From Treponema sp. (GTDB lineage Bacteria > Spirochaetota > Spirochaetia > Treponematales > Treponemataceae), in the NCBI GenBank assembly GCA_016286535.1, contig JAEESZ010000001.1, forward strand, positions 124,001-188,000: a stretch of DNA of 64,000 bases. The letters are read 5' to 3'. Position 1 is the first letter of the stretch; every line of letters begins with the position of its first letter. The notes under the pieces were generated by a model that ran no database searches, had not been told where the DNA came from, and was given only the letters and a program-made list of their open reading frames with translations. The position numbers were made by a program, and so were the translations under genes. Positions 1 through 64,000 of the stretch are shown one piece after another.

Positions 1-702
1 AAAGTTACACAGTCAAAGCCGAGCAGTTTTGCTTCGTATTCCCTGTCTAATGGTAAGGTGGAACCTGCAAGAGCACAGGCACCTATAGGTGAAATATTTA
101 TTCTTTTTAAGCTGTCTTCCAGTCTTTCGAAGTCTCTTTTAAGCATCCAGGCCCAGGCCAGAAGATGATGAGCCAGAGTTACAGGCTGGGCATGCTGCAT
201 ATGAGTAAAGCCAGGAATAAAAGACAATTTATGTTCTTTTGCAATATCAACAAGAGCCTGAATGAGTTTTAAAATATTATCCTGTAATAAAGGAATTGCA
301 TGACGTAAGTAAAGTCTTTCATCTAAAGCAATCTGATCATTTCGGCTTCGGCCGGTATGAACTTTTTTACCTGCTTCGCCAATTCTATCTGTAAGGGTTG
401 CTTCAATAAAAGAATGAATATCTTCTGCAGAATAATCTATTTTTAAGTTTCCGCTTTCAAGGTCTTTTTTTATACTTTTTAAGCCTTCTACAATTTCTTG
501 GGCTTCTTTATCTGAAATGATTTTTGAATGGGCAAGCATTGTGGCGTGGGCAATACTTCCTTCAATATCATCAAAAGCCATTCTTTCGTCTACAAAAATA
601 GAAGTTTCAAATGCAACTGCTTCTGCATCCGGACCTTCCTTAAATCTTCCATGCCATAAAGCAGCATGGTTATCCTGTGTAATTGTTCCGTGTTGACTCA
701 TA
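1..702 (-). CDS. argH: argininosuccinate lyase, N-terminal part (cut by window edge)
   Basis: Cleaves argininosuccinate to arginine and fumarate, the last step of arginine synthesis, in the cytoplasm. The reading frame is open from the start codon to the window edge and is absent from the ORF track because its stop lies outside. The 234 residues match the family from its start: an LWHGRF segment near residue 15, a VHTGRSRNDQ segment near 115 (substrate contacts) and a FTHMQHAQP segment near 160 containing the conserved His. The GSSxMPxKxNP signature would fall outside the window. There is no Shine-Dalgarno before the ATG; a TATAAT box ends 9 nt upstream, so the mRNA may be leaderless. Identification is firm; the rest of the gene cannot be judged. 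Confidence 0.95.
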
Positions 703-711
703 TATTTAAAA

Positions 712-717
712 TTATAT
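712..717 (-). promoter_or_regulatory. putative -10 box of argH, leaderless arrangement
   Basis: TATAAT on the minus strand, separated from the argH ATG by 9 nt, with no Shine-Dalgarno in between. No convincing -35 was seen. The surrounding DNA is very AT-rich, so a chance match is possible. Confidence 0.4.
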
Positions 718-750
718 TAAATTTTGCAATATGTGTAAATTAGATAAAAA

Positions 751-800
751 AAACAAAAAAAAAGACTGCACTCCGGAATCATCTTCCTGAAGTACAGTCC
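751..800 (-). terminator. Rho-independent terminator after the cassette 1 binding protein
   Basis: Imperfect inverted repeat GACTGCACTCCGGA / TCCTGAAGTACAGTC with a 7-nt loop, followed on the minus strand by a long, once-interrupted T run. It lies just past the stop of the 828..2246 gene and closes cassette 1. Confidence 0.85.
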
Positions 801-827
801 TTTATTAAAAGTTATGATTTATATAAC

Positions 828-2246
828 TTAGCGGTTACATTCATCAACAAGAGCCTGCCACTGGTTTTTAGCACCTTCCCAAGCTTCTGCTGGTGTCATA
901 TATCCACCTGTAATACCCCAAATCATATCTCCCTGGCTTAAACCAGAAATAAGTGTATCGAAACGTGGGTTAGCTGTTTTAGCCATTAATTCAAGTGTTT
1001 CATCTACAGCACGTGAATCACGGAATCCAGCGTAGTAACCTTCTTTCCAAGAATCTGGTTCATCATATCCTGGAACATCTTCGAGCCAGAGGTCAACTGC
1101 TTTAGCAATTTTTTCTGCACGTTTGTCATCATAGCAAGATGGGATTACACACATGTTTGTATCGTGAATAGTCTTGTATACACCGTCTCCATGAGGTCCC
1201 AGTGGGAAACATACGAATCCCCAGTCGTCTGCCATCTGAGCAAAACGTCCACCTGGCTGTGCATTGTATTCCTGGTCAGCTAAGAATGCTGTTTCACCAT
1301 TAATGAATGCTGTGTAGAAGTAATCCCAGTTAGCACCTTCTGCCTGTGGTAACTGATAGTTCTGCCACATTTTCTGGATCCAGTTCCATGCTTCCATAGA
1401 GTTTTCTGAACCTGCATCGAGATAATATTTTCCGCTTGAATCACGTTTTACAATTCCGCCACCGTTTGAATCGAGTGCTGAATATGTAAATTCTGTGTTG
1501 AATGAAGACATAGCATACTGATCGATTACACCATCGTTATCTGTATCGCGTGTCATTTTCTTACACATTTCTTCGAAAACAGCCCATGTCCATTTTCCAG
1601 ATTTCTGAAGATCATATGGAAGATCTGGATCATATCCGTTTTCTTCAAGAATTCTCTTGTTAAAGAACATACCGTTCTTTGGTTCTGGTTTTCCCCAGTT
1701 GAATGCATAGAATGAGTCGCCTTTAGCGAGTTTCATTACAGCACCCTGATCATATTTTGCAGCGTTATGGTAATCTACAGATTTGATTTTTGACAAATCG
1801 TAGAATAAGTTAGCTTTTACACCTGTAACAGCTGAACGTCCATCAATAATAAATACGTAGTTTTCTTCACCGCCAGTGATACAGAAGTTTGTTACAAACT
1901 GTGGGTTTGAACCCCATCCAGAAACTGCTTTCTGAACAACGTTTACATTGTAAACATCATTTGTAAACTGTCTCCATGTAGCCAAATCTTCCTGCTGTTT
2001 TGAGTTTGGAGCAGCGTCAGGATTTGTCCACCAGTCACCTACGATTACGTCCATTTTTTTGAAGTTGAAAACTTTACCTGATTCATCTGTTTGAATTGTA
2101 ACAGCCTCATATTCAGGATTTTCTTCGACCATAGTTGCCAAGGCTTTTTCTGCTTTAGCTTTTGATCCGCCACCACCACAAGATACAACTGTCATAGAAA
2201 GAAGAACAGCTGACATTGCGAGTAATGAACCAGCAATTTTTTTCAT
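828..2246 (-). CDS. sugar ABC transporter substrate-binding lipoprotein (cassette 1, importer B)
   Basis: Family 1 extracellular solute-binding protein of 472 aa that should capture an oligosaccharide for the adjacent permease pair. The N-terminus is a lipoprotein signal ending in VVSC (Cys23) followed by a Gly-rich linker, so it is probably tethered in the periplasm. Typical features follow: WTNPDA near 73, a DTDNDGVIDQ-type segment near 235, and an aromatic-rich second lobe. AAGGAG precedes the ATG. It is last in cassette 1 and is separated from the upstream permease by a hairpin and an apparent promoter of its own, which would let it be made in excess over the permeases. Substrate unknown. 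Unlike its cassette 2 counterpart (570 aa), it has no extra C-terminal domain. Confidence 0.9.
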   Translation of the reverse strand: MKKIAGSLLAMSAVLLSMTVVSCGGGGSKAKAEKALATMVEENPEYEAVTIQTDESGKVFNFKKMDVIVGDWWTNPDAAPNSKQQEDLATWRQFTNDVYNVNVVQKAVSGWGSNPQFVTNFCITGGEENYVFIIDGRSAVTGVKANLFYDLSKIKSVDYHNAAKYDQGAVMKLAKGDSFYAFNWGKPEPKNGMFFNKRILEENGYDPDLPYDLQKSGKWTWAVFEEMCKKMTRDTDNDGVIDQYAMSSFNTEFTYSALDSNGGGIVKRDSSGKYYLDAGSENSMEAWNWIQKMWQNYQLPQAEGANWDYFYTAFINGETAFLADQEYNAQPGGRFAQMADDWGFVCFPLGPHGDGVYKTIHDTNMCVIPSCYDDKRAEKIAKAVDLWLEDVPGYDEPDSWKEGYYAGFRDSRAVDETLELMAKTANPRFDTLISGLSQGDMIWGITGGYMTPAEAWEGAKNQWQALVDECNR

Positions 2247-2282
2247 AAAAATACTCCTTAATTTTTTATATATCTACTTTTA

Positions 2283-2291
2283 ATTATATCA
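2283..2291 (-). promoter_or_regulatory. extended -10 promoter for the cassette 1 binding protein
   Basis: TGATATAAT on the minus strand, a perfect TGn-extended -10, about 37 nt upstream of the ATG at 2246. It gives a leader of about 30 nt containing the AAGGAG ribosome binding site. Confidence 0.55.
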
Positions 2292-2306
2292 CCAATAAAA
2301 TAAAAG

Positions 2307-2360
2307 ACAATTTTTTTTTAGGAGATTTCTTCTATTAAGCAAAATCCCCTAAAAAATTGT
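2307..2360 (-). terminator. long hairpin between permease and binding-protein genes
   Basis: An inverted repeat of about 20 nt per arm, ACAATTTTTTAGG.GATTTT against AAATC.CCTAAAAAA..TTGT, separated by about 12 nt. It starts at the permease stop codon. The A/T arms allow termination, attenuation or 3'-end stabilisation; which one cannot be told from sequence. Confidence 0.55.
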
Positions 2361-3355
2361 TACATCTTAACACCAGTAGAAGCAAGACTTTCAACAAAGA
2401 GTCTCTGGCAGAAGAGGTAGAGGATAATTAAAGGAATTATCATCAAAAGAATACCAGTAGAAAGAATTGCATTTGAATATCCTACAGATGCCATGGCACT
2501 TGCACCATATAAACCGCTTAAATAGGTTCCTAAACGTTCTGTTAATCCCGAAATCTGTGTAGAGAGGAGTTTGATTTTTCCTAAGAAAAGGTCTGTATAG
2601 AAAGAATCTGTCCACTGCCATACAAAAGAGAAAAGGAAACAAGAAGTTAAGATTGGTTTTGCACCAGGAATCATAATCTTAAAGAAAGTTGCGAATGGTC
2701 CGCAGCCGTCTACATAAGCAGCCTCTTCCAGTTCGAATGGGAAGCCCATAAAGAACTGACGGATCATAAAGATGTAAAGACCATTTTTAAGTCCCATACA
2801 GCCAAGACACATCAAAAGATATGGCACCATAGAAGAACTTAAATTAAGCTTCAATCCAAGCAGATTAAAATAGCGGAAGTGAAGGAACAAAGAGGTAGAA
2901 ATTGTCTGTGGAGGAATAACGATGATTAAGATTACACAGAAGAACCAGAATCTTTTTAAAGGGAACTGGAATCTTGAAAAACCGTATCCTACAAGAGAAC
3001 AAACAAAAACTTCAATTACAGAAACTAAGGCAGAAACCCAGATTGTATTGAAGAGAGAAAGCTTATATTCCATCAATAAGTTTGTAATTCGCCAGTTACT
3101 TACAGAAAAGTGCTTTGGAACCAGAATAATTGTAGTATCATAAAGGTCTTTTTCAGCCATAAAACTGATTGCAATTTTATTTAAGATTGGCTGAATAATC
3201 ATAAAGCACATTCCAAACAATAGAATTAATCTAAAGATAGAAATTGCATATTTTTTAGAAGTTTCTTTTAATAAAACTCCGCCAGATGCTTCATTACGTT
3301 CCCAGAAAGAACGTTTTTCTACAACTGCTGCTGTTGGTTTTTTATTTTTAGTCAT
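2360..3355 (-). CDS. ABC sugar permease, MalG/LplC type (cassette 1, importer B)
   Basis: Inner-membrane permease of 331 aa with six predicted membrane segments, the first near 43-60 after a charged N-terminal tail. The EAA loop that docks the ATPase is clear at about 210-230 (EEAAYVDGCGPFATFFKIMIP). It pairs with the MalF-type permease encoded just upstream, with an 8-bp overlap that suggests translational coupling. Its closest relative in the window is the 22158..23132 permease of cassette 2, which carries nearly the same EEAAYVDGC motif. No ATPase gene is adjacent. Substrate unknown; probably an oligosaccharide. Confidence 0.93.
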   Translation of the reverse strand: MTKNKKPTAAVVEKRSFWERNEASGGVLLKETSKKYAISIFRLILLFGMCFMIIQPILNKIAISFMAEKDLYDTTIILVPKHFSVSNWRITNLLMEYKLSLFNTIWVSALVSVIEVFVCSLVGYGFSRFQFPLKRFWFFCVILIIVIPPQTISTSLFLHFRYFNLLGLKLNLSSSMVPYLLMCLGCMGLKNGLYIFMIRQFFMGFPFELEEAAYVDGCGPFATFFKIMIPGAKPILTSCFLFSFVWQWTDSFYTDLFLGKIKLLSTQISGLTERLGTYLSGLYGASAMASVGYSNAILSTGILLMIIPLIILYLFCQRLFVESLASTGVKM

Positions 3356-4283
3356 AGTTGTATACCACCTTAGAAATAATTAGCGAACTTAAGCCTATTA
3401 ACAACATACAAACAACAAAGTAAATCCAGGCAAGTGCAGAAGAGTAACCATAATTCAACTGAATTACCATCTGATTATTGATTTTTTCCATAATCTTGTT
3501 ATCGGTCTTCATAAAGAAGTCAACGATTGTGTAAATCCAGCAAACAAGCATTAAAGGGCTTACCATTGGAACTGTAATTTTCCAAAGGCTTTCCCATGCT
3601 GTACAACCTTCCATATCGGCAGCTTCATACATACTTGGAGATATGTTCTGTAAACCAGAAAGGAAGATAATAATCTGAATACCAGATGCCATTGCAACTT
3701 CGTAAATAGAATCGATTACTTCAAACAAGGTTTTGAAAATCTTTCCACTAGGACCATTTACACCACCGGCATTTGAAAGAAGAATATCTTCCAGAACCTG
3801 GGTAATTGAGTTAGAGTTTCCTGCTTCTTCAATTGTAGCCTTTAACTGCTGCATTAAAGTATTGTTGTATTCAAGTCCAACAAGTACACCAGAAGAAAGA
3901 ATTACAGTAAGGAAGAAGATAGAACGAGCAAGAGCCCTACCCTTAAACTTCTGATTTAAGATTAAGGCAACGAAGAAACTGAATACAATTGTAGCCAGAG
4001 ATCTTACGAACATCTGGATAATAGCCTCAGTTAACATTCGGTTGAACTCAGGGTCAATTCTAAAAGCACGATTATAGTTTGCAAAATTATTCCAGTTTAA
4101 CTTGAAGCCGGAATTAGAAATTACAACCTCGCAGAAACTCATTCTTAATGATTCAAACATAGGTTTAACCATAAAGAAGAGGAATCCCAAAATAAATGGT
4201 AATATAAAAATATATCCGTATAATGCACGTCTTTTTGTAAGACCTACATTTTTAGATTTTTTAGGTAACTTAAGTTTAGGCAT
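3348..4283 (-). CDS. ABC sugar permease, MalF/LplB type (cassette 1, importer B)
   Basis: Inner-membrane permease of 311 aa forming a heterodimer with the 2360..3355 product. The N-terminal tail is basic and is followed by a membrane segment starting YGYIFILPFILGFLFF. The EAA loop reads MYEAADMEGCTAWESLWKI near residue 222. AGGAGGT precedes the ATG, which lies 1 bp after the stop of the DUF5696-like gene. It corresponds in order and motif to 23145..24053 in cassette 2. Confident as a transporter subunit; the substrate is not evident. Confidence 0.92.
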   Translation of the reverse strand: MPKLKLPKKSKNVGLTKRRALYGYIFILPFILGFLFFMVKPMFESLRMSFCEVVISNSGFKLNWNNFANYNRAFRIDPEFNRMLTEAIIQMFVRSLATIVFSFFVALILNQKFKGRALARSIFFLTVILSSGVLVGLEYNNTLMQQLKATIEEAGNSNSITQVLEDILLSNAGGVNGPSGKIFKTLFEVIDSIYEVAMASGIQIIIFLSGLQNISPSMYEAADMEGCTAWESLWKITVPMVSPLMLVCWIYTIVDFFMKTDNKIMEKINNQMVIQLNYGYSSALAWIYFVVCMLLIGLSSLIISKVVYNYD

Positions 4284-4284
4284 T

Positions 4285-6963
4285 CTATTTTACCTCCTGC
4301 ACTACTTTGTAATCGCGAGCAGGAATTACAAGTCCTGAATCTGTTACAAAATCAACATAACCAAAGTTTACAAAAACTTTATAACCGTTATCAAAGCTTG
4401 TTGCAGTTACAGATTCATTAACATAAGTATGATCAGTAATACAACTGTTTGCTACAGGTCCAATTTCCTTATTATAGCGGCTATAAATCTGATTAATCTG
4501 TTCCTTCCAGGTGTCAAAACAAGCAGCATAGTATTCTGTGTAGTTTGTTTCCTGAAGTTTCATTTCAGATTCGTTCATAACTGTAAAGAAGAGGCCTGCA
4601 CCTGTTTCTGCAGATTCAAGTACAATCTGATTCTTTTCATAACCAAGGTTTACAGCAGAACCTGAATAGTTTTTATATCCGTGTAAAGCTATCTGATAGA
4701 ATGGAACGGTAAGGTCAATAATTGAATAAGAGTTTCCATGGAAATCCATGTTTGTAATAAAGTCTACATTATTCAAGGCATAGTCATTACCTGAATTAAT
4801 CATAATCTTAAGACCCTTATCTTTTGCATCCTTCATTTTTTCGATCTGCATATTCTTAGATGCACTTCTGCTTACAGGTCTGTCATCATTATAATCTGCA
4901 CTTAAGATACTTCCGTTATCTCTGTAAGAAATACCGTCAAGGCCATATTTCAGGGCAGTTTTAGTAAATAAATCTGCTGATTTAGCACTTACATAAGGAT
5001 TAAGGTAGAAATATGAATCCTGAGTATGAAGTTTTCCGTACCATACAGGAGAGTATTTGTTTAATTCACAAACTTCAGAACTTACAAATCTTGCCGGTGT
5101 ACTGTAGCGGTTGAAGCCGTCAAATATTCCGGAACGGTAAGCAAACTGCATTGAACCGTCAAGATAGATATTTGCAGATAAATCTTTTGTCTTTTCAATT
5201 AATTTATTAAAGCCTTTTTTACCACCAAGAGTATCGATAAGCTTGAACTTATTAAAGATTTTCTGGCTGATACCGCCATTAAAGAAACCTGAAAGTTTGT
5301 AATTTACATTCTTAAAGCCTAATTCTTCTACCTGATTGATAATATCTGCAGCCTGATCATAAGTTGTAAGCTGATAAGGTTTAGTCTTTGGCATACCTGC
5401 TACCTGCTGAACTTTATCAACTGCACCAATGATTTCGATTGCTAAAGGAGAAGATTCATTATTAAGCTTTTTCTGATCTGCAAATAATACTTTCTGATAT
5501 TCTTTAGCCATATCAACATAAGAATTAGAATTAATGAAAGAATATACCTGGGTAATAGATTCACCCTTAGGAAGATTTGCTTCATAAGCGTACTGAGCAG
5601 AAGTATTTCTTGAAGAAACTTCATACTGTTCACCGTGAATCATCTTATAATCTGCACGAATGTAGTTATAATTTCCTAATTTACCGGCAATTTCTGCTGT
5701 AATACCTGCATATTCAGCACCGTTTTTAATAACTGTTATGAATGATGATTCTTCAAAAGCTTCTCCAAATACAGGATAAGCAATCTTTGTTTCTGTAATA
5801 ACAGCCTTACGGTCTATACCGTAATCCCAGCCGTAAAGATCAGCATAATAGCCGTTCTGTTTTGTTTTACCGTTATTAAAGTAAATTAAACTTCCGCCCC
5901 CCTCTGGAACAAGCATAAAGCCGTTTTCGCCTTCAGTTGAAGCTCCAAAGTAAGGAAGTACAGAAAGCTGTATTATAGGATAAGCATGTTTATAAGCAAT
6001 TTCGTCAAATGGAACATCTACAAGAAGTTTATTGCCGTCAAGTTTGTATACAATAGAAATATTGAAAGCAGGAACTTCTTTTTCATTCTTTTCTTTATAG
6101 ATTTCCTTATATTTTGCATAATCTTCATTTGTAAATCCGATTCTGTCAAAAATATCTTCACAACTTTCCTTTAAGTAGTTATTTAATGGATCAAATACCA
6201 GATAGAGCTTATTTTTCTCTAAGTCCGGATATTTTTCCAGCATTTCTGCCTTGTTATCAGCAAGTTTTTTTACATCAACAAGTTTGTAACAGCGTTTTGT
6301 AATTACGTTCTGTTCATCTTTTGTCATTTTTGAAAGGAATACTTTCATATCCGGTTCATAAATTGCCAGAGGATATCTGTAAACTCTTTCAATCTGACCG
6401 ATTGTGTAATTAACTGTTACAGAATCAGCTGTTTTTTCAATAGAATAAAAGTCCTTATCTACTGAATAAGTCTTTGTATCATAAATATTATCTACACCGT
6501 TTTCTGTAGAATATTTAATAAGAAGACTTGAGTTCATGTAGTTCTTTTCTTTGGCAAGAGCAATAGGATCATTTTCTGCACCAGCTGGTGAAGATGACCA
6601 TACTCTTCCTGTGTCTTTCTGTGTAACAGTAAAGTTTGTAGTAAGAGGATCAAGTACAAACTTTAATTTGCTGTTTTCAAGAACATAATCAGAAACATTT
6701 TCCTTGTCTTCTTCAAAGTTATAGAATGCAAAAGGAAGATCTTTTACATTAGAAACATCTATAAGTCTAAGAACAATGTAAGTTGCAAATGCAATAAAAG
6801 CAGCTAAGAAACCAATTGCAATCCAGTTACCAACAGTTGGTTTATGGAATTCGAAGGTTTTTGTCTTCATTGGTTTTGGACGGCCAATATAACCTTCAGG
6901 CATTTTTGATTTTTTTGGAGTTTTAGGTGCTTTTTCTTTCTTTATTTTTTCTTTCTTTTCCAT
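4285..6963 (-). CDS. membrane-anchored DUF5696-like protein, possible glycan-acting TIM barrel (cassette 1)
   Basis: Large protein of 892 aa from the start chosen here. The ORF track begins 9 nt earlier at a GTG, but AGGTG sits at the right distance for the ATG at 6963. A Lys-rich cytoplasmic tail of about 47 residues is followed by one membrane helix (WIAIGFLAAFIAFATYIV), then a large extracytoplasmic part. Residues ~310-500 look beta-rich (FMLVPEGGGSLIYFNNG near 360). Residues ~540-790 have the rhythm of a TIM barrel, with SGFFNGG and GISYRDNGS segments whose acidic residues could be catalytic. From memory of the family this resembles DUF5696, which lies next to LplB/YtcP-type permeases in Firmicutes; no biochemical function is known to me. 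Cassette 2 encodes a signal-peptide version of the same protein. Confidence 0.75.
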   Translation of the reverse strand: MEKKEKIKKEKAPKTPKKSKMPEGYIGRPKPMKTKTFEFHKPTVGNWIAIGFLAAFIAFATYIVLRLIDVSNVKDLPFAFYNFEEDKENVSDYVLENSKLKFVLDPLTTNFTVTQKDTGRVWSSSPAGAENDPIALAKEKNYMNSSLLIKYSTENGVDNIYDTKTYSVDKDFYSIEKTADSVTVNYTIGQIERVYRYPLAIYEPDMKVFLSKMTKDEQNVITKRCYKLVDVKKLADNKAEMLEKYPDLEKNKLYLVFDPLNNYLKESCEDIFDRIGFTNEDYAKYKEIYKEKNEKEVPAFNISIVYKLDGNKLLVDVPFDEIAYKHAYPIIQLSVLPYFGASTEGENGFMLVPEGGGSLIYFNNGKTKQNGYYADLYGWDYGIDRKAVITETKIAYPVFGEAFEESSFITVIKNGAEYAGITAEIAGKLGNYNYIRADYKMIHGEQYEVSSRNTSAQYAYEANLPKGESITQVYSFINSNSYVDMAKEYQKVLFADQKKLNNESSPLAIEIIGAVDKVQQVAGMPKTKPYQLTTYDQAADIINQVEELGFKNVNYKLSGFFNGGISQKIFNKFKLIDTLGGKKGFNKLIEKTKDLSANIYLDGSMQFAYRSGIFDGFNRYSTPARFVSSEVCELNKYSPVWYGKLHTQDSYFYLNPYVSAKSADLFTKTALKYGLDGISYRDNGSILSADYNDDRPVSRSASKNMQIEKMKDAKDKGLKIMINSGNDYALNNVDFITNMDFHGNSYSIIDLTVPFYQIALHGYKNYSGSAVNLGYEKNQIVLESAETGAGLFFTVMNESEMKLQETNYTEYYAACFDTWKEQINQIYSRYNKEIGPVANSCITDHTYVNESVTATSFDNGYKVFVNFGYVDFVTDSGLVIPARDYKVVQEVK

Positions 6964-6975
6964 ATCAATCACCTA

Positions 6976-7653
6976 TCAGTTTAATCTGAACATAATTTCT
7001 CGACCAAGAGAAACGAAATATGCAACACCCTGAGAAATCATACTGAAGAACAATAGCATAATAAAAATAAATACTAACATTCCAAAAATTGTGATTACTG
7101 TAAACAAAAGTGTTTTTGCAAATCCGTATTGATGAATCATCATCATGGCCATAAAGATTAACATTGCACACCATAACAATGAAATTGAATCAAATACTGA
7201 ATAGAAGGTACCTTCATCTCTTGTAATAAAAAGACTTACAATGATTAATGGAATCTGAATAAGTGGATAAGGAGTAAGAGCATAAGCTGTTCCCTTATAA
7301 ACATCACCTAAATGACCTTTTCCATCAAAAAGTGTTGTACAAGCCCAGTTACAAATACAGAAAATTGACAATGGAAGAAGAATTGTAGCAATTTCCATGA
7401 AGATATTTACTTTTTCCCAGTTTACATTATTAAAAAGGAAACTGGTAAAGTGCAACTTCCAGATGTGGGTAAGAAGAGTAAGTAAAACGATGAAGTTTGC
7501 AGCTGAATATGAACCTCTCTTAGCGTGAATTAAATCCCACATACCATCTGCCGGATGAAAAATTACGTAAAGAGAATATTTTAATGTTTTACCAAAATGG
7601 ATGTATGTTTCTTTTTGGCTTAGTTTACTTAATTTTTTAGTTAGATAACTCAT
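6976..7653 (-). CDS. Yip1-like multi-pass membrane protein (cassette 1)
   Basis: 225 aa with about five membrane helices between residues 50 and 215. The preceding segment FHPADGMWDLIHAKRGS (near 52) and the CNWACTTLFDGKG loop (near 112) are typical of the bacterial Yip1-like family, whose role is unknown. Start and stop overlap as ATGA with the NHL/TPR gene, so translation is coupled. In cassette 2 the equivalent domain is the C-terminal third of one polypeptide (TNWALCTLQDGKG), showing that the NHL/TPR and Yip1 parts work together. A regulatory or scaffolding role at the transporter is inference. Confidence 0.75.
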   Translation of the reverse strand: MSYLTKKLSKLSQKETYIHFGKTLKYSLYVIFHPADGMWDLIHAKRGSYSAANFIVLLTLLTHIWKLHFTSFLFNNVNWEKVNIFMEIATILLPLSIFCICNWACTTLFDGKGHLGDVYKGTAYALTPYPLIQIPLIIVSLFITRDEGTFYSVFDSISLLWCAMLIFMAMMMIHQYGFAKTLLFTVITIFGMLVFIFIMLLFFSMISQGVAYFVSLGREIMFRLN

Positions 7654-9122
7654 AATGATCTAAGCTCCTGTTTGAATGCCTTAACCTTCTTATGAATGAA
7701 AGGCACAAGAATAAGAACTACAACAATTACTAAAACCCACCAGAGATTTGCTTCAATCCAGTCCTTGCGGTAGTACTGGAAGGCTTTAGAATAATTCTTT
7801 TTATCGCGTTTTAATTTGAAATAGCGGATTGCATCTTCATATTTTTCCTGGCGGAAGCAGGCTTTTCCAAGACCAATGTAAGCCAGATCATAGTTTCCGT
7901 TCTGTTTAAGAACTTCGCCCCAGATTTCTGCAGATTCATCGTATCTGCCCTGAGCATACATTTCAGTTGCATCATAAATTAAATCGCCGTAAGAAGTTGG
8001 AGTAAATACAGTAATAGAAGCATTCTGAGAATCAAGAACAAAAAGATCACGACCAATATGTTCTATTGCAGAAGGAGCACGGAAATAACCGTCGATATTA
8101 CCTCTGTTACCGAAGGCAAACAAAAGCAGGCCCTGATTATTATAGGCAAAAAGGCGGCCGCGTGATTCATCTACAGCAATGTAAACTTCGTTTTCTAAAA
8201 CTGTAATATCTGTAAAGTGTGAAGGCTCTTTAATACCAGCAGCGTTATCCCACTGTAAATCGCCGATTGGAGGATAATCTCCGTTCTTTACAAGAATATC
8301 ATTTCCAAGAGCATTAAGACGTCTGATTGGTTTTGCTACGTCAGATTTAAGGTCCCACTGCTCGAAAGTTTTTGTAACGGCATAAAGGAAGCCTTCGTGA
8401 TCCATGTAAACATTTGAATATTCTGTAGGAACAAAAGATTCCATCTGTTCTCGCTGAGCACGGGTAGCAAACTTTTTCCATAAATAGTCAGTCCAGTCAA
8501 ACTTTACGTTTGAAGCTCCAAAGAAGCCCTGGAAAGTTCCGTCGTATTCGTACTTAATAAAACCTTTGTTTACGTTCTTTGCAAGAACATAAGCACGGCC
8601 TTTTGAATCTGCAACAACCTTCTGAGGATAGAAAACCTTTCCTTTTTCGTAGGTTGGATCATCAGGTTCAACAAAAGAAAGAAGATAATTCCAGTCTTTA
8701 TCGCATTTTACAACACGTCCGTTATTTGTATCTGCTACAAAGATTGAGCCGTCTTCTTTGTTTACAAAAACATCAGAAGGGCCGCTGAAGGTTTCAATTA
8801 CCTGACCATTTGAATTAAAACTTGTAATTACTTTGCTTAAAGTAAGTACTTTATTATCTGAATATACTAATTCAACAATACGATCATTATCTGTATCTGC
8901 AAGGTAAACTTTGTTACCGATGCAGAAAAGACTCTGTGGAGTTCCAAGAGGTTTATCAAGTTTTAAGTCATCTGCGTAAAGAACATGAGAAACCCTGTAA
9001 ACATCTGGTGATTTTTCTACTTCACCCCAATAATCGTAAATATAAGCATCAGCTTTTGCAAAAAGTCCTGCACAGAAAGTGAAAAGACTTGCTACTGTAA
9101 ATAATATTTTTCGTCTATTCAT
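7650..9122 (-). CDS. secreted NHL-repeat/TPR protein with C-terminal membrane anchor (cassette 1)
   Basis: 490 aa from the start chosen here (ATG at 9122). The ORF track start lies inside the preceding permease gene and would hide the signal sequence MNRRKILFTVASLFTF, and AAGGA precedes 9122. After the signal come several NHL/beta-propeller blades (YLADTDNDRIVEL, IFVADTNNGRVVKC, LFVLDSQNASITVF), then two TPR-like helices near 390-450 (LAYIGLGKACFRQEKYEDAIRYF), then a C-terminal helix (LWWVLVIVVVLILVPFI) with a basic tail. The propeller should face the periplasm. NHL propellers bind ligands, proteins or RNA, or act as lactonases; no catalytic residues are obvious, so a binding or sensing role is more likely. 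Confidence 0.78.
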   Translation of the reverse strand: MNRRKILFTVASLFTFCAGLFAKADAYIYDYWGEVEKSPDVYRVSHVLYADDLKLDKPLGTPQSLFCIGNKVYLADTDNDRIVELVYSDNKVLTLSKVITSFNSNGQVIETFSGPSDVFVNKEDGSIFVADTNNGRVVKCDKDWNYLLSFVEPDDPTYEKGKVFYPQKVVADSKGRAYVLAKNVNKGFIKYEYDGTFQGFFGASNVKFDWTDYLWKKFATRAQREQMESFVPTEYSNVYMDHEGFLYAVTKTFEQWDLKSDVAKPIRRLNALGNDILVKNGDYPPIGDLQWDNAAGIKEPSHFTDITVLENEVYIAVDESRGRLFAYNNQGLLLFAFGNRGNIDGYFRAPSAIEHIGRDLFVLDSQNASITVFTPTSYGDLIYDATEMYAQGRYDESAEIWGEVLKQNGNYDLAYIGLGKACFRQEKYEDAIRYFKLKRDKKNYSKAFQYYRKDWIEANLWWVLVIVVVLILVPFIHKKVKAFKQELRSL

Positions 9123-9126
9123 ACTG

Positions 9127-10020
9127 TTAGTCCTTAAGTCCCGAAGTAGCCATTGTTTCAAGAATCTGGCTCTGAGAGAAGATGAAGAAGATAATTGGTA
9201 CAGAAATGGTAATAACAGTTACTGCCATTGCCTGTCCTGTACGAACAATTCCACCTGCCTGAATCTGCTGTAAAGCATAAGCAAGCATTTTTTTGTTTTC
9301 TGAATAAATTACACTTGAAGCCTTGTTGTTCCATAATCCCTGTACAGAGAAAATAGAAATTGTAAGCCAGGCTGGTCTTACGTTTGGCATTACAAGTTTC
9401 CAGAAAATTGTAAATTCGTGGGCACCGTCAATCTTTGCAGCTTCAATTAATGACATTGGGAAGCCTTCCATGAACTGTTTCATAAGGAAGAGACCCATTG
9501 AACCACCAATTGCAGGAAGAATAAGAGCCCAGTAAGTATCAACAATGTGAAGACGGCACATAATCAGATAGTTTGGAATACCTGTTACATAACCACTGAA
9601 CATAAGTGCAACTACTACTACACGGAAGAAAATGCTTCCGCCAGGAAAGTTGTATTTGGCAAGAACATAAGCTGCCATAGATGCAATGATTACATGACCA
9701 ATTGTACCGGCAAGGGTAATTAATACTGTATTGTAGATATATCTTGAGAATGGAACCAGAGAAAGGCTCATTGTAACAAACAAATCAGAAAAATTTTCCA
9801 ATGTAGGATTTCTTGGCAAGATATCTGGAGGGAATTTTAAAAGTTCATCCAGTGGTTTTAATGACTGACAGAGTGAGAAGAACAATGGGAAGAACATTAT
9901 GATAGAACATAATCCCAGGAAGATATAGATTCCAATATCACCACCAATAGAGCGGTTTGGCTTTCGGCGGTGTTTATAATGATGAATTGTTGTGTCTTTG
10001 TACATATTTTTAGAACTCAT
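9127..10020 (-). CDS. ABC sugar permease, MalG/LplC type (cassette 1, importer A)
   Basis: 297 aa with six predicted membrane segments after a basic N-terminus. EAA loop LIEAAKIDGAHEFTIFWKLVMP near residue 190. The C-terminus ETMATSGLKD is nearly identical to that of 28413..29312 (ETMATSGIKD) in cassette 2. GGAGGTT precedes the ATG. It pairs with 10031..10969 and should serve the fused binding protein at the head of the operon. Confidence 0.93.
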   Translation of the reverse strand: MSSKNMYKDTTIHHYKHRRKPNRSIGGDIGIYIFLGLCSIIMFFPLFFSLCQSLKPLDELLKFPPDILPRNPTLENFSDLFVTMSLSLVPFSRYIYNTVLITLAGTIGHVIIASMAAYVLAKYNFPGGSIFFRVVVVALMFSGYVTGIPNYLIMCRLHIVDTYWALILPAIGGSMGLFLMKQFMEGFPMSLIEAAKIDGAHEFTIFWKLVMPNVRPAWLTISIFSVQGLWNNKASSVIYSENKKMLAYALQQIQAGGIVRTGQAMAVTVITISVPIIFFIFSQSQILETMATSGLKD

Positions 10021-10030
10021 TTTTAACCTC

Positions 10031-10969
10031 CTACTGACCTACTCTATTTAATAATGACTGAATAATCTTATTACAGATAATCATGGTAAGGAACAAAACA
10101 GTTGCAATTGCTGAAGCGTATCCCATTTCAAAACGTTCAAAACCGTAGTCGAACAGGTGAGTTACAATTGTTCGCGCACAGTAATCGGTTGAAGGATATC
10201 CTGCAAGCTGCATAGGAACATCACAAACGTTGAAAGCAGATGTAATTGACATTACGGCACCAAAAAGAAGCATTGGCTTCATGTTAGGAAGTGTGATGTA
10301 CCACAATTCCTGCCAGCGGTTCTGAATACCGTCAATATATCCGGCTTCGTACTGTGACTGATCAATACCTTTTAAACCTGCTACGAAAGCAAGGAAGCCT
10401 GAACCCAGAGACATCCAGAGGATTACTGGAATTAAAAGCTTCATTACATTTTCTGGAGAAGTTAAGAACTGAATTGGTTCATTAACAATACCAAGTTTAA
10501 TTAACCATCCGTTTGCCCAACCATAAGCATCATCACGGAAAATTAACTGGAAAACTGGTACTACGTTTGCAGAAAGTGAAGGTGCGTAGAAGAAGAATAC
10601 AACTAAAGTTCTTACCCACTTTGGAAGTTCATTAATAAGCCATGCAAAAATAAATGCCATTATGTAACCAACAGGACCTGTAATGATTGCAATAAGGAAG
10701 GTATTTTTAACAGCCTTCTGGAAAACTTCGTCCTGAAGGAAGAGATTTATGTAGTTTCTTACACCAATAAATTCCGGTTTCTGTAAAATATTAAAGTTAG
10801 TAAAACTATAATATATAGAGTTGATCATTGGCAGAATATTAAATGTCAAGAACAACGCTGCATAAGGCAAAAGGAACAGATAACAGAATTTGAGAGTTTT
10901 AGCCCGTCTTACTGTATCTGTAAGCTGGAGTCGTTTTTTATTTCTATATTTAATCCAAACTTCGCTCAT
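10031..10969 (-). CDS. ABC sugar permease, MalF/LplB type (cassette 1, importer A)
   Basis: 312 aa with six predicted membrane helices. The EAA loop is the LplB-like YEAGYIDGIQNRWQELWYITLP, shared almost exactly with 29305..30249 (YEAGRIDGIKNRWQELWYI). LplB-like importers take up complex oligosaccharides in Firmicutes. GAGGAG lies before the ATG, 10 bp after the stop of the large binding protein. No ATPase is encoded nearby. Confidence 0.93.
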   Translation of the reverse strand: MSEVWIKYRNKKRLQLTDTVRRAKTLKFCYLFLLPYAALFLTFNILPMINSIYYSFTNFNILQKPEFIGVRNYINLFLQDEVFQKAVKNTFLIAIITGPVGYIMAFIFAWLINELPKWVRTLVVFFFYAPSLSANVVPVFQLIFRDDAYGWANGWLIKLGIVNEPIQFLTSPENVMKLLIPVILWMSLGSGFLAFVAGLKGIDQSQYEAGYIDGIQNRWQELWYITLPNMKPMLLFGAVMSITSAFNVCDVPMQLAGYPSTDYCARTIVTHLFDYGFERFEMGYASAIATVLFLTMIICNKIIQSLLNRVGQ

Positions 10970-10979
10970 TTTTACTCCT

Positions 10980-13900
10980 CTACTCGTCTATAGGAAGGTT
11001 AAATTCCTGGCGTTTACGAGTTAACTCTTCGTTAATTTCACGTGTGTAGTCTATTAATGTTTCGCGAGGATCATTCTGCTGTGTTACAACCATACGGGTA
11101 GCATTAACAATATGGCGAGGTGTATAGTAACTTCCCGGAACTTCAGGAACTCCTATAGTCTGTTCAAGTGAATTTAACAAGATTTCAAGCTGTGCAGAAC
11201 TCCATGGAAGCTGTTTCAGAGCCTCAATATTTGCTGTGGCATAACGTGCAGAAGAACCGAGTAAGGCTTCAAGTTCACGTCCAAAACGAAGCTGAGTTTC
11301 TGCAGAAACCCACCACTTCATGAATTCCCATGAATCATGCATTCTGGTTTCATTCTTCATAATTTCTTTTAAGGTTTTTTCATCAACATTTGGCATACTT
11401 GCATCAGAGAGCTTTGTAGCAAAAATTGAATCATAAGAAATGTTAGAAGAATCAGTATAAGTTACATCTGAAAGGTCAAGGCCTTTTTTAATCATCATAC
11501 AGCCCACACCACCAGAAGTAGTTCTTCGGTCAATGTAAGTATTACCGTTTTCATCAACTTTTTCTGTACCAGGGAGATAAGTAAAATCCCATAATCCTCT
11601 GATTTCTGGAGCAGATACAGTTAATGTATTGTAAGTTACGTAGTTAGCAATACCAAGAGGCATTTCTGCAGAACGGAAGCGGCTCACAAAGTCAAAGTAA
11701 GAAGGAAGTCCGTAACTGTTGTACAAACTTGTATAAGTCTTGAAAGCAGCAATTGCGGCTTCAGAATCCATTGCAGATTTTGTTCCTGCAGGATTGTAAA
11801 TATCACCGTCATTCTGGAATACAAGAGAATACAGGGTTGTCATATCAGGGGCCTGTAATGTTGGGTAAGGAATACCAACGTTAAGGTTGTTACCCTGTAA
11901 TGTAGGAAGAATTTCAATTAATTCATCCCAGGTATCTGGAACTTCAAGATCAAGCTGCTCAAAAATATCTTTACGATAGAAAAGCAGGTTGAATGACTGA
12001 GTTTCTGGTAAAGCGTAAATACCACCATTGTATTTGTATGCTTCGTATGCACTAGGATAGAACTGTTTAAGAACTTCTTCACAATCATCAAAGCGCATTA
12101 AGTTTACGTCTGCACCACGCAAAGCGTAGTTTACAGGTTTAGAAGTATCTGTAGAAATTACTACATCAGGACCATTACCTGCTACAACGGCATTTAACAA
12201 AGATGAAATATCAATAAGTTTTACGTTTACGTTGATTCCGGTTTTTACTGTAAAGGAATCATCAATCATATTCTTTAAGATCTGGCTCTGGTCACGTCCA
12301 CCTGTTACAATCCAGGCCTGAATTAAATGACCTTCGTCATCTTTGTCATAAACGTTACCAAGATTGGTTGAATCTACAAAGAAAGAAGTAAAGAATGATA
12401 CAATTTCATGTTTAGCATTCTTAAAGAAATTTGATTTTTTAGGCTTAATTTTGTCACCAGCTGCCTGGATAACAAGATAATCTATATCAAGCTTTGACTC
12501 TGTCATAGCAAGCATTGATGTACCTAAAGCTGTAATATTATCTTTAAAGTTACTGAAAGTCTTTGTAATTTTTTCAGGGCGGGCATAGAACTGTTCAAGC
12601 TGAACGGCAATTTTTTCTGCCATTGCAATGTTTTCTGATTTACCGCCGGCAATTCTAATATAATCATCAACAAGTTTATACAGACGTTTACTTTCAACGT
12701 TCATTGCTTCAACCTGTTCAGGATATACCTTGTCAATTTCGTAATCGCGGAACTGATCAGGATAAGTACCTGTTAATACAAGAATTGTACGATAAATGAT
12801 ATTCATTCTGTAAATACTATCCTGAAGACCACTGATTACAGTACCAAGCTGACCAAGAGATACTTCAAGGCGGATATCATGTTTACCCTTTGAAAGATAG
12901 AATTTATATGGATCTTTATTCTTATCGCTTAAAGTTACATATTTCCAGTCTGAACTGTAGGCAAAGCCGACATCTTTTACTTCTTCCATTGGAATTTCGC
13001 CGTCAATGTATAAAGAACGGGTACTTACACTTCCACGGGAATAAAGCTGTCTTGCCTGGAAAGAAATTGTATACCAGCCGTCTTCAGGAATATCTGCCTG
13101 CCACTGAATCCACTGACCAGGAGACTTCCATGAATCACCACCAGTATAGTTTAATACTGTATTTTTTACAGAATAAGGTTCGGTAATTGCAGATGCACGG
13201 TCATAGCGGCCGAATAAAGAAGGATCAGAACGAGAAGATGACTCTTCACCCTGAATCTTAATATAAACATCTTTTACCTTATTATTTTCTGGAGAGAAAG
13301 GCTGCTTGGCAAGATACTGTTCATAATTAATATTTTTATAAACAGGCACTAAGCTTAAAGAACTTATTGCAATTGGTTCGTTTGTAGAAACCAGTTTAAT
13401 AGAGTTCACACCTTTATTGAAATAGAATTTATACGGATCAACTTCGTAACCAAGGTCACTCTTAAAAGAAACAGTCTGATACTCAAAGAATTCAACTTGA
13501 GAAGGACGAATACTGTTTCCCTGGTTATCGAATTTAACAGGTCCACCATCTTTCCACAAACGATAGAACGAAAGTGTATCGGCTCCGTTAAAAGGCATTT
13601 CGTCATTAATATAAAGGATTCGTTCCATGGTTACATTTCGGGATGGAATTGCTATGTATTCCATTGAAATATTATAGAAACCAGCTTCTGGAACATCCAC
13701 ATACCAAGTTACAGAAGAACGATCTTGTGTAACAACAACATCTTTTCCGTGATAAGAAGATTCAACTTTTGTACCGGTTGATTTTGATGAATCAAAATTG
13801 AAGATGTCTACTGATACTGATTTTGAAGGATTTTTTGCATTTTTATGCTCATTCAAATATTCTGCATAAGTTCTTGTTGCAGATGTAGTACCGATAGAAG

Positions 13901-14036
13901 TTGATAAATCAAAACCTTCGTATTTCTTGCTGAAGTTCTTTTCAGGAATAAGGCTCACGATTACGAATACCAAGATTATTGCAGCAATAACAATAACAGT
14001 GTTTCGCAACTTTTTACTGATTTTAAATCCTACCAT
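10980..14036 (-). CDS. membrane-anchored solute-binding protein fused to two carbohydrate-binding-like modules (cassette 1, importer A)
   Basis: 1018 aa, over twice the usual size of a sugar-binding protein. An N-terminal helix (VIVIAAIILVFVIVSLIP, ~14-31) lacks a cleavage site and should anchor it in the inner membrane. Two jelly-roll modules follow at about 95-235 and 255-405, with matching motifs (VTWYVDVPEAGFYNI; GQWIQWQADIPEDGWYTI). A helical spacer comes next, then a family 1 solute-binding domain from about 565 (TGGRDQSQILKNMI, NGPDVVIS, PETQSFNLLFYRKDIF). It heads cassette 1. There is no Shine-Dalgarno; an extended -10 ends 8 nt before the ATG. The 955-aa protein of cassette 2 has the same layout but a cleavable signal peptide. 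Confidence 0.85.
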   Translation of the reverse strand: MVGFKISKKLRNTVIVIAAIILVFVIVSLIPEKNFSKKYEGFDLSTSIGTTSATRTYAEYLNEHKNAKNPSKSVSVDIFNFDSSKSTGTKVESSYHGKDVVVTQDRSSVTWYVDVPEAGFYNISMEYIAIPSRNVTMERILYINDEMPFNGADTLSFYRLWKDGGPVKFDNQGNSIRPSQVEFFEYQTVSFKSDLGYEVDPYKFYFNKGVNSIKLVSTNEPIAISSLSLVPVYKNINYEQYLAKQPFSPENNKVKDVYIKIQGEESSSRSDPSLFGRYDRASAITEPYSVKNTVLNYTGGDSWKSPGQWIQWQADIPEDGWYTISFQARQLYSRGSVSTRSLYIDGEIPMEEVKDVGFAYSSDWKYVTLSDKNKDPYKFYLSKGKHDIRLEVSLGQLGTVISGLQDSIYRMNIIYRTILVLTGTYPDQFRDYEIDKVYPEQVEAMNVESKRLYKLVDDYIRIAGGKSENIAMAEKIAVQLEQFYARPEKITKTFSNFKDNITALGTSMLAMTESKLDIDYLVIQAAGDKIKPKKSNFFKNAKHEIVSFFTSFFVDSTNLGNVYDKDDEGHLIQAWIVTGGRDQSQILKNMIDDSFTVKTGINVNVKLIDISSLLNAVVAGNGPDVVISTDTSKPVNYALRGADVNLMRFDDCEEVLKQFYPSAYEAYKYNGGIYALPETQSFNLLFYRKDIFEQLDLEVPDTWDELIEILPTLQGNNLNVGIPYPTLQAPDMTTLYSLVFQNDGDIYNPAGTKSAMDSEAAIAAFKTYTSLYNSYGLPSYFDFVSRFRSAEMPLGIANYVTYNTLTVSAPEIRGLWDFTYLPGTEKVDENGNTYIDRRTTSGGVGCMMIKKGLDLSDVTYTDSSNISYDSIFATKLSDASMPNVDEKTLKEIMKNETRMHDSWEFMKWWVSAETQLRFGRELEALLGSSARYATANIEALKQLPWSSAQLEILLNSLEQTIGVPEVPGSYYTPRHIVNATRMVVTQQNDPRETLIDYTREINEELTRKRQEFNLPIDE

Positions 14037-14044
14037 AATTTAAT

Positions 14045-14053
14045 ATTGTAACA
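14045..14053 (-). promoter_or_regulatory. extended -10 promoter of cassette 1, leaderless arrangement
   Basis: TGTTACAAT on the minus strand, a TGn-extended -10 whose last base lies 8 nt before the ATG at 14036. No ribosome binding site fits in between, so the transcript probably begins at or within a base or two of the start codon. Confidence 0.5.
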
Positions 14054-14136
14054 TAAATCAGTATGTTTTACATAGGTTTTTTTTCTTAATTTATACCTTT
14101 TTTATTAAATAATTTTACATAAAACCAAATTATAAT

Positions 14137-14475
14137 TTATTTTTTAGAAAAATAAGAATCAAACTCTTCGTCTGTATGAGGAACTGATTTTACACTATTT
14201 TCAGAGCCACTTTCAGAAGAAGTTTCAGACTCAGAAGACACTTTTGCATCTTTTAAATTATCAATTTCTTCATCGGTAAAGTCAGCAAGAGGAGAAGAAG
14301 GCATTACCAGGGCACAAATAAGATATCCAAGCAGGCCTACCCCCTTTAAAACTACGAGGGCAATAAAAATCAACCTTACAACTGTAACATCAATATTAAA
14401 AAATTCAGCAAATCCACCGCAAACACCGGCAATCATGCGTTTTTTATTTGATTTATATAACTTTTTGTCGCTCAT
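14137..14475 (-). CDS. PspC-domain membrane protein
   Basis: 112 aa. The PspC fold is clear at residues 3-65: LYKSNKKRMIAGVCGGFAEFF, then a paired hydrophobic stretch around VRLIFIALVVLKGVGLLGYLI ending in ALVMP. A Ser/Glu-rich acidic tail follows. PspC proteins take part in envelope or phage-shock responses; no pspA or pspB is nearby. AGGAG precedes the ATG. It is encoded 18 bp after the HAAS/DUF4097-like gene, a partner often found with PspC. Confidence 0.88.
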   Translation of the reverse strand: MSDKKLYKSNKKRMIAGVCGGFAEFFNIDVTVVRLIFIALVVLKGVGLLGYLICALVMPSSPLADFTDEEIDNLKDAKVSSESETSSESGSENSVKSVPHTDEEFDSYFSKK

Positions 14476-14493
14476 AATTAACTCTCCTAACTT

Positions 14494-15405
14494 TTAAGAC
14501 TGAAAACGTATATTTACACTTCCCATTCCGACATTTACCGAAATGTGATTTGCTTTTTTCTGATTGCAGTCAATATGACCTGCTACACTACTCTTCTTTT
14601 CGCCGTTAAAGTTCAGGTCGCCAAGACCAATTTTGGCATCAAAAGAATAATCCTCTGCAGAAGCGGCTAAATCCATTTTAAGATTTCCCATTCCGCAATC
14701 AAGGTTTATATTTCCGGTAAGCTTACCCTTAAGTTCAAGATTACCCATACCGCAGCGTATATTCGAGGCAGAAGACTGGATATTTTTAAGAACCAGGTTT
14801 CCGGCTCCTACAATAAATTCAGATTTAAAGGAAGTGATATCAACCTTTTCTGATGTGAAGGAACCGGCTTCTATTTTTAAGTTAAAATAATCAAGGCTTA
14901 AAGCTTTGGGCAAGGTAATTAAGATTCTTGGAACCACCCTGTATTTTCTGTTGTGATTAAAAAATTCAAGGTTGATTCTTTTTTGATTATTAACAGAAAG
15001 TATTCCGTTTGAACTTAAATTACAAACAAAATCTGATTTTTCAATCCCGCGGGTTTCAAAAGAGATTTTATTGCCTTCTATAACAACAATCTCTGCAGCG
15101 CTGAAATGCAGCTGCATGGACTGTATACGATTTGGCTCAAACTCATAATAAAGGGCATTAACACAATCATCTGAATTATTATCTTTCTCTTCTTTTTGAG
15201 AAGCAATAAGATTTTTATTGTGTTTTTCCTTTACTCTTTCTGCAAGCTCTTCAGGCGATCCCAGCTCATTAATGACCTTTTCGTCATCATTTGTTTCTTC
15301 AAAAAAAGAAGCATAATAAGTTATAGTATCATTAATATCTGAGTCAGAAAGGCCCGAAAGTTCTTTCTTTAATTTTCTTAAATACGTTGCCCTTGTCATT
15401 TTCAT
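14494..15405 (-). CDS. HAAS (DUF1700-like) and DUF4097-like beta-repeat fusion protein
   Basis: 303 aa. Residues 1-65 match the HAAS/DUF1700 helical domain (RKLKKELSGLSDSDI, then NELGSPEELAERV). Residues ~90-300 are a DUF4097-like repetitive beta structure with recurring GMGNLEL / GMGNLKM / GLGDLNF / GMGSVNI turns, which suggests a parallel beta solenoid. No membrane helix or signal is seen, unlike many HAAS proteins, so it may be cytoplasmic. HAAS proteins often accompany PadR regulators and PspC in envelope-stress operons; here PspC follows but no PadR gene is present. It lies 24 bp after oadB and may be cotranscribed with the sodium pump. Confidence 0.75.
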   Translation of the reverse strand: MKMTRATYLRKLKKELSGLSDSDINDTITYYASFFEETNDDEKVINELGSPEELAERVKEKHNKNLIASQKEEKDNNSDDCVNALYYEFEPNRIQSMQLHFSAAEIVVIEGNKISFETRGIEKSDFVCNLSSNGILSVNNQKRINLEFFNHNRKYRVVPRILITLPKALSLDYFNLKIEAGSFTSEKVDITSFKSEFIVGAGNLVLKNIQSSASNIRCGMGNLELKGKLTGNINLDCGMGNLKMDLAASAEDYSFDAKIGLGDLNFNGEKKSSVAGHIDCNQKKANHISVNVGMGSVNIRFQS

Positions 15406-15429
15406 ACTCTCTAAAAGTGGATGTATTTA

Positions 15430-16875
15430 TTACATACCGTAAGTTGAAATAAATACACCTGCAGCAATTGCTGTTCCAATTACACCGGAAACGTTAGGAC
15501 CCATTGCGTGCATCAAAAGGAAGTTTGAAGGATCTTCAGACATACCTACTTTATTAGCAACACGGGCAGCCATTGGAACTGCTGATACACCAGCCGAACC
15601 GATAAGAGGATTGATTTTTTCCTTTAAGAAAAGATTCATAATCTTAGCCATAATAAGTCCACCCATTGTAGCTACACAGAAGGCAATAAGACCTAAAACA
15701 ATAATACCAAGAGAATTAAGGTGCATAATCTTTTCCGGAGTCATCTGAGAACCAACACCAAGAGAAAGAAGAATAGAAACAATATTCATCATTTCATTTT
15801 CTACGGTCTTTGAAAGTCTCTGAACTACACCAATTTCTTTAATAAAGTTTCCGAAAGCAAGCATACCGATAAGAGGAGCTGCAGGAGGAAGAAGAAGAAT
15901 TGTTACAACAAGCAGAAGCAATGGGAACAAAATCTTTTCTGTTTTAGAAACCGGTCTAAGCTGCTTCATTTTGATTAAGCGTTCTTTCTTTGATGTAAGA
16001 AGCTTCATGATTGGAGGCTGAATCATTGGAACGAGAGCCATATAAGAATAAGCGGCTACGGCAATTACGGCCATCATTTCCGGAGCAAGTTTTCCGGAAA
16101 CATAGATTGATGTTGGACCATCAGCACCACCAATAATAGCAATAGCACAGGCCTGTTTCATTGTGTAATCAATACCCGGAATAAAGTTCATGGCTGCAAC
16201 ACCAAAAAGTGTAGCAAATACACCAAGCTGGGCAGCACCACCGAGCAGGGCTGTTTTAGGATTTGCAATAAGAGGACCAAAGTCGGTCATGGCACCAATT
16301 CCCATAAAGATGAGCATTGGGAAGAATTCGTTTCCAACACCGGCTGTGTAAATAATGTGAAGCATACCGTCAGGTCCCTGACCCATACCGGCTCCAGGAA
16401 TATTTACAAGGATTGTACCAAATCCGATTGGAATAAGAAGAAGAGGTTCAAAACCTTTTGCAGCACCAAGATAAACAATTAGGAAACCAATAGCCAGCAT
16501 TACAAGACGCTTCCAGCCTGCAACAGGATGTTCTGCAAGATCTTTTTCTGCAGCAAGCATCTGTTCTTCCTTGGCTTTTTCCATAGCTTCTTTTGAAGCA
16601 GCTTCTTCGGCAATTTCTTCCTGAGTTGGAGTGTGAATCATTTTGTAGATTCCGGTATTTTTTCCAACGTTCTTAAAGAAAGAAGAAACCGAAATAGGTT
16701 TAATATTTTCTGAACCTTTTACTATTGTACTTGAGGCATAAGAGCTTTTCTGAGCTGTAGAATTTTTTGAAACTCCACAGCCGGCAAAAGACAAAAGCAT
16801 AGCTAAGCCACAGATAATGGCTGTAACTTTGAATGCCTTGTATTTATCGTTTGTTTTATTTAATTCTGTTTCCAT
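15430..16875 (-). CDS. oadB: Na+-pumping oxaloacetate decarboxylase, beta subunit with lipoprotein-like N-terminal extension
   Basis: The membrane subunit that decarboxylates carboxybiotin and exports Na+. 481 aa, roughly 70-100 longer than usual. The core from about 122 has the family's hallmarks: [25 protein letters not shown] near 250 and [16 protein letters not shown] near 430, with the Asp and Ser residues tied to Na+ movement. Residues 1-121 are unusual: a hydrophobic stretch ending in [13 protein letters not shown], which resembles a lipobox, then a Ser-rich and then a charged helical segment ([19 protein letters not shown]). This could be an extra anchor or lipid-modified tail. It could instead be methylmalonyl-CoA decarboxylase beta, but the alpha subunit next door favours oxaloacetate. 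Confidence 0.92.
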
Positions 16876-16883
16876 ATTTTATC

Positions 16884-18668
16884 CTACTGAATCTGAGCTA
16901 CAGCCTGTCCCTGAGCAATCTGACTTCCTGTTGCGGCAAGGAAATGTACTTTTCCGGCAGCACCAGCTTTAATTTCAAGTTCCATTTTCATTGATTCAAT
17001 TATGATAATTGTTGTATCAGGCTGAACGGCAGCACCTTCGTCAACTGCGTAGCGGAGTAAAGTACCTGCAACAGGAGCTGGAACATCTTTAGCACCGGCA
17101 GAAGGAGCGGCAGGGCTTGCAGCGGCAGCTGCTGAAGTTGAACCGGCAGCACCGAAACTTACGTCATAAGAAGTTCCGTTTACAGTAACTTTCATAGAGT
17201 CGCCGGCAGGGCCTGTTGTAACATTGTATGAAGATCCGTTTACGCTGATTGTATATGATGAACCTTTGTTTTCGCCGGCAGGGGCAGCTTCTTTTTTAGC
17301 AAAGGTGCTTGCAGCATCAACTGGTCCCTTAGAGCGCTCAGCAAAGAACTTAGGAGCAACATTAGGGAACATAGCGTATGTGAGAACGTCTTCATCAGAA
17401 CCGTCACCACCAGCTTTCTTAGCTTCTTCAACCATTTTGTCCCACTCTGGAGGAATTTCATCTGCAGGACGACAGGTCATAACCTTTTCCATTCCGTTCT
17501 GTTTAAGAGCTTCTTTTACAAGTTCTGGATCTGCATCTGTAGGGAGTTTACCGAATTTACCTGTAATAAGGTTACGGAAGTCCTGAGTCATTACTTTATA
17601 TGGTCCCATAAGAACGTTCATAACTGCCTGTGTACCAACAATCTGAGAAGTTGGAGTTACAAGTGGAACGTAACCTGCAGCCTTGTGAACTTTTGGAAGT
17701 TCTGCAAGAACAGCATCCATCTTGTCGCCGGCATTCTGCTGTTTAAGCTGACTTTCGAGGTTAGAAAGCATTCCGCCAGGAACCTGTGAAAGAAGAATAC
17801 GGGTATCTGCACCAAGGAAGGCAGATTCAAGTGCTGAATAATGTTTGCGAACTTCGCGGAAGTAAGCTGCAATTTCAAGAAGAAGCTTTGTATCAAGGCC
17901 GGTATCCATATCGGTACTCTTGAGCATTTCTACAACAGTTTCTGTTGGAGAGTGAGAAGTACCCATAGACATAGAAGAAATTGCTGTATCAAGCCAGTCA
18001 GCACCAGCTTCAGCAGCTTTCAAAAGTGTTGCAACAGAAAGACCTGTTGTAGCGTGTGAGTGGATTTCTACAGGAAGATCTACCTTTGCCTTAATTTTCT
18101 GTACGAGGTCATAAGCATCATATGGTTTTAAAAGACCAGACATATCTTTAATACAGATAGAATCTGCGCCAAAGTCTGCATAAGTCTTAGCAAGTTCTGC
18201 ATATTTTTCGTTTGTGTGGAATGGAGTTACGGCATAAGAAATAGCCATCTGAACATCAACTCCAGATTTTTTAGCTGCCTTTGTAGCACATTCCATATTG
18301 CGTGGGTCGTTACATGCATCGAAAATACGGAAACATCCGATACCGTTTTTTGCAGCAGTAGCAACGAATTTTTCTACTACATCATCAGCATAGTGCTTGT
18401 AACCAAGAAGGTTCTGGGCACGAAGAAGCATCATAATTTTGTTGTTTGGAAGGGCTGCATGAAGTTTGCGTAAGCGATCCCATGGATCTTCGTTCAAAAA
18501 GCGGATACAAGAGTCATAAGTTGCTCCACCCCAGCCTTCTATATATTTATAACCAACCTTATCAAGTTTATCGCAGATTGGCAGCATATCTGCTGTAGTC
18601 ATACGTGTTGCGTGAAGACTCTGATGAGCATCACGGATTGCAAGTTCTGTAATTCCAACTTTAGCCAT
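16884..18668 (-). CDS. oadA: oxaloacetate decarboxylase, alpha subunit (carboxyltransferase-biotin carrier)
   Basis: 594 aa, cytoplasmic. It transfers CO2 from oxaloacetate to its own biotin. The carboxyltransferase barrel begins with IRDAHQSLHATRM (residues 12-24) and carries EIHSHATTG with metal-binding His near 205. The PYC/OADA helical domain follows at ~300-440. An Ala/Pro-rich linker contains two copies of a VNGxSYxV beta motif, and the C-terminal biotinyl domain carries ESMKME, with the biotinylated Lys near 560. The usual motif is EAMKM; Ser for Ala is a mild variant. AAGGAG precedes the ATG. With oadB and oadG it forms a complete primary Na+ pump. Confidence 0.95.
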   Translation of the reverse strand: MAKVGITELAIRDAHQSLHATRMTTADMLPICDKLDKVGYKYIEGWGGATYDSCIRFLNEDPWDRLRKLHAALPNNKIMMLLRAQNLLGYKHYADDVVEKFVATAAKNGIGCFRIFDACNDPRNMECATKAAKKSGVDVQMAISYAVTPFHTNEKYAELAKTYADFGADSICIKDMSGLLKPYDAYDLVQKIKAKVDLPVEIHSHATTGLSVATLLKAAEAGADWLDTAISSMSMGTSHSPTETVVEMLKSTDMDTGLDTKLLLEIAAYFREVRKHYSALESAFLGADTRILLSQVPGGMLSNLESQLKQQNAGDKMDAVLAELPKVHKAAGYVPLVTPTSQIVGTQAVMNVLMGPYKVMTQDFRNLITGKFGKLPTDADPELVKEALKQNGMEKVMTCRPADEIPPEWDKMVEEAKKAGGDGSDEDVLTYAMFPNVAPKFFAERSKGPVDAASTFAKKEAAPAGENKGSSYTISVNGSSYNVTTGPAGDSMKVTVNGTSYDVSFGAAGSTSAAAAASPAAPSAGAKDVPAPVAGTLLRYAVDEGAAVQPDTTIIIIESMKMELEIKAGAAGKVHFLAATGSQIAQGQAVAQIQ

Positions 18669-18699
18669 ATATATTCTCCTTAAATTACTATCTATATAA

Positions 18700-18939
18700 T
18701 TATGATTTTAATACCTTATCGTGAACTGCTGCGGCAATTGCTGCAACAACAGCATTGTTATCCGGGGCTGCAGCTTTATTTGCAGGAGCTGCTGGCTCTT
18801 CCTTATCAAGTTTTAATGCATGAATAACCACCTGTAAAAGTTTCATACAGATAATAAGAATTATAATAAATCCAAAAACGACACACATACCAAGCAAAGT
18901 AAGCAAACCACTTTGTCCAAGCATTTCTATAATTGTCAT
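18700..18939 (-). CDS. oadG: oxaloacetate decarboxylase, gamma subunit
   Basis: 79 aa with one N-terminal membrane helix (LTLLGMCVVFGFIIILIICMKL) and an Ala/Pro-rich cytoplasmic tail, the usual OadG layout. OadG holds the alpha and beta subunits together. First gene of the oadGAB order, 31 bp before oadA, with GGGAGA before the ATG. The family is very divergent; assignment rests on size, topology and position. Confidence 0.85.
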   Translation of the reverse strand: MTIIEMLGQSGLLTLLGMCVVFGFIIILIICMKLLQVVIHALKLDKEEPAAPANKAAAPDNNAVVAAIAAAVHDKVLKS

Positions 18940-18974
18940 AAAAATCTCCCATAAACAAAAATTCTGTTTGTGCT

Positions 18975-19004
18975 ATTATAAATAAAAAAAACACTGCTTT
19001 TCAA
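18975..19004 (-). promoter_or_regulatory. promoter of the oadGAB operon
   Basis: TTGAAA, 18 nt, TATAAT on the minus strand, with a leader of about 30 nt before the oadG start. The -35 lies inside the long inverted repeat that follows the upstream esterase gene. Confidence 0.65.
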
Positions 19005-19073
19005 TCAGAAAATCCCCCCACTCCTATTAAATTTATAAAAATATGGAGATTTTACAATAAAAAACAGTGTTTT
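18983..19073 (-). terminator. bipartite inverted repeat after the esterase gene, overlapping the oad promoter
   Basis: Outer arms AAAACACTG / CAGTGTTTT with inner arms AAAATCTCC / GGAG..GGATTTT, followed by eight T on the minus strand. It looks like a terminator for the 20331-to-19105 transcript built across the -35 of the next operon. Confidence 0.5.
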
Positions 19074-19104
19074 ATAAAAGTATGTTAGTTTTTTATAACA
19101 AAAG

Positions 19105-20331
19105 CTATTTTACGGCTAAAATTCCTGTAATGTTACAGAACTTTCCTTCTGCACTCTTAGGAGCTCTTTTTGAGCACTGGATGTGAACCGTAAACTTTTT
19201 GGCTTTTTCTTCGTTAACAAGTTCTTTATAAGCCCAGCCCAGGTAACCCTTTCTGTAAGAAACATAACAGTTTAAAGGAACCTTTGGACCTTCTTTTCCG
19301 TCAGGGGATTCTACCCAGGCAATAGCATCTCGGAACTGATCACTTTCGCTGTAAGTAAGGCCAATTGAAGAAGCTTCTATTGTAAAGGTGATTTCTGCAC
19401 CACTGACATTTGTTTCCCAGCCTTTTTTTGCGTTTCCATGGGCAACCCATTCGCTGTGAACAGGACTGCCTTCAGTCCAGCCGGAATTTGATTTTGCCTT
19501 AAGGTCTGAAGAAGTATAATAAAGAACATTTTCTATACAGTCTTTATTTAAGGCTGGAGGAAGAGCCTGTACAGAAGGGATTTTTGCCTCCTCTTCCGGC
19601 AGAGTCTTCCACACTTCTTCCCATTTTGCTTCAAGGAATTTTGAAATATTATCATGTCCCTTATTATTCGGATGAACATTTTCTTCTCCGTCAAAGAACT
19701 GGTTAAAATCTGCATTTTTATCTTCATTAAAAAGGCAGTCTTTCCAGCTTACATAAGGAATATGATAATACTCACAGATTTTCTGCTGCTCGGCCTGATT
19801 ACTGTTATATGGGGCATTTCTTTCGTTTACAAAGAGTGCCATAACGGCAGTCTGAGGATTACTAAGGAGTTTTCGCATAATTCCTTCGTAAGTTCTCTGT
19901 CTTACCTGAGGCTGAAGCCACTGATCATTCATTGCAAATTCAACAATTACTAAATCAGGATTATATTTTAAAACATGGTCTTCAAGTCTTGCTACCGCAA
20001 AAGCAGAATCGGTTCCGCTTACACCGGCATTTGCAAAGCGAAGGTTAGAATCATATTCATCTGCAAAATCTGAAAGCCAGCTTGAAAATACTCCAGCCCA
20101 GCCTTTCTGTCTGGCAGGAGATGCATTAAAGCCTGTAGTTATTGAACCGCCAACAGCTACAACCTGAACGCTTTCTCCTCTCCTGATCTTAGCCATTACA
20201 TTGTAAAGTCTTGTATTTTCATTTTCTTTCATAACTTCAACTCCATTGCCTGTTTTATTCTTTGATTTAGAAATCAAAGGCATTAATGTAACAAAAAAGA
20301 TAACTCCCAGACAGAAAAGTTTTTTCATCAT
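19105..20331 (-). CDS. secreted SGNH/GDSL esterase with C-terminal beta domain
   Basis: 408 aa with an N-terminal signal (KKLFCLGVIFFVTLMPLIS). SGNH blocks are clear: VVAVGGSITTG (Ser63), GVSGTDS near 107, FAMND near 133 and NVHPNNKGH near 225 with the catalytic His. The C-terminal ~130 residues look like a beta-sandwich, as in some carbohydrate esterases. It most likely removes acyl groups from plant polysaccharide or cell-surface glycan outside the cytoplasm; the substrate is not shown by the sequence. It is the last gene of cassette 2, 26 bp after the 570-aa binding protein, with GAGG before the start, so uptake and deacylation would be coexpressed. Family number uncertain. Confidence 0.82.
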   Translation of the reverse strand: MMKKLFCLGVIFFVTLMPLISKSKNKTGNGVEVMKENENTRLYNVMAKIRRGESVQVVAVGGSITTGFNASPARQKGWAGVFSSWLSDFADEYDSNLRFANAGVSGTDSAFAVARLEDHVLKYNPDLVIVEFAMNDQWLQPQVRQRTYEGIMRKLLSNPQTAVMALFVNERNAPYNSNQAEQQKICEYYHIPYVSWKDCLFNEDKNADFNQFFDGEENVHPNNKGHDNISKFLEAKWEEVWKTLPEEEAKIPSVQALPPALNKDCIENVLYYTSSDLKAKSNSGWTEGSPVHSEWVAHGNAKKGWETNVSGAEITFTIEASSIGLTYSESDQFRDAIAWVESPDGKEGPKVPLNCYVSYRKGYLGWAYKELVNEEKAKKFTVHIQCSKRAPKSAEGKFCNITGILAVK

Positions 20332-20357
20332 AATAGGCCTCGTAAGCTTAAATATTT

Positions 20358-22070
20358 TTAGTCAATTTTTTCAACAATCTTAATGTTATCGATTAAGAAG
20401 TCTTTCATGTTATGGCCACTAATCTGAAGACCAATTCTACCATTCTGTAAAACATCCATAATAGTTGCTTTCATATGGTATACTTCATCTTTTGATTCAA
20501 TAGTTTTACGTGTCCAGCCATATTTATGAAGGTCATTATCATAAGCCTGTACAGAAACATAAGCTTCTTCTCCAGGTTCTTTTAATGCCTTAATATCGAA
20601 TTCAACTTCGTAGCTTCTCCAGCCAACAATACCAAGTAAAGCAGGATCTGTTAAACAGTAAGCTACATCTTCGCCGTCAACTTCATAATCGCAGGCAATC
20701 TTCAAAGAACCGGCTTCAATTCCTTTTGGTTCAAATGAAATCTGTACAGAAGAATATTCTGTATCTGGCATTGGCTTAAAGGCAGCAAGCATCTTGTTGT
20801 TTTTGAAAACTTCGTTTACAGCCTTGAAAGGAAGACGTTCAAGTTTTCCAACAGGTTTGTTTGCATCCTGTACTAAAGCAACTGCCTTTGGTTCCCATGA
20901 AGCAATAGCTGTAGCAGGAGAGTTTCCTGACCATACAATTTCGCCAAGGAAGCTGTTTACAATGCTTTCGATTGGAGATGTTGTATAAGAAGGATACCAG
21001 CGGCTCTTTTCCATCTGTTCACCAAGAGCAAAGATTTCTTCCGGCCATACTTTTGCACGGTCTTTTGTATCATTTTCGTAAGTTGCTTCAACAACACAGT
21101 CAATGTAAATACCTGCATATTTTTTGTTCTGTGAACCTGCACCAATTCCGTAACCGTCACATTCGTAAATATTTTTGTGTTCTTTGTTGCTTGGTCCAAA
21201 AGGAACAGGAACATAAATAATTTCATCACGGGTATTCTTTAATACGGCAGGAGGATCGTATTCACGTCCCATTACCATAGCTACAGTTCTGCTTGCAAGA
21301 CCATCTGTAATAATAGAGTTATCCTGCTGATACCAGCCGTCATTTTTAGCATTCTGAAGATATACTAAAGCTTCTGTTACTCTCTGATCTTCCATGTTTA
21401 AAGTGATTTTACCCTTTGAGTCGATGTTTGTAAGTGTAACACCGTTTGCATAGAGTAAACCTTCTGTATACCAGTTACCAAAACCCCAGCGGTCAATTGT
21501 ACCAGAACCTGTTGTATCTTTTGTAAGTTTTAATGCTAAAGAACGAAGGTGATCCCAGTCCCATTTTCCAGCCTTCCACAAAGCTAAAGGCTGATCTTTT
21601 TCTGCGATACCCTGTTCATCCATTAATGACTTGTTGTATAAAATAATCCAGTAGTGATCAGAAGTTTTTGCAGATGCAACATAATAGCTGCCTTCATATT
21701 TAAAACAGCCGTCCATAGCATCTTTACTTAAATATTTTGCATCTAAGTTTACATACTGATTGATTGGTTCAAAATAGTGTTTTGTAAAGAATTTTGGGAA
21801 GTCAGCATTTCTTGCAAAACAAACATCAATAGGAGTTCCTGCTGCCATATAAGTAAGAAGTTTAGATTCCAGAGAACCCCAGTCACCCATTACAAAAGTA
21901 ACCTTTCCACCTGTTTTTGCAGTATATTTTTCTGCAGCCTGAACCATAATATCTTTTTTACTGCGTGGGTTTGTACCCGGTCTGAATACAGTGATATTAG
22001 GACTCTCTTTTGCAAATAAACCTGCAACCATCAAACCAAAAATTGCTGCTACAATTCTAGTTTTTTTCAT
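20358..22070 (-). CDS. solute-binding protein with extra C-terminal ligand-binding-like domain (cassette 2, importer B)
   Basis: 570 aa. The signal MKKTRIVAAIFGLMVAGLFA has no lipobox Cys, so the mature protein may be soluble in the periplasm, unlike the lipoprotein of cassette 1. The family 1 binding domain covers about 25-415 (MGDWGSLESKLLTYMAAGTPID; LALWKAGKWDWDHLRSLALK). The last ~150 residues form a separate beta-rich domain ending DFLIDNIKIVEK, the type of ending seen in carbohydrate-binding jelly rolls. GGAGG precedes the ATG. It has its own extended -10 promoter with a palindrome across the likely start point. Confidence 0.87.
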   Translation of the reverse strand: MKKTRIVAAIFGLMVAGLFAKESPNITVFRPGTNPRSKKDIMVQAAEKYTAKTGGKVTFVMGDWGSLESKLLTYMAAGTPIDVCFARNADFPKFFTKHYFEPINQYVNLDAKYLSKDAMDGCFKYEGSYYVASAKTSDHYWIILYNKSLMDEQGIAEKDQPLALWKAGKWDWDHLRSLALKLTKDTTGSGTIDRWGFGNWYTEGLLYANGVTLTNIDSKGKITLNMEDQRVTEALVYLQNAKNDGWYQQDNSIITDGLASRTVAMVMGREYDPPAVLKNTRDEIIYVPVPFGPSNKEHKNIYECDGYGIGAGSQNKKYAGIYIDCVVEATYENDTKDRAKVWPEEIFALGEQMEKSRWYPSYTTSPIESIVNSFLGEIVWSGNSPATAIASWEPKAVALVQDANKPVGKLERLPFKAVNEVFKNNKMLAAFKPMPDTEYSSVQISFEPKGIEAGSLKIACDYEVDGEDVAYCLTDPALLGIVGWRSYEVEFDIKALKEPGEEAYVSVQAYDNDLHKYGWTRKTIESKDEVYHMKATIMDVLQNGRIGLQISGHNMKDFLIDNIKIVEKID

Positions 22071-22119
22071 TTTTTCCTCCTGACTTTTTATAACATTTTA
22101 TAAAAACAATTCTATAACA

Positions 22120-22137
22120 AATCTGACAGAACAGATT
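22120..22137. promoter_or_regulatory. palindrome at the start point of the cassette 2 binding-protein promoter
   Basis: AATCTG, 6 nt, CAGATT, immediately downstream of the extended -10 (22138..22146) and spanning the expected transcription start. An operator or a 5'-end hairpin are both possible. Confidence 0.4.
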
Positions 22138-22146
22138 ATTATACCA
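22138..22146 (-). promoter_or_regulatory. extended -10 promoter for the cassette 2 binding protein
   Basis: TGGTATAAT on the minus strand, a perfect TGn-extended -10, lying between the permease stop (22158) and the binding-protein start (22070). It gives a leader of about 60 nt. The same placement is seen at 2283..2291 in cassette 1. Confidence 0.55.
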
Positions 22147-22157
22147 TAATTTTTTTT

Positions 22158-23132
22158 CTAGCCTACAAGACCAGATCTTGTAATACTTTCTGTAAAGTAT
22201 TTTTGAGCGAAAATATAGAGTAATAAAAGCGGCATAATGACAACAAAACAGGCTGCTTCAAGAATTGAACTTTCAGCCAGTGCCATATTTTCTGCATTCA
22301 TTGACTCTGCCAGTAAAGACAAACGATCCTGCAAAACAGTTACACCTACCGACAAAGGATAATTATCTACATAGAACATAACTGCAAGGTAATAGTCGTT
22401 CCAGTGCCATACAATAGAAAACAATAAGATTACAATAATAATGCTTCCTACATTTGGAACCATAATTCTTATAAAGGTAGAAAAAGGATTACAGCCGTCA
22501 ACATAAGCGGCTTCCTCAAGTTCCTTTGGCATACCTGAGAAGAACTGACGGATCATGTAAATGTAAAGTCCGGAACGGATTCCTACCCCAGTTGCAGACA
22601 TAATATAGAAAGGCCAGTTTGTATTTAATAAGTTAATACTTACCGCATCTCCATGATTAAAGGGTCTTAAAAGCTGACCAAGATAGAAGAAATCAAAGAA
22701 GTGGAACTTTACATATAAAGGAATAATTATTGTAGAAGATGGAACAATAATTGTAAAAATAAGGCAGGCAAAAAGAAGGTTCTTACCCTTAAAATTAAAG
22801 CGGGAAAAACCATATGCAACCATAAGGCAGACAAAAACCTGCACGATTACAGATGGCACAAGAATTCCGATTGTTTTTAATATGGAATCTTTAAAACCGA
22901 TTAATTCATCTGCGAAAGCAAAGTTACTCATGGTAAGAGTTTTTGGAATCCAGATGATGGTTGGGTCAAGTCTGTCTACAGGTGCTCTGAACGCATTTGA
23001 AAGCAAAAAGAGTACAGGATAGAGCAAAACATATGACATTCCCAGAAGAAAGAGAAATCTGAAAATCTTTACTATTATACTAAGCGATTTATCTGCCAGT
23101 GATTTATTTTTGAATTTAAAACCTTTTGTCAT
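22158..23132 (-). CDS. ABC sugar permease, MalG/LplC type (cassette 2, importer B)
   Basis: 324 aa with six predicted membrane segments. EAA loop EEAAYVDGCNPFSTFIRIMVP near 215, matching 2360..3355 of cassette 1. It pairs with 23145..24053 encoded 12 bp upstream. No linked ATPase. Confidence 0.93.
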   Translation of the reverse strand: MTKGFKFKNKSLADKSLSIIVKIFRFLFLLGMSYVLLYPVLFLLSNAFRAPVDRLDPTIIWIPKTLTMSNFAFADELIGFKDSILKTIGILVPSVIVQVFVCLMVAYGFSRFNFKGKNLLFACLIFTIIVPSSTIIIPLYVKFHFFDFFYLGQLLRPFNHGDAVSINLLNTNWPFYIMSATGVGIRSGLYIYMIRQFFSGMPKELEEAAYVDGCNPFSTFIRIMVPNVGSIIIVILLFSIVWHWNDYYLAVMFYVDNYPLSVGVTVLQDRLSLLAESMNAENMALAESSILEAACFVVIMPLLLLYIFAQKYFTESITRSGLVG

Positions 23133-23144
23133 AGTCCACCTGCC

Positions 23145-24053
23145 CTAGTTCAAAGCCTTGTTTACATTTTTAGTAAGTAACACATTAACAAGACCAATAA
23201 TTGCCAAAACAATCACGAAATATACTATAGAAATTGTTGTAGAATAAGCGTAATTTCCCTGCCCTACATAGGTTACAATCATACGCATTACCTTATTGGA
23301 ATAATCCGTAAAGTAATCAATGATGGAATAAATTACAGTTGTTACGATTGTTGGAGAAATCATAATGAATGTAATTTTCCAGAAGGTTTCCCATTCTGTA
23401 GCACCTTCAATTCTTGCAGCTTCGTACATAGAATCCGGAATTGAGTGTAAAGCAGATAATAATAGAAGAATCTGTACACCACTTTTCCAGGTAAGGTCAA
23501 ATACGGCTCCTACGGTTGAAGTAATAATTTTTACCACCTGGGCATTCAAACCAGATTTAATTAAAACTTCATTTATAAGACCAGTCTGAAAGAGGGTTCC
23601 GGCCTGTCCGTTTGTTCCGGAAAGAACATTTTCCCTTAAAATTGTAATTACAACTCCGGAAGAAATAATTACCGGTAAGAAGAAGATTGAACGCATCATT
23701 GTTCTTCCCCTGAAGTCATTGCGCAGTAAAAGTGCAATAAAAAGGCTGAAGAAAACAATGATTGGAACCTGATACAAAATATTTAAGGTTGAATCTACAA
23801 TTGCACGGGTAAAATCAGGGTCTACGGTAAAGGCTCTTACATAGTTGTCCAGACCGCAGAAATCCATTCTTAAACCGGCACTTGTAATGTTCATTTCATT
23901 AAAGGTATAGGTAAAAGCTGTAATAAGAGGCACTGCAAAGAAACAGATAAAACCTAACAGCCAGGGAGCAATAAATACGTATCCCCAGCGTGACTGTCTT
24001 TCAATAAGTCCAGCTTTTTTACTTTCTTTCTTTATTTTCTTATTTTTTTCCAT
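23145..24053 (-). CDS. ABC sugar permease, MalF/LplB type (cassette 2, importer B)
   Basis: 302 aa. Lys-rich N-terminus, first membrane segment WGYVFIAPWLLGFICFF, EAA loop MYEAARIEGATEWETFWKITF near 215. The Pro normally ending the EAA motif is replaced (KITFIM), a small deviation. Counterpart of 3348..4283. It starts 2 bp after the stop of the DUF5696-like gene, so the two are tightly linked in translation. Confidence 0.92.
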   Translation of the reverse strand: MEKNKKIKKESKKAGLIERQSRWGYVFIAPWLLGFICFFAVPLITAFTYTFNEMNITSAGLRMDFCGLDNYVRAFTVDPDFTRAIVDSTLNILYQVPIIVFFSLFIALLLRNDFRGRTMMRSIFFLPVIISSGVVITILRENVLSGTNGQAGTLFQTGLINEVLIKSGLNAQVVKIITSTVGAVFDLTWKSGVQILLLLSALHSIPDSMYEAARIEGATEWETFWKITFIMISPTIVTTVIYSIIDYFTDYSNKVMRMIVTYVGQGNYAYSTTISIVYFVIVLAIIGLVNVLLTKNVNKALN

Positions 24054-24055
24054 AA

Positions 24056-26296
24056 CTAGTTCCTTCCTACCGCAAACGAATATGGGGCGGCTGTAAGTCC
24101 TTCTTCAGTAACTTCCTTATCAGAATAATTGGTAAGGATTTTTGTACCATCTTCGTAAATAGTAATTCTGGCCCCGTTTTCAAAAACCTTGTGACCGGTT
24201 ATTGTTTTTCCACTAAGCTTTTCAAGAATATCTTTTACAGCCTTATAGTTTTCTACCGATTCTTCCAGCCAGTCCTCTGCATAGGCAAAGGAATAAGACT
24301 GAAGACGGGAATCTCTTAATTCGTCCTGATTTTTTGTAATCCACAAATAAGAAATATCTGAACCTGTTTCCAGAAGCTTGAGTAAATAAGTTTCATTATC
24401 CAGTGACTGGTTTGCACTAAGATTTGAGAAAGGAATATATCCCTTAATTACAATCTGATAGAAAGGTACAGAATAGTTTTCAATTTCAAAATCACTTGAT
24501 CTTACCGGAGCATCTGTAATGTAAGATACTGACGAAAAGGCATAATAAAAAGGACGGCTTAAAAGCAAAGGATTTGTATTTGCTGTAGAAGACAAAAGCT
24601 CTTCGAAGCCTGCAGCAGTCTGATCTCGGGAAGAACCATTGTTTCCAAAATCTGAGCCGACATTATTTCCAAGGGAGTCTAAAGCAAGGCCGTTTCCTTC
24701 GTATTTTTTAGAGAACTTCTTAAGGAACTTCTCGTAAAACTTCTTTACAAAAGGAAGTCGGAGCATCCAGTAAGAATAATTATCTGAACCTGTTTTTTCG
24801 TCAAAGGTAGACATGCGGTAATCAGGGATTGTAACCGGAGACTTATTTATCTGGCGGTTAGCAGAAAGCTCTTTAATATGTTTTAAGTCTGTCTTATAAA
24901 CATTTACAAAATCTGCACCAAGATAAAAATCTGCTGTCTTTTCTTTAAGGAAGCTGATTAAAGATTTTAAGCCTCTTTTACCACCAAGACTTTTTGCAGG
25001 AACAGGTTTTGAAGGATATTTTCCAAATAATCCGCCGTTAATCCAGCCGTCATATTTTACAACAAAGTTTTCTACCCCCTGGTCTTCCAGTTCTGTTACA
25101 ATTTTTGTTACATCTTCAAAAGGGGTAAAAGGAATATTTACTCTGGAAGGGAGTCCAAAAACTGCCTTCTTTTTTGTACCGGCGCCAATAAAATTAAGGT
25201 TCATAGAAAAATCTTTGTCAGTTTTTTCTACAGGGAAGAGATCCTTATCCTGTAAGTATTTTCTATATTTATTAGCCATGCCGACATAATCATTTTCGTT
25301 CTTATCGAGAAAGATATATCGTACAGAATAATAATCCTTGCAGTTTGGCATATCTCTTTTCTGGAAAATACTGATGTTTCTTGGAGTTCCGGTTCTTTCG
25401 CGGAAGGTAAAGGTATCTACATCGCGGATAATACACTTTGAGTTTACATTATTGTAAGAAGTCATCTGGCCGGAAGTTGAAGCCGACACAATTGAGTTAG
25501 ACCTGTTTTCTTCTACAACTGCAATAAAGCCTGCATTTTCGCGGCTAAGGCCAAAGACCGGAAGATATACATCTTCTACGACAGTTTTTTTCATGGCAGG
25601 GACAATAGATTTATCTCTTCCATAAACATACTGTGAATAAAGACTTGAAGATTTATTATTATCAAAATTAATGATGGCTCCGCTACCGTCCGGAACAAAA
25701 ATAAAGCCCTTCTCTCCCTTAGGAGCAGCACCAAAATATGGAAGGAGTGTAATATCCAGAAGACGTAAAACTCCTAAAGTACTTTCAGGATCTTCTTCCT
25801 CTTCTTCAATTTCATCAAAATAGAATTTTACAACCAGACTGTCATCTTCGAGACTTACATGCAAAGGAATAAAAAAGCCGTCTCTTTTGAAGTTGTGATT
25901 TAATACAAAACCATCATCTTCTCTTTCTACCCTGAAACCGCCCCTTACAACTGCATTCATATAAGAGTTGGCAGGATAAAAAGATCCCTTACTGTCTTTT
26001 GTATTAACCTGCATAAGAGAAGCAAGGGCATTTTTATTATAACCTGAAGCAAAATCATCAGATTCCCAGTCTAAAGGAGATGAATACCATACATAACCGG
26101 AAGCCTTTACTCTTACGGCAAAAACTGCCCTTTCTTTATTTAAGTATAATTCAAGACTTTTACTTGAGTTATAAAACTGGAAGCCCTGACTTTCCAGAGT
26201 ATCAGGGGTCCAGTATGCTGAGTCTGTAAGAGCAAAAAGACCCGAACAAAGTAAAAACAAACCAGATATAAGTATTAATGCTTTCTTAATTTTCAT
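24056..26296 (-). CDS. secreted DUF5696-like protein, possible glycan-acting TIM barrel (cassette 2)
   Basis: 746 aa from the ATG at 26296. The ORF track begins 20 codons earlier inside the upstream gene and would mask the signal peptide MKIKKALILISGLFLLCSGLFA. The domain layout matches the 892-aa protein of cassette 1: a beta-rich N-terminal half (FIFVPDGSGAIINFDNN near 215) and a barrel-like half with YDGWINGGLFGKYPS near 430 and LALDSLGNNVGSDFG near 545, whose acidic residues line up with the possible catalytic RDNGS of the paralogue. It should be exported, whereas the paralogue is anchored. A glycan-cleaving or glycan-binding role is inference. Confidence 0.73.
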   Translation of the reverse strand: MKIKKALILISGLFLLCSGLFALTDSAYWTPDTLESQGFQFYNSSKSLELYLNKERAVFAVRVKASGYVWYSSPLDWESDDFASGYNKNALASLMQVNTKDSKGSFYPANSYMNAVVRGGFRVEREDDGFVLNHNFKRDGFFIPLHVSLEDDSLVVKFYFDEIEEEEEDPESTLGVLRLLDITLLPYFGAAPKGEKGFIFVPDGSGAIINFDNNKSSSLYSQYVYGRDKSIVPAMKKTVVEDVYLPVFGLSRENAGFIAVVEENRSNSIVSASTSGQMTSYNNVNSKCIIRDVDTFTFRERTGTPRNISIFQKRDMPNCKDYYSVRYIFLDKNENDYVGMANKYRKYLQDKDLFPVEKTDKDFSMNLNFIGAGTKKKAVFGLPSRVNIPFTPFEDVTKIVTELEDQGVENFVVKYDGWINGGLFGKYPSKPVPAKSLGGKRGLKSLISFLKEKTADFYLGADFVNVYKTDLKHIKELSANRQINKSPVTIPDYRMSTFDEKTGSDNYSYWMLRLPFVKKFYEKFLKKFSKKYEGNGLALDSLGNNVGSDFGNNGSSRDQTAAGFEELLSSTANTNPLLLSRPFYYAFSSVSYITDAPVRSSDFEIENYSVPFYQIVIKGYIPFSNLSANQSLDNETYLLKLLETGSDISYLWITKNQDELRDSRLQSYSFAYAEDWLEESVENYKAVKDILEKLSGKTITGHKVFENGARITIYEDGTKILTNYSDKEVTEEGLTAAPYSFAVGRN

Positions 26297-26307
26297 CCTG
26301 CTGCCCC

Positions 26308-28404
26308 CTACATTCTCATCATAATTTCCTGCGCAATGGTTGCAATAAAGGACCATAACTGCGCAAAGAGCGAAACAAAAAGCATACCAATTAAAATTAC
26401 AAGGAATGCACCAAGCAAAGTTAATAACATGGAACCGACAGTTTTATTCATTGTGTACTGATGGGCAGATTTTGTTGCCAGAAGCAGCTGTACAAGGCCC
26501 CAGATTTGAACAAAAGCAACTATAATATTCATAAAGAAAGCTTCATCTGCAGTAATAACATTGCTTATAATAATTACAGGAATGATGGTTATAAGATATG
26601 TCATTCTTGTATAGGCAAAGTTAATCCAGATTTCGCGGAAAGTTCCCTTTCCATCCTGTAAAGTACACAAAGCCCAGTTTGTAACACTCCACAAAATTGC
26701 AAGTCCCCAGGTTGAAGCCATAATAATAAAGATATTCATATTATCAAGGCGGTTTTTATTAAAAATAAAACCTTTGCACTGGTATTCAAAAACTTCTGCT
26801 ATGAGCCATAAAAGAATAATTATGTTTGCAATCATTACAGAACCTTTTGTTTTATGTTCAAGTTTAAATTCTTCCCAGCCCTTGAAAGGATGCAAAACAA
26901 GATAGAATGGATAATACCATTTACTTATTTCGTATACGTGCTGAATTTCCTTCTTTTTACCGTATTTTGCCTTTAATGGAGGCAGAACAAAAATTGCAAG
27001 GAGGATTGCAAGAAGAATAAGCATTAAGCCGACAAAGTATTTACGTAAAAAGGCTGTTCTGTATTCATGGAAAGAATCTGAATAAGCTGCATGATATTCA
27101 GCCTGTTTATAATAATCCATTGCCTTGTCGTATTCTTTAAGTCTTTCGTAAGCCCGGCCAATTCCCCTTAAAACAATAAAATTATTTCTGTCCATCTTAA
27201 GGGCTTCGAACCATGGTTCAAGGGCATCTTCAAAATAGCCCTGCTCGTAAAGATTTGTTGCTTCTATTAAAGCGGCACCAAATCTTGTAGTTTTAAAACA
27301 GGTAATAGAATTACGCACATTGTCTAAAACAAAAAGTTTTCCGTTTGAACTTACAATATCAACAGGATTTTTAAAGGAACCTTCCTGGTTTCCGGTTCCA
27401 CCAAAAATTGTAAGCAGGTTACAAGACTGGTCGTAAACAAAGATACGGCCGCGTTCACTGTCCAGACAGGAAATAAAATTATCCTTATCTACATCAACTG
27501 CAACAAGATTTGTTTTTTCTACCCTGTTTGTATAGGTGTTTTCAAGATCTCCAAAGAAAGCTAACTCCGGCTTTTTACCCTTAAAGAGAATATTCTGAGA
27601 AAGAGGATTTAATTTTCTTATCTGACCTTTCTGATAGTTATCTCCATAGTTAGAAACTGTGTAAATAAAACCTTCACTGTCTATATCAAAATTTACATAT
27701 TCAACAGGAACATAACGGTACATTCGGTCCCTCTGTTCCTTTGTAGTAAATTTTCGCCAGATACGGTCTGAACGGAGCTTGCTTGTTACGTTTACCTTAT
27801 TTGAACCAAAGAAGCCGAGGAAGTCGCCGTTTTCGTCAAAGGTATAGGCACCTTCATAGCAGCCCATGGAAAGAACATAAATTACTCCAAGGTGGTCAAC
27901 AAGAACCTTATCGGGAATAAATTCTGTCTGTTCATCAATAAGATCTGTAACAGGTTTTATGATTGAACGCAGATAATTTCCATCATTATCAAATATTAAA
28001 ACCCTTTTATTACCGCGGTCACAAACATAGATTTTTCCATTGTCTGCAAGGTACATTCCCCGGCAATCTTTTATCTGCTGATTATCTTTCTGTAAATCAA
28101 TTAAACGAAGAAGATTTAAGTCTGAATCAAAAACAACAATGCGCTTGTTACCTGAATCAAGAACATAAATATTTCCATCAGCATCTGTAGACATATCCAT
28201 AGGATTTAAAAAATCACCTATTCCATAATCTGATGCTGTAATAAATTTCTGAACTTCGTAAGCTGCAGGAGCCGGAATAGAAGTATCCCATACACCATAG
28301 TTATAAGAAAGCCATGGAACAGGAGCTGCTTCCGGAGCAGATGCAAAAAGCCATGAAGTAAAAACTGAAATCAATATTAAAAAACTAATAAAAAACTTTT
28401 TCAT
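26308..28404 (-). CDS. fused NHL-repeat/TPR/Yip1-like membrane protein (cassette 2)
   Basis: 698 aa. Signal MKKFFISFLILISVFTSWLFA, then NHL blades (IYVLDSGNKRIVVFD, IYVCDRGNKRVLIFD, LFVLDNVRNSITCF), TPR-like helices near 400-440 (LRGIGRAYERLKEYDKAMDYY), a membrane helix near 460 (VGLMLILLAILLAIFVLPPL), and a Yip1-like part from about 495 (VLHPFKGWEEFKLEHKTKGS; TNWALCTLQDGKG) with about five helices. It equals the products of 7650..9122 and 6976..7653 joined in one chain. The topology places the propeller in the periplasm and the Yip1 part in the membrane. Function unknown; the fusion shows a functional partnership. Confidence 0.8.
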   Translation of the reverse strand: MKKFFISFLILISVFTSWLFASAPEAAPVPWLSYNYGVWDTSIPAPAAYEVQKFITASDYGIGDFLNPMDMSTDADGNIYVLDSGNKRIVVFDSDLNLLRLIDLQKDNQQIKDCRGMYLADNGKIYVCDRGNKRVLIFDNDGNYLRSIIKPVTDLIDEQTEFIPDKVLVDHLGVIYVLSMGCYEGAYTFDENGDFLGFFGSNKVNVTSKLRSDRIWRKFTTKEQRDRMYRYVPVEYVNFDIDSEGFIYTVSNYGDNYQKGQIRKLNPLSQNILFKGKKPELAFFGDLENTYTNRVEKTNLVAVDVDKDNFISCLDSERGRIFVYDQSCNLLTIFGGTGNQEGSFKNPVDIVSSNGKLFVLDNVRNSITCFKTTRFGAALIEATNLYEQGYFEDALEPWFEALKMDRNNFIVLRGIGRAYERLKEYDKAMDYYKQAEYHAAYSDSFHEYRTAFLRKYFVGLMLILLAILLAIFVLPPLKAKYGKKKEIQHVYEISKWYYPFYLVLHPFKGWEEFKLEHKTKGSVMIANIIILLWLIAEVFEYQCKGFIFNKNRLDNMNIFIIMASTWGLAILWSVTNWALCTLQDGKGTFREIWINFAYTRMTYLITIIPVIIISNVITADEAFFMNIIVAFVQIWGLVQLLLATKSAHQYTMNKTVGSMLLTLLGAFLVILIGMLFVSLFAQLWSFIATIAQEIMMRM

Positions 28405-28412
28405 TTTGCCCC

Positions 28413-29312
28413 CTAATCCTTAATACCAGATGTTGCCATGGTTTCAATTACAGACCGCTGACATAAAGAGAACATTACAACAGGCGGAATTAAAAGAACC
28501 AGCATAACTGCAGATGAAGCACCTGCATATACCAGACCACTTGCCTGAATCTGAGGAATTATTGAAGGCAATACTTTCAGATTTTCTTTATAAAGATAAA
28601 GGTTTCCGTTGTTTGCCCAGATATTCTGGAAGGCGAAAATCATAAGGGTAAGCCAGGCTGGTTTTACAGTTGGCATTACAATCTTCCACCAGATGTACAT
28701 TTCTTTTGCACCGTCAATTCTGGCTGCTTCCAGTAAAGACTGTGGAAGCTGGGTCATAAACTGACGCATAAGGAAGGTTCCAAGTGTCATCTGTACGGTT
28801 GGCAGAATTAAAGCAAGGTGATTATTTACCAGGCCCAGTTTTGCAATAATAATATACTGAGGAATATACAAAACCTGAGGGGTAAAAAGCAGGGCATCTA
28901 CAATTATTTCGTTGATGATTTTTTTACCCTTAAAGTTATGTAAGGCTAGAGGATATGCTGCCATACTTGAAACTATGATATTTCCTGCTGTTGCACAGAA
29001 AGTAACAATAATTGAGTTGAACATATAGCGGGAAAAAGGAACCCACATGTTGGCAATTATTTGAGAAAGCTGGGTAAAGTTATTTAATGTTGGATGCCTT
29101 GTAAATAATTTTGGAGGCATTACGAACATTTCTCCAATTGGTTTGAAGGAGTTAATAATGATAATCCAGATTGGGAAAATCATAAAAATTGCAAGAAGGC
29201 CCAGCCACAAAAATAAAAGAAAGTCTACAGTTCTTGAGCGGTTTGCTTTAGCGGCTCCCCTGTATTTGAAGATTCGTGTGAATATCTTTTTTGCTTTTTC
29301 TCTTTTAGTCAT
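28413..29312 (-). CDS. ABC sugar permease, MalG/LplC type (cassette 2, importer A)
   Basis: 299 aa from the ATG at 29312. The ORF track starts three codons earlier at a GTG that touches the GAGGAG ribosome site; the ATG has proper spacing. EAA loop LLEAARIDGAKEMYIWWKIVMP near 195; C-terminus ETMATSGIKD almost identical to that of 9127..10020. Its start overlaps the end of the partner permease gene, implying coupled translation. Confidence 0.93.
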   Translation of the reverse strand: MTKREKAKKIFTRIFKYRGAAKANRSRTVDFLLFLWLGLLAIFMIFPIWIIIINSFKPIGEMFVMPPKLFTRHPTLNNFTQLSQIIANMWVPFSRYMFNSIIVTFCATAGNIIVSSMAAYPLALHNFKGKKIINEIIVDALLFTPQVLYIPQYIIIAKLGLVNNHLALILPTVQMTLGTFLMRQFMTQLPQSLLEAARIDGAKEMYIWWKIVMPTVKPAWLTLMIFAFQNIWANNGNLYLYKENLKVLPSIIPQIQASGLVYAGASSAVMLVLLIPPVVMFSLCQRSVIETMATSGIKD

Positions 29313-30249
29313 TTGCGCCACTCCTCAAGAATTTTGTGATTATCTTATTCATAAGAAGCATGATGATAAAAAGCACTACAGATAAGGTACAGGCATAGCC
29401 CATTTCAAAGCGGACTGTACCATAGTCAATAATGTAAGTACCGATGGTATCGGCCGCGTAACCACGGGAAGGGAAACCTGCAACAGATTTAACAACTTCG
29501 GAAACACCAAAAGAAGCGGCAATCTGCATTACGGCACCAAATAAAAGCTGAGGTTTCATGGAAGGAATTGTAATGTACCAGAGTTCCTGCCAGCGGTTTT
29601 TTATACCGTCAATACGACCTGCTTCGTACATACTTTTATCAATTCCCTGAAGACCTGCAATAAAGGAAAGGAAGCCCGCACCAAAAGAAAGCCATACCTG
29701 AACTAAAAGAACAACTTTAAGAACGTAATCGGTATTACCAATCCAGTCGATTGGCTCCTGAATAATTGCAAGCTTCATAAGCCAGCCGTTTAAGTAGCCG
29801 TAGTAATCGCCTGAGAAAACAATAGTCCAGGCATAGAAGATATTTCCTGCAAGTGATGGAGCATAGAAAATTAAAGTCCAGATAGAACGAACTACCGGCT
29901 TATATTCATTAATCATCCAGGCCAGAAGGAAGGAAAGAACATAACTTAAAGGTCCTGTAATAAAGGCAAAAACCATTGTATTTTTAAGAACCTTAAGAAA
30001 TATTTTATCATCCAGCATAAGGCGGATATAATTACTGAAGCCTACAAACTTTGGCTTTTGAAGCATATCAAAACTTGTAAAACTAAAGTAAATTGAGCAC
30101 AAAATCGGTAAAACTGTAAAAACAGTAAATAAAATTAAAAAAGGAGCCAGCATACCATATGCAGAACGGGTCTGCCAGTCACGTTTGTCTATAGTTTTAG
30201 AAATCTCAATAGGAGCATTTTCTAAATCAATATCTCTATTAATCTTCAA
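29305..30249 (-). CDS. ABC sugar permease, MalF/LplB type (cassette 2, importer A), TTG start
   Basis: 314 aa. The first codon is TTG, supported by AGGAG seven nt upstream and by an 11-bp overlap with the end of the binding-protein gene. EAA loop YEAGRIDGIKNRWQELWYI, as in 10031..10969. Six predicted membrane segments follow an acidic N-terminal tail. The weak start inside an overlap may keep permease output below that of the binding protein. Confidence 0.92.
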   Translation of the reverse strand: MKINRDIDLENAPIEISKTIDKRDWQTRSAYGMLAPFLILFTVFTVLPILCSIYFSFTSFDMLQKPKFVGFSNYIRLMLDDKIFLKVLKNTMVFAFITGPLSYVLSFLLAWMINEYKPVVRSIWTLIFYAPSLAGNIFYAWTIVFSGDYYGYLNGWLMKLAIIQEPIDWIGNTDYVLKVVLLVQVWLSFGAGFLSFIAGLQGIDKSMYEAGRIDGIKNRWQELWYITIPSMKPQLLFGAVMQIAASFGVSEVVKSVAGFPSRGYAADTIGTYIIDYGTVRFEMGYACTLSVVLFIIMLLMNKIITKFLRSGAND

Positions 30250-33106
30250 TTCCTAACTCCTTACGTTTTCGTGTAATTTCTTCATTAATCATGTCGCAGT
30301 ATTTATTAAGGGTTGCGCGAGCATTTTCATTATTGTAATAAGCATCTGTAAAGGCTGTATCGAGCATACGGATTGTATAGTAGCCTCCAGGTACTTCCTG
30401 AATTTCTTTTACTTCTTTCCACTGGGCTTTAAGAATTTCCTGTTCAGAAAGTGACCAGCCCATTCTTTCGAAGGTTTCAAGATTTGCTGTTCCAAGACGG
30501 GCAGAAGTTCCCATTATGGTTTCAATCTGATTAGCATATTTGAGCTGAACATCAGCACTCATCCACCATTTTAAGAATTCCCATCCGGCCTGAGGATTTT
30601 TGATTTTTTTGAACATAACTACAGCAGAACCAGAACCGGCCTCGCTGCGATTTATACTGCCATCTTCCATTCTTGTACCAGGAATTGGACTCATAGCCCA
30701 CTGGTTACGGATTTCCGGAGCAGCAACCGAAAGAAGGTTGTAGTTACCATAAGAAACAATGGCAATTGGCATTTCTCCGGAACGGAAGCGGGTATTAAAA
30801 TCATATTTAAGGGTAAAACCGTAAGCTGCATAAAAATCTACCCACTGCTTAAAGGCTTTATAGGCTTCAGGATCTGTAAGGGCGGTCTGAGTATTGTTAT
30901 TTTTGTAGAAAGAACCGCCGTTCTGACTGAGCAATGTTGGGAAGAGGTTTCGTGAACCCATTCCGGCATCAATCAAATCGATTGCGTCTACAGACTGGTA
31001 AGGTAAACCTACCTGCATATTGTTACGCTGTAAAATTGGAATAATCTTATATAAATCTTCCCAGGTCTGAGGAGGCTCAAGGCCAAGTTCCTTAAGGATA
31101 TCTGTACGATAGAACATCATGTGGAAATCCTGGGTCATAGGAAGAGCATATACCCCACCCTGGAATTCATAAGGAATTAAGGCAGTTGGATTATACCAGC
31201 TTCTTACAGAATCAAAATCTTCAAAAGTTGAAAGATCATAAAGAGCATTTCGGCTGGCAAGATTTACCGGCTGACCTCTTGAAGTATTAATTGCAATTTC
31301 AGGACCTCTTCCGGCCATGGTTGCTTCGATAATACTACCCTGTACAAGGCTGAGATTAATTTTTATTCCGGTTTTAGGAGTAAAATCGTTAATAATCATG
31401 TTACGAACGATATTTGCCTGTTCACGACCAGCTGCAATCCAAACGGTTACAGCTTCTTTTTCCTGTTTACCAATGCTGTCATAATCTTCTACAAAGGAAG
31501 CAAAGAAGGAAGCAATATTCATCCATATTTTCTGGAAGATATTAGCCTTTGCCCTCTGAGCCTTCTGGTCAGGACTAACAAGAGAAATATAATCAACTTC
31601 GATTGGAATTTCCTTTCGGTACAAAATCCATGAAGAAAGACTTACAATGTTGTCGCTGAAATTACTGAGTTTATTAGGAATATATTCAGGCTGCTTTACA
31701 AAGCTTCTGAGCTGATTTACTACGATTCTTAGGGTTGCTGCTTCTGAACCAGACTGACCGGTAATTGCTTCAAAATCATCGGCAACTTTTTCAAAGCGGT
31801 CTGCATATTCACTAAGCTTTGGCATAAGGCCTGGAATTTCTTTATCGAGATTATAGTCGCGGTATAAGTCTGGTTCGCTACCCATAATCATAATAAAGCG
31901 TCTGCGTACTGCATTAAGTTCTGCAGTAAGATCATCAACTGCTGTAAGAATTGGAGTTAATTTTCCTAAGGAAGATTCAAGTTTTACTGTGTGAAGGCCT
32001 TTTTCAAGGTAAACAAGACAAGGCTTTCCTTTTGAATCTTTTGGAGTGTACTGTCCCCAGTTCAAGGAATAATCAATTTCAAGACCCTCAAATTCCTTAC
32101 AAGGAATCTTTCCGTCTATATAAAGCTTTCTTGTAGCAGCAGAACCTCTCTGGAAATTCTGTCTTGCCTTAATGTAAATATTGTAATAACCGGATTCAGG
32201 CGCTTCTATCTGCCATTCAATCCACTGGCCCGGGAATTTCCAGGTCCAGGAACCACCAATTGTATTAAGTCTGATTTTTGAAGGACTTGCAGGTTCACTT
32301 GCCGCATCAGAACGGTCAGAAGTTGGAACCAGTGTTGAATCAGATTTTCTGTAAGCTTTTTCTGCCTGCACTTTTACATAAGTTTTTACAGGGTTATTTT
32401 CTTTTTTATAGTTATAAGAAGTTGATATTTCTTCGTAAGAAGGCAAATCTTCCTGGTTATAAATATGAATTGAATCTAAAACCAGAGCTTCTCTGTGAAG
32501 TTCGAGCGTAAGTTTATGCTGTCCCTTAGTAAAATAAACCGGAAGATTTTTATTATAAAAACCCTGAGTGTCTAAAAAAGCAGCCTTTGTCCACTCAAAT
32601 ATTTCTTCCTGTTCAGGAACAATATCATTTCCATTTTCGTCCTGGCGGATATCATAAGAATCCTTCCAGATTCTGTTAAAGCGTACACTGCGGAAATCAT
32701 CATAAGGATAATCTCCATCAACTTTAACACCGAATTCAATATTCATCCCCTTGTATCTGAGGGGGATGTAGTCTATTGCAAGGTGATAAAAACCTTCCTG
32801 AGGAATATTTACCACCCAGTCCACACTTCCCTTTTCTCCTGTCCAGGAAAGTACATCATCTTTTCCTTCATAAGATTCAAGGACAGCAAGTTCTGCCTCT
32901 TTTGAAGAAACAAAAGAAGTTGCCTTTACACTTATGTCATTTATTGGAAAATCTGCTTTGCCATATTTTTGTTGATAATCATTGATTGAATTACCAGAAG
33001 ACCAGCGGAGAACCTGTTTTTCTGTTCCGGCCTGAGCAAAAAGAGGCGAAAGCAACAAAGACAGACCTGTTGCAAGAAGGATTCCTGCACTTTTTCTTTT
33101 AAACAT
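30239..33106 (-). CDS. exported solute-binding protein fused to two carbohydrate-binding-like modules (cassette 2, importer A)
   Basis: 955 aa from the ATG at 33106. The ORF track start is 24 codons earlier, but the later ATG gives a clean signal peptide (KRKSAGILLATGLSLLL, ending FAQA) and follows AGGATG. Two jelly-roll modules (VDWVVNIPQEGFYHLAI near 95; GQWIEWQIEAPESGYYNIYI near 295), a helical spacer, and a family 1 solute-binding domain from about 530 (AAGREQANIVRNMI, PMTQDFHMMFYRTDIL). Same order as the 1018-aa protein of cassette 1, with the shared ending ITRKRKELG / LTRKRQEFN. It heads cassette 2. The modules may hold polymer or long oligosaccharide close to the binding site. Confidence 0.85.
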   Translation of the reverse strand: MFKRKSAGILLATGLSLLLSPLFAQAGTEKQVLRWSSGNSINDYQQKYGKADFPINDISVKATSFVSSKEAELAVLESYEGKDDVLSWTGEKGSVDWVVNIPQEGFYHLAIDYIPLRYKGMNIEFGVKVDGDYPYDDFRSVRFNRIWKDSYDIRQDENGNDIVPEQEEIFEWTKAAFLDTQGFYNKNLPVYFTKGQHKLTLELHREALVLDSIHIYNQEDLPSYEEISTSYNYKKENNPVKTYVKVQAEKAYRKSDSTLVPTSDRSDAASEPASPSKIRLNTIGGSWTWKFPGQWIEWQIEAPESGYYNIYIKARQNFQRGSAATRKLYIDGKIPCKEFEGLEIDYSLNWGQYTPKDSKGKPCLVYLEKGLHTVKLESSLGKLTPILTAVDDLTAELNAVRRRFIMIMGSEPDLYRDYNLDKEIPGLMPKLSEYADRFEKVADDFEAITGQSGSEAATLRIVVNQLRSFVKQPEYIPNKLSNFSDNIVSLSSWILYRKEIPIEVDYISLVSPDQKAQRAKANIFQKIWMNIASFFASFVEDYDSIGKQEKEAVTVWIAAGREQANIVRNMIINDFTPKTGIKINLSLVQGSIIEATMAGRGPEIAINTSRGQPVNLASRNALYDLSTFEDFDSVRSWYNPTALIPYEFQGGVYALPMTQDFHMMFYRTDILKELGLEPPQTWEDLYKIIPILQRNNMQVGLPYQSVDAIDLIDAGMGSRNLFPTLLSQNGGSFYKNNNTQTALTDPEAYKAFKQWVDFYAAYGFTLKYDFNTRFRSGEMPIAIVSYGNYNLLSVAAPEIRNQWAMSPIPGTRMEDGSINRSEAGSGSAVVMFKKIKNPQAGWEFLKWWMSADVQLKYANQIETIMGTSARLGTANLETFERMGWSLSEQEILKAQWKEVKEIQEVPGGYYTIRMLDTAFTDAYYNNENARATLNKYCDMINEEITRKRKELGIED

Positions 33107-33273
33107 TTTTATCCATCCTGTAGTTTTGAATAATCCCTTACCACTTTTTAGGATATATCCAAACTTAAAAAATCGCAAGAAAATTCTGCCTTAATTTAAG
33201 CATTTTTAAGTAATTTTTAACATTTTTTTAATCTGTTTTATTAACTAATAAATTAAAATTGTAACTTTTTTTC

Positions 33274-33301
33274 TTGACTATTATTTTTACGAATATACAA
33301 T
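33274..33301 (+). promoter_or_regulatory. promoter of the small secreted protein pair
   Basis: TTGACT, 16 nt, TACAAT on the plus strand, with a leader of about 27 nt that contains AGGAGG before the ATG at 33335. It lies in the intergenic region divergent from cassette 2. Confidence 0.65.
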
Positions 33302-33334
33302 GTTAATGAAGAATAAAGTATTCAGGAGGATAAG

Positions 33335-33940
33335 ATGAAAAAAGCACTTGCTGTTTTAGTTTTAACAGCTATGGTTTTACCAGCCCTTGTTGCAAAGGGT
33401 CCAAAATTACCAAAAGCTTTCAAAGGTATTAAAGTTCCTGCAGATTATGTAGAAATGACAATTCCAGAAGGTGAAGTTATCGTTATGGATGACTTTGAAG
33501 ACGGTTTGTACTGGGACAAGACAGGCTGGCCAAATGATTTTGTAGCGGGAGTTACACTTTCATCAGACTGGGGTTCAAACGGACCAAATTCTTTAAAAGT
33601 TACCTATTCAGAACAGCCTGGCGGAGACAAGGGAACAATTACCTGTACATCTCCATTAGAAACAGACTGGACCGGAGCTAAATATGTTGTATTAGACATT
33701 GGAAATGCAAGCAATGCCCCTGTTGATTTAGTTGTAGTACTTCAGACAGGTGAAACCTGGATCTGGACACAGACAGACCCAATCCGCTGCCCTGCCGGAA
33801 TCCACTCTCTTGTATTTGATATTTCAAACTTCCCTAATCTTGAAATCATCGATCAGTTGTTTATCTGCTGCGTAAACTGGGAAGGCGATACATCTCCAAG
33901 CGGAAGCTTCTACTTAGACAACTACCGCATCATCAAATAA
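33335..33940 (+). CDS. small secreted beta-sandwich protein, carbohydrate-binding-like
   Basis: 201 aa. Signal MKKALAVLVLTAMVLPALVA, then a single domain with VMDDFEDGLYWDKTGW near 50, SDWGSNGPNSLKV near 76 and a final FYLDNYRIIK strand. The DDFEDG opening and the LDNYRI ending are typical of galactose-binding-like jelly rolls such as CBM11/CIA30-type domains. It has many surface Trp and no catalytic signature. AGGAGG ribosome site. Followed 21 bp later by a paralogue. It may bind soluble or insoluble glycan in the periplasm or outside. Exact family uncertain. Confidence 0.7.
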   Translation: MKKALAVLVLTAMVLPALVAKGPKLPKAFKGIKVPADYVEMTIPEGEVIVMDDFEDGLYWDKTGWPNDFVAGVTLSSDWGSNGPNSLKVTYSEQPGGDKGTITCTSPLETDWTGAKYVVLDIGNASNAPVDLVVVLQTGETWIWTQTDPIRCPAGIHSLVFDISNFPNLEIIDQLFICCVNWEGDTSPSGSFYLDNYRIIK

Positions 33941-33961
33941 ATTATTTTATAAAAAATCATA

Positions 33962-34576
33962 GTGAGGAAAAAAATGAAAAAACTTATTTCAATTGCTTTA
34001 ATTGCATTACTTTCAACAAGCGTTATGTTTGCAAAACCTAAAAAGGTAAAGGCTCCAAAACTTGTAACAATTGACCTTCCAAAAACAAACATGCTTCTTC
34101 TTGACAATTTTGAAGACGGAAACTACTGGTACGGTGTTGGAAACTCATGGGATCAGTGGGGATCTCACAACCTTTCATTAACAGCAACAACTTCATCAGA
34201 CTGGGGTACAGACGGCCCTACTTCTTTGAAATGTACAAATGAACCTGCCGGAGCTAACACTTCAAAACAGGCAACCTGGTGCTGTAACTCACCTATAGAA
34301 ACAGATCTTTCTGCTTACAACTGGTGTGCTGTTGACGTATACAATCCTGGAACTGATAACTACAACCTTTCAATTGCCGTTCAGAATGGTGATGACTGGG
34401 CATGGGATCAGAGCCCTGCAATTTTAGTTGAACCAGGTGCAAAAACTGTTTTATTTGATCTTTCAGCTTTCCCAGATGCACACCTTGCAAACGTTTTCTG
34501 CTTCATGATTCAGTCTATTGATATCGAAACAGAAGCAACTTTAGTATATTTTGATAACTTCCGCTTATTTGAATAG
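33962..34576 (+). CDS. small secreted beta-sandwich protein, paralogue of the preceding gene
   Basis: 204 aa. Signal MKKLISIALIALLSTSVMFA, a Lys-rich spacer, then the same fold: LLDNFEDGNYWYGVG near 46, SDWGTDGPTSLKC near 79, PIETD, FDLSAFP and a final VYFDNFRLF strand. It contains several Cys, unlike its neighbour (TWCCNSPIE). Cotranscribed with 33335..33940 and closed by a strong terminator. Tandem duplication with divergence suggests two related ligands. Function otherwise unknown. Confidence 0.7.
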   Translation: MRKKMKKLISIALIALLSTSVMFAKPKKVKAPKLVTIDLPKTNMLLLDNFEDGNYWYGVGNSWDQWGSHNLSLTATTSSDWGTDGPTSLKCTNEPAGANTSKQATWCCNSPIETDLSAYNWCAVDVYNPGTDNYNLSIAVQNGDDWAWDQSPAILVEPGAKTVLFDLSAFPDAHLANVFCFMIQSIDIETEATLVYFDNFRLFE

Positions 34577-34594
34577 TAAGTTTGCTTAAAAATT

Positions 34595-34628
34595 AAGGCT
34601 GCCCTTTACAAAAGGACAGCCTTTTTTT
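34595..34628 (+). terminator. Rho-independent terminator after the secreted protein pair
   Basis: AAGGCTGCCCTTT / AAAGGACAGCCTT with a short loop and a seven-T run on the plus strand. It abuts the end of the convergent esterase gene. Confidence 0.88.
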
Positions 34629-35748
34629 ACTTTAAGAAGGCAGTAAGTTTTTCTGCTGCAAGTTTATGAGTTTTTGGACCGGGATGACCGCGGCTTCCCT
34701 TATCCTCATTGTTTTTTTCTACATCTTCCATTGCATCAAGTTCAAGGGCAAAAACATTAGAATCAGAATTTTCATTTTTGAACTCATCAATTCCCTTAAG
34801 AATGTAAGGAGGAAGGGTCTTTAATTTAATCATTCCCCAGACCCAGATAATTTTTGCAGAAGGATTATGTTTTCTTATAAGGGCAAGAAATTCTTTTACC
34901 CCCTCTTTGACTCTGTTGCCGCTTTCTGGCAGGGCAATCTCCTTTTCATCTTTAAAAAGCAGATTTTCTTTTCCGTCAGAATCTTTCCAGGCAGGCTGAA
35001 AAAAGGCCCCGTTATCGTTTGTACCAAGATTTACAACTACAAGGTCTGCAGGTCTTTTAAAATCATAAGAATCCTGAGCCCCCAGAGCTTTCTGATAGTC
35101 ACCAAACATTAAGGAACAGACGTTTTCATAATGACGAAGCATGGAAGAGTTTGTGTTTCCGTCCCAGCCCCATTTAATGCCCCAGCCGCACTGACTTAAA
35201 ACGCTCCAGTCGGCATCAAGGGCTCTGGCAGTCTGCCTTGCATAAGTTTTACTTGCACAGAACCACTGGGGAATCCACTCCATTTCGTCAGGAGAGCCGC
35301 AGAGGCCTTCTCCACTGGTAATGGAATCTCCAATAAACTCTATCATAAGTTTTCTTTCTTTAAGCGAAGTGAAGCTTCCCTGGTCATCAAGGCCGATTCC
35401 ATTTATAAAAAGGGAATGTTTTTCATCCCCGCTCATAGCCTGGGTATCTTTTATAAGGCTTATAAGATTATCTTTCTGTGGATTAAGATTTCTTGCAAGG
35501 CAAATCCAGCCTTCTTCTTTTGGAACAATAAATCTTGAAACCTGAACTCCGTTAATTTCAACTGCAAGCCAGCATTCAGAAGTGGAATAATCAGAAGAAA
35601 GATTTACCCATACATCTTTTGCATGTACACATACTTCGAGGGCAGATGCTCCCCAGAACAAGGCAAGTCTTTCCTGCTTTTCTGCATCCTTTACATTTCT
35701 ACCTAAAATACGTTTGTATTCAATTTTATTAATTTTAAAAGTTTTCAT
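34627..35748 (-). CDS. CE2-like SGNH acetyl esterase, cytoplasmic
   Basis: 373 aa, no signal peptide. An N-terminal jelly-roll-like domain (1-130) precedes an SGNH hydrolase: IEFIGDSITSGEG with nucleophile Ser142, VVNLGTNDNGAF near 240 and RGHPGPKTH near 355 with the catalytic His. The jelly roll plus SGNH order is that of carbohydrate esterase family 2, which deacetylates xylan, mannan or other glycans. Being cytoplasmic, it would act on imported acetylated oligosaccharides, matching the neighbouring GH130 and GH8 enzymes. No Shine-Dalgarno is present; a TGCTATAAT box ends 6 nt before the ATG. Divergent from GH130. Confidence 0.82.
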   Translation of the reverse strand: MKTFKINKIEYKRILGRNVKDAEKQERLALFWGASALEVCVHAKDVWVNLSSDYSTSECWLAVEINGVQVSRFIVPKEEGWICLARNLNPQKDNLISLIKDTQAMSGDEKHSLFINGIGLDDQGSFTSLKERKLMIEFIGDSITSGEGLCGSPDEMEWIPQWFCASKTYARQTARALDADWSVLSQCGWGIKWGWDGNTNSSMLRHYENVCSLMFGDYQKALGAQDSYDFKRPADLVVVNLGTNDNGAFFQPAWKDSDGKENLLFKDEKEIALPESGNRVKEGVKEFLALIRKHNPSAKIIWVWGMIKLKTLPPYILKGIDEFKNENSDSNVFALELDAMEDVEKNNEDKGSRGHPGPKTHKLAAEKLTAFLK

Positions 35749-35754
35749 AAGTGA

Positions 35755-35763
35755 ATTATAGCA
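35755..35763 (-). promoter_or_regulatory. extended -10 of the CE2-like gene, leaderless arrangement
   Basis: TGCTATAAT on the minus strand, a perfect extended -10, 6 nt before the ATG at 35748. No ribosome site fits. Confidence 0.6.
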
Positions 35764-35796
35764 CTCTTTTATAAGATAAAATAGAAATTTTTGACA

Positions 35797-35810
35797 GTTA
35801 AACGTTTTTA
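35797..35810. promoter_or_regulatory. possible LacI-family operator
   Basis: GTTAAACGTTTTTA contains the palindromic AAACGTTT core resembling LacI-family sites. It lies between the divergent CE2-like and GH130 genes. A LacI-type regulator is encoded in the window at 50067..51086. A single short site, so weak evidence. Confidence 0.3.
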
Positions 35811-35859
35811 TTTAGTTTATTTTTACTTAATTTTTATCAGCTTTTTTACTTAAAAAAAC

Positions 35860-35888
35860 TTGACAATTAATAATCCGGGCATTAATCT
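35860..35888 (+). promoter_or_regulatory. promoter of the GH130 gene
   Basis: TTGACA, 17 nt, TAATCT on the plus strand, leading to AGGAG and the ATG at 35924. Confidence 0.6.
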
Positions 35889-35923
35889 ATAAGCATAGTT
35901 ATTTATTCAAATAGGAGAAAATT

Positions 35924-36970
35924 ATGGCAAAAATCATTAGTGGCGGTAATTTACCAAATATTCCTTGGCAGGACAAACCTGCTGACTGCTGGCTTCCAAT
36001 CTGGCGTTATGACGAAAATCCTGTAATTGGACGCAACCCATTCAAAGGCATGGGTCGTATTTACAACTCGGCAGTTATTCCTTGGGAAGGAAAATTCAAG
36101 GGAGTATTCCGTTCAGAAGACACTTCTGCCCGCCCATTCCTTTATATTGGAGACTCAGAAGATGGTATTCACTGGGAATTCCAGAAAGAAAAGATTCACA
36201 TGCACGATCCAGACGGAACTCCACATGACCCATTCTATGCTTATGACCCACGCTGTGTAAAAGTTGAAGATACCTATTATATCCTCTGGTGTGGTGATTT
36301 TGACGGAGCTTCTATTGGTGTTGCTACAACTAAAGATTTCAAAGATTTTACCCGTCTTGAAAATCCATTTTTGCCTTTTAATAGAAACGCTGTTTTATTC
36401 CCAAAAAAGATTGACGGAAAATATGTAATGCTTTCACGCCCATCTGATTCAGGACACACACCATTTGGTGATATTCTTCTTTCTCAGTCTCCAGATATGA
36501 AATACTGGGGAGAACACAGACTTGTTATGCAGAAAGGCGGACAGGGCTGGTGGCAGGGAGTAAAAATTGGTTGCGGACCTGCACCAATCGAAATTGAATA
36601 CAAAACTCCAGAAGGAAAAAACGAAAAAGGCTGGCTCATGTTCTATCATGGAGTTGCAACAACCTGTAACGGATTTGTATACTCATTCTCTGCAGCTATT
36701 CTTGATCACGAAAAACCTTCTATCGTTCGCTACCGCTGTGGTGATTACATGCTTACTCCAGAAATGCCTTATGAAACAACAGGTTTCGTTGATAATGTAT
36801 GTTTCCCTGTAGCAGCTCTTACAGACGAAAAAGACGGAAAAATCGCAATCTACTACGGCTGCGCAGACACAGTAGTAGGTCTCTGCTTTACAACTGTAGA
36901 CGAAGTAGTAAACTTCACCCTTGCTCACAATGAATTAGGATATTGGGACAAGGACGAAGGCCGTTTCTAG
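35924..36970 (+). CDS. GH130 glycoside phosphorylase, beta-mannoside type
   Basis: 348 aa, no signal peptide, cytoplasmic. GH130 enzymes split beta-mannosides with phosphate to give mannose 1-phosphate. The five-bladed propeller hallmarks are present: NPVIGRNPFKGMGRIYNS near 32-49, YAYDPRCVK with the likely proton donor Asp108, an ILWCGDFDG blade near 118, and the Arg/His-rich phosphate site around LSRPSDSGHTPFGD near 166-179. The substrate could be mannosyl-glucose or beta-1,4-manno-oligosaccharide; the subgroup cannot be fixed by eye. It is flanked by a deacetylase and an oligoxylanase, so it fits the intracellular end of hemicellulose use. AGGAG precedes the ATG. Confidence 0.88.
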   Translation: MAKIISGGNLPNIPWQDKPADCWLPIWRYDENPVIGRNPFKGMGRIYNSAVIPWEGKFKGVFRSEDTSARPFLYIGDSEDGIHWEFQKEKIHMHDPDGTPHDPFYAYDPRCVKVEDTYYILWCGDFDGASIGVATTKDFKDFTRLENPFLPFNRNAVLFPKKIDGKYVMLSRPSDSGHTPFGDILLSQSPDMKYWGEHRLVMQKGGQGWWQGVKIGCGPAPIEIEYKTPEGKNEKGWLMFYHGVATTCNGFVYSFSAAILDHEKPSIVRYRCGDYMLTPEMPYETTGFVDNVCFPVAALTDEKDGKIAIYYGCADTVVGLCFTTVDEVVNFTLAHNELGYWDKDEGRF

Positions 36971-36971
36971 A

Positions 36972-37025
36972 AGACACGTTAAAAAAGAATGCGCCAGCAT
37001 TCTTTTAGTGTCTACCTATTTTTTC
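36972..37025 (+). terminator. terminator after the GH130 gene
   Basis: Inner stem AAAAGAATGC / GCATTCTTTT with loop GCCA inside an outer AGACAC / GTGTCT stem, then a T-rich run on the plus strand. Confidence 0.8.
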
Positions 37026-37050
37026 TAGAAATTTATAACAAAGATAAACA

Positions 37051-37099
37051 GGATGAAAAGGATAAGGAAAATCTACTTATGCTTTTCATCCTTTTTTTT
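37051..37099 (+). terminator. second hairpin with T run after the GH130 gene
   Basis: GGATGAAAAG / CTTTTCATCC arms, about 20 nt apart, then eight T on the plus strand. It sits just before the convergent GH8 stop and may act in both directions as a transcript separator. Confidence 0.65.
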
Positions 37100-37110
37100 A
37101 TTTTGAAATT

Positions 37111-38247
37111 TTACACATTATAAGGCTCATATTTTCCGCTCAAGGCCAGCATTGCAAACATATAAAGGCAGTTGTCGTAGTAGCGGCGTTCGCCGGTGCG
37201 GAGTGGAGTTTCCCAGAAGCGGCGGACTATTTTTTCTGCATTTTTTGCTGCAGCAGGGGTACAGGCAAGGCTTGTTTGAGCAAGAGTTGCAAGAAGGCCT
37301 ACCGGATGCAAAGCTTTTTCTTCGCTGCCATCTGCAAGTTTTACAGGGCTTCCGTCAATCTTATATTTCTTAAAAGCTTCTGCAGGAATATCTGCAAAAA
37401 AGTTAATTAAGTTATCTGCAATTTTTCCAAAGGCATTTCTGTATTCATCATACTGTAAGGCTCCTGAATGCCACAAAACATCAAGGCCAATATTTGCGCC
37501 TGTACGGTAAGCATCTGAATAAAAATCTCCATGACCTTCAGGAGGACCATAAGAATTAGGACTTCCGTCAAAATTTGCATATTCCGGACTCATTCCAGTT
37601 TCCGGATGACAGGCCTTTATTAAATACCTGCGGCTTGCTTCTGCTGCCCTGCTCCAGAAAGCGCTTTCAGATTCATCAGTATTTTTTGCAAAATATTCAT
37701 AAAAATGCATAAGATGATAAGAAGGATCTGAAAAAGCACAGCCCGGAACAAACTTTATAAGGGCTGATTTCTTATCCCACATAGGAATTTCATGATGCAG
37801 GCAGGTTCTCAAAATCTTTTTTGCCCAAGATGTGTAATTATAAATGCCTTCTCCATCACCCCATTTTTTTCCTGCAAGGAACAAAGCCATGGCAAAGAAT
37901 TCTTCTCCATCTGGAGCAGGACCAAAGGCATTTTTCTTTCCGTCAGGGGCTACAGACCATGCAAAATAACCTTTCATATAGCCTTCATTCATATACATAA
38001 AATCTACAGCGAATTTCCACATGCGGTCAAAGAAATCTTTTCTGTTCATCAGAACACACATAAGCATTCCGTACGACATTCCTTCGGTACGGGCATCGCA
38101 GTTTCCTGTATCCATAAAATATGAAGTATCATTTAAGCCGTCAAAGAAGAATCTGTTCATACCTTCAAAAATCGCATAAAAGCTGTCATTAACACGATTA
38201 TCAATTTCTTCTTTTGAATATCCATAATCTAAAAATGTATTTTTCAT
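37111..38247 (-). CDS. GH8 reducing-end xylose-releasing exo-oligoxylanase
   Basis: 378 aa, close to the ~390 of characterised Rex enzymes, and no signal peptide. Rex removes xylose from the reducing end of xylo-oligosaccharides in the cytoplasm. The general acid lies in RTEGMSYGM (Glu55). WSVAPDGKKNAFGPAPDGEEFF near 115-135 shapes the substrate cleft, and FYSDAYRTGANIGLD near 245 supplies the Asp expected as base. AAAGG lies before the ATG. The gene begins 14 bp after the stop of the last chemoreceptor gene on the same strand, so it may be cotranscribed with the chemosensory operon, an unusual neighbour for an intracellular glycosidase. Confidence 0.88.
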   Translation of the reverse strand: MKNTFLDYGYSKEEIDNRVNDSFYAIFEGMNRFFFDGLNDTSYFMDTGNCDARTEGMSYGMLMCVLMNRKDFFDRMWKFAVDFMYMNEGYMKGYFAWSVAPDGKKNAFGPAPDGEEFFAMALFLAGKKWGDGEGIYNYTSWAKKILRTCLHHEIPMWDKKSALIKFVPGCAFSDPSYHLMHFYEYFAKNTDESESAFWSRAAEASRRYLIKACHPETGMSPEYANFDGSPNSYGPPEGHGDFYSDAYRTGANIGLDVLWHSGALQYDEYRNAFGKIADNLINFFADIPAEAFKKYKIDGSPVKLADGSEEKALHPVGLLATLAQTSLACTPAAAKNAEKIVRRFWETPLRTGERRYYDNCLYMFAMLALSGKYEPYNV

Positions 38248-38261
38248 ATTTATACCTTTAA

Positions 38262-40043
38262 TTAGTCCTGTGTAATAATTTTTGTATGAAGATTTTCCAG
38301 CTGATTTGCAGCATCCTTTAAGCGTTGTGCAGTATTATTTACAGTACCAGTAGAAGTAGAAAAATTTTCAATTCCAGAAGAAATCTGACGAACAGTGGCA
38401 ACAATCTGATCAAATGCGGTTGACTGCTGATTAATAATCTCTTTAATCTGATTTGCAGACTCTACAGTAATTTCTGAAGAACTTTGAATATCATTAAATT
38501 TTTCCTTTAATTTTTCTGACAGTTCCAGACCTTCACGAATCTTTTCAGTTCCACTTTCCGAAGTAATAATCAAATTATCTGAAGAATGCTGAATTTCGGT
38601 AATGCGGTCCTTAATCTGCTCTACGGAATTTGTAATTCCCGCTGCAAGACGGCGAACTTCGTTTGCTACAATATGGAAATTCTTTCCGCTTGCACCGGCA
38701 CTGGAAGCTTCCAGTTCCGCATTAAAAGCAATAATACGGGTCTGGTCTGCAATATCATTAATGATTTTTACTATTTCCCAAATACTTCCGATTTTTTCGC
38801 CCAATTCACGTATTCCCGAAATGGTAGAAACGTTTGCTTCGGTAATTTCTGTCATTTTATCAAGATTTGACTGAAGAATATCAAAACCTGCGGTTACGTT
38901 GTTTTCTGTTCCTTCGGCAATGGTAGTTACATCTGCAATTTTGTCTACAATAGTTCTGGTCTGACGGTCGGTATCTTCCATTGTGGCAAGGATTTCTTTT
39001 ACACCGGTAGACTGCTCCAGAGAGGTAGAGGCAGTATTTTGAGAAATTACAGAAAGTTCATTTATAGGAACAATCATTGTATTACCAATAGCCCGAATCT
39101 CATCCAAAATAGAACGGAAAAGTAAAACAACCTCATTTACAAGATGTAAGTTATAAGAAACCTCTGTTTCAAAATCTGTAGAAACAAGTTTTACAGTAAA
39201 AATATCATTCTTAATAATATGATGCATTGAAGACTGAAGTTTACCGGATGAAACTAAAATACTGTGCAGGAAGGAATAAACAGATACAATGCCAATAATT
39301 ACATTTATTCCTAAAACAATACAGATTCGGGAAAGCTGAACGCCCCGTAAGCCAGGGCCTGTTAAATCAGCAGGAAGGAAGCCTGCATCGGAAGGAATAT
39401 TATTAAAGTAATAAACATAAAATAGCATTACAGCAAGAATAACTCCCCATATTACAGGAATAGTACAATAAAGGGTAAAAGTTTTCTGATACGAAGTACC
39501 AAGATGAGTTTTATTACTCAATAACTTTTCATCTACACCTTCTTCAACAATCCGGCAGGCATAGTCATTACAAATTGCCCTTGTATTAGCCAGAGCAAGA
39601 AGACTTGCAACATAAGCCCCTAAAAGACAGCTGAATATACTTACAATATTTAAGGCAATATTCATATCAAGAAGAATGTGATATGAAGCGGCAAGTAAAA
39701 AGGTACAAATAAAAAAGTAAGAGAAGGCTTCCAGCTGCTTTCTGGCAGGCAATTTATGTAAATCTAAGAGGAGTTTTGTTCTTTCTTCCTGTGTACTTTC
39801 TTCTGTTTCCCATTTTTTTATTCTCCTGGAAACTCTGCCCATAAACAAATGATTTGTAATTGGAGAAAGACAGAACTGAGCAACAAAGATAAGTGCAAGA
39901 ACTACCAGAATATGAAGATAATGGGTTCTGATATTTAAGTTTAAAATTAAAACAGTATACAAAAGAATAACAATACCACTTGCAACATCAGGAAGATGGC
40001 TTGCCCTTAAAATTTTTCTTTCCAGTGATAAATTATCTTTCAT
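38262..40043 (-). CDS. six-TM methyl-accepting chemotaxis-like receptor
   Basis: 593 aa. Six membrane helices in the first ~270 residues, with no large periplasmic ligand domain; signals would come from the membrane or cytoplasm. The signalling hairpin spans about 320-590. Its tip, IADQTRIIAFNAELEASSAG near 430-450, departs from the usual IAxQTNLLALNAAIEAARAG. The His-rich ligand motifs of known sensor domains are not seen, nor is a C-terminal CheR-binding pentapeptide. It overlaps the paralogous receptor gene upstream by 1 bp. Signals would go to the CheW/CheA of this operon. Confidence 0.88.
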   Translation of the reverse strand: MKDNLSLERKILRASHLPDVASGIVILLYTVLILNLNIRTHYLHILVVLALIFVAQFCLSPITNHLFMGRVSRRIKKWETEESTQEERTKLLLDLHKLPARKQLEAFSYFFICTFLLAASYHILLDMNIALNIVSIFSCLLGAYVASLLALANTRAICNDYACRIVEEGVDEKLLSNKTHLGTSYQKTFTLYCTIPVIWGVILAVMLFYVYYFNNIPSDAGFLPADLTGPGLRGVQLSRICIVLGINVIIGIVSVYSFLHSILVSSGKLQSSMHHIIKNDIFTVKLVSTDFETEVSYNLHLVNEVVLLFRSILDEIRAIGNTMIVPINELSVISQNTASTSLEQSTGVKEILATMEDTDRQTRTIVDKIADVTTIAEGTENNVTAGFDILQSNLDKMTEITEANVSTISGIRELGEKIGSIWEIVKIINDIADQTRIIAFNAELEASSAGASGKNFHIVANEVRRLAAGITNSVEQIKDRITEIQHSSDNLIITSESGTEKIREGLELSEKLKEKFNDIQSSSEITVESANQIKEIINQQSTAFDQIVATVRQISSGIENFSTSTGTVNNTAQRLKDAANQLENLHTKIITQD

Positions 40044-41848
40044 TATTCTACCTCACTATTATTAACTTCAGCCTTGTCTTCAACTTCTTTTTCCGGCTGT
40101 AAACTCTTCAAGTTGTCAGAAATTGTGCAGAGATTTTGTGCTGAATCGCTGATTTTCTGAGTTGAACCAGAGAAGGTTTCTGCGGCTTCGGCAATTTGAC
40201 GAAGAGTGATTACAATCTGGGCAAAAGAAGCGGTCTGCTGTTCAATAATCTGCTTGATATCTTCTGATGCATAATCCATAGACTCAGAAGAAGCTTTAAG
40301 TTCTTCAAAACGATGATTCAAATCTGTAATAATCTGATTACCATCCATAATTTTTTCGCTTCCGTTTTGAGAAGAAGAAAGCAGTTCATCTGATGAATGC
40401 TGGATTTCTATAATTCTTTTTCTGATTTCTTCTGTAGATTGAATGATGTTGTTTGTAAGACGACGAATCTCGTTTGCTACTAGAGAGAAATTATCCCCTA
40501 CATCGCCGGCACTGGATGCTTCAAGTTCTGCATTAAATGCTATGATATTTGTCTGATCGGCAATGGAATTAATAATTCTTGCAATATCTGAAATACCGGA
40601 AACTTTTTCTGTAAGTTCCTTGATTCCTTCAACTGTTACGTTATTGGCAGATTTAATTTCATCAAGTTTGTGCATATTTTCTTTTAGAATATCAAAACCT
40701 TCGGTGATATTATCTGTAGTTCTGCGGGCAACAATAGATACCTCACCTATTTTTTCTGCAATATTTTTAGAAAGAGCATCAGATTCTTCCATTGCGGAAA
40801 GCAGTTCCTTTACTCCAGAATTCTGCTCCAGCGAAGTTACGGCGGTTTCGCGGGAAATTACAGAAAGTTCATTACTTGACTCAATTACATCAAGACTGAT
40901 TCTCTGACTTTCTCTTAAAATATTCTGTAAAATGCTTATGATTGTATTAATAAGATAGAGATTATACATAAACTCATTTGAAAGGTCTGTTGGTTCTGAC
41001 TTTACCTTATGAAGATTGTCTTTATTAATTCCACCAAGAATATCTTTCATATTGTTTATAGAACGCATCATTCGCTTGAACAAAGAAGTTGAGAAAATAA
41101 AATAGAAAATAGAATTTACAAGTCCAAGAGTAATAAGATTTTTAATTATAATTCTTAAAGAAAGGTATGAAACATATACCCGCCATGAAAGAATTAAAAA
41201 GGAAAGACTTGAAATAATAATTGGCAGGAAGATATGTAAAACTGTAATTAAAGTTGATTTTGTTCCAAAGGTATGATTTTTATCAACCTCGGCTTTTGAA
41301 ACCCCTTTTTCTACAATTATAGCTGCATAATGAGAACAGATTTTCTGTGTTACGCCTGTAATAGCGTAGACCGTTGCATAATAGGTACCTATTACAATTC
41401 CCAGGCCAAAAAGAATGTAAGAATCCTTATTTAATCTTGCCAGGTTTGTAGAGATAATTTCCCAGATTGTACCTGTAACTATGAATGAAATCAGTACAAT
41501 AATACCAACTTTTGGAGGCATGGCCATTAACTGCTTCATAAGTTTTGTCCGCTCTTTTACAGTTGTTTCTTCTCCGTAAAATGAAACCAGATCTTCTGTA
41601 ATAGATTGAGCTGAAAATGTAACCGAGATTGAAAGAATTACTATGTTTAAAATAAGACAGATTATTACCCCTGCGCTTATTACTCCCGGCAGTTTTGCCA
41701 ACGGCACATCGCCCAGAACAATACTCAAAGCCATGGTAAGAATTTCAAAACCTATCACAGGTAGAAGCAGTTTGTAAAAAGTTTCTTTTCCAAAGTTTAC
41801 GTCTTGTTCTAAATTTTTAGTTTTTTTAAATTTTTCTTTTAGACTCAT
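40043..41848 (-). CDS. six-TM methyl-accepting chemotaxis-like receptor, paralogue
   Basis: 601 aa with the same plan as the downstream receptor: six helices between ~25 and 260, then a long signalling hairpin with tip IADQTNIIAFNAELEASSAG near 435-455. An acidic tail ends in NNSEVE. The pair may form mixed trimers or report on two related membrane signals. Follows the cyclase gene by about 24 bp. Confidence 0.88.
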   Translation of the reverse strand: MSLKEKFKKTKNLEQDVNFGKETFYKLLLPVIGFEILTMALSIVLGDVPLAKLPGVISAGVIICLILNIVILSISVTFSAQSITEDLVSFYGEETTVKERTKLMKQLMAMPPKVGIIVLISFIVTGTIWEIISTNLARLNKDSYILFGLGIVIGTYYATVYAITGVTQKICSHYAAIIVEKGVSKAEVDKNHTFGTKSTLITVLHIFLPIIISSLSFLILSWRVYVSYLSLRIIIKNLITLGLVNSIFYFIFSTSLFKRMMRSINNMKDILGGINKDNLHKVKSEPTDLSNEFMYNLYLINTIISILQNILRESQRISLDVIESSNELSVISRETAVTSLEQNSGVKELLSAMEESDALSKNIAEKIGEVSIVARRTTDNITEGFDILKENMHKLDEIKSANNVTVEGIKELTEKVSGISDIARIINSIADQTNIIAFNAELEASSAGDVGDNFSLVANEIRRLTNNIIQSTEEIRKRIIEIQHSSDELLSSSQNGSEKIMDGNQIITDLNHRFEELKASSESMDYASEDIKQIIEQQTASFAQIVITLRQIAEAAETFSGSTQKISDSAQNLCTISDNLKSLQPEKEVEDKAEVNNSEVE

Positions 41849-41872
41849 TTTTACCTCCGCATGGTAAATCTA

Positions 41873-43762
41873 TTATTTAGATGTAAGTGCAATTGCACCA
41901 TCCCAGTTTTCTGGTTTATTAATTAAAAATTCATTACAACGCTCAAGCATTAATTTTGCAGCTTTATTATTAGGAATAAGCTCCACAGCTTTTTCAAAAT
42001 ATGGAACAGCAAGATTAAAGGCCCCTTCGTTATAAGCTTTAAATCCCTTTTCATATGCATCTGAAAAGTCTTTTGGCAAAGGCTTTTCATCTACACGATA
42101 AATAAATACACTCTCTTTTTTACCTTTTACTTTTACAGAATCTAAGAGCAAAAGATTCATAGATTCATCAAGTTCGTCGCTTACCGCCCCGGAAACAATT
42201 ATTTTTGCACCATACAGTTTTGTAAGACCTTCAAGACGGGAAGCAAGGTTTACGGCATCACCAATTACAGTATAGTTAGTTTTATCTGCACTACCTATCT
42301 GCCCGACAATAACATCGCCATAGTGAATTCCAATTCCTATATCAAGCTTCATTCCATCGGGAAACTTAAGCTGGTCACAGGGAATAGATTCAAGCTGGGC
42401 ATACATTTCCAGTGCTGCACTTACCGCACGTTTTGCATTATCGTTATAACTGATAGGAGCACCAAACAAAACCATAATTGCATCACCAATAAACTTATCT
42501 ACTGTGCCGCCATATTTTTTTACAATATCTACCATATGGGTAAAGTAGTTATTAAGGAAGTTTACAACATCTTCCGGCCGGTTAATCTCACTTATAGATG
42601 TAAAACTTCTTATATCACTCATCAAAATAACAACGTTTCGTTTTTCGTTATTATTATTAAGTTCCTTGCTTCCATCAGAAATTAATAAATCATTAATTAC
42701 CTGTTTTGGAACAAACTTAGAAAATGCTGTTCTGATTTTATATTCCTTATCCACAAGAATGGAATGACTGACAGATTCCTGTAAAATATTTGCAAGAGAA
42801 GGCAATATAAAATCTATAGATGACTGAACTTTATAATTAAAGATTTTTTTACGGCAGGAAGCTAAATGAAGAGTGCCGACAAATTCATTTCCATTTTTAA
42901 TTGTATAAGCTCTGTATGATTCAAGTTTTTTATCGGGCCCGGTTTTTGGCAAAAAATAAAAAGATAAATCATCAACAGGATTTACAATTTGAATGAATTT
43001 CTTTTCTTCATATTTTACAGTATGATTTTTTCTGGCCTGCTGTTCATATTCTGTTTTACAAATATTCCAGAATTCATCAATAGTATCCTGATTAAAAAAC
43101 TCAATTCCGGTTTTATAAACACGGGCATTCTGAGCATCAAGAATTAAAGTGATAATATCGTAATCGCAGGCTCTATAGAGTATTCTAAAAAGATTACCAA
43201 CAAGAGTGTCCAGATCCCTTACATCGTTATAAAGCCCGATTACATTCTTAGACATAGTCAAAAAGAATTCACTTTTAGACATAGAATTTAATATCCAGGA
43301 AGAAATCTGTTCATCAGGAGAAAGTTCCTTTTTACTATAGTTATCTTCATCGGATTCAAAAAAAGTATCTGCAGCTATATATTTGCAGTTTAGCAAATCC
43401 TGAACTGACTGAATTAAAGCTTCTATATTCTGGCCGGAAACAGAAAGCGCCTTACTCACAAGAGATGTATCATTCCAGAAATCCTGTATTTTATCATCTG
43501 TTGTAATCAAAATAAAAGGGATTCCCTGTTTTGGTGAGCCGTTTTTTATTATATTACAAAGCTCCACGCCGTTTATCTGTTCAAGTTCTTTAGAAGCAAT
43601 TATAAGAGAGGGACTTTCTCTTACTATTTTTCTTAAGAGCGAAAAACCTTCTGTAAAAGCTTCAACAAGAAAACCAAGCTTTTCCAGTTCATTACAAATC
43701 ATCTTGCAAAGTATTTTTGAAGGTTCTGCAACGTAAATCAGAGTCTTTTCATTTTTAGTCAT
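41873..43762 (-). CDS. pseudo-receiver, GAF-like and class III adenylate cyclase protein with TPR tail
   Basis: 629 aa. Residues 5-125 are a receiver fold whose phosphoacceptor position is not Asp (SLIIASKELEQINGVEL), so phosphorylation there is unlikely. A GAF-like region covers about 165-345. The cyclase domain (~375-560) has both metal Asps (MSDIRSFTS; KFIGDAIMVLFG), a Lys before the second that favours ATP, a Thr seven residues before the catalytic Asn (TVIGDAVNLASRLEG), and the transition-state Asn and Arg. This is an active adenylate cyclase pattern. A TPR-like tail follows. It lies between cheA and the receptor genes and overlaps cheA by 8 bp, so cAMP is a likely output of the pathway. 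Confidence 0.88.
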   Translation of the reverse strand: MTKNEKTLIYVAEPSKILCKMICNELEKLGFLVEAFTEGFSLLRKIVRESPSLIIASKELEQINGVELCNIIKNGSPKQGIPFILITTDDKIQDFWNDTSLVSKALSVSGQNIEALIQSVQDLLNCKYIAADTFFESDEDNYSKKELSPDEQISSWILNSMSKSEFFLTMSKNVIGLYNDVRDLDTLVGNLFRILYRACDYDIITLILDAQNARVYKTGIEFFNQDTIDEFWNICKTEYEQQARKNHTVKYEEKKFIQIVNPVDDLSFYFLPKTGPDKKLESYRAYTIKNGNEFVGTLHLASCRKKIFNYKVQSSIDFILPSLANILQESVSHSILVDKEYKIRTAFSKFVPKQVINDLLISDGSKELNNNNEKRNVVILMSDIRSFTSISEINRPEDVVNFLNNYFTHMVDIVKKYGGTVDKFIGDAIMVLFGAPISYNDNAKRAVSAALEMYAQLESIPCDQLKFPDGMKLDIGIGIHYGDVIVGQIGSADKTNYTVIGDAVNLASRLEGLTKLYGAKIIVSGAVSDELDESMNLLLLDSVKVKGKKESVFIYRVDEKPLPKDFSDAYEKGFKAYNEGAFNLAVPYFEKAVELIPNNKAAKLMLERCNEFLINKPENWDGAIALTSK

Positions 43763-45845
43763 TTAAAAGCTCCTTTACCTTAGCCGCAAGACTTTCACGC
43801 TCAAAATCAGATTTTACAATATAGCCCTGAGCTCCAAGATTTTTCGCCTTTTCCAGAGTATCACTTTCAAATACGGAAGAAACAATTATTACCGGAATAT
43901 TTTTAAGTTCTTCTTTATGACGCATATTATGTAAAAGAACAAAGCCGTCCATTCGAGGCATTTTGACATCAGTTACAACAAGATCGAATTTATACTGCTT
44001 CATTTTTTCAAGTGCATCAATTCCATCTACAGCTGTAGAAACATTATAGTTTTCAGCTTCAAGAATAATCTGTTCAATATGGCGTGTTGTATGAGAATCA
44101 TCAACGACAAGAACCGAGTGCATTTTCGGCATTTTTCTTACTTCAAGATTTTTTATATCATAAACATTTACGACCTTGAACCTGCGCATTGTATCCGGAA
44201 TATTAAGAACCGGAATAATGCGGTAATTTTCGTCAAAAACGACACCCTGCAGGGCATTAAAATCCTTTAATAAAGGTGGAACAGGTTTTATAACGACAGT
44301 TCCATAATGAAGGATTTTATCTACAATAACTCCAATTTTACGATTCAGGTATTCAAGTACAACTACAGAAAGTTCTTTTTTAGTATTTGTCTGTTTTTTT
44401 GAATTTGAATTTATAATATCAAAGTCAAAAATCGGAATAAGTTCATTATGAACATTTATTACAGGTCCATGCTGCATCTGTAAAAATTCATCTTTATTTA
44501 CGGTTAAAATCTCTTTTATATAATGAGAAAGAATAAGATAAGAACTGTTAGAAACACTTACAAAAAGTCCGTCCTGAGTTGCCAGCGAGGCCGGTAGCGA
44601 TAGTTCAAAATTTGTTCCCTTGTTAAGCTCTGAATAAACGGAAATCTTTCCCTTAAGTTTATCCATTTCTGTTCTTACTACATCAAGGCCGATTCCACGC
44701 CCGGAAAGTTCAGACTGTTCATTTTTTGTAGAAAATCCGGGGACAAAAATATACTGCAATAATTCGGTTTTATCTGCAGTTTGAATTTCAGCTTCCCTTT
44801 CAGGATAGAGCCTTAAGGCCTTTTCCTTTATTTTTTCATAATCAATTCCGTGACCATCATCTTTTACGTTTACAAAAATACGGTTAGAAACCTGGCTTAC
44901 AGTAACAGAGATTTTTCCAGTTTCGGTCTTGCCAAGTTTTACACGCTCTTCTTTAGTTTCAATTCCATGATCAATTGCATTACGTACCAGATGGATTAAA
45001 ATGGCGGGAAGTTTTTCAAGAATAAATTTATCGATTGTAATTTCTGACTGAGGAATATCAAAATCGATGTTTTTTTCTGCTTTTAAGGCCTCTGCAACAA
45101 TAGAACGCTTGATTGGTCTTAAAATCATATCAAAAGGCAGCATTCTAAGGGCAATGATATTTTTTTGAATTTCTACACTCTGATTTTCTAGTACCGAAAT
45201 ATTTTCAGAAAGCTCCTGGAAGGACTGAAACTCTGTACGTTCAGGCTGCTGCTTTAAGTCGTCTATTACATTCTTTAATTTTATCTGACGCATAATCAGT
45301 TTGTCCAATGACTGCAGGATTGAATCTATTTGAGAAACCTGAATCTTTATGGTTTGAGAATCGTGAAAAAAATCTTCATTTTCAAGTTCCGTTTTTGCTT
45401 CGCTTTCAACTTCCTTCTTTTCCTTTTTTTCGCCGGAAAAATCAGTTCTAAAGTTTTCATCTTCGATTGCATTATCAATATTTATAATAACATCTTCAAA
45501 TTCGCTGAAGCTGCCATCTGCTCCGTCTTCAATTCTGTTAATTACTTTATGAAGCAGATCTGTAACGCCCATAAGAAGCTGAACTATTTTTTTAGAAATT
45601 TCAGTCTGATTGCTCTGTATATTTTTAAAAACTGTTTCCAGATGATTTACAACCTTTTCAATCTGGACATACTCCATCATTCTGGAAGAACCTTTTAAAG
45701 TATGCAAAAGTCTTAAAATTTCGTTCAAACATCCTGTATTACGCTTTTTCTTAGAAGCTTCAATTGCGATGTCGTCTAAAGAATCAAGAATTTCACGAGC
45801 TTCAGAAATGTAATCTGCAATATAAAGATTTTTATCAATATTCAT
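43755..45845 (-). CDS. cheA: CheA-receiver hybrid histidine kinase
   Basis: 696 aa. HPt domain with His48 in LRLLHTLKGSS, a dimerisation segment near 165-235, an ATP-binding domain with VRNAIDHGIET, DDGHGIDYEKI and GRGIGLDVVRTEM (~280-400), a CheW-like domain (~415-555), and a C-terminal receiver with phosphoacceptor in VVTDVKMPRMDG (~575-695). No separate P2 domain is obvious. The fused receiver may act as phosphate sink or output, since no stand-alone cheY is in the operon. The order CheA plus receiver is common in alternative, non-flagellar chemosensory systems. Confidence 0.93.
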   Translation of the reverse strand: MNIDKNLYIADYISEAREILDSLDDIAIEASKKKRNTGCLNEILRLLHTLKGSSRMMEYVQIEKVVNHLETVFKNIQSNQTEISKKIVQLLMGVTDLLHKVINRIEDGADGSFSEFEDVIINIDNAIEDENFRTDFSGEKKEKKEVESEAKTELENEDFFHDSQTIKIQVSQIDSILQSLDKLIMRQIKLKNVIDDLKQQPERTEFQSFQELSENISVLENQSVEIQKNIIALRMLPFDMILRPIKRSIVAEALKAEKNIDFDIPQSEITIDKFILEKLPAILIHLVRNAIDHGIETKEERVKLGKTETGKISVTVSQVSNRIFVNVKDDGHGIDYEKIKEKALRLYPEREAEIQTADKTELLQYIFVPGFSTKNEQSELSGRGIGLDVVRTEMDKLKGKISVYSELNKGTNFELSLPASLATQDGLFVSVSNSSYLILSHYIKEILTVNKDEFLQMQHGPVINVHNELIPIFDFDIINSNSKKQTNTKKELSVVVLEYLNRKIGVIVDKILHYGTVVIKPVPPLLKDFNALQGVVFDENYRIIPVLNIPDTMRRFKVVNVYDIKNLEVRKMPKMHSVLVVDDSHTTRHIEQIILEAENYNVSTAVDGIDALEKMKQYKFDLVVTDVKMPRMDGFVLLHNMRHKEELKNIPVIIVSSVFESDTLEKAKNLGAQGYIVKSDFERESLAAKVKELLND

Positions 45846-47294
45846 TTACATTCTGCCTCCATTTGAAAAAATTTCGCAAAGCGAAGATATATATGCCGGA
45901 CTAAAAGAATCCAGTGCAAAATCGTAAGGAAGGTCTTTTCCAAAATTATTAATGAGATTTTTACATTTAGAAAAGCATTTTAGGGCAGATTCAGTTTTAC
46001 CTAAATCACGAAGTACCATTCCATGATAGAAAACTGCCGGCCAGAAGCCAGGAGAAAGACTTTCTGCAGAGGCAAAGAAATTTTCTGCTTCGGCTCTGTT
46101 ATCTGCATGATACTCAATATAGCCAAGCATAAAGAAAGAATATTTTTTTTCATCTGGGCCATTTATTCCCCGGGCAATCAGCCTTGCTTTTTCAAAATCT
46201 CCGCGGTTTATTTCCATGCAAACCATTTCGTAAGTCTGCTTTGCATCAAATTTTTTTGAGTTTTCCTTTTTTAATTTCTCGCTCAGCACTTTTTCCTGTT
46301 CAAGTTTTTCCTGCACAAACTTTTCCTGCTCGAGTTTTTCCTGTTCGAGTTTCTGCTGCTTTATTTTTTCAACTTCCCGCCGCACTTTTTCCCTGGCAAT
46401 TTGGCTCTCTTTTTCTTTTCTCTTTAACTCAGTAGAAGCAATAATTTGCGAAGCAGTCTTTTTATCAGCTTCACCTTTTTCAAAATAATAAACCTGAGCG
46501 TTATTCTTTTTATGCAAAGTATCCGGTATGATATTCTTGTCTATTGAACCAATTTCATTCATAGAAAAGAAGAGGATTCCATTTTTCTTGAGACGCTGGC
46601 AGACTTTATTTGTAACCATCTTTCTTGTTTCCTTATCAAAATAAATAAAGACATTCCTCATAAAAATAATGTCTACTTCTTCTGCAAAAGGAAGCGAAGA
46701 GATTTCATCCTGGATAAGATTAAACTTGAAGCTGTGAATTCTATTTAAAAATTCCGGTCTGAATATAATCTGACTTTCTGTTTTTTGAGAATAAGAATCT
46801 AAAAGCTTATGATATTTTTGCCCGTCTGAGCGTAAAGAGTAAGTAGAATACTGTCCTCTGGAAAAAATCTTAAGGGCATTATCGTCAATATCGGAGGCAT
46901 AAATTGTAATGTTGATATTCATGGATAAGGCAAGAGCCAGAAGTGAGAGAGGCTCTTCTCCTGTAGAACAACAGCAAGTCCATATAGTAAGATTTTTTCC
47001 TATAAACTGCGGAAAAACTTCTTTTTCAAGAAATTCAAACTGCTTTACTTCTCTAAAAAAATAAGTTTCATTGACTGTTACCTGATTTATAATCCTGTCA
47101 AATTCTAAGGTATCTGCTGAAAGAGAATTACAATAATCAGAGACTGAAACTTCTTTTACCTCTGCCCTTTTTTTTATGTAATTAGCAAGGCTTTCATATT
47201 GTGATTTTGCAACATAAATACCGGAAAAAGCGAGAATCTTAGAGTTAAGCCCTTCAATTAAAACTTCTGTCTGCTTATCCACATTAATCCTCAT
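45846..47294 (-). CDS. cheR: CheR methyltransferase with coiled-coil linker and TPR tail
   Basis: 482 aa. The N-terminal ~270 residues are CheR: INQVTVNETYFFREVKQFEFL near 75, WTCCCSTGEEPLSLL near 108 (SAM binding), ASDIDDNALKIFSRGQYS near 132, FMRNVFIYFD near 215. A Lys/Glu/Gln linker with imperfect EKLEQEK repeats (~300-345) gives a coiled coil, followed by TPR-like helices (~365-460). CheR-TPR proteins belong to alternative chemosensory systems, where the TPR tunes partner contacts. One base separates it from cheA. Confidence 0.92.
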   Translation of the reverse strand: MRINVDKQTEVLIEGLNSKILAFSGIYVAKSQYESLANYIKKRAEVKEVSVSDYCNSLSADTLEFDRIINQVTVNETYFFREVKQFEFLEKEVFPQFIGKNLTIWTCCCSTGEEPLSLLALALSMNINITIYASDIDDNALKIFSRGQYSTYSLRSDGQKYHKLLDSYSQKTESQIIFRPEFLNRIHSFKFNLIQDEISSLPFAEEVDIIFMRNVFIYFDKETRKMVTNKVCQRLKKNGILFFSMNEIGSIDKNIIPDTLHKKNNAQVYYFEKGEADKKTASQIIASTELKRKEKESQIAREKVRREVEKIKQQKLEQEKLEQEKFVQEKLEQEKVLSEKLKKENSKKFDAKQTYEMVCMEINRGDFEKARLIARGINGPDEKKYSFFMLGYIEYHADNRAEAENFFASAESLSPGFWPAVFYHGMVLRDLGKTESALKCFSKCKNLINNFGKDLPYDFALDSFSPAYISSLCEIFSNGGRM

Positions 47295-48351
47295 CTTTCT
47301 TTATAAGGCTCCACAGCCTTTTTGGAATTTGTTTTAAAGGTAAAACTTCACAGGAAGCGCCCATTTCGAAGGCAGCCTTAGGCATTCCATAAATAACACA
47401 GCTTGCTTCGTCCTGAGTAATTGTGTAGGCGCCCAGCTGCTTTAAGTGAAGACATTCCTTAGCCCCGTCAGCCCCCATTCCGGTAAGCACAACAGCAATG
47501 CAGTTTTTTCCAAAAACTTTTGCTGCACTTTCAAACATTTTGTCTACAGCAGGCCGCAGGAAATTTACTGGAGCATCGTGATTTAAAACAATGTGATAAT
47601 CATCATTAGGATATGGAACAAAAGTCAAATGTTCATCAGAAGGTGCAAAATACACGTGTCCGGCAAGCGGCTTTGTATTATTCTGAGCAAGTTCCACCGG
47701 AAGCAGAGCCTCGGCAGAAAGCCATTCAATCAGATTTTTATCAAAAAATGAATCTATATGCTGGGTAATAAAAATTGGCAGAGGAAAGTTAGCTCCAATC
47801 CCCTTAAGAAAATCAAGCAGAGCTCCAGGTCCTCCTGTAGAAACACCTACAAGAACTGCCTTAAAGTTGCGCATGGAATAATCAGAAGAAAGGGAGGGTA
47901 ATTCAGAGACTAAGCTACCATCTTCATTCACAGTTGATGCAAGAGAGGAAGGATGATTTTCAAAAAGCAGATTGCATTTTATATCGTAAACCTGCTGTTC
48001 AAGAAAAGAAGCATATTCTGCAATTTTTTCTGAAGAAAAATTGATAAAGGCCGGCTTTTCTATGAATCTTATATTTTTAGAAGAATAATCTGCTTTATCA
48101 TTTGCAGTATAATAAATAATAGTTGGTATTTGAGAATGGCTGCAGTAATCAGAAAGGGTTGAGTTTCTGTCTGAATCAAAAAGAGATTTATCAGCAATAA
48201 TGACGTTTGGTTTTATTTGAGCACAAAGCTCTGTAAACTGAGAATAAGAAGACGCTTCTCCTACCCAGCTTAGTTTTTTTGTTTTTTGAATAATTTCCTT
48301 AAGAAGAGAGCGGATTACAGCAGAAGAATCTGCCACAAGTACATTAATCAT
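47284..48351 (-). CDS. cheB: CheB methylesterase/deamidase
   Basis: 355 aa. A receiver domain (1-110) keeps an Asp in PNVIIADKSLF near 54. The methylesterase domain (~165-355) has the Ser in VGVSTGGPGALL, His in ITQHIDSFF and Asp in LTGMGADGAKE. It resets the methylation of the receptors encoded downstream. It overlaps cheR by 11 bp and the CheW-like gene by 4 bp. Confidence 0.94.
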   Translation of the reverse strand: MINVLVADSSAVIRSLLKEIIQKTKKLSWVGEASSYSQFTELCAQIKPNVIIADKSLFDSDRNSTLSDYCSHSQIPTIIYYTANDKADYSSKNIRFIEKPAFINFSSEKIAEYASFLEQQVYDIKCNLLFENHPSSLASTVNEDGSLVSELPSLSSDYSMRNFKAVLVGVSTGGPGALLDFLKGIGANFPLPIFITQHIDSFFDKNLIEWLSAEALLPVELAQNNTKPLAGHVYFAPSDEHLTFVPYPNDDYHIVLNHDAPVNFLRPAVDKMFESAAKVFGKNCIAVVLTGMGADGAKECLHLKQLGAYTITQDEASCVIYGMPKAAFEMGASCEVLPLKQIPKRLWSLIKKDED

Positions 48352-48776
48352 AACTCCTCCAGTAAGTAATTATTCATAAATTTTATAGTCTGCTTTGCAT
48401 TAATTAAAAGCCTCATTCTGCTGCCATCAAAAGAGCAGGCAAAAATGCCAAAATGTTCAAAGCCCTTTGAATATAAATCTGAGAATAATCCGAAATCTTT
48501 GTAATTCATTGTAAATACCCGGCATTCCTGAGTTGTAATAACAGAAAGTTGCTTCTCCTCCCCTTTGAGCACAATCATTGTTTTTATATCTGATTCCCGC
48601 GGACTCTGATTAAACTTTTTTGCAATTTCATCAAAATCTACAATACCGGAATGCTGATTCTGCAGCAGGGAAGTTTCAACATCCTTAACTCCGACGCACG
48701 AAAGAACGTCTTTTTGAGGAATTAAAAAATCTATTTGCGGATATTCAATACAAACAAATTGATCAAGCTGCTGCAA
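48348..48776 (-). CDS. divergent CheW-like adaptor
   Basis: 142 aa. It looks like one CheW domain lacking some usual Gly residues (CIEYPQIDFLIPQKDVLSCVGV near 8-29; VITTQECRVF near 75). It starts inside the end of the neighbouring cheW, an overlap of about 14 bp. It may dock one of the two receptor types or cap the array. Lower certainty than for its neighbour. Confidence 0.65.
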   Translation of the reverse strand: MQQLDQFVCIEYPQIDFLIPQKDVLSCVGVKDVETSLLQNQHSGIVDFDEIAKKFNQSPRESDIKTMIVLKGEEKQLSVITTQECRVFTMNYKDFGLFSDLYSKGFEHFGIFACSFDGSRMRLLINAKQTIKFMNNYLLEEL

Positions 48777-49269
48777 TTTCTTTTCCTACTTTTTCAATTA
48801 TGGCCTGAACTTTTAAAACAAAAACCTCTTCACCATTAATTTTCAGAGTTCCTTCATAATAATCAGACATTTCTGCTTCGGTAAAATGGACAATATCTTT
48901 TTCAGAAGCAGAAAAAAAGTCTTTTACATCTGTAATACGAAGGCAGGTATGACTTTCATCATTTAAAACAATAAAAAGAAAAGAATGCTGAGCATCTTTG
49001 CCTTCAAGCACAGATGTATCAATAACTACGTAGGGATCTCCATAACGGTTGAGAACGCCATTTACATAAGCAGGAACAAAAGGAAGGGGAAATACTGTTG
49101 CGTCACGCAGAATTTCTTTTACACAATCGGCAGGAATAGCATAGGAATTATTACCATCAGCCTTATTTCCCATAGTAAAAATAAGCCAGATATCTTTTTT
49201 ATCTGCCCCTTTTTTTTCAGTATTTTCTGCCTTACTTTTTTTAATAATTGCTAACAAATCATCAGACAT
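48763..49269 (-). CDS. cheW: CheW coupling protein
   Basis: 168 aa. After a Lys-rich N-terminus it carries the CheW fold: YAIPADCVKEILRDATVFPLPFVPAYVNGVLNRYGDP-type sequence near 42-77, with the NGVLNRYG segment (usually NLRG) and a final beta strand VFVLKVQAIIEKV. It links receptors to CheA. First gene of the operon, with no Shine-Dalgarno and a TATAAT 8 nt before the ATG. Confidence 0.88.
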   Translation of the reverse strand: MSDDLLAIIKKSKAENTEKKGADKKDIWLIFTMGNKADGNNSYAIPADCVKEILRDATVFPLPFVPAYVNGVLNRYGDPYVVIDTSVLEGKDAQHSFLFIVLNDESHTCLRITDVKDFFSASEKDIVHFTEAEMSDYYEGTLKINGEEVFVLKVQAIIEKVGKEIAAA

Positions 49270-49277
49270 AATGATTA

Positions 49278-49283
49278 ATTATA
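49278..49283 (-). promoter_or_regulatory. putative -10 box of the chemosensory operon, leaderless arrangement
   Basis: TATAAT on the minus strand, 8 nt before the cheW ATG, in the 48-bp gap to the CYTH gene. No ribosome site is present. Confidence 0.5.
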
Positions 49284-49317
49284 CAGCAAAAAGAGCGATA
49301 ATGCGAATTGTTTTTTT

Positions 49318-49938
49318 TTATTTTTGATTAAGTATCTCAACCCAGCTGCGGCTGTCCCTCTTTTGTGGATTTAAGCCCAACTGCAATACAAAGTCCTCCA
49401 GCCCTTTTCTTACACTTTCTGCATCCATTTGATCATCTGTTACTTCAATTTCAACATAGGGTAAATCATTTACTTTTTCCATTTCCAGGTGAAATTCAAC
49501 TCCGGGCAATACAGTAGAAAGGCAGTAAGCTCCAGAAGATTTTTTAACTTTATCAAACCATTTGTGATAGCCAGCTTCTGCAAAAAATTCCCGTAAAACT
49601 TCGGCATCTTCTACAAAAGTTTCATCTTCCCGGTTAAATTCAATTCCGTTTTCCTTTTTCTTATATTTTATGGTAAAAAAACTTCTGCATGTTTTTCCGT
49701 CATCTTCGCTTCTAAGCCTTATGACCTGAGGTTCATTATTTGCAAGTCTTTCTTCCCTGCTATTATACTTAGACCAGTACTCGTCCCTTTTTGTAATCAG
49801 CCGGGGAAATCCGCCTGTATTCCCTCCCCTCTTTACGGTAACTCCATCAATTGCATTTTCTTTGTTAAAAATCAAATCAAAAAGCTTCTGATATTCTTCT
49901 GCAGATAAAGGTATTTTTATTTCAATTTCTCGTCCCAT
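49318..49938 (-). CDS. CYTH-domain protein (class IV adenylate cyclase/triphosphatase family)
   Basis: 206 aa. The family's EIEIK motif is at residues 4-8 (GREIEIKIPL). Further paired charged strands follow: VIRLRSEDDGK near 72, FFTIKYKKKENG near 87, EFHLEMEKVNDLPYVEIEV near 148. CYTH proteins use ATP or other triphosphates; members include CyaB-type adenylate cyclases and thiamine or inorganic triphosphatases, and the activity here cannot be settled by eye. Leaderless-type start (TGCTAGACT 6 nt upstream). It sits directly before the chemosensory operon, whose cyclase also makes cAMP. Confidence 0.82.
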   Translation of the reverse strand: MGREIEIKIPLSAEEYQKLFDLIFNKENAIDGVTVKRGGNTGGFPRLITKRDEYWSKYNSREERLANNEPQVIRLRSEDDGKTCRSFFTIKYKKKENGIEFNREDETFVEDAEVLREFFAEAGYHKWFDKVKKSSGAYCLSTVLPGVEFHLEMEKVNDLPYVEIEVTDDQMDAESVRKGLEDFVLQLGLNPQKRDSRSWVEILNQK

Positions 49939-49944
49939 AAGTTT

Positions 49945-49953
49945 AGTCTAGCA
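49945..49953 (-). promoter_or_regulatory. extended -10 of the CYTH gene, leaderless arrangement
   Basis: TGCTAGACT on the minus strand, 6 nt before the ATG at 49938, no ribosome site. Confidence 0.5.
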
Positions 49954-50049
49954 TTTTTTAAGGAAAAATCATATTAATAAATATTTATCTTTAGCGCTTC
50001 ATTTTTTTCTTATTTTTACTTTTTTTTAGTTTTTTTTTAAGTAAATCTA

Positions 50050-50058
50050 TGATATACT
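50050..50058 (+). promoter_or_regulatory. extended -10 of the LacI-type regulator, leaderless arrangement
   Basis: TGATATACT on the plus strand, 8 nt before the ATG at 50067. It overlaps the upstream ATG (50049) used by the ORF track, which argues against that start. Confidence 0.6.
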
Positions 50059-50066
50059 TTTACATT

Positions 50067-51086
50067 ATGCAACAGAAGAAAAAAGTAAGACTTTCGGACA
50101 TAGCTGAAAAACTTAAGATCAGTACAGTTACCGTATCTAAGGCTCTTTCAAATAAAGAAGGAGTTGGCGATGATCTTAGAAAACAGATTAAAGACATAGC
50201 CGAAGAAATGGGCTATAAAGTAAAGAAAACAGGTCCAAACGTAAAAAACGGAAAAATTACAGGTAACATTGGAGTTTTAATTCCAAATAAATTCTTTTCA
50301 AAAGATATTTCCTTTTACTGGTATTTATTCAATCACCTTTCTACAGAACTTTTAAACAGAGATTATTATACCATAATGGAGCTTCTTTCTAATGAAGATG
50401 AAGCAAACCTTGTTTTACCAAGAACAATAAATGACAAAAAAATTGACGGCCTTATAATTCTTGGACAGACTTCAGCAGAATACATAAAGACTATTCATGC
50501 AAATTTCAACAACTTTATTTTGCTGGACTTTTACACAAACGAAATGGACTTAGACTGCGTTTCTAATGATGACTACTACTGCTCTTATATGCTTACAAGT
50601 CATGTAATCAGTCAGGGACACAAAAAGCTTCGCTTTGTAGGAAACTTTAACGCAACAACCTCTATCCGCGACCGTTATATGGGCTTTCAAAAGGCCATGC
50701 TGGAAAACAACTTTGAAACAGGCTTAAAAGATATTATTGATGACAGAGACAGCAATGGAAATGCCATTGAATTTAAGCTTCCTTTAGATGATATGCCTAC
50801 AGCCTTTATCTGCAACTGTGACCTTACTGCGGCAAACCTTATTGATAAGCTGACATCGCTTGGCTACAAGGTACCAGAAGATATTTCTGTAACCGGCTTT
50901 GATAATTACCTTTCGCCAAACAGAACTTCCATTCCTTTAACAACCGTCTATATAAAACCTCAGGACGTTGCTAATGTAGCGGCAGATTTGATTATTAAAA
51001 AGCTGAACAATGAGCCTTACATTCATGGAAGACATCTTGTAAGCGGTTCTCTTATTCTTAGAGATTCTCTTAAAGCTTTGAACTAA
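50067..51086 (+). CDS. LacI-family transcriptional regulator
   Basis: 339 aa from the ATG at 50067. The ORF track adds six codons that lie within the extended -10 promoter. HTH near 7-27 (RLSDIAEKLKISTVTVSKALS) and hinge helix near 45, followed by a periplasmic-binding-type ligand domain (GVLIPNKFFSKDI, DGLIILGQTSAEY, SVTGFDNYLSPNRTSIPLTTV). The ligand is probably a sugar. It is not next to any sugar operon, so it may act in trans; a candidate site lies upstream of the GH130 and CE2-like genes. AT-rich leader without a ribosome site. Confidence 0.93.
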   Translation: MQQKKKVRLSDIAEKLKISTVTVSKALSNKEGVGDDLRKQIKDIAEEMGYKVKKTGPNVKNGKITGNIGVLIPNKFFSKDISFYWYLFNHLSTELLNRDYYTIMELLSNEDEANLVLPRTINDKKIDGLIILGQTSAEYIKTIHANFNNFILLDFYTNEMDLDCVSNDDYYCSYMLTSHVISQGHKKLRFVGNFNATTSIRDRYMGFQKAMLENNFETGLKDIIDDRDSNGNAIEFKLPLDDMPTAFICNCDLTAANLIDKLTSLGYKVPEDISVTGFDNYLSPNRTSIPLTTVYIKPQDVANVAADLIIKKLNNEPYIHGRHLVSGSLILRDSLKALN

Positions 51087-51107
51087 ACAAAGGAAAAACA
51101 AAAATAA

Positions 51108-51734
51108 ATGAAAACCTCAAGATTAATTTTAAAAATTCTTTCAACCTTGCTTTTACCCCTGATTGCAGGTATTTCAACTTATTTGCTTACAAGATTTCTG
51201 CCCGATTCCCGCAGAGTTCTTGCCCTGAGCGACATCAGTTTTTTCTTTACAAGCCTTGCAATAGCTTTCTTTATATTTGATAAAAATACAAAGTTCCGCT
51301 ACTGCACCAGAGTTTTTACAATTCTGGCAATAATCGCCTTTATAAATCTGCATTTTCCGGTATTTTTTCTTTACCACATTCCCCTTCCGCTTACAGTATT
51401 TTCTATAATTTTTTATCTGGCCCTGGCTGTAAGCAGCTGCTTTTTTATTGGTAAACAAAAAGTGACCTCTTATATCTGGATTTTAATTACCCTTATGGCA
51501 GGGGGATTTTTTCATTACCTTACACTCATAAGCCTCTGCTATTCCCACAGATTATATTCTGTCTTTTTATTTGCAGGAGCAGGAATTCAGCTTTCTACCC
51601 TTGTTTACTACATTCTGGACGAAAAAAAATACCACTTTAGACATTCTAAAGTGGTATTTTATATCTTTTTTCTTCTTGCCCAGCTTTTACTGGCAAGCGC
51701 CTGTGTTTTAATGAATTATTCTAAATTAGTATAA
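51108..51734 (+). CDS. uncharacterised six-TM membrane protein carrying the dapB terminator in its coding region
   Basis: 208 aa, very hydrophobic, with about six membrane helices (ILKILSTLLLPLIAGISTYL; WILITLMAGGFFHYLTLI; VVFYIFFLLAQLLLASACVL). No recognised family. It starts 21 bp after the LacI-type gene, with AAAGGA some way upstream, and is probably cotranscribed. The 3' end overlaps the convergent dapB by 9 bp, and codons 173-184 contain a perfect 16-bp hairpin that works as the dapB terminator, so the gene may be partly shortened when transcribed from its own side. Confidence 0.65.
   Translation: MKTSRLILKILSTLLLPLIAGISTYLLTRFLPDSRRVLALSDISFFFTSLAIAFFIFDKNTKFRYCTRVFTILAIIAFINLHFPVFFLYHIPLPLTVFSIIFYLALAVSSCFFIGKQKVTSYIWILITLMAGGFFHYLTLISLCYSHRLYSVFLFAGAGIQLSTLVYYILDEKKYHFRHSKVVFYIFFLLAQLLLASACVLMNYSKLV
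51622..51660 (-). terminator. terminator of dapB inside the convergent gene
   Basis: Perfect 16-bp inverted repeat AAAATACCACTTTAGA, loop of 3, then its complement, followed by eight T on the minus strand. It lies about 70 bp past the dapB stop, within the coding sequence of 51108..51734. Confidence 0.9.
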
Positions 51735-52505
51735 ATCATCCCAGCCGTAAAGATTTCCTTTTGTAATTTTTCCGGTCTTTAAAGCAGAATCAAGTTTAAC
51801 AAGAGAATCTACAGCCCCTACAGCAAAACCTTCGCGGCTTCTTGCTGTATGGGTTAATTCAATTGTGTCTGCAGTTCCGTCAAAGAAGACCTTGTGGGTA
51901 CCAGGAACATTTCCACAACGGGTTGAACTTACATGAAGCTGATTTTCAAGAGGACGCTCGTGGAATGCATCTGTAACAATTTCTGTTTTATTTTTATATC
52001 CGGCCTGAACCCTGCGGGCAATTTCTAAGGCAGTACCACTTGGGCTGTCTGCTTTCTGATTGTGATGCATTTCCCAGGTCGCAACATCATAATCTTTATA
52101 CTGAGACATGATTTTTGCAGCCTCTTCCACAATTCTGTAGAACATATTTACACCAATAGAAAAGTTTCCTGCAGTCATGATTGTACCGCCAACTTCTTTT
52201 GCATAGGCAGCAATTTCTGCATGTTTATCATTCCAGCCGGTAGTTCCAACAACTAATGGAAGTCCAAGTGGAAGAAGCGCTTTAATATTTGCAATTACAA
52301 CTGAAGGATGAGTAAATTCAATAATTCCCTCTGCACCGCTTGCTTTAACTGCACGAACAATAGAATCTGTATCTCCGCCAGCAACTTTTACTTTTGCGTC
52401 TTCTGCTACAACATCAATAGTGGTTACAACTTCATGACCAGCCTTTTTTGCAGCCTGCTCAATCATATGTCCCATTTTTCCATAACCAACAAGAGCAATC
52501 TTCAT
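51726..52505 (-). CDS. dapB: 4-hydroxy-tetrahydrodipicolinate reductase
   Basis: 259 aa, cytoplasmic NAD(P)H enzyme of diaminopimelate and lysine synthesis. VGYGKMGHMIEQAAKKAGH (5-23) is the nucleotide-binding start. EFTHPSVV near 75, GTTGWNDK near 101, GNFSIGVNMF near 127, and the MHHNQKADSPSGTA signature near 160 with catalytic His and Lys. GGAGGAT precedes the ATG. The promoter region is shared with the divergent oxidoreductase. Confidence 0.96.
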   Translation of the reverse strand: MKIALVGYGKMGHMIEQAAKKAGHEVVTTIDVVAEDAKVKVAGGDTDSIVRAVKASGAEGIIEFTHPSVVIANIKALLPLGLPLVVGTTGWNDKHAEIAAYAKEVGGTIMTAGNFSIGVNMFYRIVEEAAKIMSQYKDYDVATWEMHHNQKADSPSGTALEIARRVQAGYKNKTEIVTDAFHERPLENQLHVSSTRCGNVPGTHKVFFDGTADTIELTHTARSREGFAVGAVDSLVKLDSALKTGKITKGNLYGWDDLY

Positions 52506-52610
52506 AATTATCCTCCAGACTTTCTTTTTGATATCCTATAATAACAAAAAATAACCTTATCTTCTACAATCAAAATAGAGAAACATACATCTTTTTGAAA
52601 GAATATCCTT

Positions 52611-52616
52611 TATAAT
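52611..52616 (+). promoter_or_regulatory. putative -10 box of the oxidoreductase gene, leaderless arrangement
   Basis: TATAAT on the plus strand, 6 nt before the ATG at 52623; no ribosome site. Confidence 0.5.
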
Positions 52617-52622
52617 TTAAGT

Positions 52623-53666
52623 ATGAATAGATATGTTAATTGGGCAATTTTAGCCCCTGGTCGCATTGCAAACAGTATGGCCACTGCCATGAACGGTGTA
52701 AAAGATGGAAAACTTCCAGATTTTGACGGAAAAAAAATAAAGCTTTATGCAGTAGCAAGCAGAAACAAGGAAAAAGCTGAGGCTTTTGCAAAAAAATGGA
52801 ATTTCCAGAAATCATACGGCTCATATGAAGAACTGCTGAATGATCAGGATGTAGATGCAGTTTATATTGCAAATCCCCACGCCTTTCACCACGAATGGGT
52901 CATAAAGGCCTTAAAAAAAGGAAAACATGTACTTTGCGAAAAACCTGCCGGCTGTTCAAAAAAACAGCTGGACGAGATGATCAGCCTTGCACAGGAAAAA
53001 GGCCTCTTTTTTATGGAAGCAATGTGGACAGCCTTTAATCCCTGTATTGCAAAAATCCGCTCGGTTATAAAATCAGGATTAATTGGAGACATTATTAATA
53101 TTGATTCCCGCTTTTGTAACAGAAATCCTTATGATCCTAACGATAGAAATTACGCGCCGGAACTTGCAGGAGGAGCCCTTCTTGATTTAGGAATCTACAA
53201 TATCTATTTTTCAATGATGATTGCAGATTTTTCTCCTGTAAAAAAAATCTCTTCTGCAGTAAGAATGCTTAAGGGAATTGATGCCTGGAACGGGGTTAAT
53301 CTGACTTTTGAAAACGGCATTCAAAGTTCTTTCCAGAGTGCCATGGATCTTCCAACCGAAAGCGGAAGCCACAATGCAGTAATATGGGGCAGCAAAGGTT
53401 ATATTACAGTAGAAAACTTTTTTATGGCCCAGAAGGCAAAGGTTTATTTATATAAAAATATCTGGGGCGGCGAAAGTGACCTTATAGAAGAAATAAATCT
53501 TCCCTTTGCAATTAACGGCTATGAATATGAGCTGGCCCACTCAAACGACTGTATTCTCAAGGGGCTTTATCAATCAGACATTCACACTTTTGAAAAGTCC
53601 GAAAATCTGATTGAAACCATGGACAGTCTTAGAAAAGACTGGAAGATGAAATACCCCTGGGAATAA
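52623..53666 (+). CDS. Gfo/Idh/MocA-family oxidoreductase
   Basis: 347 aa. The N-terminal Rossmann fold starts WAILAPGRIANSMATAM (Gly-x-Gly replaced by PGRIA). It has the family's CEKPAGCS motif near 102 and a C-terminal catalytic domain with GGALLDLGIYNIYFSM near 180, which contains the usual conserved Asp. Members act on sugars, inositols or trans-dihydrodiols. The ELAGGALLDLGIY sequence resembles dimeric dihydrodiol dehydrogenase-like proteins, substrate unknown. It converges on lysC, leaving 5 bp between stops and no clear terminator. Confidence 0.88.
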   Translation: MNRYVNWAILAPGRIANSMATAMNGVKDGKLPDFDGKKIKLYAVASRNKEKAEAFAKKWNFQKSYGSYEELLNDQDVDAVYIANPHAFHHEWVIKALKKGKHVLCEKPAGCSKKQLDEMISLAQEKGLFFMEAMWTAFNPCIAKIRSVIKSGLIGDIINIDSRFCNRNPYDPNDRNYAPELAGGALLDLGIYNIYFSMMIADFSPVKKISSAVRMLKGIDAWNGVNLTFENGIQSSFQSAMDLPTESGSHNAVIWGSKGYITVENFFMAQKAKVYLYKNIWGGESDLIEEINLPFAINGYEYELAHSNDCILKGLYQSDIHTFEKSENLIETMDSLRKDWKMKYPWE

Positions 53667-53671
53667 GAATA

Positions 53672-54997
53672 TTAAGAAAAATATGCATTATGAAGAATCT
53701 GAACTGTACGGTCAGCTTCTTCATCGTCAACAATCATACTGATGTTTACTTTACTTGCCCCCTGAGAAATCATCTGAACGTTGATTCCTTCGTCGGCAAG
53801 GGCATCAAAACCACTTGCAAGAATTGCAGAAGAATGAGCTGCATCACAAATAATTGTAACGATAGCCTTGTTTTTTCTAACAGAAACCTGACTTGCCTGT
53901 TCAAGATCTGAAATAAGGCCGGTCAAATCTGCTTTTGTATTTACTGTAAGAGATACAGAAACTTCTGAAGTTGCAATAACATCAATACTGATATTCCATT
54001 TTAAGAAATTATTAAAAATATGAGCAAGGAAACCTGCGGCACCAAGCATGCGGGAAGAAACAATATCAATTAAGGTGATGTGCTTTACAGTTGTAATTGC
54101 ACATACAGGTGGAACTTTTCCTGCGTGTTTTTCTACGATAATTGAACCAGGACTTGTAATATTGTAAGAGTTCTTCACGCGAACCGGAGTCCCCGTTTTA
54201 CGTACAGGCAGCATCGATCGCGGATGCAATACCTGAGCACCAAACATTGCAAGCTCCTGTGCTTCTTCATAAGTTACTTCAGGAACAGGCTTTGCTTCTT
54301 TTACCAGGCGAGGATCTGTAGTTAAAATACCGTCAACATCCTTCCAGGTCTGAACTTCATCTGCCCTCATGGCAGCACCAATCATTGTTGCTGTAAGGTC
54401 AGAACCACCTCTTCCAAGAGTTGTAATATTACCTTTTGCGTCCTTTGCAATAAAGCCGGTAACAATAGGTATTCTGTTTTCAATTCCGTTTTTATAGTTA
54501 TTAAGATGCTGGGGAATATTTTCCCAAACCTGATCAAGAAGTTCGGCAGACATGTAATTACTGTCAGAAACGAAGCCTATGTCCCAGGCATCATAGAACT
54601 GGGCAGGTATGCCTTCTTTATTAAGGTATGCAGACATCATGCGGACACTCATACGTTCACCAAAACTTACAAGATAGTCTCTTGAACGTTTACTGATTTC
54701 TTTTAACATTGAAATTCCGGTTAAGAGCTGTTTTAATTCATCAAGAAGGGCACGGATTGTATCTATATTGATTCCAAGTTCTGCTGCAGTGTCTTCGTGA
54801 AGTTTTGCAACACCTGCAACATCTACAATTCCTTCTACTGCCTTGTCAGCTGCTTCTAAAAGATGATCGGTTGTATCTCCCATAGCTGATAATACAACTG
54901 CCGGACGCTTGTTCTGATACGCTTTAATAATTGAAGCTACATGTTTAATTCTTTCTGCATTTGCGACTGATGAGCCGCCAAATTTCATTACTATCAT
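53672..54997 (-). CDS. lysC: aspartate kinase
   Basis: 441 aa, first enzyme of the aspartate family pathway. KFGGSSVANAERI at the start, GERMSVRMMSAYL near 118, GRGGSDLTATMIGAAMRADEV near 206 and TDPRLVKEAKPV near 233; two C-terminal ACT domains (~300-440) for feedback control by lysine or threonine. Monofunctional. The start chosen, ATGATAGTAATG, follows a TATAAT by 6 nt. AAGG lies close upstream and could help the second ATG at 54988, so either start is possible. Confidence 0.95.
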   Translation of the reverse strand: MIVMKFGGSSVANAERIKHVASIIKAYQNKRPAVVLSAMGDTTDHLLEAADKAVEGIVDVAGVAKLHEDTAAELGINIDTIRALLDELKQLLTGISMLKEISKRSRDYLVSFGERMSVRMMSAYLNKEGIPAQFYDAWDIGFVSDSNYMSAELLDQVWENIPQHLNNYKNGIENRIPIVTGFIAKDAKGNITTLGRGGSDLTATMIGAAMRADEVQTWKDVDGILTTDPRLVKEAKPVPEVTYEEAQELAMFGAQVLHPRSMLPVRKTGTPVRVKNSYNITSPGSIIVEKHAGKVPPVCAITTVKHITLIDIVSSRMLGAAGFLAHIFNNFLKWNISIDVIATSEVSVSLTVNTKADLTGLISDLEQASQVSVRKNKAIVTIICDAAHSSAILASGFDALADEGINVQMISQGASKVNISMIVDDEEADRTVQILHNAYFS

Positions 54998-55003
54998 AGC
55001 CTT

Positions 55004-55009
55004 ATTATA
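55004..55009 (-). promoter_or_regulatory. putative -10 box of lysC, leaderless arrangement
   Basis: TATAAT on the minus strand, 6 nt before the ATG at 54997. An AAGG between them could serve the ATG four codons in. Confidence 0.45.
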
Positions 55010-55032
55010 ATAAAATGAAGGCTATTAGTCAT

Positions 55033-56934
55033 CTACACCCTTACAAATTCCTGTTTCTGCTCTGTAACATCAACCGCTTTCATTTTAAGGCTGACTTCAT
55101 CATTAAGCTGAACCTCGCCTGCATTGTGTAAGGTTGTCTGCATATCTAAAGCAGGAATTAAGAATAAAGCATCGCTTCCACGGCGGTCAATACAGAATGC
55201 CTGGTAAACATTGTCAGGATTCTGCAAAAGATAAATTAATTTCCAGTGAGTATCGCTCTGGCGGCTGGCTTTTTTTGCAGCAAGACTGGCAGCATCACCG
55301 GCGGCAATGCGTTCAAGCATTTCGTCCTTTCCTAAAAGGCGGCGGCCGTCTATAAAGGCCCGTAACTGCTGGTGGGCAACCAGGTCTCCGTAACGGCGCA
55401 GGGGCGAAGTTACCTGACTGTAGAAGGAAAGGCCCAGGCCTGCGTGAGGAGCCGGTGTAATTCCAACTGAACGCTTTCTCATGCATTTAATCTGGGCAAA
55501 CTGACCTGCCCAGCCCTCCGGAAGACTGGCCGGAAATTCCGGAGCTTCCTGACTTACAAAAGGAAAAGGAATCTGATTTTTAAATGCAAAGCGGGCTGCT
55601 CCTTCCCCTGCAAGAATCATACATTCGGCAATCATATCGTTACTTTCGTATTTGATGTCTTCTTCAATGGAAACCTTTTTACTTTCCTTATCAACTATAA
55701 TGCTTACTTCAGGCATTTGAATTGAAACGGCATTATTGGCTTCCCTTCTGCTTTTATTTTTTCTTGCAAGTTCAAACAAAGGTTTTAATTCCGGGCTTTC
55801 CTTTAATTCTTCTGCCTCTTTATAGGTGAGTCTTTTTACCTTTACTCTTGTTTTTAAAACCTGACAGTCTTCAATCTGACTTTTTTCGTCAAGCTTGATT
55901 TTAAAAGACAGGGCAGAACTTATTTCCTTTAAGCCAAGGGCATAATCTTCAAGACAGCTTTCTGCAAGCATTCGAGATGCTCCTTCGGGAATATATAAGG
56001 TTGTACCCCTGTTTCTTGCGGCAATATCAATTGAAGAATCGGGTAAAACTGATGAGGCAGGGTCTGCAATATGAACCCACAGATATTCTCCGTCGAAGGC
56101 AACGGCATCATCAGGGTCTGTAGAATGTTCACTGTCTATGGCATAGGCCAGAGCAGGCACTTCTACCCTTTCTTCTTCAGGCATAGCGCCAAGCCCTTCT
56201 TTTGCAGATTCAAAAGAAAAACCTAATCTTGTTGGATAAGGATTTTTTGTTACATCCCAGATTCCGCATTCAATTAAAAGTTTATGGGCTTTTTCAATTG
56301 TCTGACTTATGCCCGCTTCTTTCATGATTTTTGATTTATCTGTTTTACAAAGGGCAAAGGCTTCTACCTCTCCCATAAATTTTGAGTCGGAAGGTAAATC
56401 CAGTTTTTTGTTTTTTAAGCGCTGAATAAAGGCATTTCTTATTTCTTCTTCGTGTTCTTTTTCGTACTGTTTTTGATTAAGAAGATTGATTTCTTCCTGA
56501 GTGCGGGGAATAAAGATGATTTTTCCGTTTTTAAGTTCTTCCTGACTTAGTGCAAAATGAGAATCTTTGCAAAGTTCGTTATAAAAAGCCCAGGCTTCGT
56601 CCGCCCTGAATTCTCCGCGCGAATATTCGGCCAGCTCCGAAAGAGGGAGAGGCGCGGTCGCGGTAGACTCATCACTTTGCAAAAGTTCGTAAGCTTCGTT
56701 TATCTGATTTTTAATTGCATCGTCAGAAAATAAAAGGGCCTTATCTAAAGAGCTACATGGACCTTCGTGTAAAAGAACTATGTCTTTTTCGCGGACTTTC
56801 TGACTACCATACTGGGCCTTTTTTCCGCCTGCACTTGCCATCTGGGTGCAGAATTTTATCTGATATTTATCGCCATCTCTGTCTTCAATTATGGCAAGAA
56901 AACTTCTATATAAAACCAGGGAATTCTTAGTCAT
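55033..56934 (-). CDS. RNB-domain exoribonuclease (RNase II/R family)
   Basis: 633 aa, shorter than classical RNase R. An N-terminal helical and OB-like region (~1-250) is followed by the RNB catalytic domain: YAIDSEHSTDPDDAVAF near 268 with the metal Asps, then ARNRGTTLYIPEGASRML near 307 and TSPLRRYGDLVAHQQL near 520. It degrades RNA 3' to 5'. The C-terminal S1 part is short. Start leaderless-like (TGCTAGAAT 6 nt upstream). Directly upstream of lysC, 35 bp away. Confidence 0.88.
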   Translation of the reverse strand: MTKNSLVLYRSFLAIIEDRDGDKYQIKFCTQMASAGGKKAQYGSQKVREKDIVLLHEGPCSSLDKALLFSDDAIKNQINEAYELLQSDESTATAPLPLSELAEYSRGEFRADEAWAFYNELCKDSHFALSQEELKNGKIIFIPRTQEEINLLNQKQYEKEHEEEIRNAFIQRLKNKKLDLPSDSKFMGEVEAFALCKTDKSKIMKEAGISQTIEKAHKLLIECGIWDVTKNPYPTRLGFSFESAKEGLGAMPEEERVEVPALAYAIDSEHSTDPDDAVAFDGEYLWVHIADPASSVLPDSSIDIAARNRGTTLYIPEGASRMLAESCLEDYALGLKEISSALSFKIKLDEKSQIEDCQVLKTRVKVKRLTYKEAEELKESPELKPLFELARKNKSRREANNAVSIQMPEVSIIVDKESKKVSIEEDIKYESNDMIAECMILAGEGAARFAFKNQIPFPFVSQEAPEFPASLPEGWAGQFAQIKCMRKRSVGITPAPHAGLGLSFYSQVTSPLRRYGDLVAHQQLRAFIDGRRLLGKDEMLERIAAGDAASLAAKKASRQSDTHWKLIYLLQNPDNVYQAFCIDRRGSDALFLIPALDMQTTLHNAGEVQLNDEVSLKMKAVDVTEQKQEFVRV

Positions 56935-56940
56935 AAAGTT

Positions 56941-56949
56941 ATTCTAGCA
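56941..56949 (-). promoter_or_regulatory. extended -10 of the RNB gene, leaderless arrangement
   Basis: TGCTAGAAT on the minus strand, 6 nt before the ATG at 56934, no ribosome site. Confidence 0.55.
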
Positions 56950-56960
56950 GAAAAACGGGT

Positions 56961-56991
56961 AAAAAAAAAGCACCGTTCCTAAGAACGATGC
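56961..56991 (-). terminator. terminator after the shared ATPase gene
   Basis: GCATCGTTC / GAACGGTGC stem with a TTAG loop and nine T on the minus strand. Confidence 0.85.
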
Positions 56992-56998
56992 TTTTATT

Positions 56999-57116
56999 GA
57001 GGGTTTATTACAAAACCCTCAAAACGGCGAAGTCAAGGCTTTAAGCGTGAGCGTGCCTTGACTCGACGTATTTACGGCTCACAAGTCTGGCCGCTTAAGC
57101 TATGTTTTTTAGCTTA
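56999..57116 (-). other. structured 3' region of the ATPase transcript: three further hairpins
   Basis: Between the ATPase stop and its terminator lie three inverted repeats: GAGGGTTT / AAACCCTC (56999-57020), GTCAAGGC / GCCTTGAC (57032-57062), and TAAGCT / AGCTTA spanning the stop codon (57096-57116). The stretch is richer in G+C than its surroundings. It could stabilise the mRNA or be the precursor of a small RNA; nothing here tells which. Confidence 0.45.
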
Positions 57117-58235
57117 CCATTTCTTTTCAATCTGATCACAGATGTTTGGTTCGCCTTCTTCAAGAGAGAAGAATTTAGCTTTTGCCATGTTAGGTACAAC
57201 GTTTACAGAATCTCCTAAGCGGAAGTCTGCATTAGCGTTTGTATTAACGATGATCTGCTGACCTTTGTTAGATACAAGGTAAAGATGTGTAGAAGCACCA
57301 AGTGGTTCTTTGTTTACAATCTTCATCTGCATATCATCTTTAGCAGCTGGCTTTTCTACGTATGTTAAGTCTTCTGGACGGATACCAAAAGAAACTTCTT
57401 TGTTTACGTAAGCTTTTAAGTATTTAGCCTGTTCTTCTGTTGGATTGATTTCGAATGATCCTTCATCACAAACAATCTTTCCGTCTTTTTCAAGAACTTT
57501 TACAGTTAAGAAGTTCATTGGAGGTGTACCAATGAAGCCTGCAACGAATTTGTTGATTGGGTTGTTGTAAAGGAATAATGGAGCACCAATCTGCTGAATG
57601 AAACCGTCTTTCATTACAACGATTTTTGTTCCTAATGTCATAGCTTCAATCTGGTCATGAGTTACGTAGATCATTGTAGCCTGAAGTCTGTTATGAAGAG
57701 CAGCTAATTCAGAACGCATTGTTACACGAAGTTTAGCATCAAGGTTTGAAAGAGGTTCATCAAACAAGAATACTTTAGGATTACGAACGATAGCACGACC
57801 TACAGCAACACGCTGTCTCTGTCCACCAGAAAGTGCCTTTGGTTTTCTATCAAGATACTGTGTAAGATCAAGCTGTTTAGCAGCATCGCGAACACGGCGA
57901 TCGATTTCTGCTTTATCCATTTTACGAATCTTTAATCCGAATGCCATGTTATCATAAACAGTCATATGAGGATAAAGAGCGTAGTTCTGGAATACCATGG
58001 CGATATCACGGTCTTTTGGTGGAACATCGTTCATTTCGATTCCATCAATGTAAAGTTTACCTTCTGTAATATCTTCCAAACCAGCAATCATACGTAATGT
58101 TGTTGATTTTCCACAACCAGATGGACCTACGAATACGCAGAATTCCTTGTCTTCAACAGTGATATTAGAATTAGTTACAGCACGAACACCGCCGTCGTAA
58201 ACTTTTCCAATACCTTTAAGTTCTACTTTTGCCAT
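57114..58235 (-). CDS. sugar ABC transporter ATPase, MsmX/UgpC type
   Basis: 373 aa, cytoplasmic ATPase that powers sugar importers. Walker [11 protein letters not shown] near 38, Q-loop [10 protein letters not shown] near 82, signature [15 protein letters not shown] near 135, Walker [17 protein letters not shown] near 155, switch His in VTHDQ near 193, and the C-terminal TOBE domains (~240-373) with FIGTPPMNF and SFGIRPEDL. It is an orphan: no permease or binding-protein gene adjoins it. All four permease pairs in the window lack an ATPase, and shared ATPases of this family (MsmX, MsmK) are known in Firmicutes. AGGAGG precedes the ATG. Confidence 0.94.
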
Positions 58236-58305
58236 TTTTTTGGCCTCCTGAGTTTTTTGATAACAGACTTAAAGCCTGCTACCTCTGGGTTATATTATTA
58301 AATCC

Positions 58306-58333
58306 ATTATAACATATTGGAGGCATAAATCAA
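58306..58333 (-). promoter_or_regulatory. promoter of the shared ATPase gene
   Basis: TTGATT, 16 nt, TATAAT with TG upstream (TGTTATAAT) on the minus strand. The leader is about 65 nt and includes a short CAGGCT / AGTCTG hairpin. Confidence 0.65.
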
Positions 58334-58368
58334 CAGAGAAATTTCTTAAAAGTGGATTTTTTTCGTTT

Positions 58369-58400
58369 AAAAGAAAAAAGGCTTCCTGAAAGGAAGCCTT
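58369..58400 (-). terminator. terminator of tRNA-Leu
   Basis: Perfect 10-bp stem AAGGCTTCCT / AGGAAGCCTT with a 3-nt loop, 1 nt after the tRNA, then a T-rich run on the minus strand. Confidence 0.9.
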
Positions 58401-58401
58401 T

Positions 58402-58483
<82 letters not shown>

Positions 58484-58497
58484 GGAATGTGATATTA

Positions 58498-58526
58498 AAT
58501 ATATAGATTTTATGAATTTGTGTCAA
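58498..58526 (-). promoter_or_regulatory. promoter of tRNA-Leu
   Basis: TTGACA, 17 nt, TATATT on the minus strand, about 15 nt before the tRNA 5' end. The strongest -35/-10 pair in the window. Confidence 0.8.
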
Positions 58527-58565
58527 TATGCAGCATACGTTTTTTTTTAAAAATTTTTATCCACA

Positions 58566-58628
58566 CCAGCTGCATGTGTAATTTTCTGGCGAAAATTACA
58601 TGCGGAAACTACGCAAATGCAGCATGCG
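58566..58628. repeat. hairpin repeat unit, copy 1
   Basis: About 62 bp beginning CCAGCTGCATGTGTAATTTT. It contains a near-palindrome GCATGT(GT)AATTTTC, TGGC, GAAAATTACATGC and an outer GCTGCAT / ATGCAGC pair. It is followed by a run of T then A/T, and forms an 88-89-bp tandem with copy 2. An extra copy of the end motif ATGCAGCAT at 58528 lies beside the tRNA -35 box. Confidence 0.85.
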
Positions 58629-58653
58629 TTTTTTTTAAAAATTTTTATCTACA

Positions 58654-58716
58654 CCAGCTGCATGTGTAATTTTCTGGCGAAAATTACATGCGGGAACTAC
58701 GCAAATGCAGCATGCG
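58654..58716. repeat. hairpin repeat unit, copy 2
   Basis: Nearly identical to copy 1 (GGGAACT in place of GGAAACT). It is followed by T9 and ATAAAATGCGCGAGCAGGGTTCGG, which recurs after copy 3. Confidence 0.85.
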
Positions 58717-58718
58717 TT

Positions 58719-58895
58719 TTTTTTTATAAAATGCGCGAGCAGGGTTCGGCTTTTGCGGAGCGTTGAAGCCGATAAAGCAGATTCTTTCTGTAATTGAAAC
58801 ACAGAGTGAGCCTTGCGAACATAAAGGCTTCTCGGCGGAGCATAAAGACGGTTCCTGCGGGAGCATTTTACAGAGATTCAAATAAAAGACGATTA
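58719..58895. repeat. spacer between repeat copies, with GCGGAGC-type short motifs
   Basis: Non-coding stretch, part of the 58484-59067 region without genes. It opens with ATAAAATGCGCGAGCAGGG, repeated at 58971-58990 with one change, and holds several degenerate GCGGAGC / GCGGGAGC / GCGAAGC motifs each followed by A/T-rich sequence. The 65-aa ORF here is not a credible gene. Confidence 0.6.
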
Positions 58896-58900
58896 CGCTG

Positions 58901-59008
58901 CCAGCTGCATGTGTAATTTTCTGGCGAAAATTACATGCGGGAACTACGCAAATGCAGCATAGTTTTTTTTTATAAAATGCGCGAGCAAGGTTCGGATTTT
59001 GCGAAGCA
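58901..59008. repeat. hairpin repeat unit, copy 3, with its flank
   Basis: Core at 58901-58962 matching copies 1 and 2, then a T run and the ATAAAATGCGCGAGCAAGG flank shared with the segment after copy 2. Core and flank together therefore form a duplicated module of about 105 bp. Confidence 0.82.
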
Positions 59009-59010
59009 TA

Positions 59011-59045
59011 AAAAAAAAGGAACTGCCTTAAAAAGACAGTTCCTT
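59011..59045 (-). terminator. terminator after the small secreted protein gene
   Basis: AAGGAACTG / CAGTTCCTT stem with an 11-nt loop and eight T on the minus strand. Confidence 0.87.
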
Positions 59046-59067
59046 TTACTGAGCAGAATACTTTTCC

Positions 59068-59643
59068 CTATGGAAGGAAAGTAATTTCTTTGATTGTCAT
59101 TTTTACAAGGTCTTCATCTGAACCACCATCTTCTACCCATTTCCAGGCATTTAATGGAACTGCAATCTTAATGATTTTTCCAGACATTGCAGAAACATCT
59201 AAATCATATTCATAAGTTCCAGATAATTCATCTGCATCAAAATAGCAGCGGTCTACACCACCGTTATAATAAGTTGTTCCTGGTCCCCAGGTTACAATCT
59301 TGAATTTTGGTGCTTTAGCTGAATTTTTCCATCCATCAACTGTTTTATAATCAAAAACAACATGAACAGTAGAATAGTTTTTTAAGTTAATTCCTTCTTT
59401 TGGTCCATTAATAAAGAAAGAAATTCCGCCACCACCATAACGCATCATTGCATCATAAGTAACAGAGCCGTCAGCATTGAATACCTGATTCTGCATTGTT
59501 CCCTGATTTTCTGCAAGATTTGCTTCTGTAAGTTTAACTGTAATAGGTTTAATCTCTACAGGTGCAGCAGCTTTTTTTGGTGCAGCAGAAAGTGCACCAG
59601 AAATCAACAATAATGTTGCAAGAATAATACTTGTTTTTTTCAT
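59068..59643 (-). CDS. small secreted beta-rich protein of unknown function
   Basis: 191 aa. Signal MKKTSIILATLLLISGALSA, then a Lys/Ala/Pro spacer and a single beta-rich domain (YGGGGISFFINGP near 69; VHVVFDYKTVDGW near 92; YDLDVSAM near 150; a final MTIKEITFLP strand). The ending resembles galactose-binding-like folds, so a glycan-binding role is possible. It is not clearly a paralogue of the 33335 and 33962 proteins. AGGAG precedes the ATG. Monocistronic, with its own terminator. No function is recognised. Confidence 0.65.
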   Translation of the reverse strand: MKKTSIILATLLLISGALSAAPKKAAAPVEIKPITVKLTEANLAENQGTMQNQVFNADGSVTYDAMMRYGGGGISFFINGPKEGINLKNYSTVHVVFDYKTVDGWKNSAKAPKFKIVTWGPGTTYYNGGVDRCYFDADELSGTYEYDLDVSAMSGKIIKIAVPLNAWKWVEDGGSDEDLVKMTIKEITFLP

Positions 59644-59753
59644 TGGGTTCTCCTATATTTCTTAATAATTTAATTCTAAATCCAAAAAGCAATTAGATAA
59701 AGAAAAAGTTACTTAATTTTAAGAAATTAGGAAAAATCCCTTACAAAAAAAAA

Positions 59754-61814
59754 CTAGTAAGTATTTAATCCGCCGGCTTTTAGCTGGAAATGACTGAATT
59801 CCATACTGAAACTTGCCCTTCCCTGTGTTGCAGAACGTAAGTTAGTTGTAAATCCGAACATATTTGCCATTGGTGCCTGGGCATGAATAATTTCTCCTGA
59901 AGCTTTACTGTCCTGGCCCATAATATTTCCACCGCGCTGTGAAAGCTGACTTGAAGCAGGTCCAACAAACTCTTTTGGACAGGAAATATCTACATTCATT
60001 ACAGGCTCTAAAATTACAGGATTTGCGGCATTGCAGGCTTTATCAAAAACCTGGGCTGCACAGGCTTCAAAAGCAAAGGTTGAAGCAGTAAGTTCATTGT
60101 AATCAATCTGAGTTACCTTTACGGCAATATCTGTACAAGGATAACCATATTTAATACCCGAAGATAAAGAAGACATAATTCCACTCTGGATGGCATCCAT
60201 AATTTCCTGTGGAACTTCTGCATGCTTGCAGGTAACTTCGTAAGAATTTCCTGAACCGGTTTCTCTCTGTTCAACAGAAATTGTAAGCCCTGCAACATTT
60301 TCTTTTCCTGCAAGAACCTTATTAAATTCTTCGCTGGCCTGGGCAGAAGAGCTTACAGATTCCCTGTAAGTTACCTGAGGAGCACCAACATTGCATTTTA
60401 CGCCAAAATCATCACGCATACGGGTAACAAGAACATCAAGATGAAGTTCACCCATTCCACTGATGATTAACTGACCAGTTTCTGCATCTTCGTGACTGGT
60501 AAAGGTTGGATCTTCCCGGCTTAAAATTTCAAGAGTTTCGTTCATTTTATCTTTTTCGCTCATGCTTTCCGGTTCAAGAGCGACAGAAATTACAGGCTGA
60601 GGGAACTTTGGCTGCTCAAGTAATACTGTAAAGGCTTCTGTTCCGATTGTATCGCCAGTCTGAGCAAGTTTTAAGCCGATAAATACGCCAATATCACCGG
60701 CACTGATTGAATCGCAAGGTTCTGATTTATTTGCGTGCATACGTAAAATTCTGTTTACACGCTCTCTTTTCTTTTTATTGATATTGAAAATCTGACTTCC
60801 TGTCTGGATTTTACCGCTGTACATTCTTACATAGCAGAGTGGTCCCATTTCGCGGTCATACTGAATTTTAAATACAAGGCCAAGAGGCATTTTTGAAACA
60901 TCACATGGAATTTCAACAGCTTCTTCCTGGTCTTTTTTTACCCTGATTCCCTTTGCTGCAGGAATATCTGTAGGACAAGGAAGATAATCTATAACTGCAT
61001 CGATTAAAGGCTGAACTCCCTGATTATGTCTTGCACTACCCATTACAAATGGAACATAAGAACGGTTTATGGTGCCGCTTCTGATTGCTTTTTTAAGCTG
61101 CTCTACAGAGATTTCGCCGCCTTCAAGGTAGATTTCCATTAAGGCATCATCGCAGCCGGCAACAGTTTCAATAAGTTTTTCGCGCCAGCTCTGGGCCTCT
61201 GCAAGGCGTTCAGAACTTACGTCTGTAACATCAAAAGTTTCACCTTCATCTTCTTCGTGCCAGCGGATTTCTTTCATCTGTAAAAGGTCAATTACACCTT
61301 CAAAATCCGGTCCCTGACCAATAGGAATCTGCAGGGCGAGTGTTTCCACCCCGAATTTTTCTTTTACATCTTCCATAGAGCCAAAAAAGTCTGCACCAAT
61401 TCTGTCCATTTTATTCATAAAACATAAACGTGGTACATTAAACTCATCAGCCTGCTTCCATACAGTTTCTGTCTGAGGCTGTACGCCATCTACGGCACAA
61501 ATTACAGCAACAGCTCCGTCCAGAACACGCAGAGAACGTTCTACTTCGGCTGTAAAATCTACATGGCCCGGAGTGTCTATAATATTAATCTGATGATCTT
61601 TCCAGTAAGTGGTTGTTGCAGCAGAACAAATGGTAATACCTCTTTCCTGCTCCTGAGCCATCCAGTCCATTGTTGCCTGGCCGTCATCAATTTCGCCTAT
61701 CTTATGAATCTTTCCTGTATAATATAAGATACGTTCTGTTGTTGTAGTTTTTCCGGCATCAATGTGAGCCATAATACCAATATTACGCATTTTGTCTAAA
61801 CTGTTAGCTGCCAT
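59754..61814 (-). CDS. fusA: translation elongation factor G
   Basis: 686 aa GTPase that moves the ribosome along mRNA. G1 [15 protein letters not shown] near 17, switch [16 protein letters not shown] near 57 (usually ITITSAATT), G3 DTPGHVDF near 79, G4 NKMDRIGAD near 133, then domains II-V with [18 protein letters not shown] near 450. AGAGG precedes the ATG. Spirochaetes often carry two EF-G genes; this could be either the main or the second copy, and it is not in a str operon here, which hints at the second. That is inference. Confidence 0.93.
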
Positions 61815-61897
61815 TTTATAAAACCTCTAAAGAAAATGATTTGATTATTATATAAAAAAAGAAGAGAGATACACAAGATAGAAAAGTTAAGGAAGAT

Positions 61898-61930
61898 AAA
61901 AAAAATCCCCTGCACAATTAAGTACAGGGG
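61898..61930 (-). terminator. terminator after the 61954 gene
   Basis: CCCCTGTAC / GTGCAGGGG-type stem with a 5-6-nt loop and eight T on the minus strand. Confidence 0.87.
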
Positions 61931-61953
61931 TGTAAAGAGCCTGAAGTCAGGAC

Positions 61954-62481
61954 TTACATTTTGATTGTAATACCGGCATGTGGATTAATAAGTAAAGCAC
62001 TTGCAGAACCAAATCCAGTTCCAGAACTTGAATCAACAAGACCAAAGAGATAGTAATCTACATCTGTACCGGCAGTAATATAGAACTGTTCATTAATTTT
62101 ATAGTTTGCAGTTACATCAAGACCTGCTCCAATGAACATTGCAAGTCCACCGCCAAAAATAAAATTAATATCTGCTACTGGTGCTAATACCAGAGAGAAT
62201 TTTTCTGTATTTAAAGGACGAATTGCTACACCTATTTTTGTATCAATAGAAATACCACCATTTGCCTTATTAAAATAAGCAGCAGAATAAAGACCTACAC
62301 TTTCTGTAAAGTAGTTATCTCCAGTAATACCAACACCAAACATTGTAGCTTTTGCTCCGCCGTTGTTTAATCCCATGAATGTAGGAACATCAATCTGGAT
62401 AGAAAAATCTTTTTCTGTAGCAAAAGCACCAAAAGTTAATGTCATTAAAAGTGCCAAAACAGCAAATTTTTTCATTTTCAA
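61954..62481 (-). CDS. small outer-membrane-type barrel protein
   Basis: 175 aa. Signal MKMKKFAVLALLMTLTFGAFA, then alternating hydrophobic beta strands and an HAGITIKM ending typical of small barrels. The strands YFTESVGLYSAAYF and VDINFIFGGGLAMFIGAGLDVTA recall porin-like or OmpA-like eight-strand barrels; the role is unknown. Paralogue of 62500..63021, 18 bp upstream, and similar in plan to 63184..63837. AAGGAG precedes the ATG. Confidence 0.72.
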   Translation of the reverse strand: MKMKKFAVLALLMTLTFGAFATEKDFSIQIDVPTFMGLNNGGAKATMFGVGITGDNYFTESVGLYSAAYFNKANGGISIDTKIGVAIRPLNTEKFSLVLAPVADINFIFGGGLAMFIGAGLDVTANYKINEQFYITAGTDVDYYLFGLVDSSSGTGFGSASALLINPHAGITIKM

Positions 62482-62499
62482 TCTCCTTTTGTTTATTTT

Positions 62500-63021
62500 T
62501 TACATCTGAAATGTAATACCTAAATGAGGTGTAAATTTAAGTAATTTGCAGGCACCAGAACCTGTACCACCAGAAGCTAATAACATCTGATAGAAGTCAA
62601 AACCAGAATTTAAGCCACCAGAAACATAGAATGTATCAGAAACTTTATAATTAGCAGTTACATCAAGACCTGCTCCAAAATCTAAAATCATCACAGAATC
62701 AGCAAGAAGGAAATCTACGTTTGCTACAGGCGAAATTAATAAAGAAAATTTATCAAGATTTATAGGACGAATGGAAACTCCAATATTTGTATCCATATTC
62801 ATTCCACCACCACGAATAAAACCAAAATCTACACTTGAATAAAATGAAAGCTTTTCAGAAAGCCAGTTGTTTCCGGCAATACCAAAGGCAATTGCAGGAA
62901 TTTTAGCATCATTTCCAAGATTAATGATTGTAGGTGTGCTAAAATTGATAGACATATCTTTTTCCTGAGCAAATAAGCTTACAGAAAAACACATAAGAAG
63001 GGCTAAAACTAACTTTTTCAT
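62500..63021 (-). CDS. small outer-membrane-type barrel protein, paralogue
   Basis: 173 aa. Signal MKKLVLALLMCFSVSLFA. Aligned with its neighbour: INLGNDAKIPAIAFGIAGNNW near 33, VANVDFLLADSVMILDFGAGLDVTA near 103, ending HLGITFQM. Tandem duplication. AAGGAG precedes the ATG. A TTGACG box lies upstream, but its -10 is weak. Confidence 0.72.
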   Translation of the reverse strand: MKKLVLALLMCFSVSLFAQEKDMSINFSTPTIINLGNDAKIPAIAFGIAGNNWLSEKLSFYSSVDFGFIRGGGMNMDTNIGVSIRPINLDKFSLLISPVANVDFLLADSVMILDFGAGLDVTANYKVSDTFYVSGGLNSGFDFYQMLLASGGTGSGACKLLKFTPHLGITFQM

Positions 63022-63139
63022 AAATATCTCCTTTTTTTAAGTTTACCCGAATAACTAATTGTTATTTAACAAAGAATGACATATAGAGGCCATTACGTCA
63101 AGTTAAAATTTTTCGGGCATAAACTCTTAGGAGATTTCA

Positions 63140-63170
63140 CCTACAGAAAGGATTTTTCCCCTTCTGCAGG
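63140..63170. other. strong 13-bp hairpin without T run
   Basis: CCTACAGAAAGGA / CCCCTTCTGCAGG with a 5-nt loop (three G-U pairs on one strand), in the gap between two barrel-protein genes. No T tract follows on either strand, so it is not a standard terminator. It may protect an mRNA end. Confidence 0.5.
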
Positions 63171-63183
63171 CAATAATAATTAA

Positions 63184-63837
63184 TTATAAATGATAACCTA
63201 AACCAACAGAAGGAACTACATAAAGCCCTTTTGTATCTTTTTCTGTTCCGTCTGAATAGATTGTCTTAAACTGGAAGATTACAGGACAGTTTGCATTTAA
63301 ATATAATTTCTTATTTACTTTAAACTGTGCATTTATAGCAGCACCAGCTCCAAGGTAAGTAACTTTACTTACAGAATCTCCGGATTTTGCAGCTCTCCAG
63401 TCAAAAGACATGCCTGGTACTACATAAAGGGTATAAGTCTTGCTTGAAGAGATGTTAATTGCAGGACCCACAAAAAGATTAAAGGAAGTAAAAGAATCAT
63501 ACAAATCTGAGTAATTTGTTTTTGAACTTCCTGTAGTTACTGTATTACCAACGGTTGTAGTAGTTTTGGTAGAAACTGACTGAGGGAAGTAAAGTCCTAA
63601 ATCTGCTCTTACACCAAACTGCTTTGTAAACATTGCCTGAACCCCGATATCTCCACCAAGGCCAAGTTCTGTATTATGAGCAACATAAGAAGTTTTTACC
63701 CCAAAAACTGTTTCTGACCAGCTTGATTTTGTAAAATCAAGAGGAAGGGCAAAGTTTGCATCAAAAGATAAATCTACTGCATAAGCAGAACCCAAAAGAA
63801 GAAAAGCCGAAAGAAGGCCTGTTAATAATTTTTTCAT
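63184..63837 (-). CDS. outer-membrane-type barrel protein
   Basis: 217 aa. Signal MKKLLTGLLSAFLLLGSAYA, then beta strands (LGLGGDIGVQAMFTKQFGVRADLGLYFP; LYVVPGMSFDWRA) and a final VVPSVGLGYHL. It has a Thr/Ser-rich loop near 92-110 that would face outward. Longer than the two paralogue-like proteins downstream. Its ATG overlaps the stop of the preceding gene as ATGA. Function unknown. Confidence 0.72.
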   Translation of the reverse strand: MKKLLTGLLSAFLLLGSAYAVDLSFDANFALPLDFTKSSWSETVFGVKTSYVAHNTELGLGGDIGVQAMFTKQFGVRADLGLYFPQSVSTKTTTTVGNTVTTGSSKTNYSDLYDSFTSFNLFVGPAINISSSKTYTLYVVPGMSFDWRAAKSGDSVSKVTYLGAGAAINAQFKVNKKLYLNANCPVIFQFKTIYSDGTEKDTKGLYVVPSVGLGYHL

Positions 63838-64000
63838 AAATCCTCCACTTTTACCAATTCGAAGCCGTTATCAAGTAAGGCACAAATTAATAAATCTAAA
63901 TAATCATACAAAGGGCGGGCATTTTTTACAAGAGAGCTGCCCAAAGACACAGGTACAATTCCGCTTCCGGTTTTCTTAAGGGTATTGCAGTATTCCTGAA
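63834..64000 (-). CDS. unidentified protein, C-terminal end (cut by window edge)
   Basis: The last 54 codons of a gene entering from the right edge. The frame is open to the edge and ends in TGA overlapping the next gene's ATG. The visible part contains IVPVSLGSSLVKNARPLYDY and ends GFELVKVEDL, the kind of ending seen in polysaccharide deacetylases, but that is too little for a call. Its product is probably made together with the barrel protein. Confidence 0.55.
   Translation of the reverse strand, partial: QEYCNTLKKTGSGIVPVSLGSSLVKNARPLYDYLDLLICALLDNGFELVKVEDL

Follow-up and report, generated by a model that had tools for sequence, protein, structure and literature searches.

Two genes in the 64,000-nucleotide stretch of Treponema sp. 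DNA analysed here (the window), FUS_A (10980..14036, 1018 aa) and FUS_B (30239..33106, 955 aa), encode solute-binding proteins (SBPs) preceded by two CBM35/6-like modules, and each is the lead gene of a cassette on the minus strand, the two cassettes being collinear. In our judgement there is an even chance that such a fusion serves as the receptor in a dual-importer uptake complex, with its second module, which is split by a helical insertion, acting as a conserved docking platform and with substrate choice made elsewhere. On this reading the fusion would be held in the membrane and supply, through its SBP domain, the receptor for a CUT1-type ABC importer that has P1 and P2 as its two permeases and draws on a MalK/UgpC-type ATPase for power. 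Together with NHL-TPR and Yip1 proteins, a DUF5696 protein, and a second importer (SBP2-P3-P4), this importer would make up an oligosaccharide-uptake complex encoded by nine genes. Both N-terminal modules would descend from CBM35/CBM6-like β-sandwiches. The split module 2 would be a conserved architectural and docking unit, setting the SBP domain over the permeases and bringing it up against the ectodomains of the other anchored proteins, and may retain a small, generic contact to a sugar or to calcium. The choice of substrate would reside mainly in SBP2, P3-P4, DUF5696, and the neighbouring hydrolases.

The original prediction had placed fusions of ∼950–1020 aa at the heads of both cassettes and considered them conserved between the two copies, and both points held. 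By ORF and Pfam analysis FUS_B has the architecture of FUS_A, with a signal peptide-like N-terminus (its 955 aa are counted from the ATG at 33106; the 979 aa of the ORF list begin at an upstream TTG), and the same architecture recurs across phyla, within a carbohydrate-importer cassette. In the AlphaFold2 model of full FUS_A, for which an alignment of 49 relatives was the input (mean pLDDT 85.9, pTM 0.83), the protein is anchored by an N-terminal transmembrane helix (aa 8–29; 13950..14015) with no lipobox; a lipobox-like motif is present in just 9 of 112 fusion relatives. Module 1 (aa 66–235; 13332..13841), a CBM35/6-like β-sandwich by AlphaFold2, profile search, and Foldseek, carries a conserved insert around RLW..DNQGN. 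The N-terminal part of module 2 (aa 257–395; 12852..13268), likewise a CBM35/6-like β-sandwich by AlphaFold2 and profile search, is followed by a helical bundle (aa 397–512; 12501..12848; same two methods) and by the last strand of the module (aa 516–525, LDIDYLVI; 12462..12491), which in the model and alignment is the counterpart of the CBM35 NLD motif. A conserved hydrophobic helix (aa 537–553, FFTSFF; 12378..12428; AlphaFold2 and alignment) links module 2 to the SBP domain (aa 571–1018; 10983..12326), which is of MalE/CUT1 type by Pfam, sequence search, and Foldseek. Pfam SBP_bac_1/8 models match the C-terminal halves of FUS_A and FUS_B with E-values from 3.9e-15 to 1.4e-24 (62.5 and 56.8 bits for FUS_A, 78 and 87.8 for FUS_B, above the curated cut-offs of 26/27), and the two-lobed fold predicted for FUS_A reaches a TMt of up to 0.82 against MalE-type SBPs. 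Pfam, predicted fold, adjacent permeases, and a MalK-type ATPase all point to a CUT1-type domain, with an oligosaccharide as its putative ligand.

A Foldseek search with the full FUS_A model matched nothing but SBPs and MBP fusions, and a separate model of the modules (residues 33–532, pLDDT 89.3) was therefore built for a search of its own. CBM35/CBM6 structures were then matched (CsxA CBM35, TMt 0.78; Rhe-CBM35; Xyn30D; CITase); high-ranking matches to Cry, Vip3, and GH101 were dismissed on account of their low TM-scores over very long alignments. When a profile of the same residues was compared with PDB sequences, the best match was the CBM35 of cycloisomaltooligosaccharide glucanotransferase (CITase; E 1.5e-7), with other CBM35 and CBM6 sequences matching more weakly. 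As profile search and Foldseek give the same kin, we assign both modules to the CBM35/CBM6-type β-sandwich, in keeping with the expectation that structure prediction and comparison with CBM families would reveal two jelly rolls ahead of the SBP domain. The accompanying view of the helices as a spacer did not survive, as they appear to be an insertion within module 2. After removal of residues 399–511 and fusion of the flanks in 19 diverse relatives, the joined module 2 profile matched the CITase CBM35 at E 4e-10, a value that is no strict control on the 1.5e-7 above since the two profiles were built from different row sets. The alignment extended through the "LxxD" of strand 517–525 onto the CBM35 "NLD" strand, the joined module covered positions 27–121 of the 125 in CBM_6, i.e., nearly to its end, and the nine-residue strand remained a strand in the AlphaFold2 model lacking the SBP domain. 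Taken together, these observations support a bundle that interrupts module 2 ahead of its last strand.

It had also been proposed that the modules keep a long glycan beside the importer, and as working CBMs they would hold such a polymer in place, which would allow oligosaccharides to be captured as soon as they are released. The likeness of the modules to CBM35/6 in fold and profile speaks for this, as does the Trp kept in module 2 where the region-A Trp aligns, but the window proteins score under the Pfam curated cut-offs: FUS_A reaches 15.3 bits for CBM_35, and its joined module 2 18.4 bits for CBM_6 (cut-offs 28/28.9), the Golvesin_C/CBM_35 matches on the N-terminal modules of FUS_A and FUS_B are all sub-threshold, and no NCBIfam model scored above its own cut-off on the fusion protein. 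Members of CBM35/6 usually carry a Trp in region A and an Asn in region C (PMC9843283). In our sequence alignment, position 364 of module 2, aligned with the region-A Trp of CITase, is W in 105 of 112 relatives, but where the region-C Asn aligns, at position 517, 79 relatives carry D and 18 carry E (together 97 of 112); judged by eye, module 1 lacks an Asn at the corresponding point as well. Because the region-C residue is replaced and the Pfam cut-offs are missed, we rejected CBM35 membership and would describe the modules as CBM-fold relatives rather than demonstrable CBM35 members. A missing signature is no proof of missing binding, since one CBM35/6-like module with neither residue still binds polygalacturonic acid (PMC9843283), and genes for GH10, GH26-CBM35, and PL11 lie among the neighbours of the cassettes. 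The fusion would face outside in monoderm Clostridia; in Treponema it should be anchored in the inner membrane and lie in the periplasm, a compartment in which no polymer would be expected. Polymer holding is possible in monoderm hosts and less so in the Treponema periplasm, and with module 2 conserved whatever the neighbours, the proposal is not supported and we consider it doubtful.

The main argument on this point comes from comparing ten cassettes that differ in their neighbours. Median identity was highest for P1 (50%), P2 (43%), the SBP domain of the fusion (40%), and module 2 (37%), followed by P3 (34%), P4 (32%), NHL-TPR (30%), and Yip1 (29%), and was lowest for module 1 (27%), the helices (26%), DUF5696 (24%), and SBP2 (18%). 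Family-wide information content was 2.26 bits for module 2, 2.06 for the SBP domain, and 1.72 for module 1, and the loops of module 2 are nearly as conserved as its strands. If module 2 were a glycan holder specific for one substrate, it should differ wherever the substrate differs; because it varies little, we favour a structural or docking role or, alternatively, a ligand common to all cassettes. The latter would make module 2 a pocket for a small ligand (e.g., a uronic acid, a terminal sugar, or calcium) that acts as sensor or gate. Module 2 departs from the canonical CBM35/6 signature, yet a conserved ligand pocket is possible, because a Trp, an Arg, and an acidic residue are near-invariant where the CBM35/6 site aligns. 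Near-invariant positions of the module are W303, W312, Q330, R340, W364, D/E517, and D519; R340 is found in 110 of 112 relatives, and Q330 and D519, the latter in the last strand, in all 112. Butyrivibrio keeps these residues, with E at 517, and Paenibacillus keeps most of them, with Q at 517. Some are probably fold-core positions, however, and we think such a pocket improbable as the main role of the module, even though, with W364, R340, Q330, and D/E517, its conservation would also fit a common ligand, which counts against docking.

The docking interpretation draws further on the genes that accompany the fusion. In cassette A it is followed by a MalF-type permease (P1_A, 10031..10969) and a MalG-type permease (P2_A, 9127..10020), both identified by ORF and Pfam analysis and both with an EAA loop (in P2_A, read from sequence); by three proteins identified with Pfam, namely an NHL propeller-TPR protein with a signal or anchor and a C-terminal transmembrane segment (7650..9161), a polytopic Yip1 membrane protein (6976..7653), and a TM-anchored DUF5696 protein, a relative of the GH129-like barrel by profile search as well (4285..6972); and by three ORFs encoding permeases P3_A (3348..4283) and P4_A (2360..3355) and a separate, lipoprotein-like binding protein, SBP2_A (828..2246). 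The remainder of cassette B (20358..30249; ORF, Pfam) encodes P1, P2, DUF5696, P3, P4, SBP2, and, as a single polypeptide, NHL-TPR with a Yip1-like membrane part. SBP2_B (20358–22070) has ∼180 extra C-terminal residues that resemble another β-sandwich by eye, a domain with no relatives among Pfam models or PDB sequences. Intergenic gaps are ≤12 nt in both window cassettes, except for 113 and 87 nt before SBP2. The order fusion, P1, P2, NHL-TPR, Yip1, DUF5696 was found in 68 of 68 Treponema and Clostridia loci with enough sequence, the first eight genes (through P4) were in order in 62 of 62, and paralogues at 26–33% identity retain the gene set. A DUF4097-like protein (14494–15405) precedes FUS_A, a position that it keeps in 16 Treponema loci; no such protein was found ahead of the fusion in clostridial loci.

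A profile search of the 2.55 Mb Treponema genome found only one OB_MalK ATPase, of UgpC/MalK type, also on the minus strand of the window (57114..58235), and it is probably the shared motor of the importers of both cassettes. The fusion, P1, and P2 might instead have lost their import function and help the SBP2-P3-P4 importer, either as its sensor or as a factor in its assembly. The conservation of the fusion SBP, P1, and P2 beside a divergent SBP2 could be read in this way, but their permeases retain EAA loops, the SBP fold is complete in the AlphaFold2 model, and one Paenibacillus cassette comes with its own ATPase, so we regard the loss of import as very unlikely. The direction of transport is presumably inward.

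DUF5696 shows profile similarity to GH129 (NagBb, 5wzn; Zobellia, 5opq), with an E-value of 2e-15 to the 5opq group, and differs in being membrane anchored. Where NagBb has the Asp that is replaced in its mutant 5wzq, 34 of 39 DUF5696 proteins (A-type) have Ser/Thr, which makes activity uncertain, and the family is possibly an inactive or altered enzyme; the DUF5696 protein of cassette B (24056–26356) has Asp at this position. Other carbohydrate-active proteins surround the cassettes. GH10, GH43, GH26-CBM35, CBM65, GH130, GH30, PL11, and a PcRGLX-type protein were seen among the loci, as examples from individual loci, and cassette B of the window is accompanied by GH130, a CE2-like esterase, a GDSL esterase, GH8, and two secreted mannanase-GBD-like proteins. 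The last two are small (33335–33940 and 33962–34576), resemble the PF21253 mannanase galactose-binding-like domain, and lie divergently upstream of FUS_B. These neighbours suggest that different copies of the cassette handle xylan, mannan, and rhamnogalacturonan oligosaccharides. Some loci have an additional gene between P4 and SBP2: a three-CBM65 protein in a mannan-associated cassette of Clostridium sp. KNHs205 (locus positions 1294–3159) and a different, 771-aa protein in locus L123.

The fixed order, the gene set retained in paralogues, the conservation pattern, the tight gaps, the NHL-TPR/Yip1-like fusion, the EAA loops, and the carbohydrate neighbours are together the reason that we favour a complex in which module 2 docks the receptor. 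Counted against this is a divergent cassette on a Paenibacillus cellulosilyticus plasmid (locus positions 13833–29434), which sits not among hydrolases but among three LLM flavin-dependent oxidoreductases, located around SBP2; these neighbours and its own UgpC ATPase, encoded immediately ahead of the cassette, suggest an unusual substrate. The records of this plasmid and of one from Butyrivibrio fibrisolvens, on which a GH43 gene overlaps the fusion gene, contain the same cassette set annotated gene by gene, with the fusion labelled merely "extracellular solute-binding protein".

A single genome scan yielded 162 relatives of the fusion, and the module pair was present in 63 of 291 sampled Clostridia genomes, so the architecture lies far beyond chance. 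The pair nearly always occurs within a frame of 900–1100 aa and not alone, and among 296 sampled Spirochaetota just 13 have it. Gut and rumen samples are the source of many named relatives. In a FastTree tree, which was midpoint-rooted and has some long branches, spirochaete fusions fall in three places among clostridial sequences, and the two window fusions are far apart and nested separately among them. The tree fits a scenario in which spirochaetes acquired the fusion from Clostridia more than once. A recent tandem duplication of the window cassettes was rejected given this placement and an identity of 35%, and the two copies are best described, from sequence comparison, as distant paralogues.

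In SBP fold and sequence the fusion resembles MalE, the β-1,2-glucooligosaccharide-binding protein Lin1841 (5ysb), and Tlet_1705 (5ci5), and like other CUT1-type importers the system has MalF/MalG-type permeases and a distant MalK/UgpC ATPase. In contrast to known CUT1 receptors it has ∼570 extra residues comprising two CBM-like modules and a helical insertion, FUS_A has a transmembrane anchor in place of a lipobox, and the cassette includes obligatory NHL-TPR, Yip1, and DUF5696 proteins and a second importer. With the CBM35 modules of CITase (5x7g), Rhe-CBM35 (2w47), and CsxA (Chi-CBM35, 2vzp), the modules share the β-sandwich, the VPxxGxY core, the final LxxD strand and, by sequence alignment, the region-A Trp position; unlike CBM35/CBM6 they sit on a transporter receptor rather than an enzyme, and module 2 has a helical bundle ahead of its last strand and Asp/Glu for the region-C Asn.

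In Bacteroidota, SusD/SGBP surface glycan receptors and utilisomes couple glycan capture, degradation, and import through a conserved gene set. The cassette differs in having no SusC/SusD, in being ABC-driven, and in occurring in Treponema and Bacillota. A literature search on DUF5696, on Yip1 or NHL proteins with binding proteins, and on CBM-fused binding proteins found no description of it, and the cassette and its split-module receptor seem to be previously undescribed. We suggest, tentatively, that Bacillota and Treponema may have in it an as yet undescribed "utilisome", driven by ABC transporters, in which a constant core (the fusion, P1-P2, and NHL-TPR-Yip1), joined via the split CBM-like module, would serve swappable substrate-specific units (SBP2-P3-P4, DUF5696, and local hydrolases). 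The fusion architecture is far commoner than its two copies in the window, with roughly one in five of the Clostridia genomes sampled carrying it. Should its products form a single complex, the cassette would account for the coupling of degradation to import in monoderm fibre degraders without SusCD, and it would give DUF5696, bacterial Yip1, and NHL-TPR proteins a testable role.
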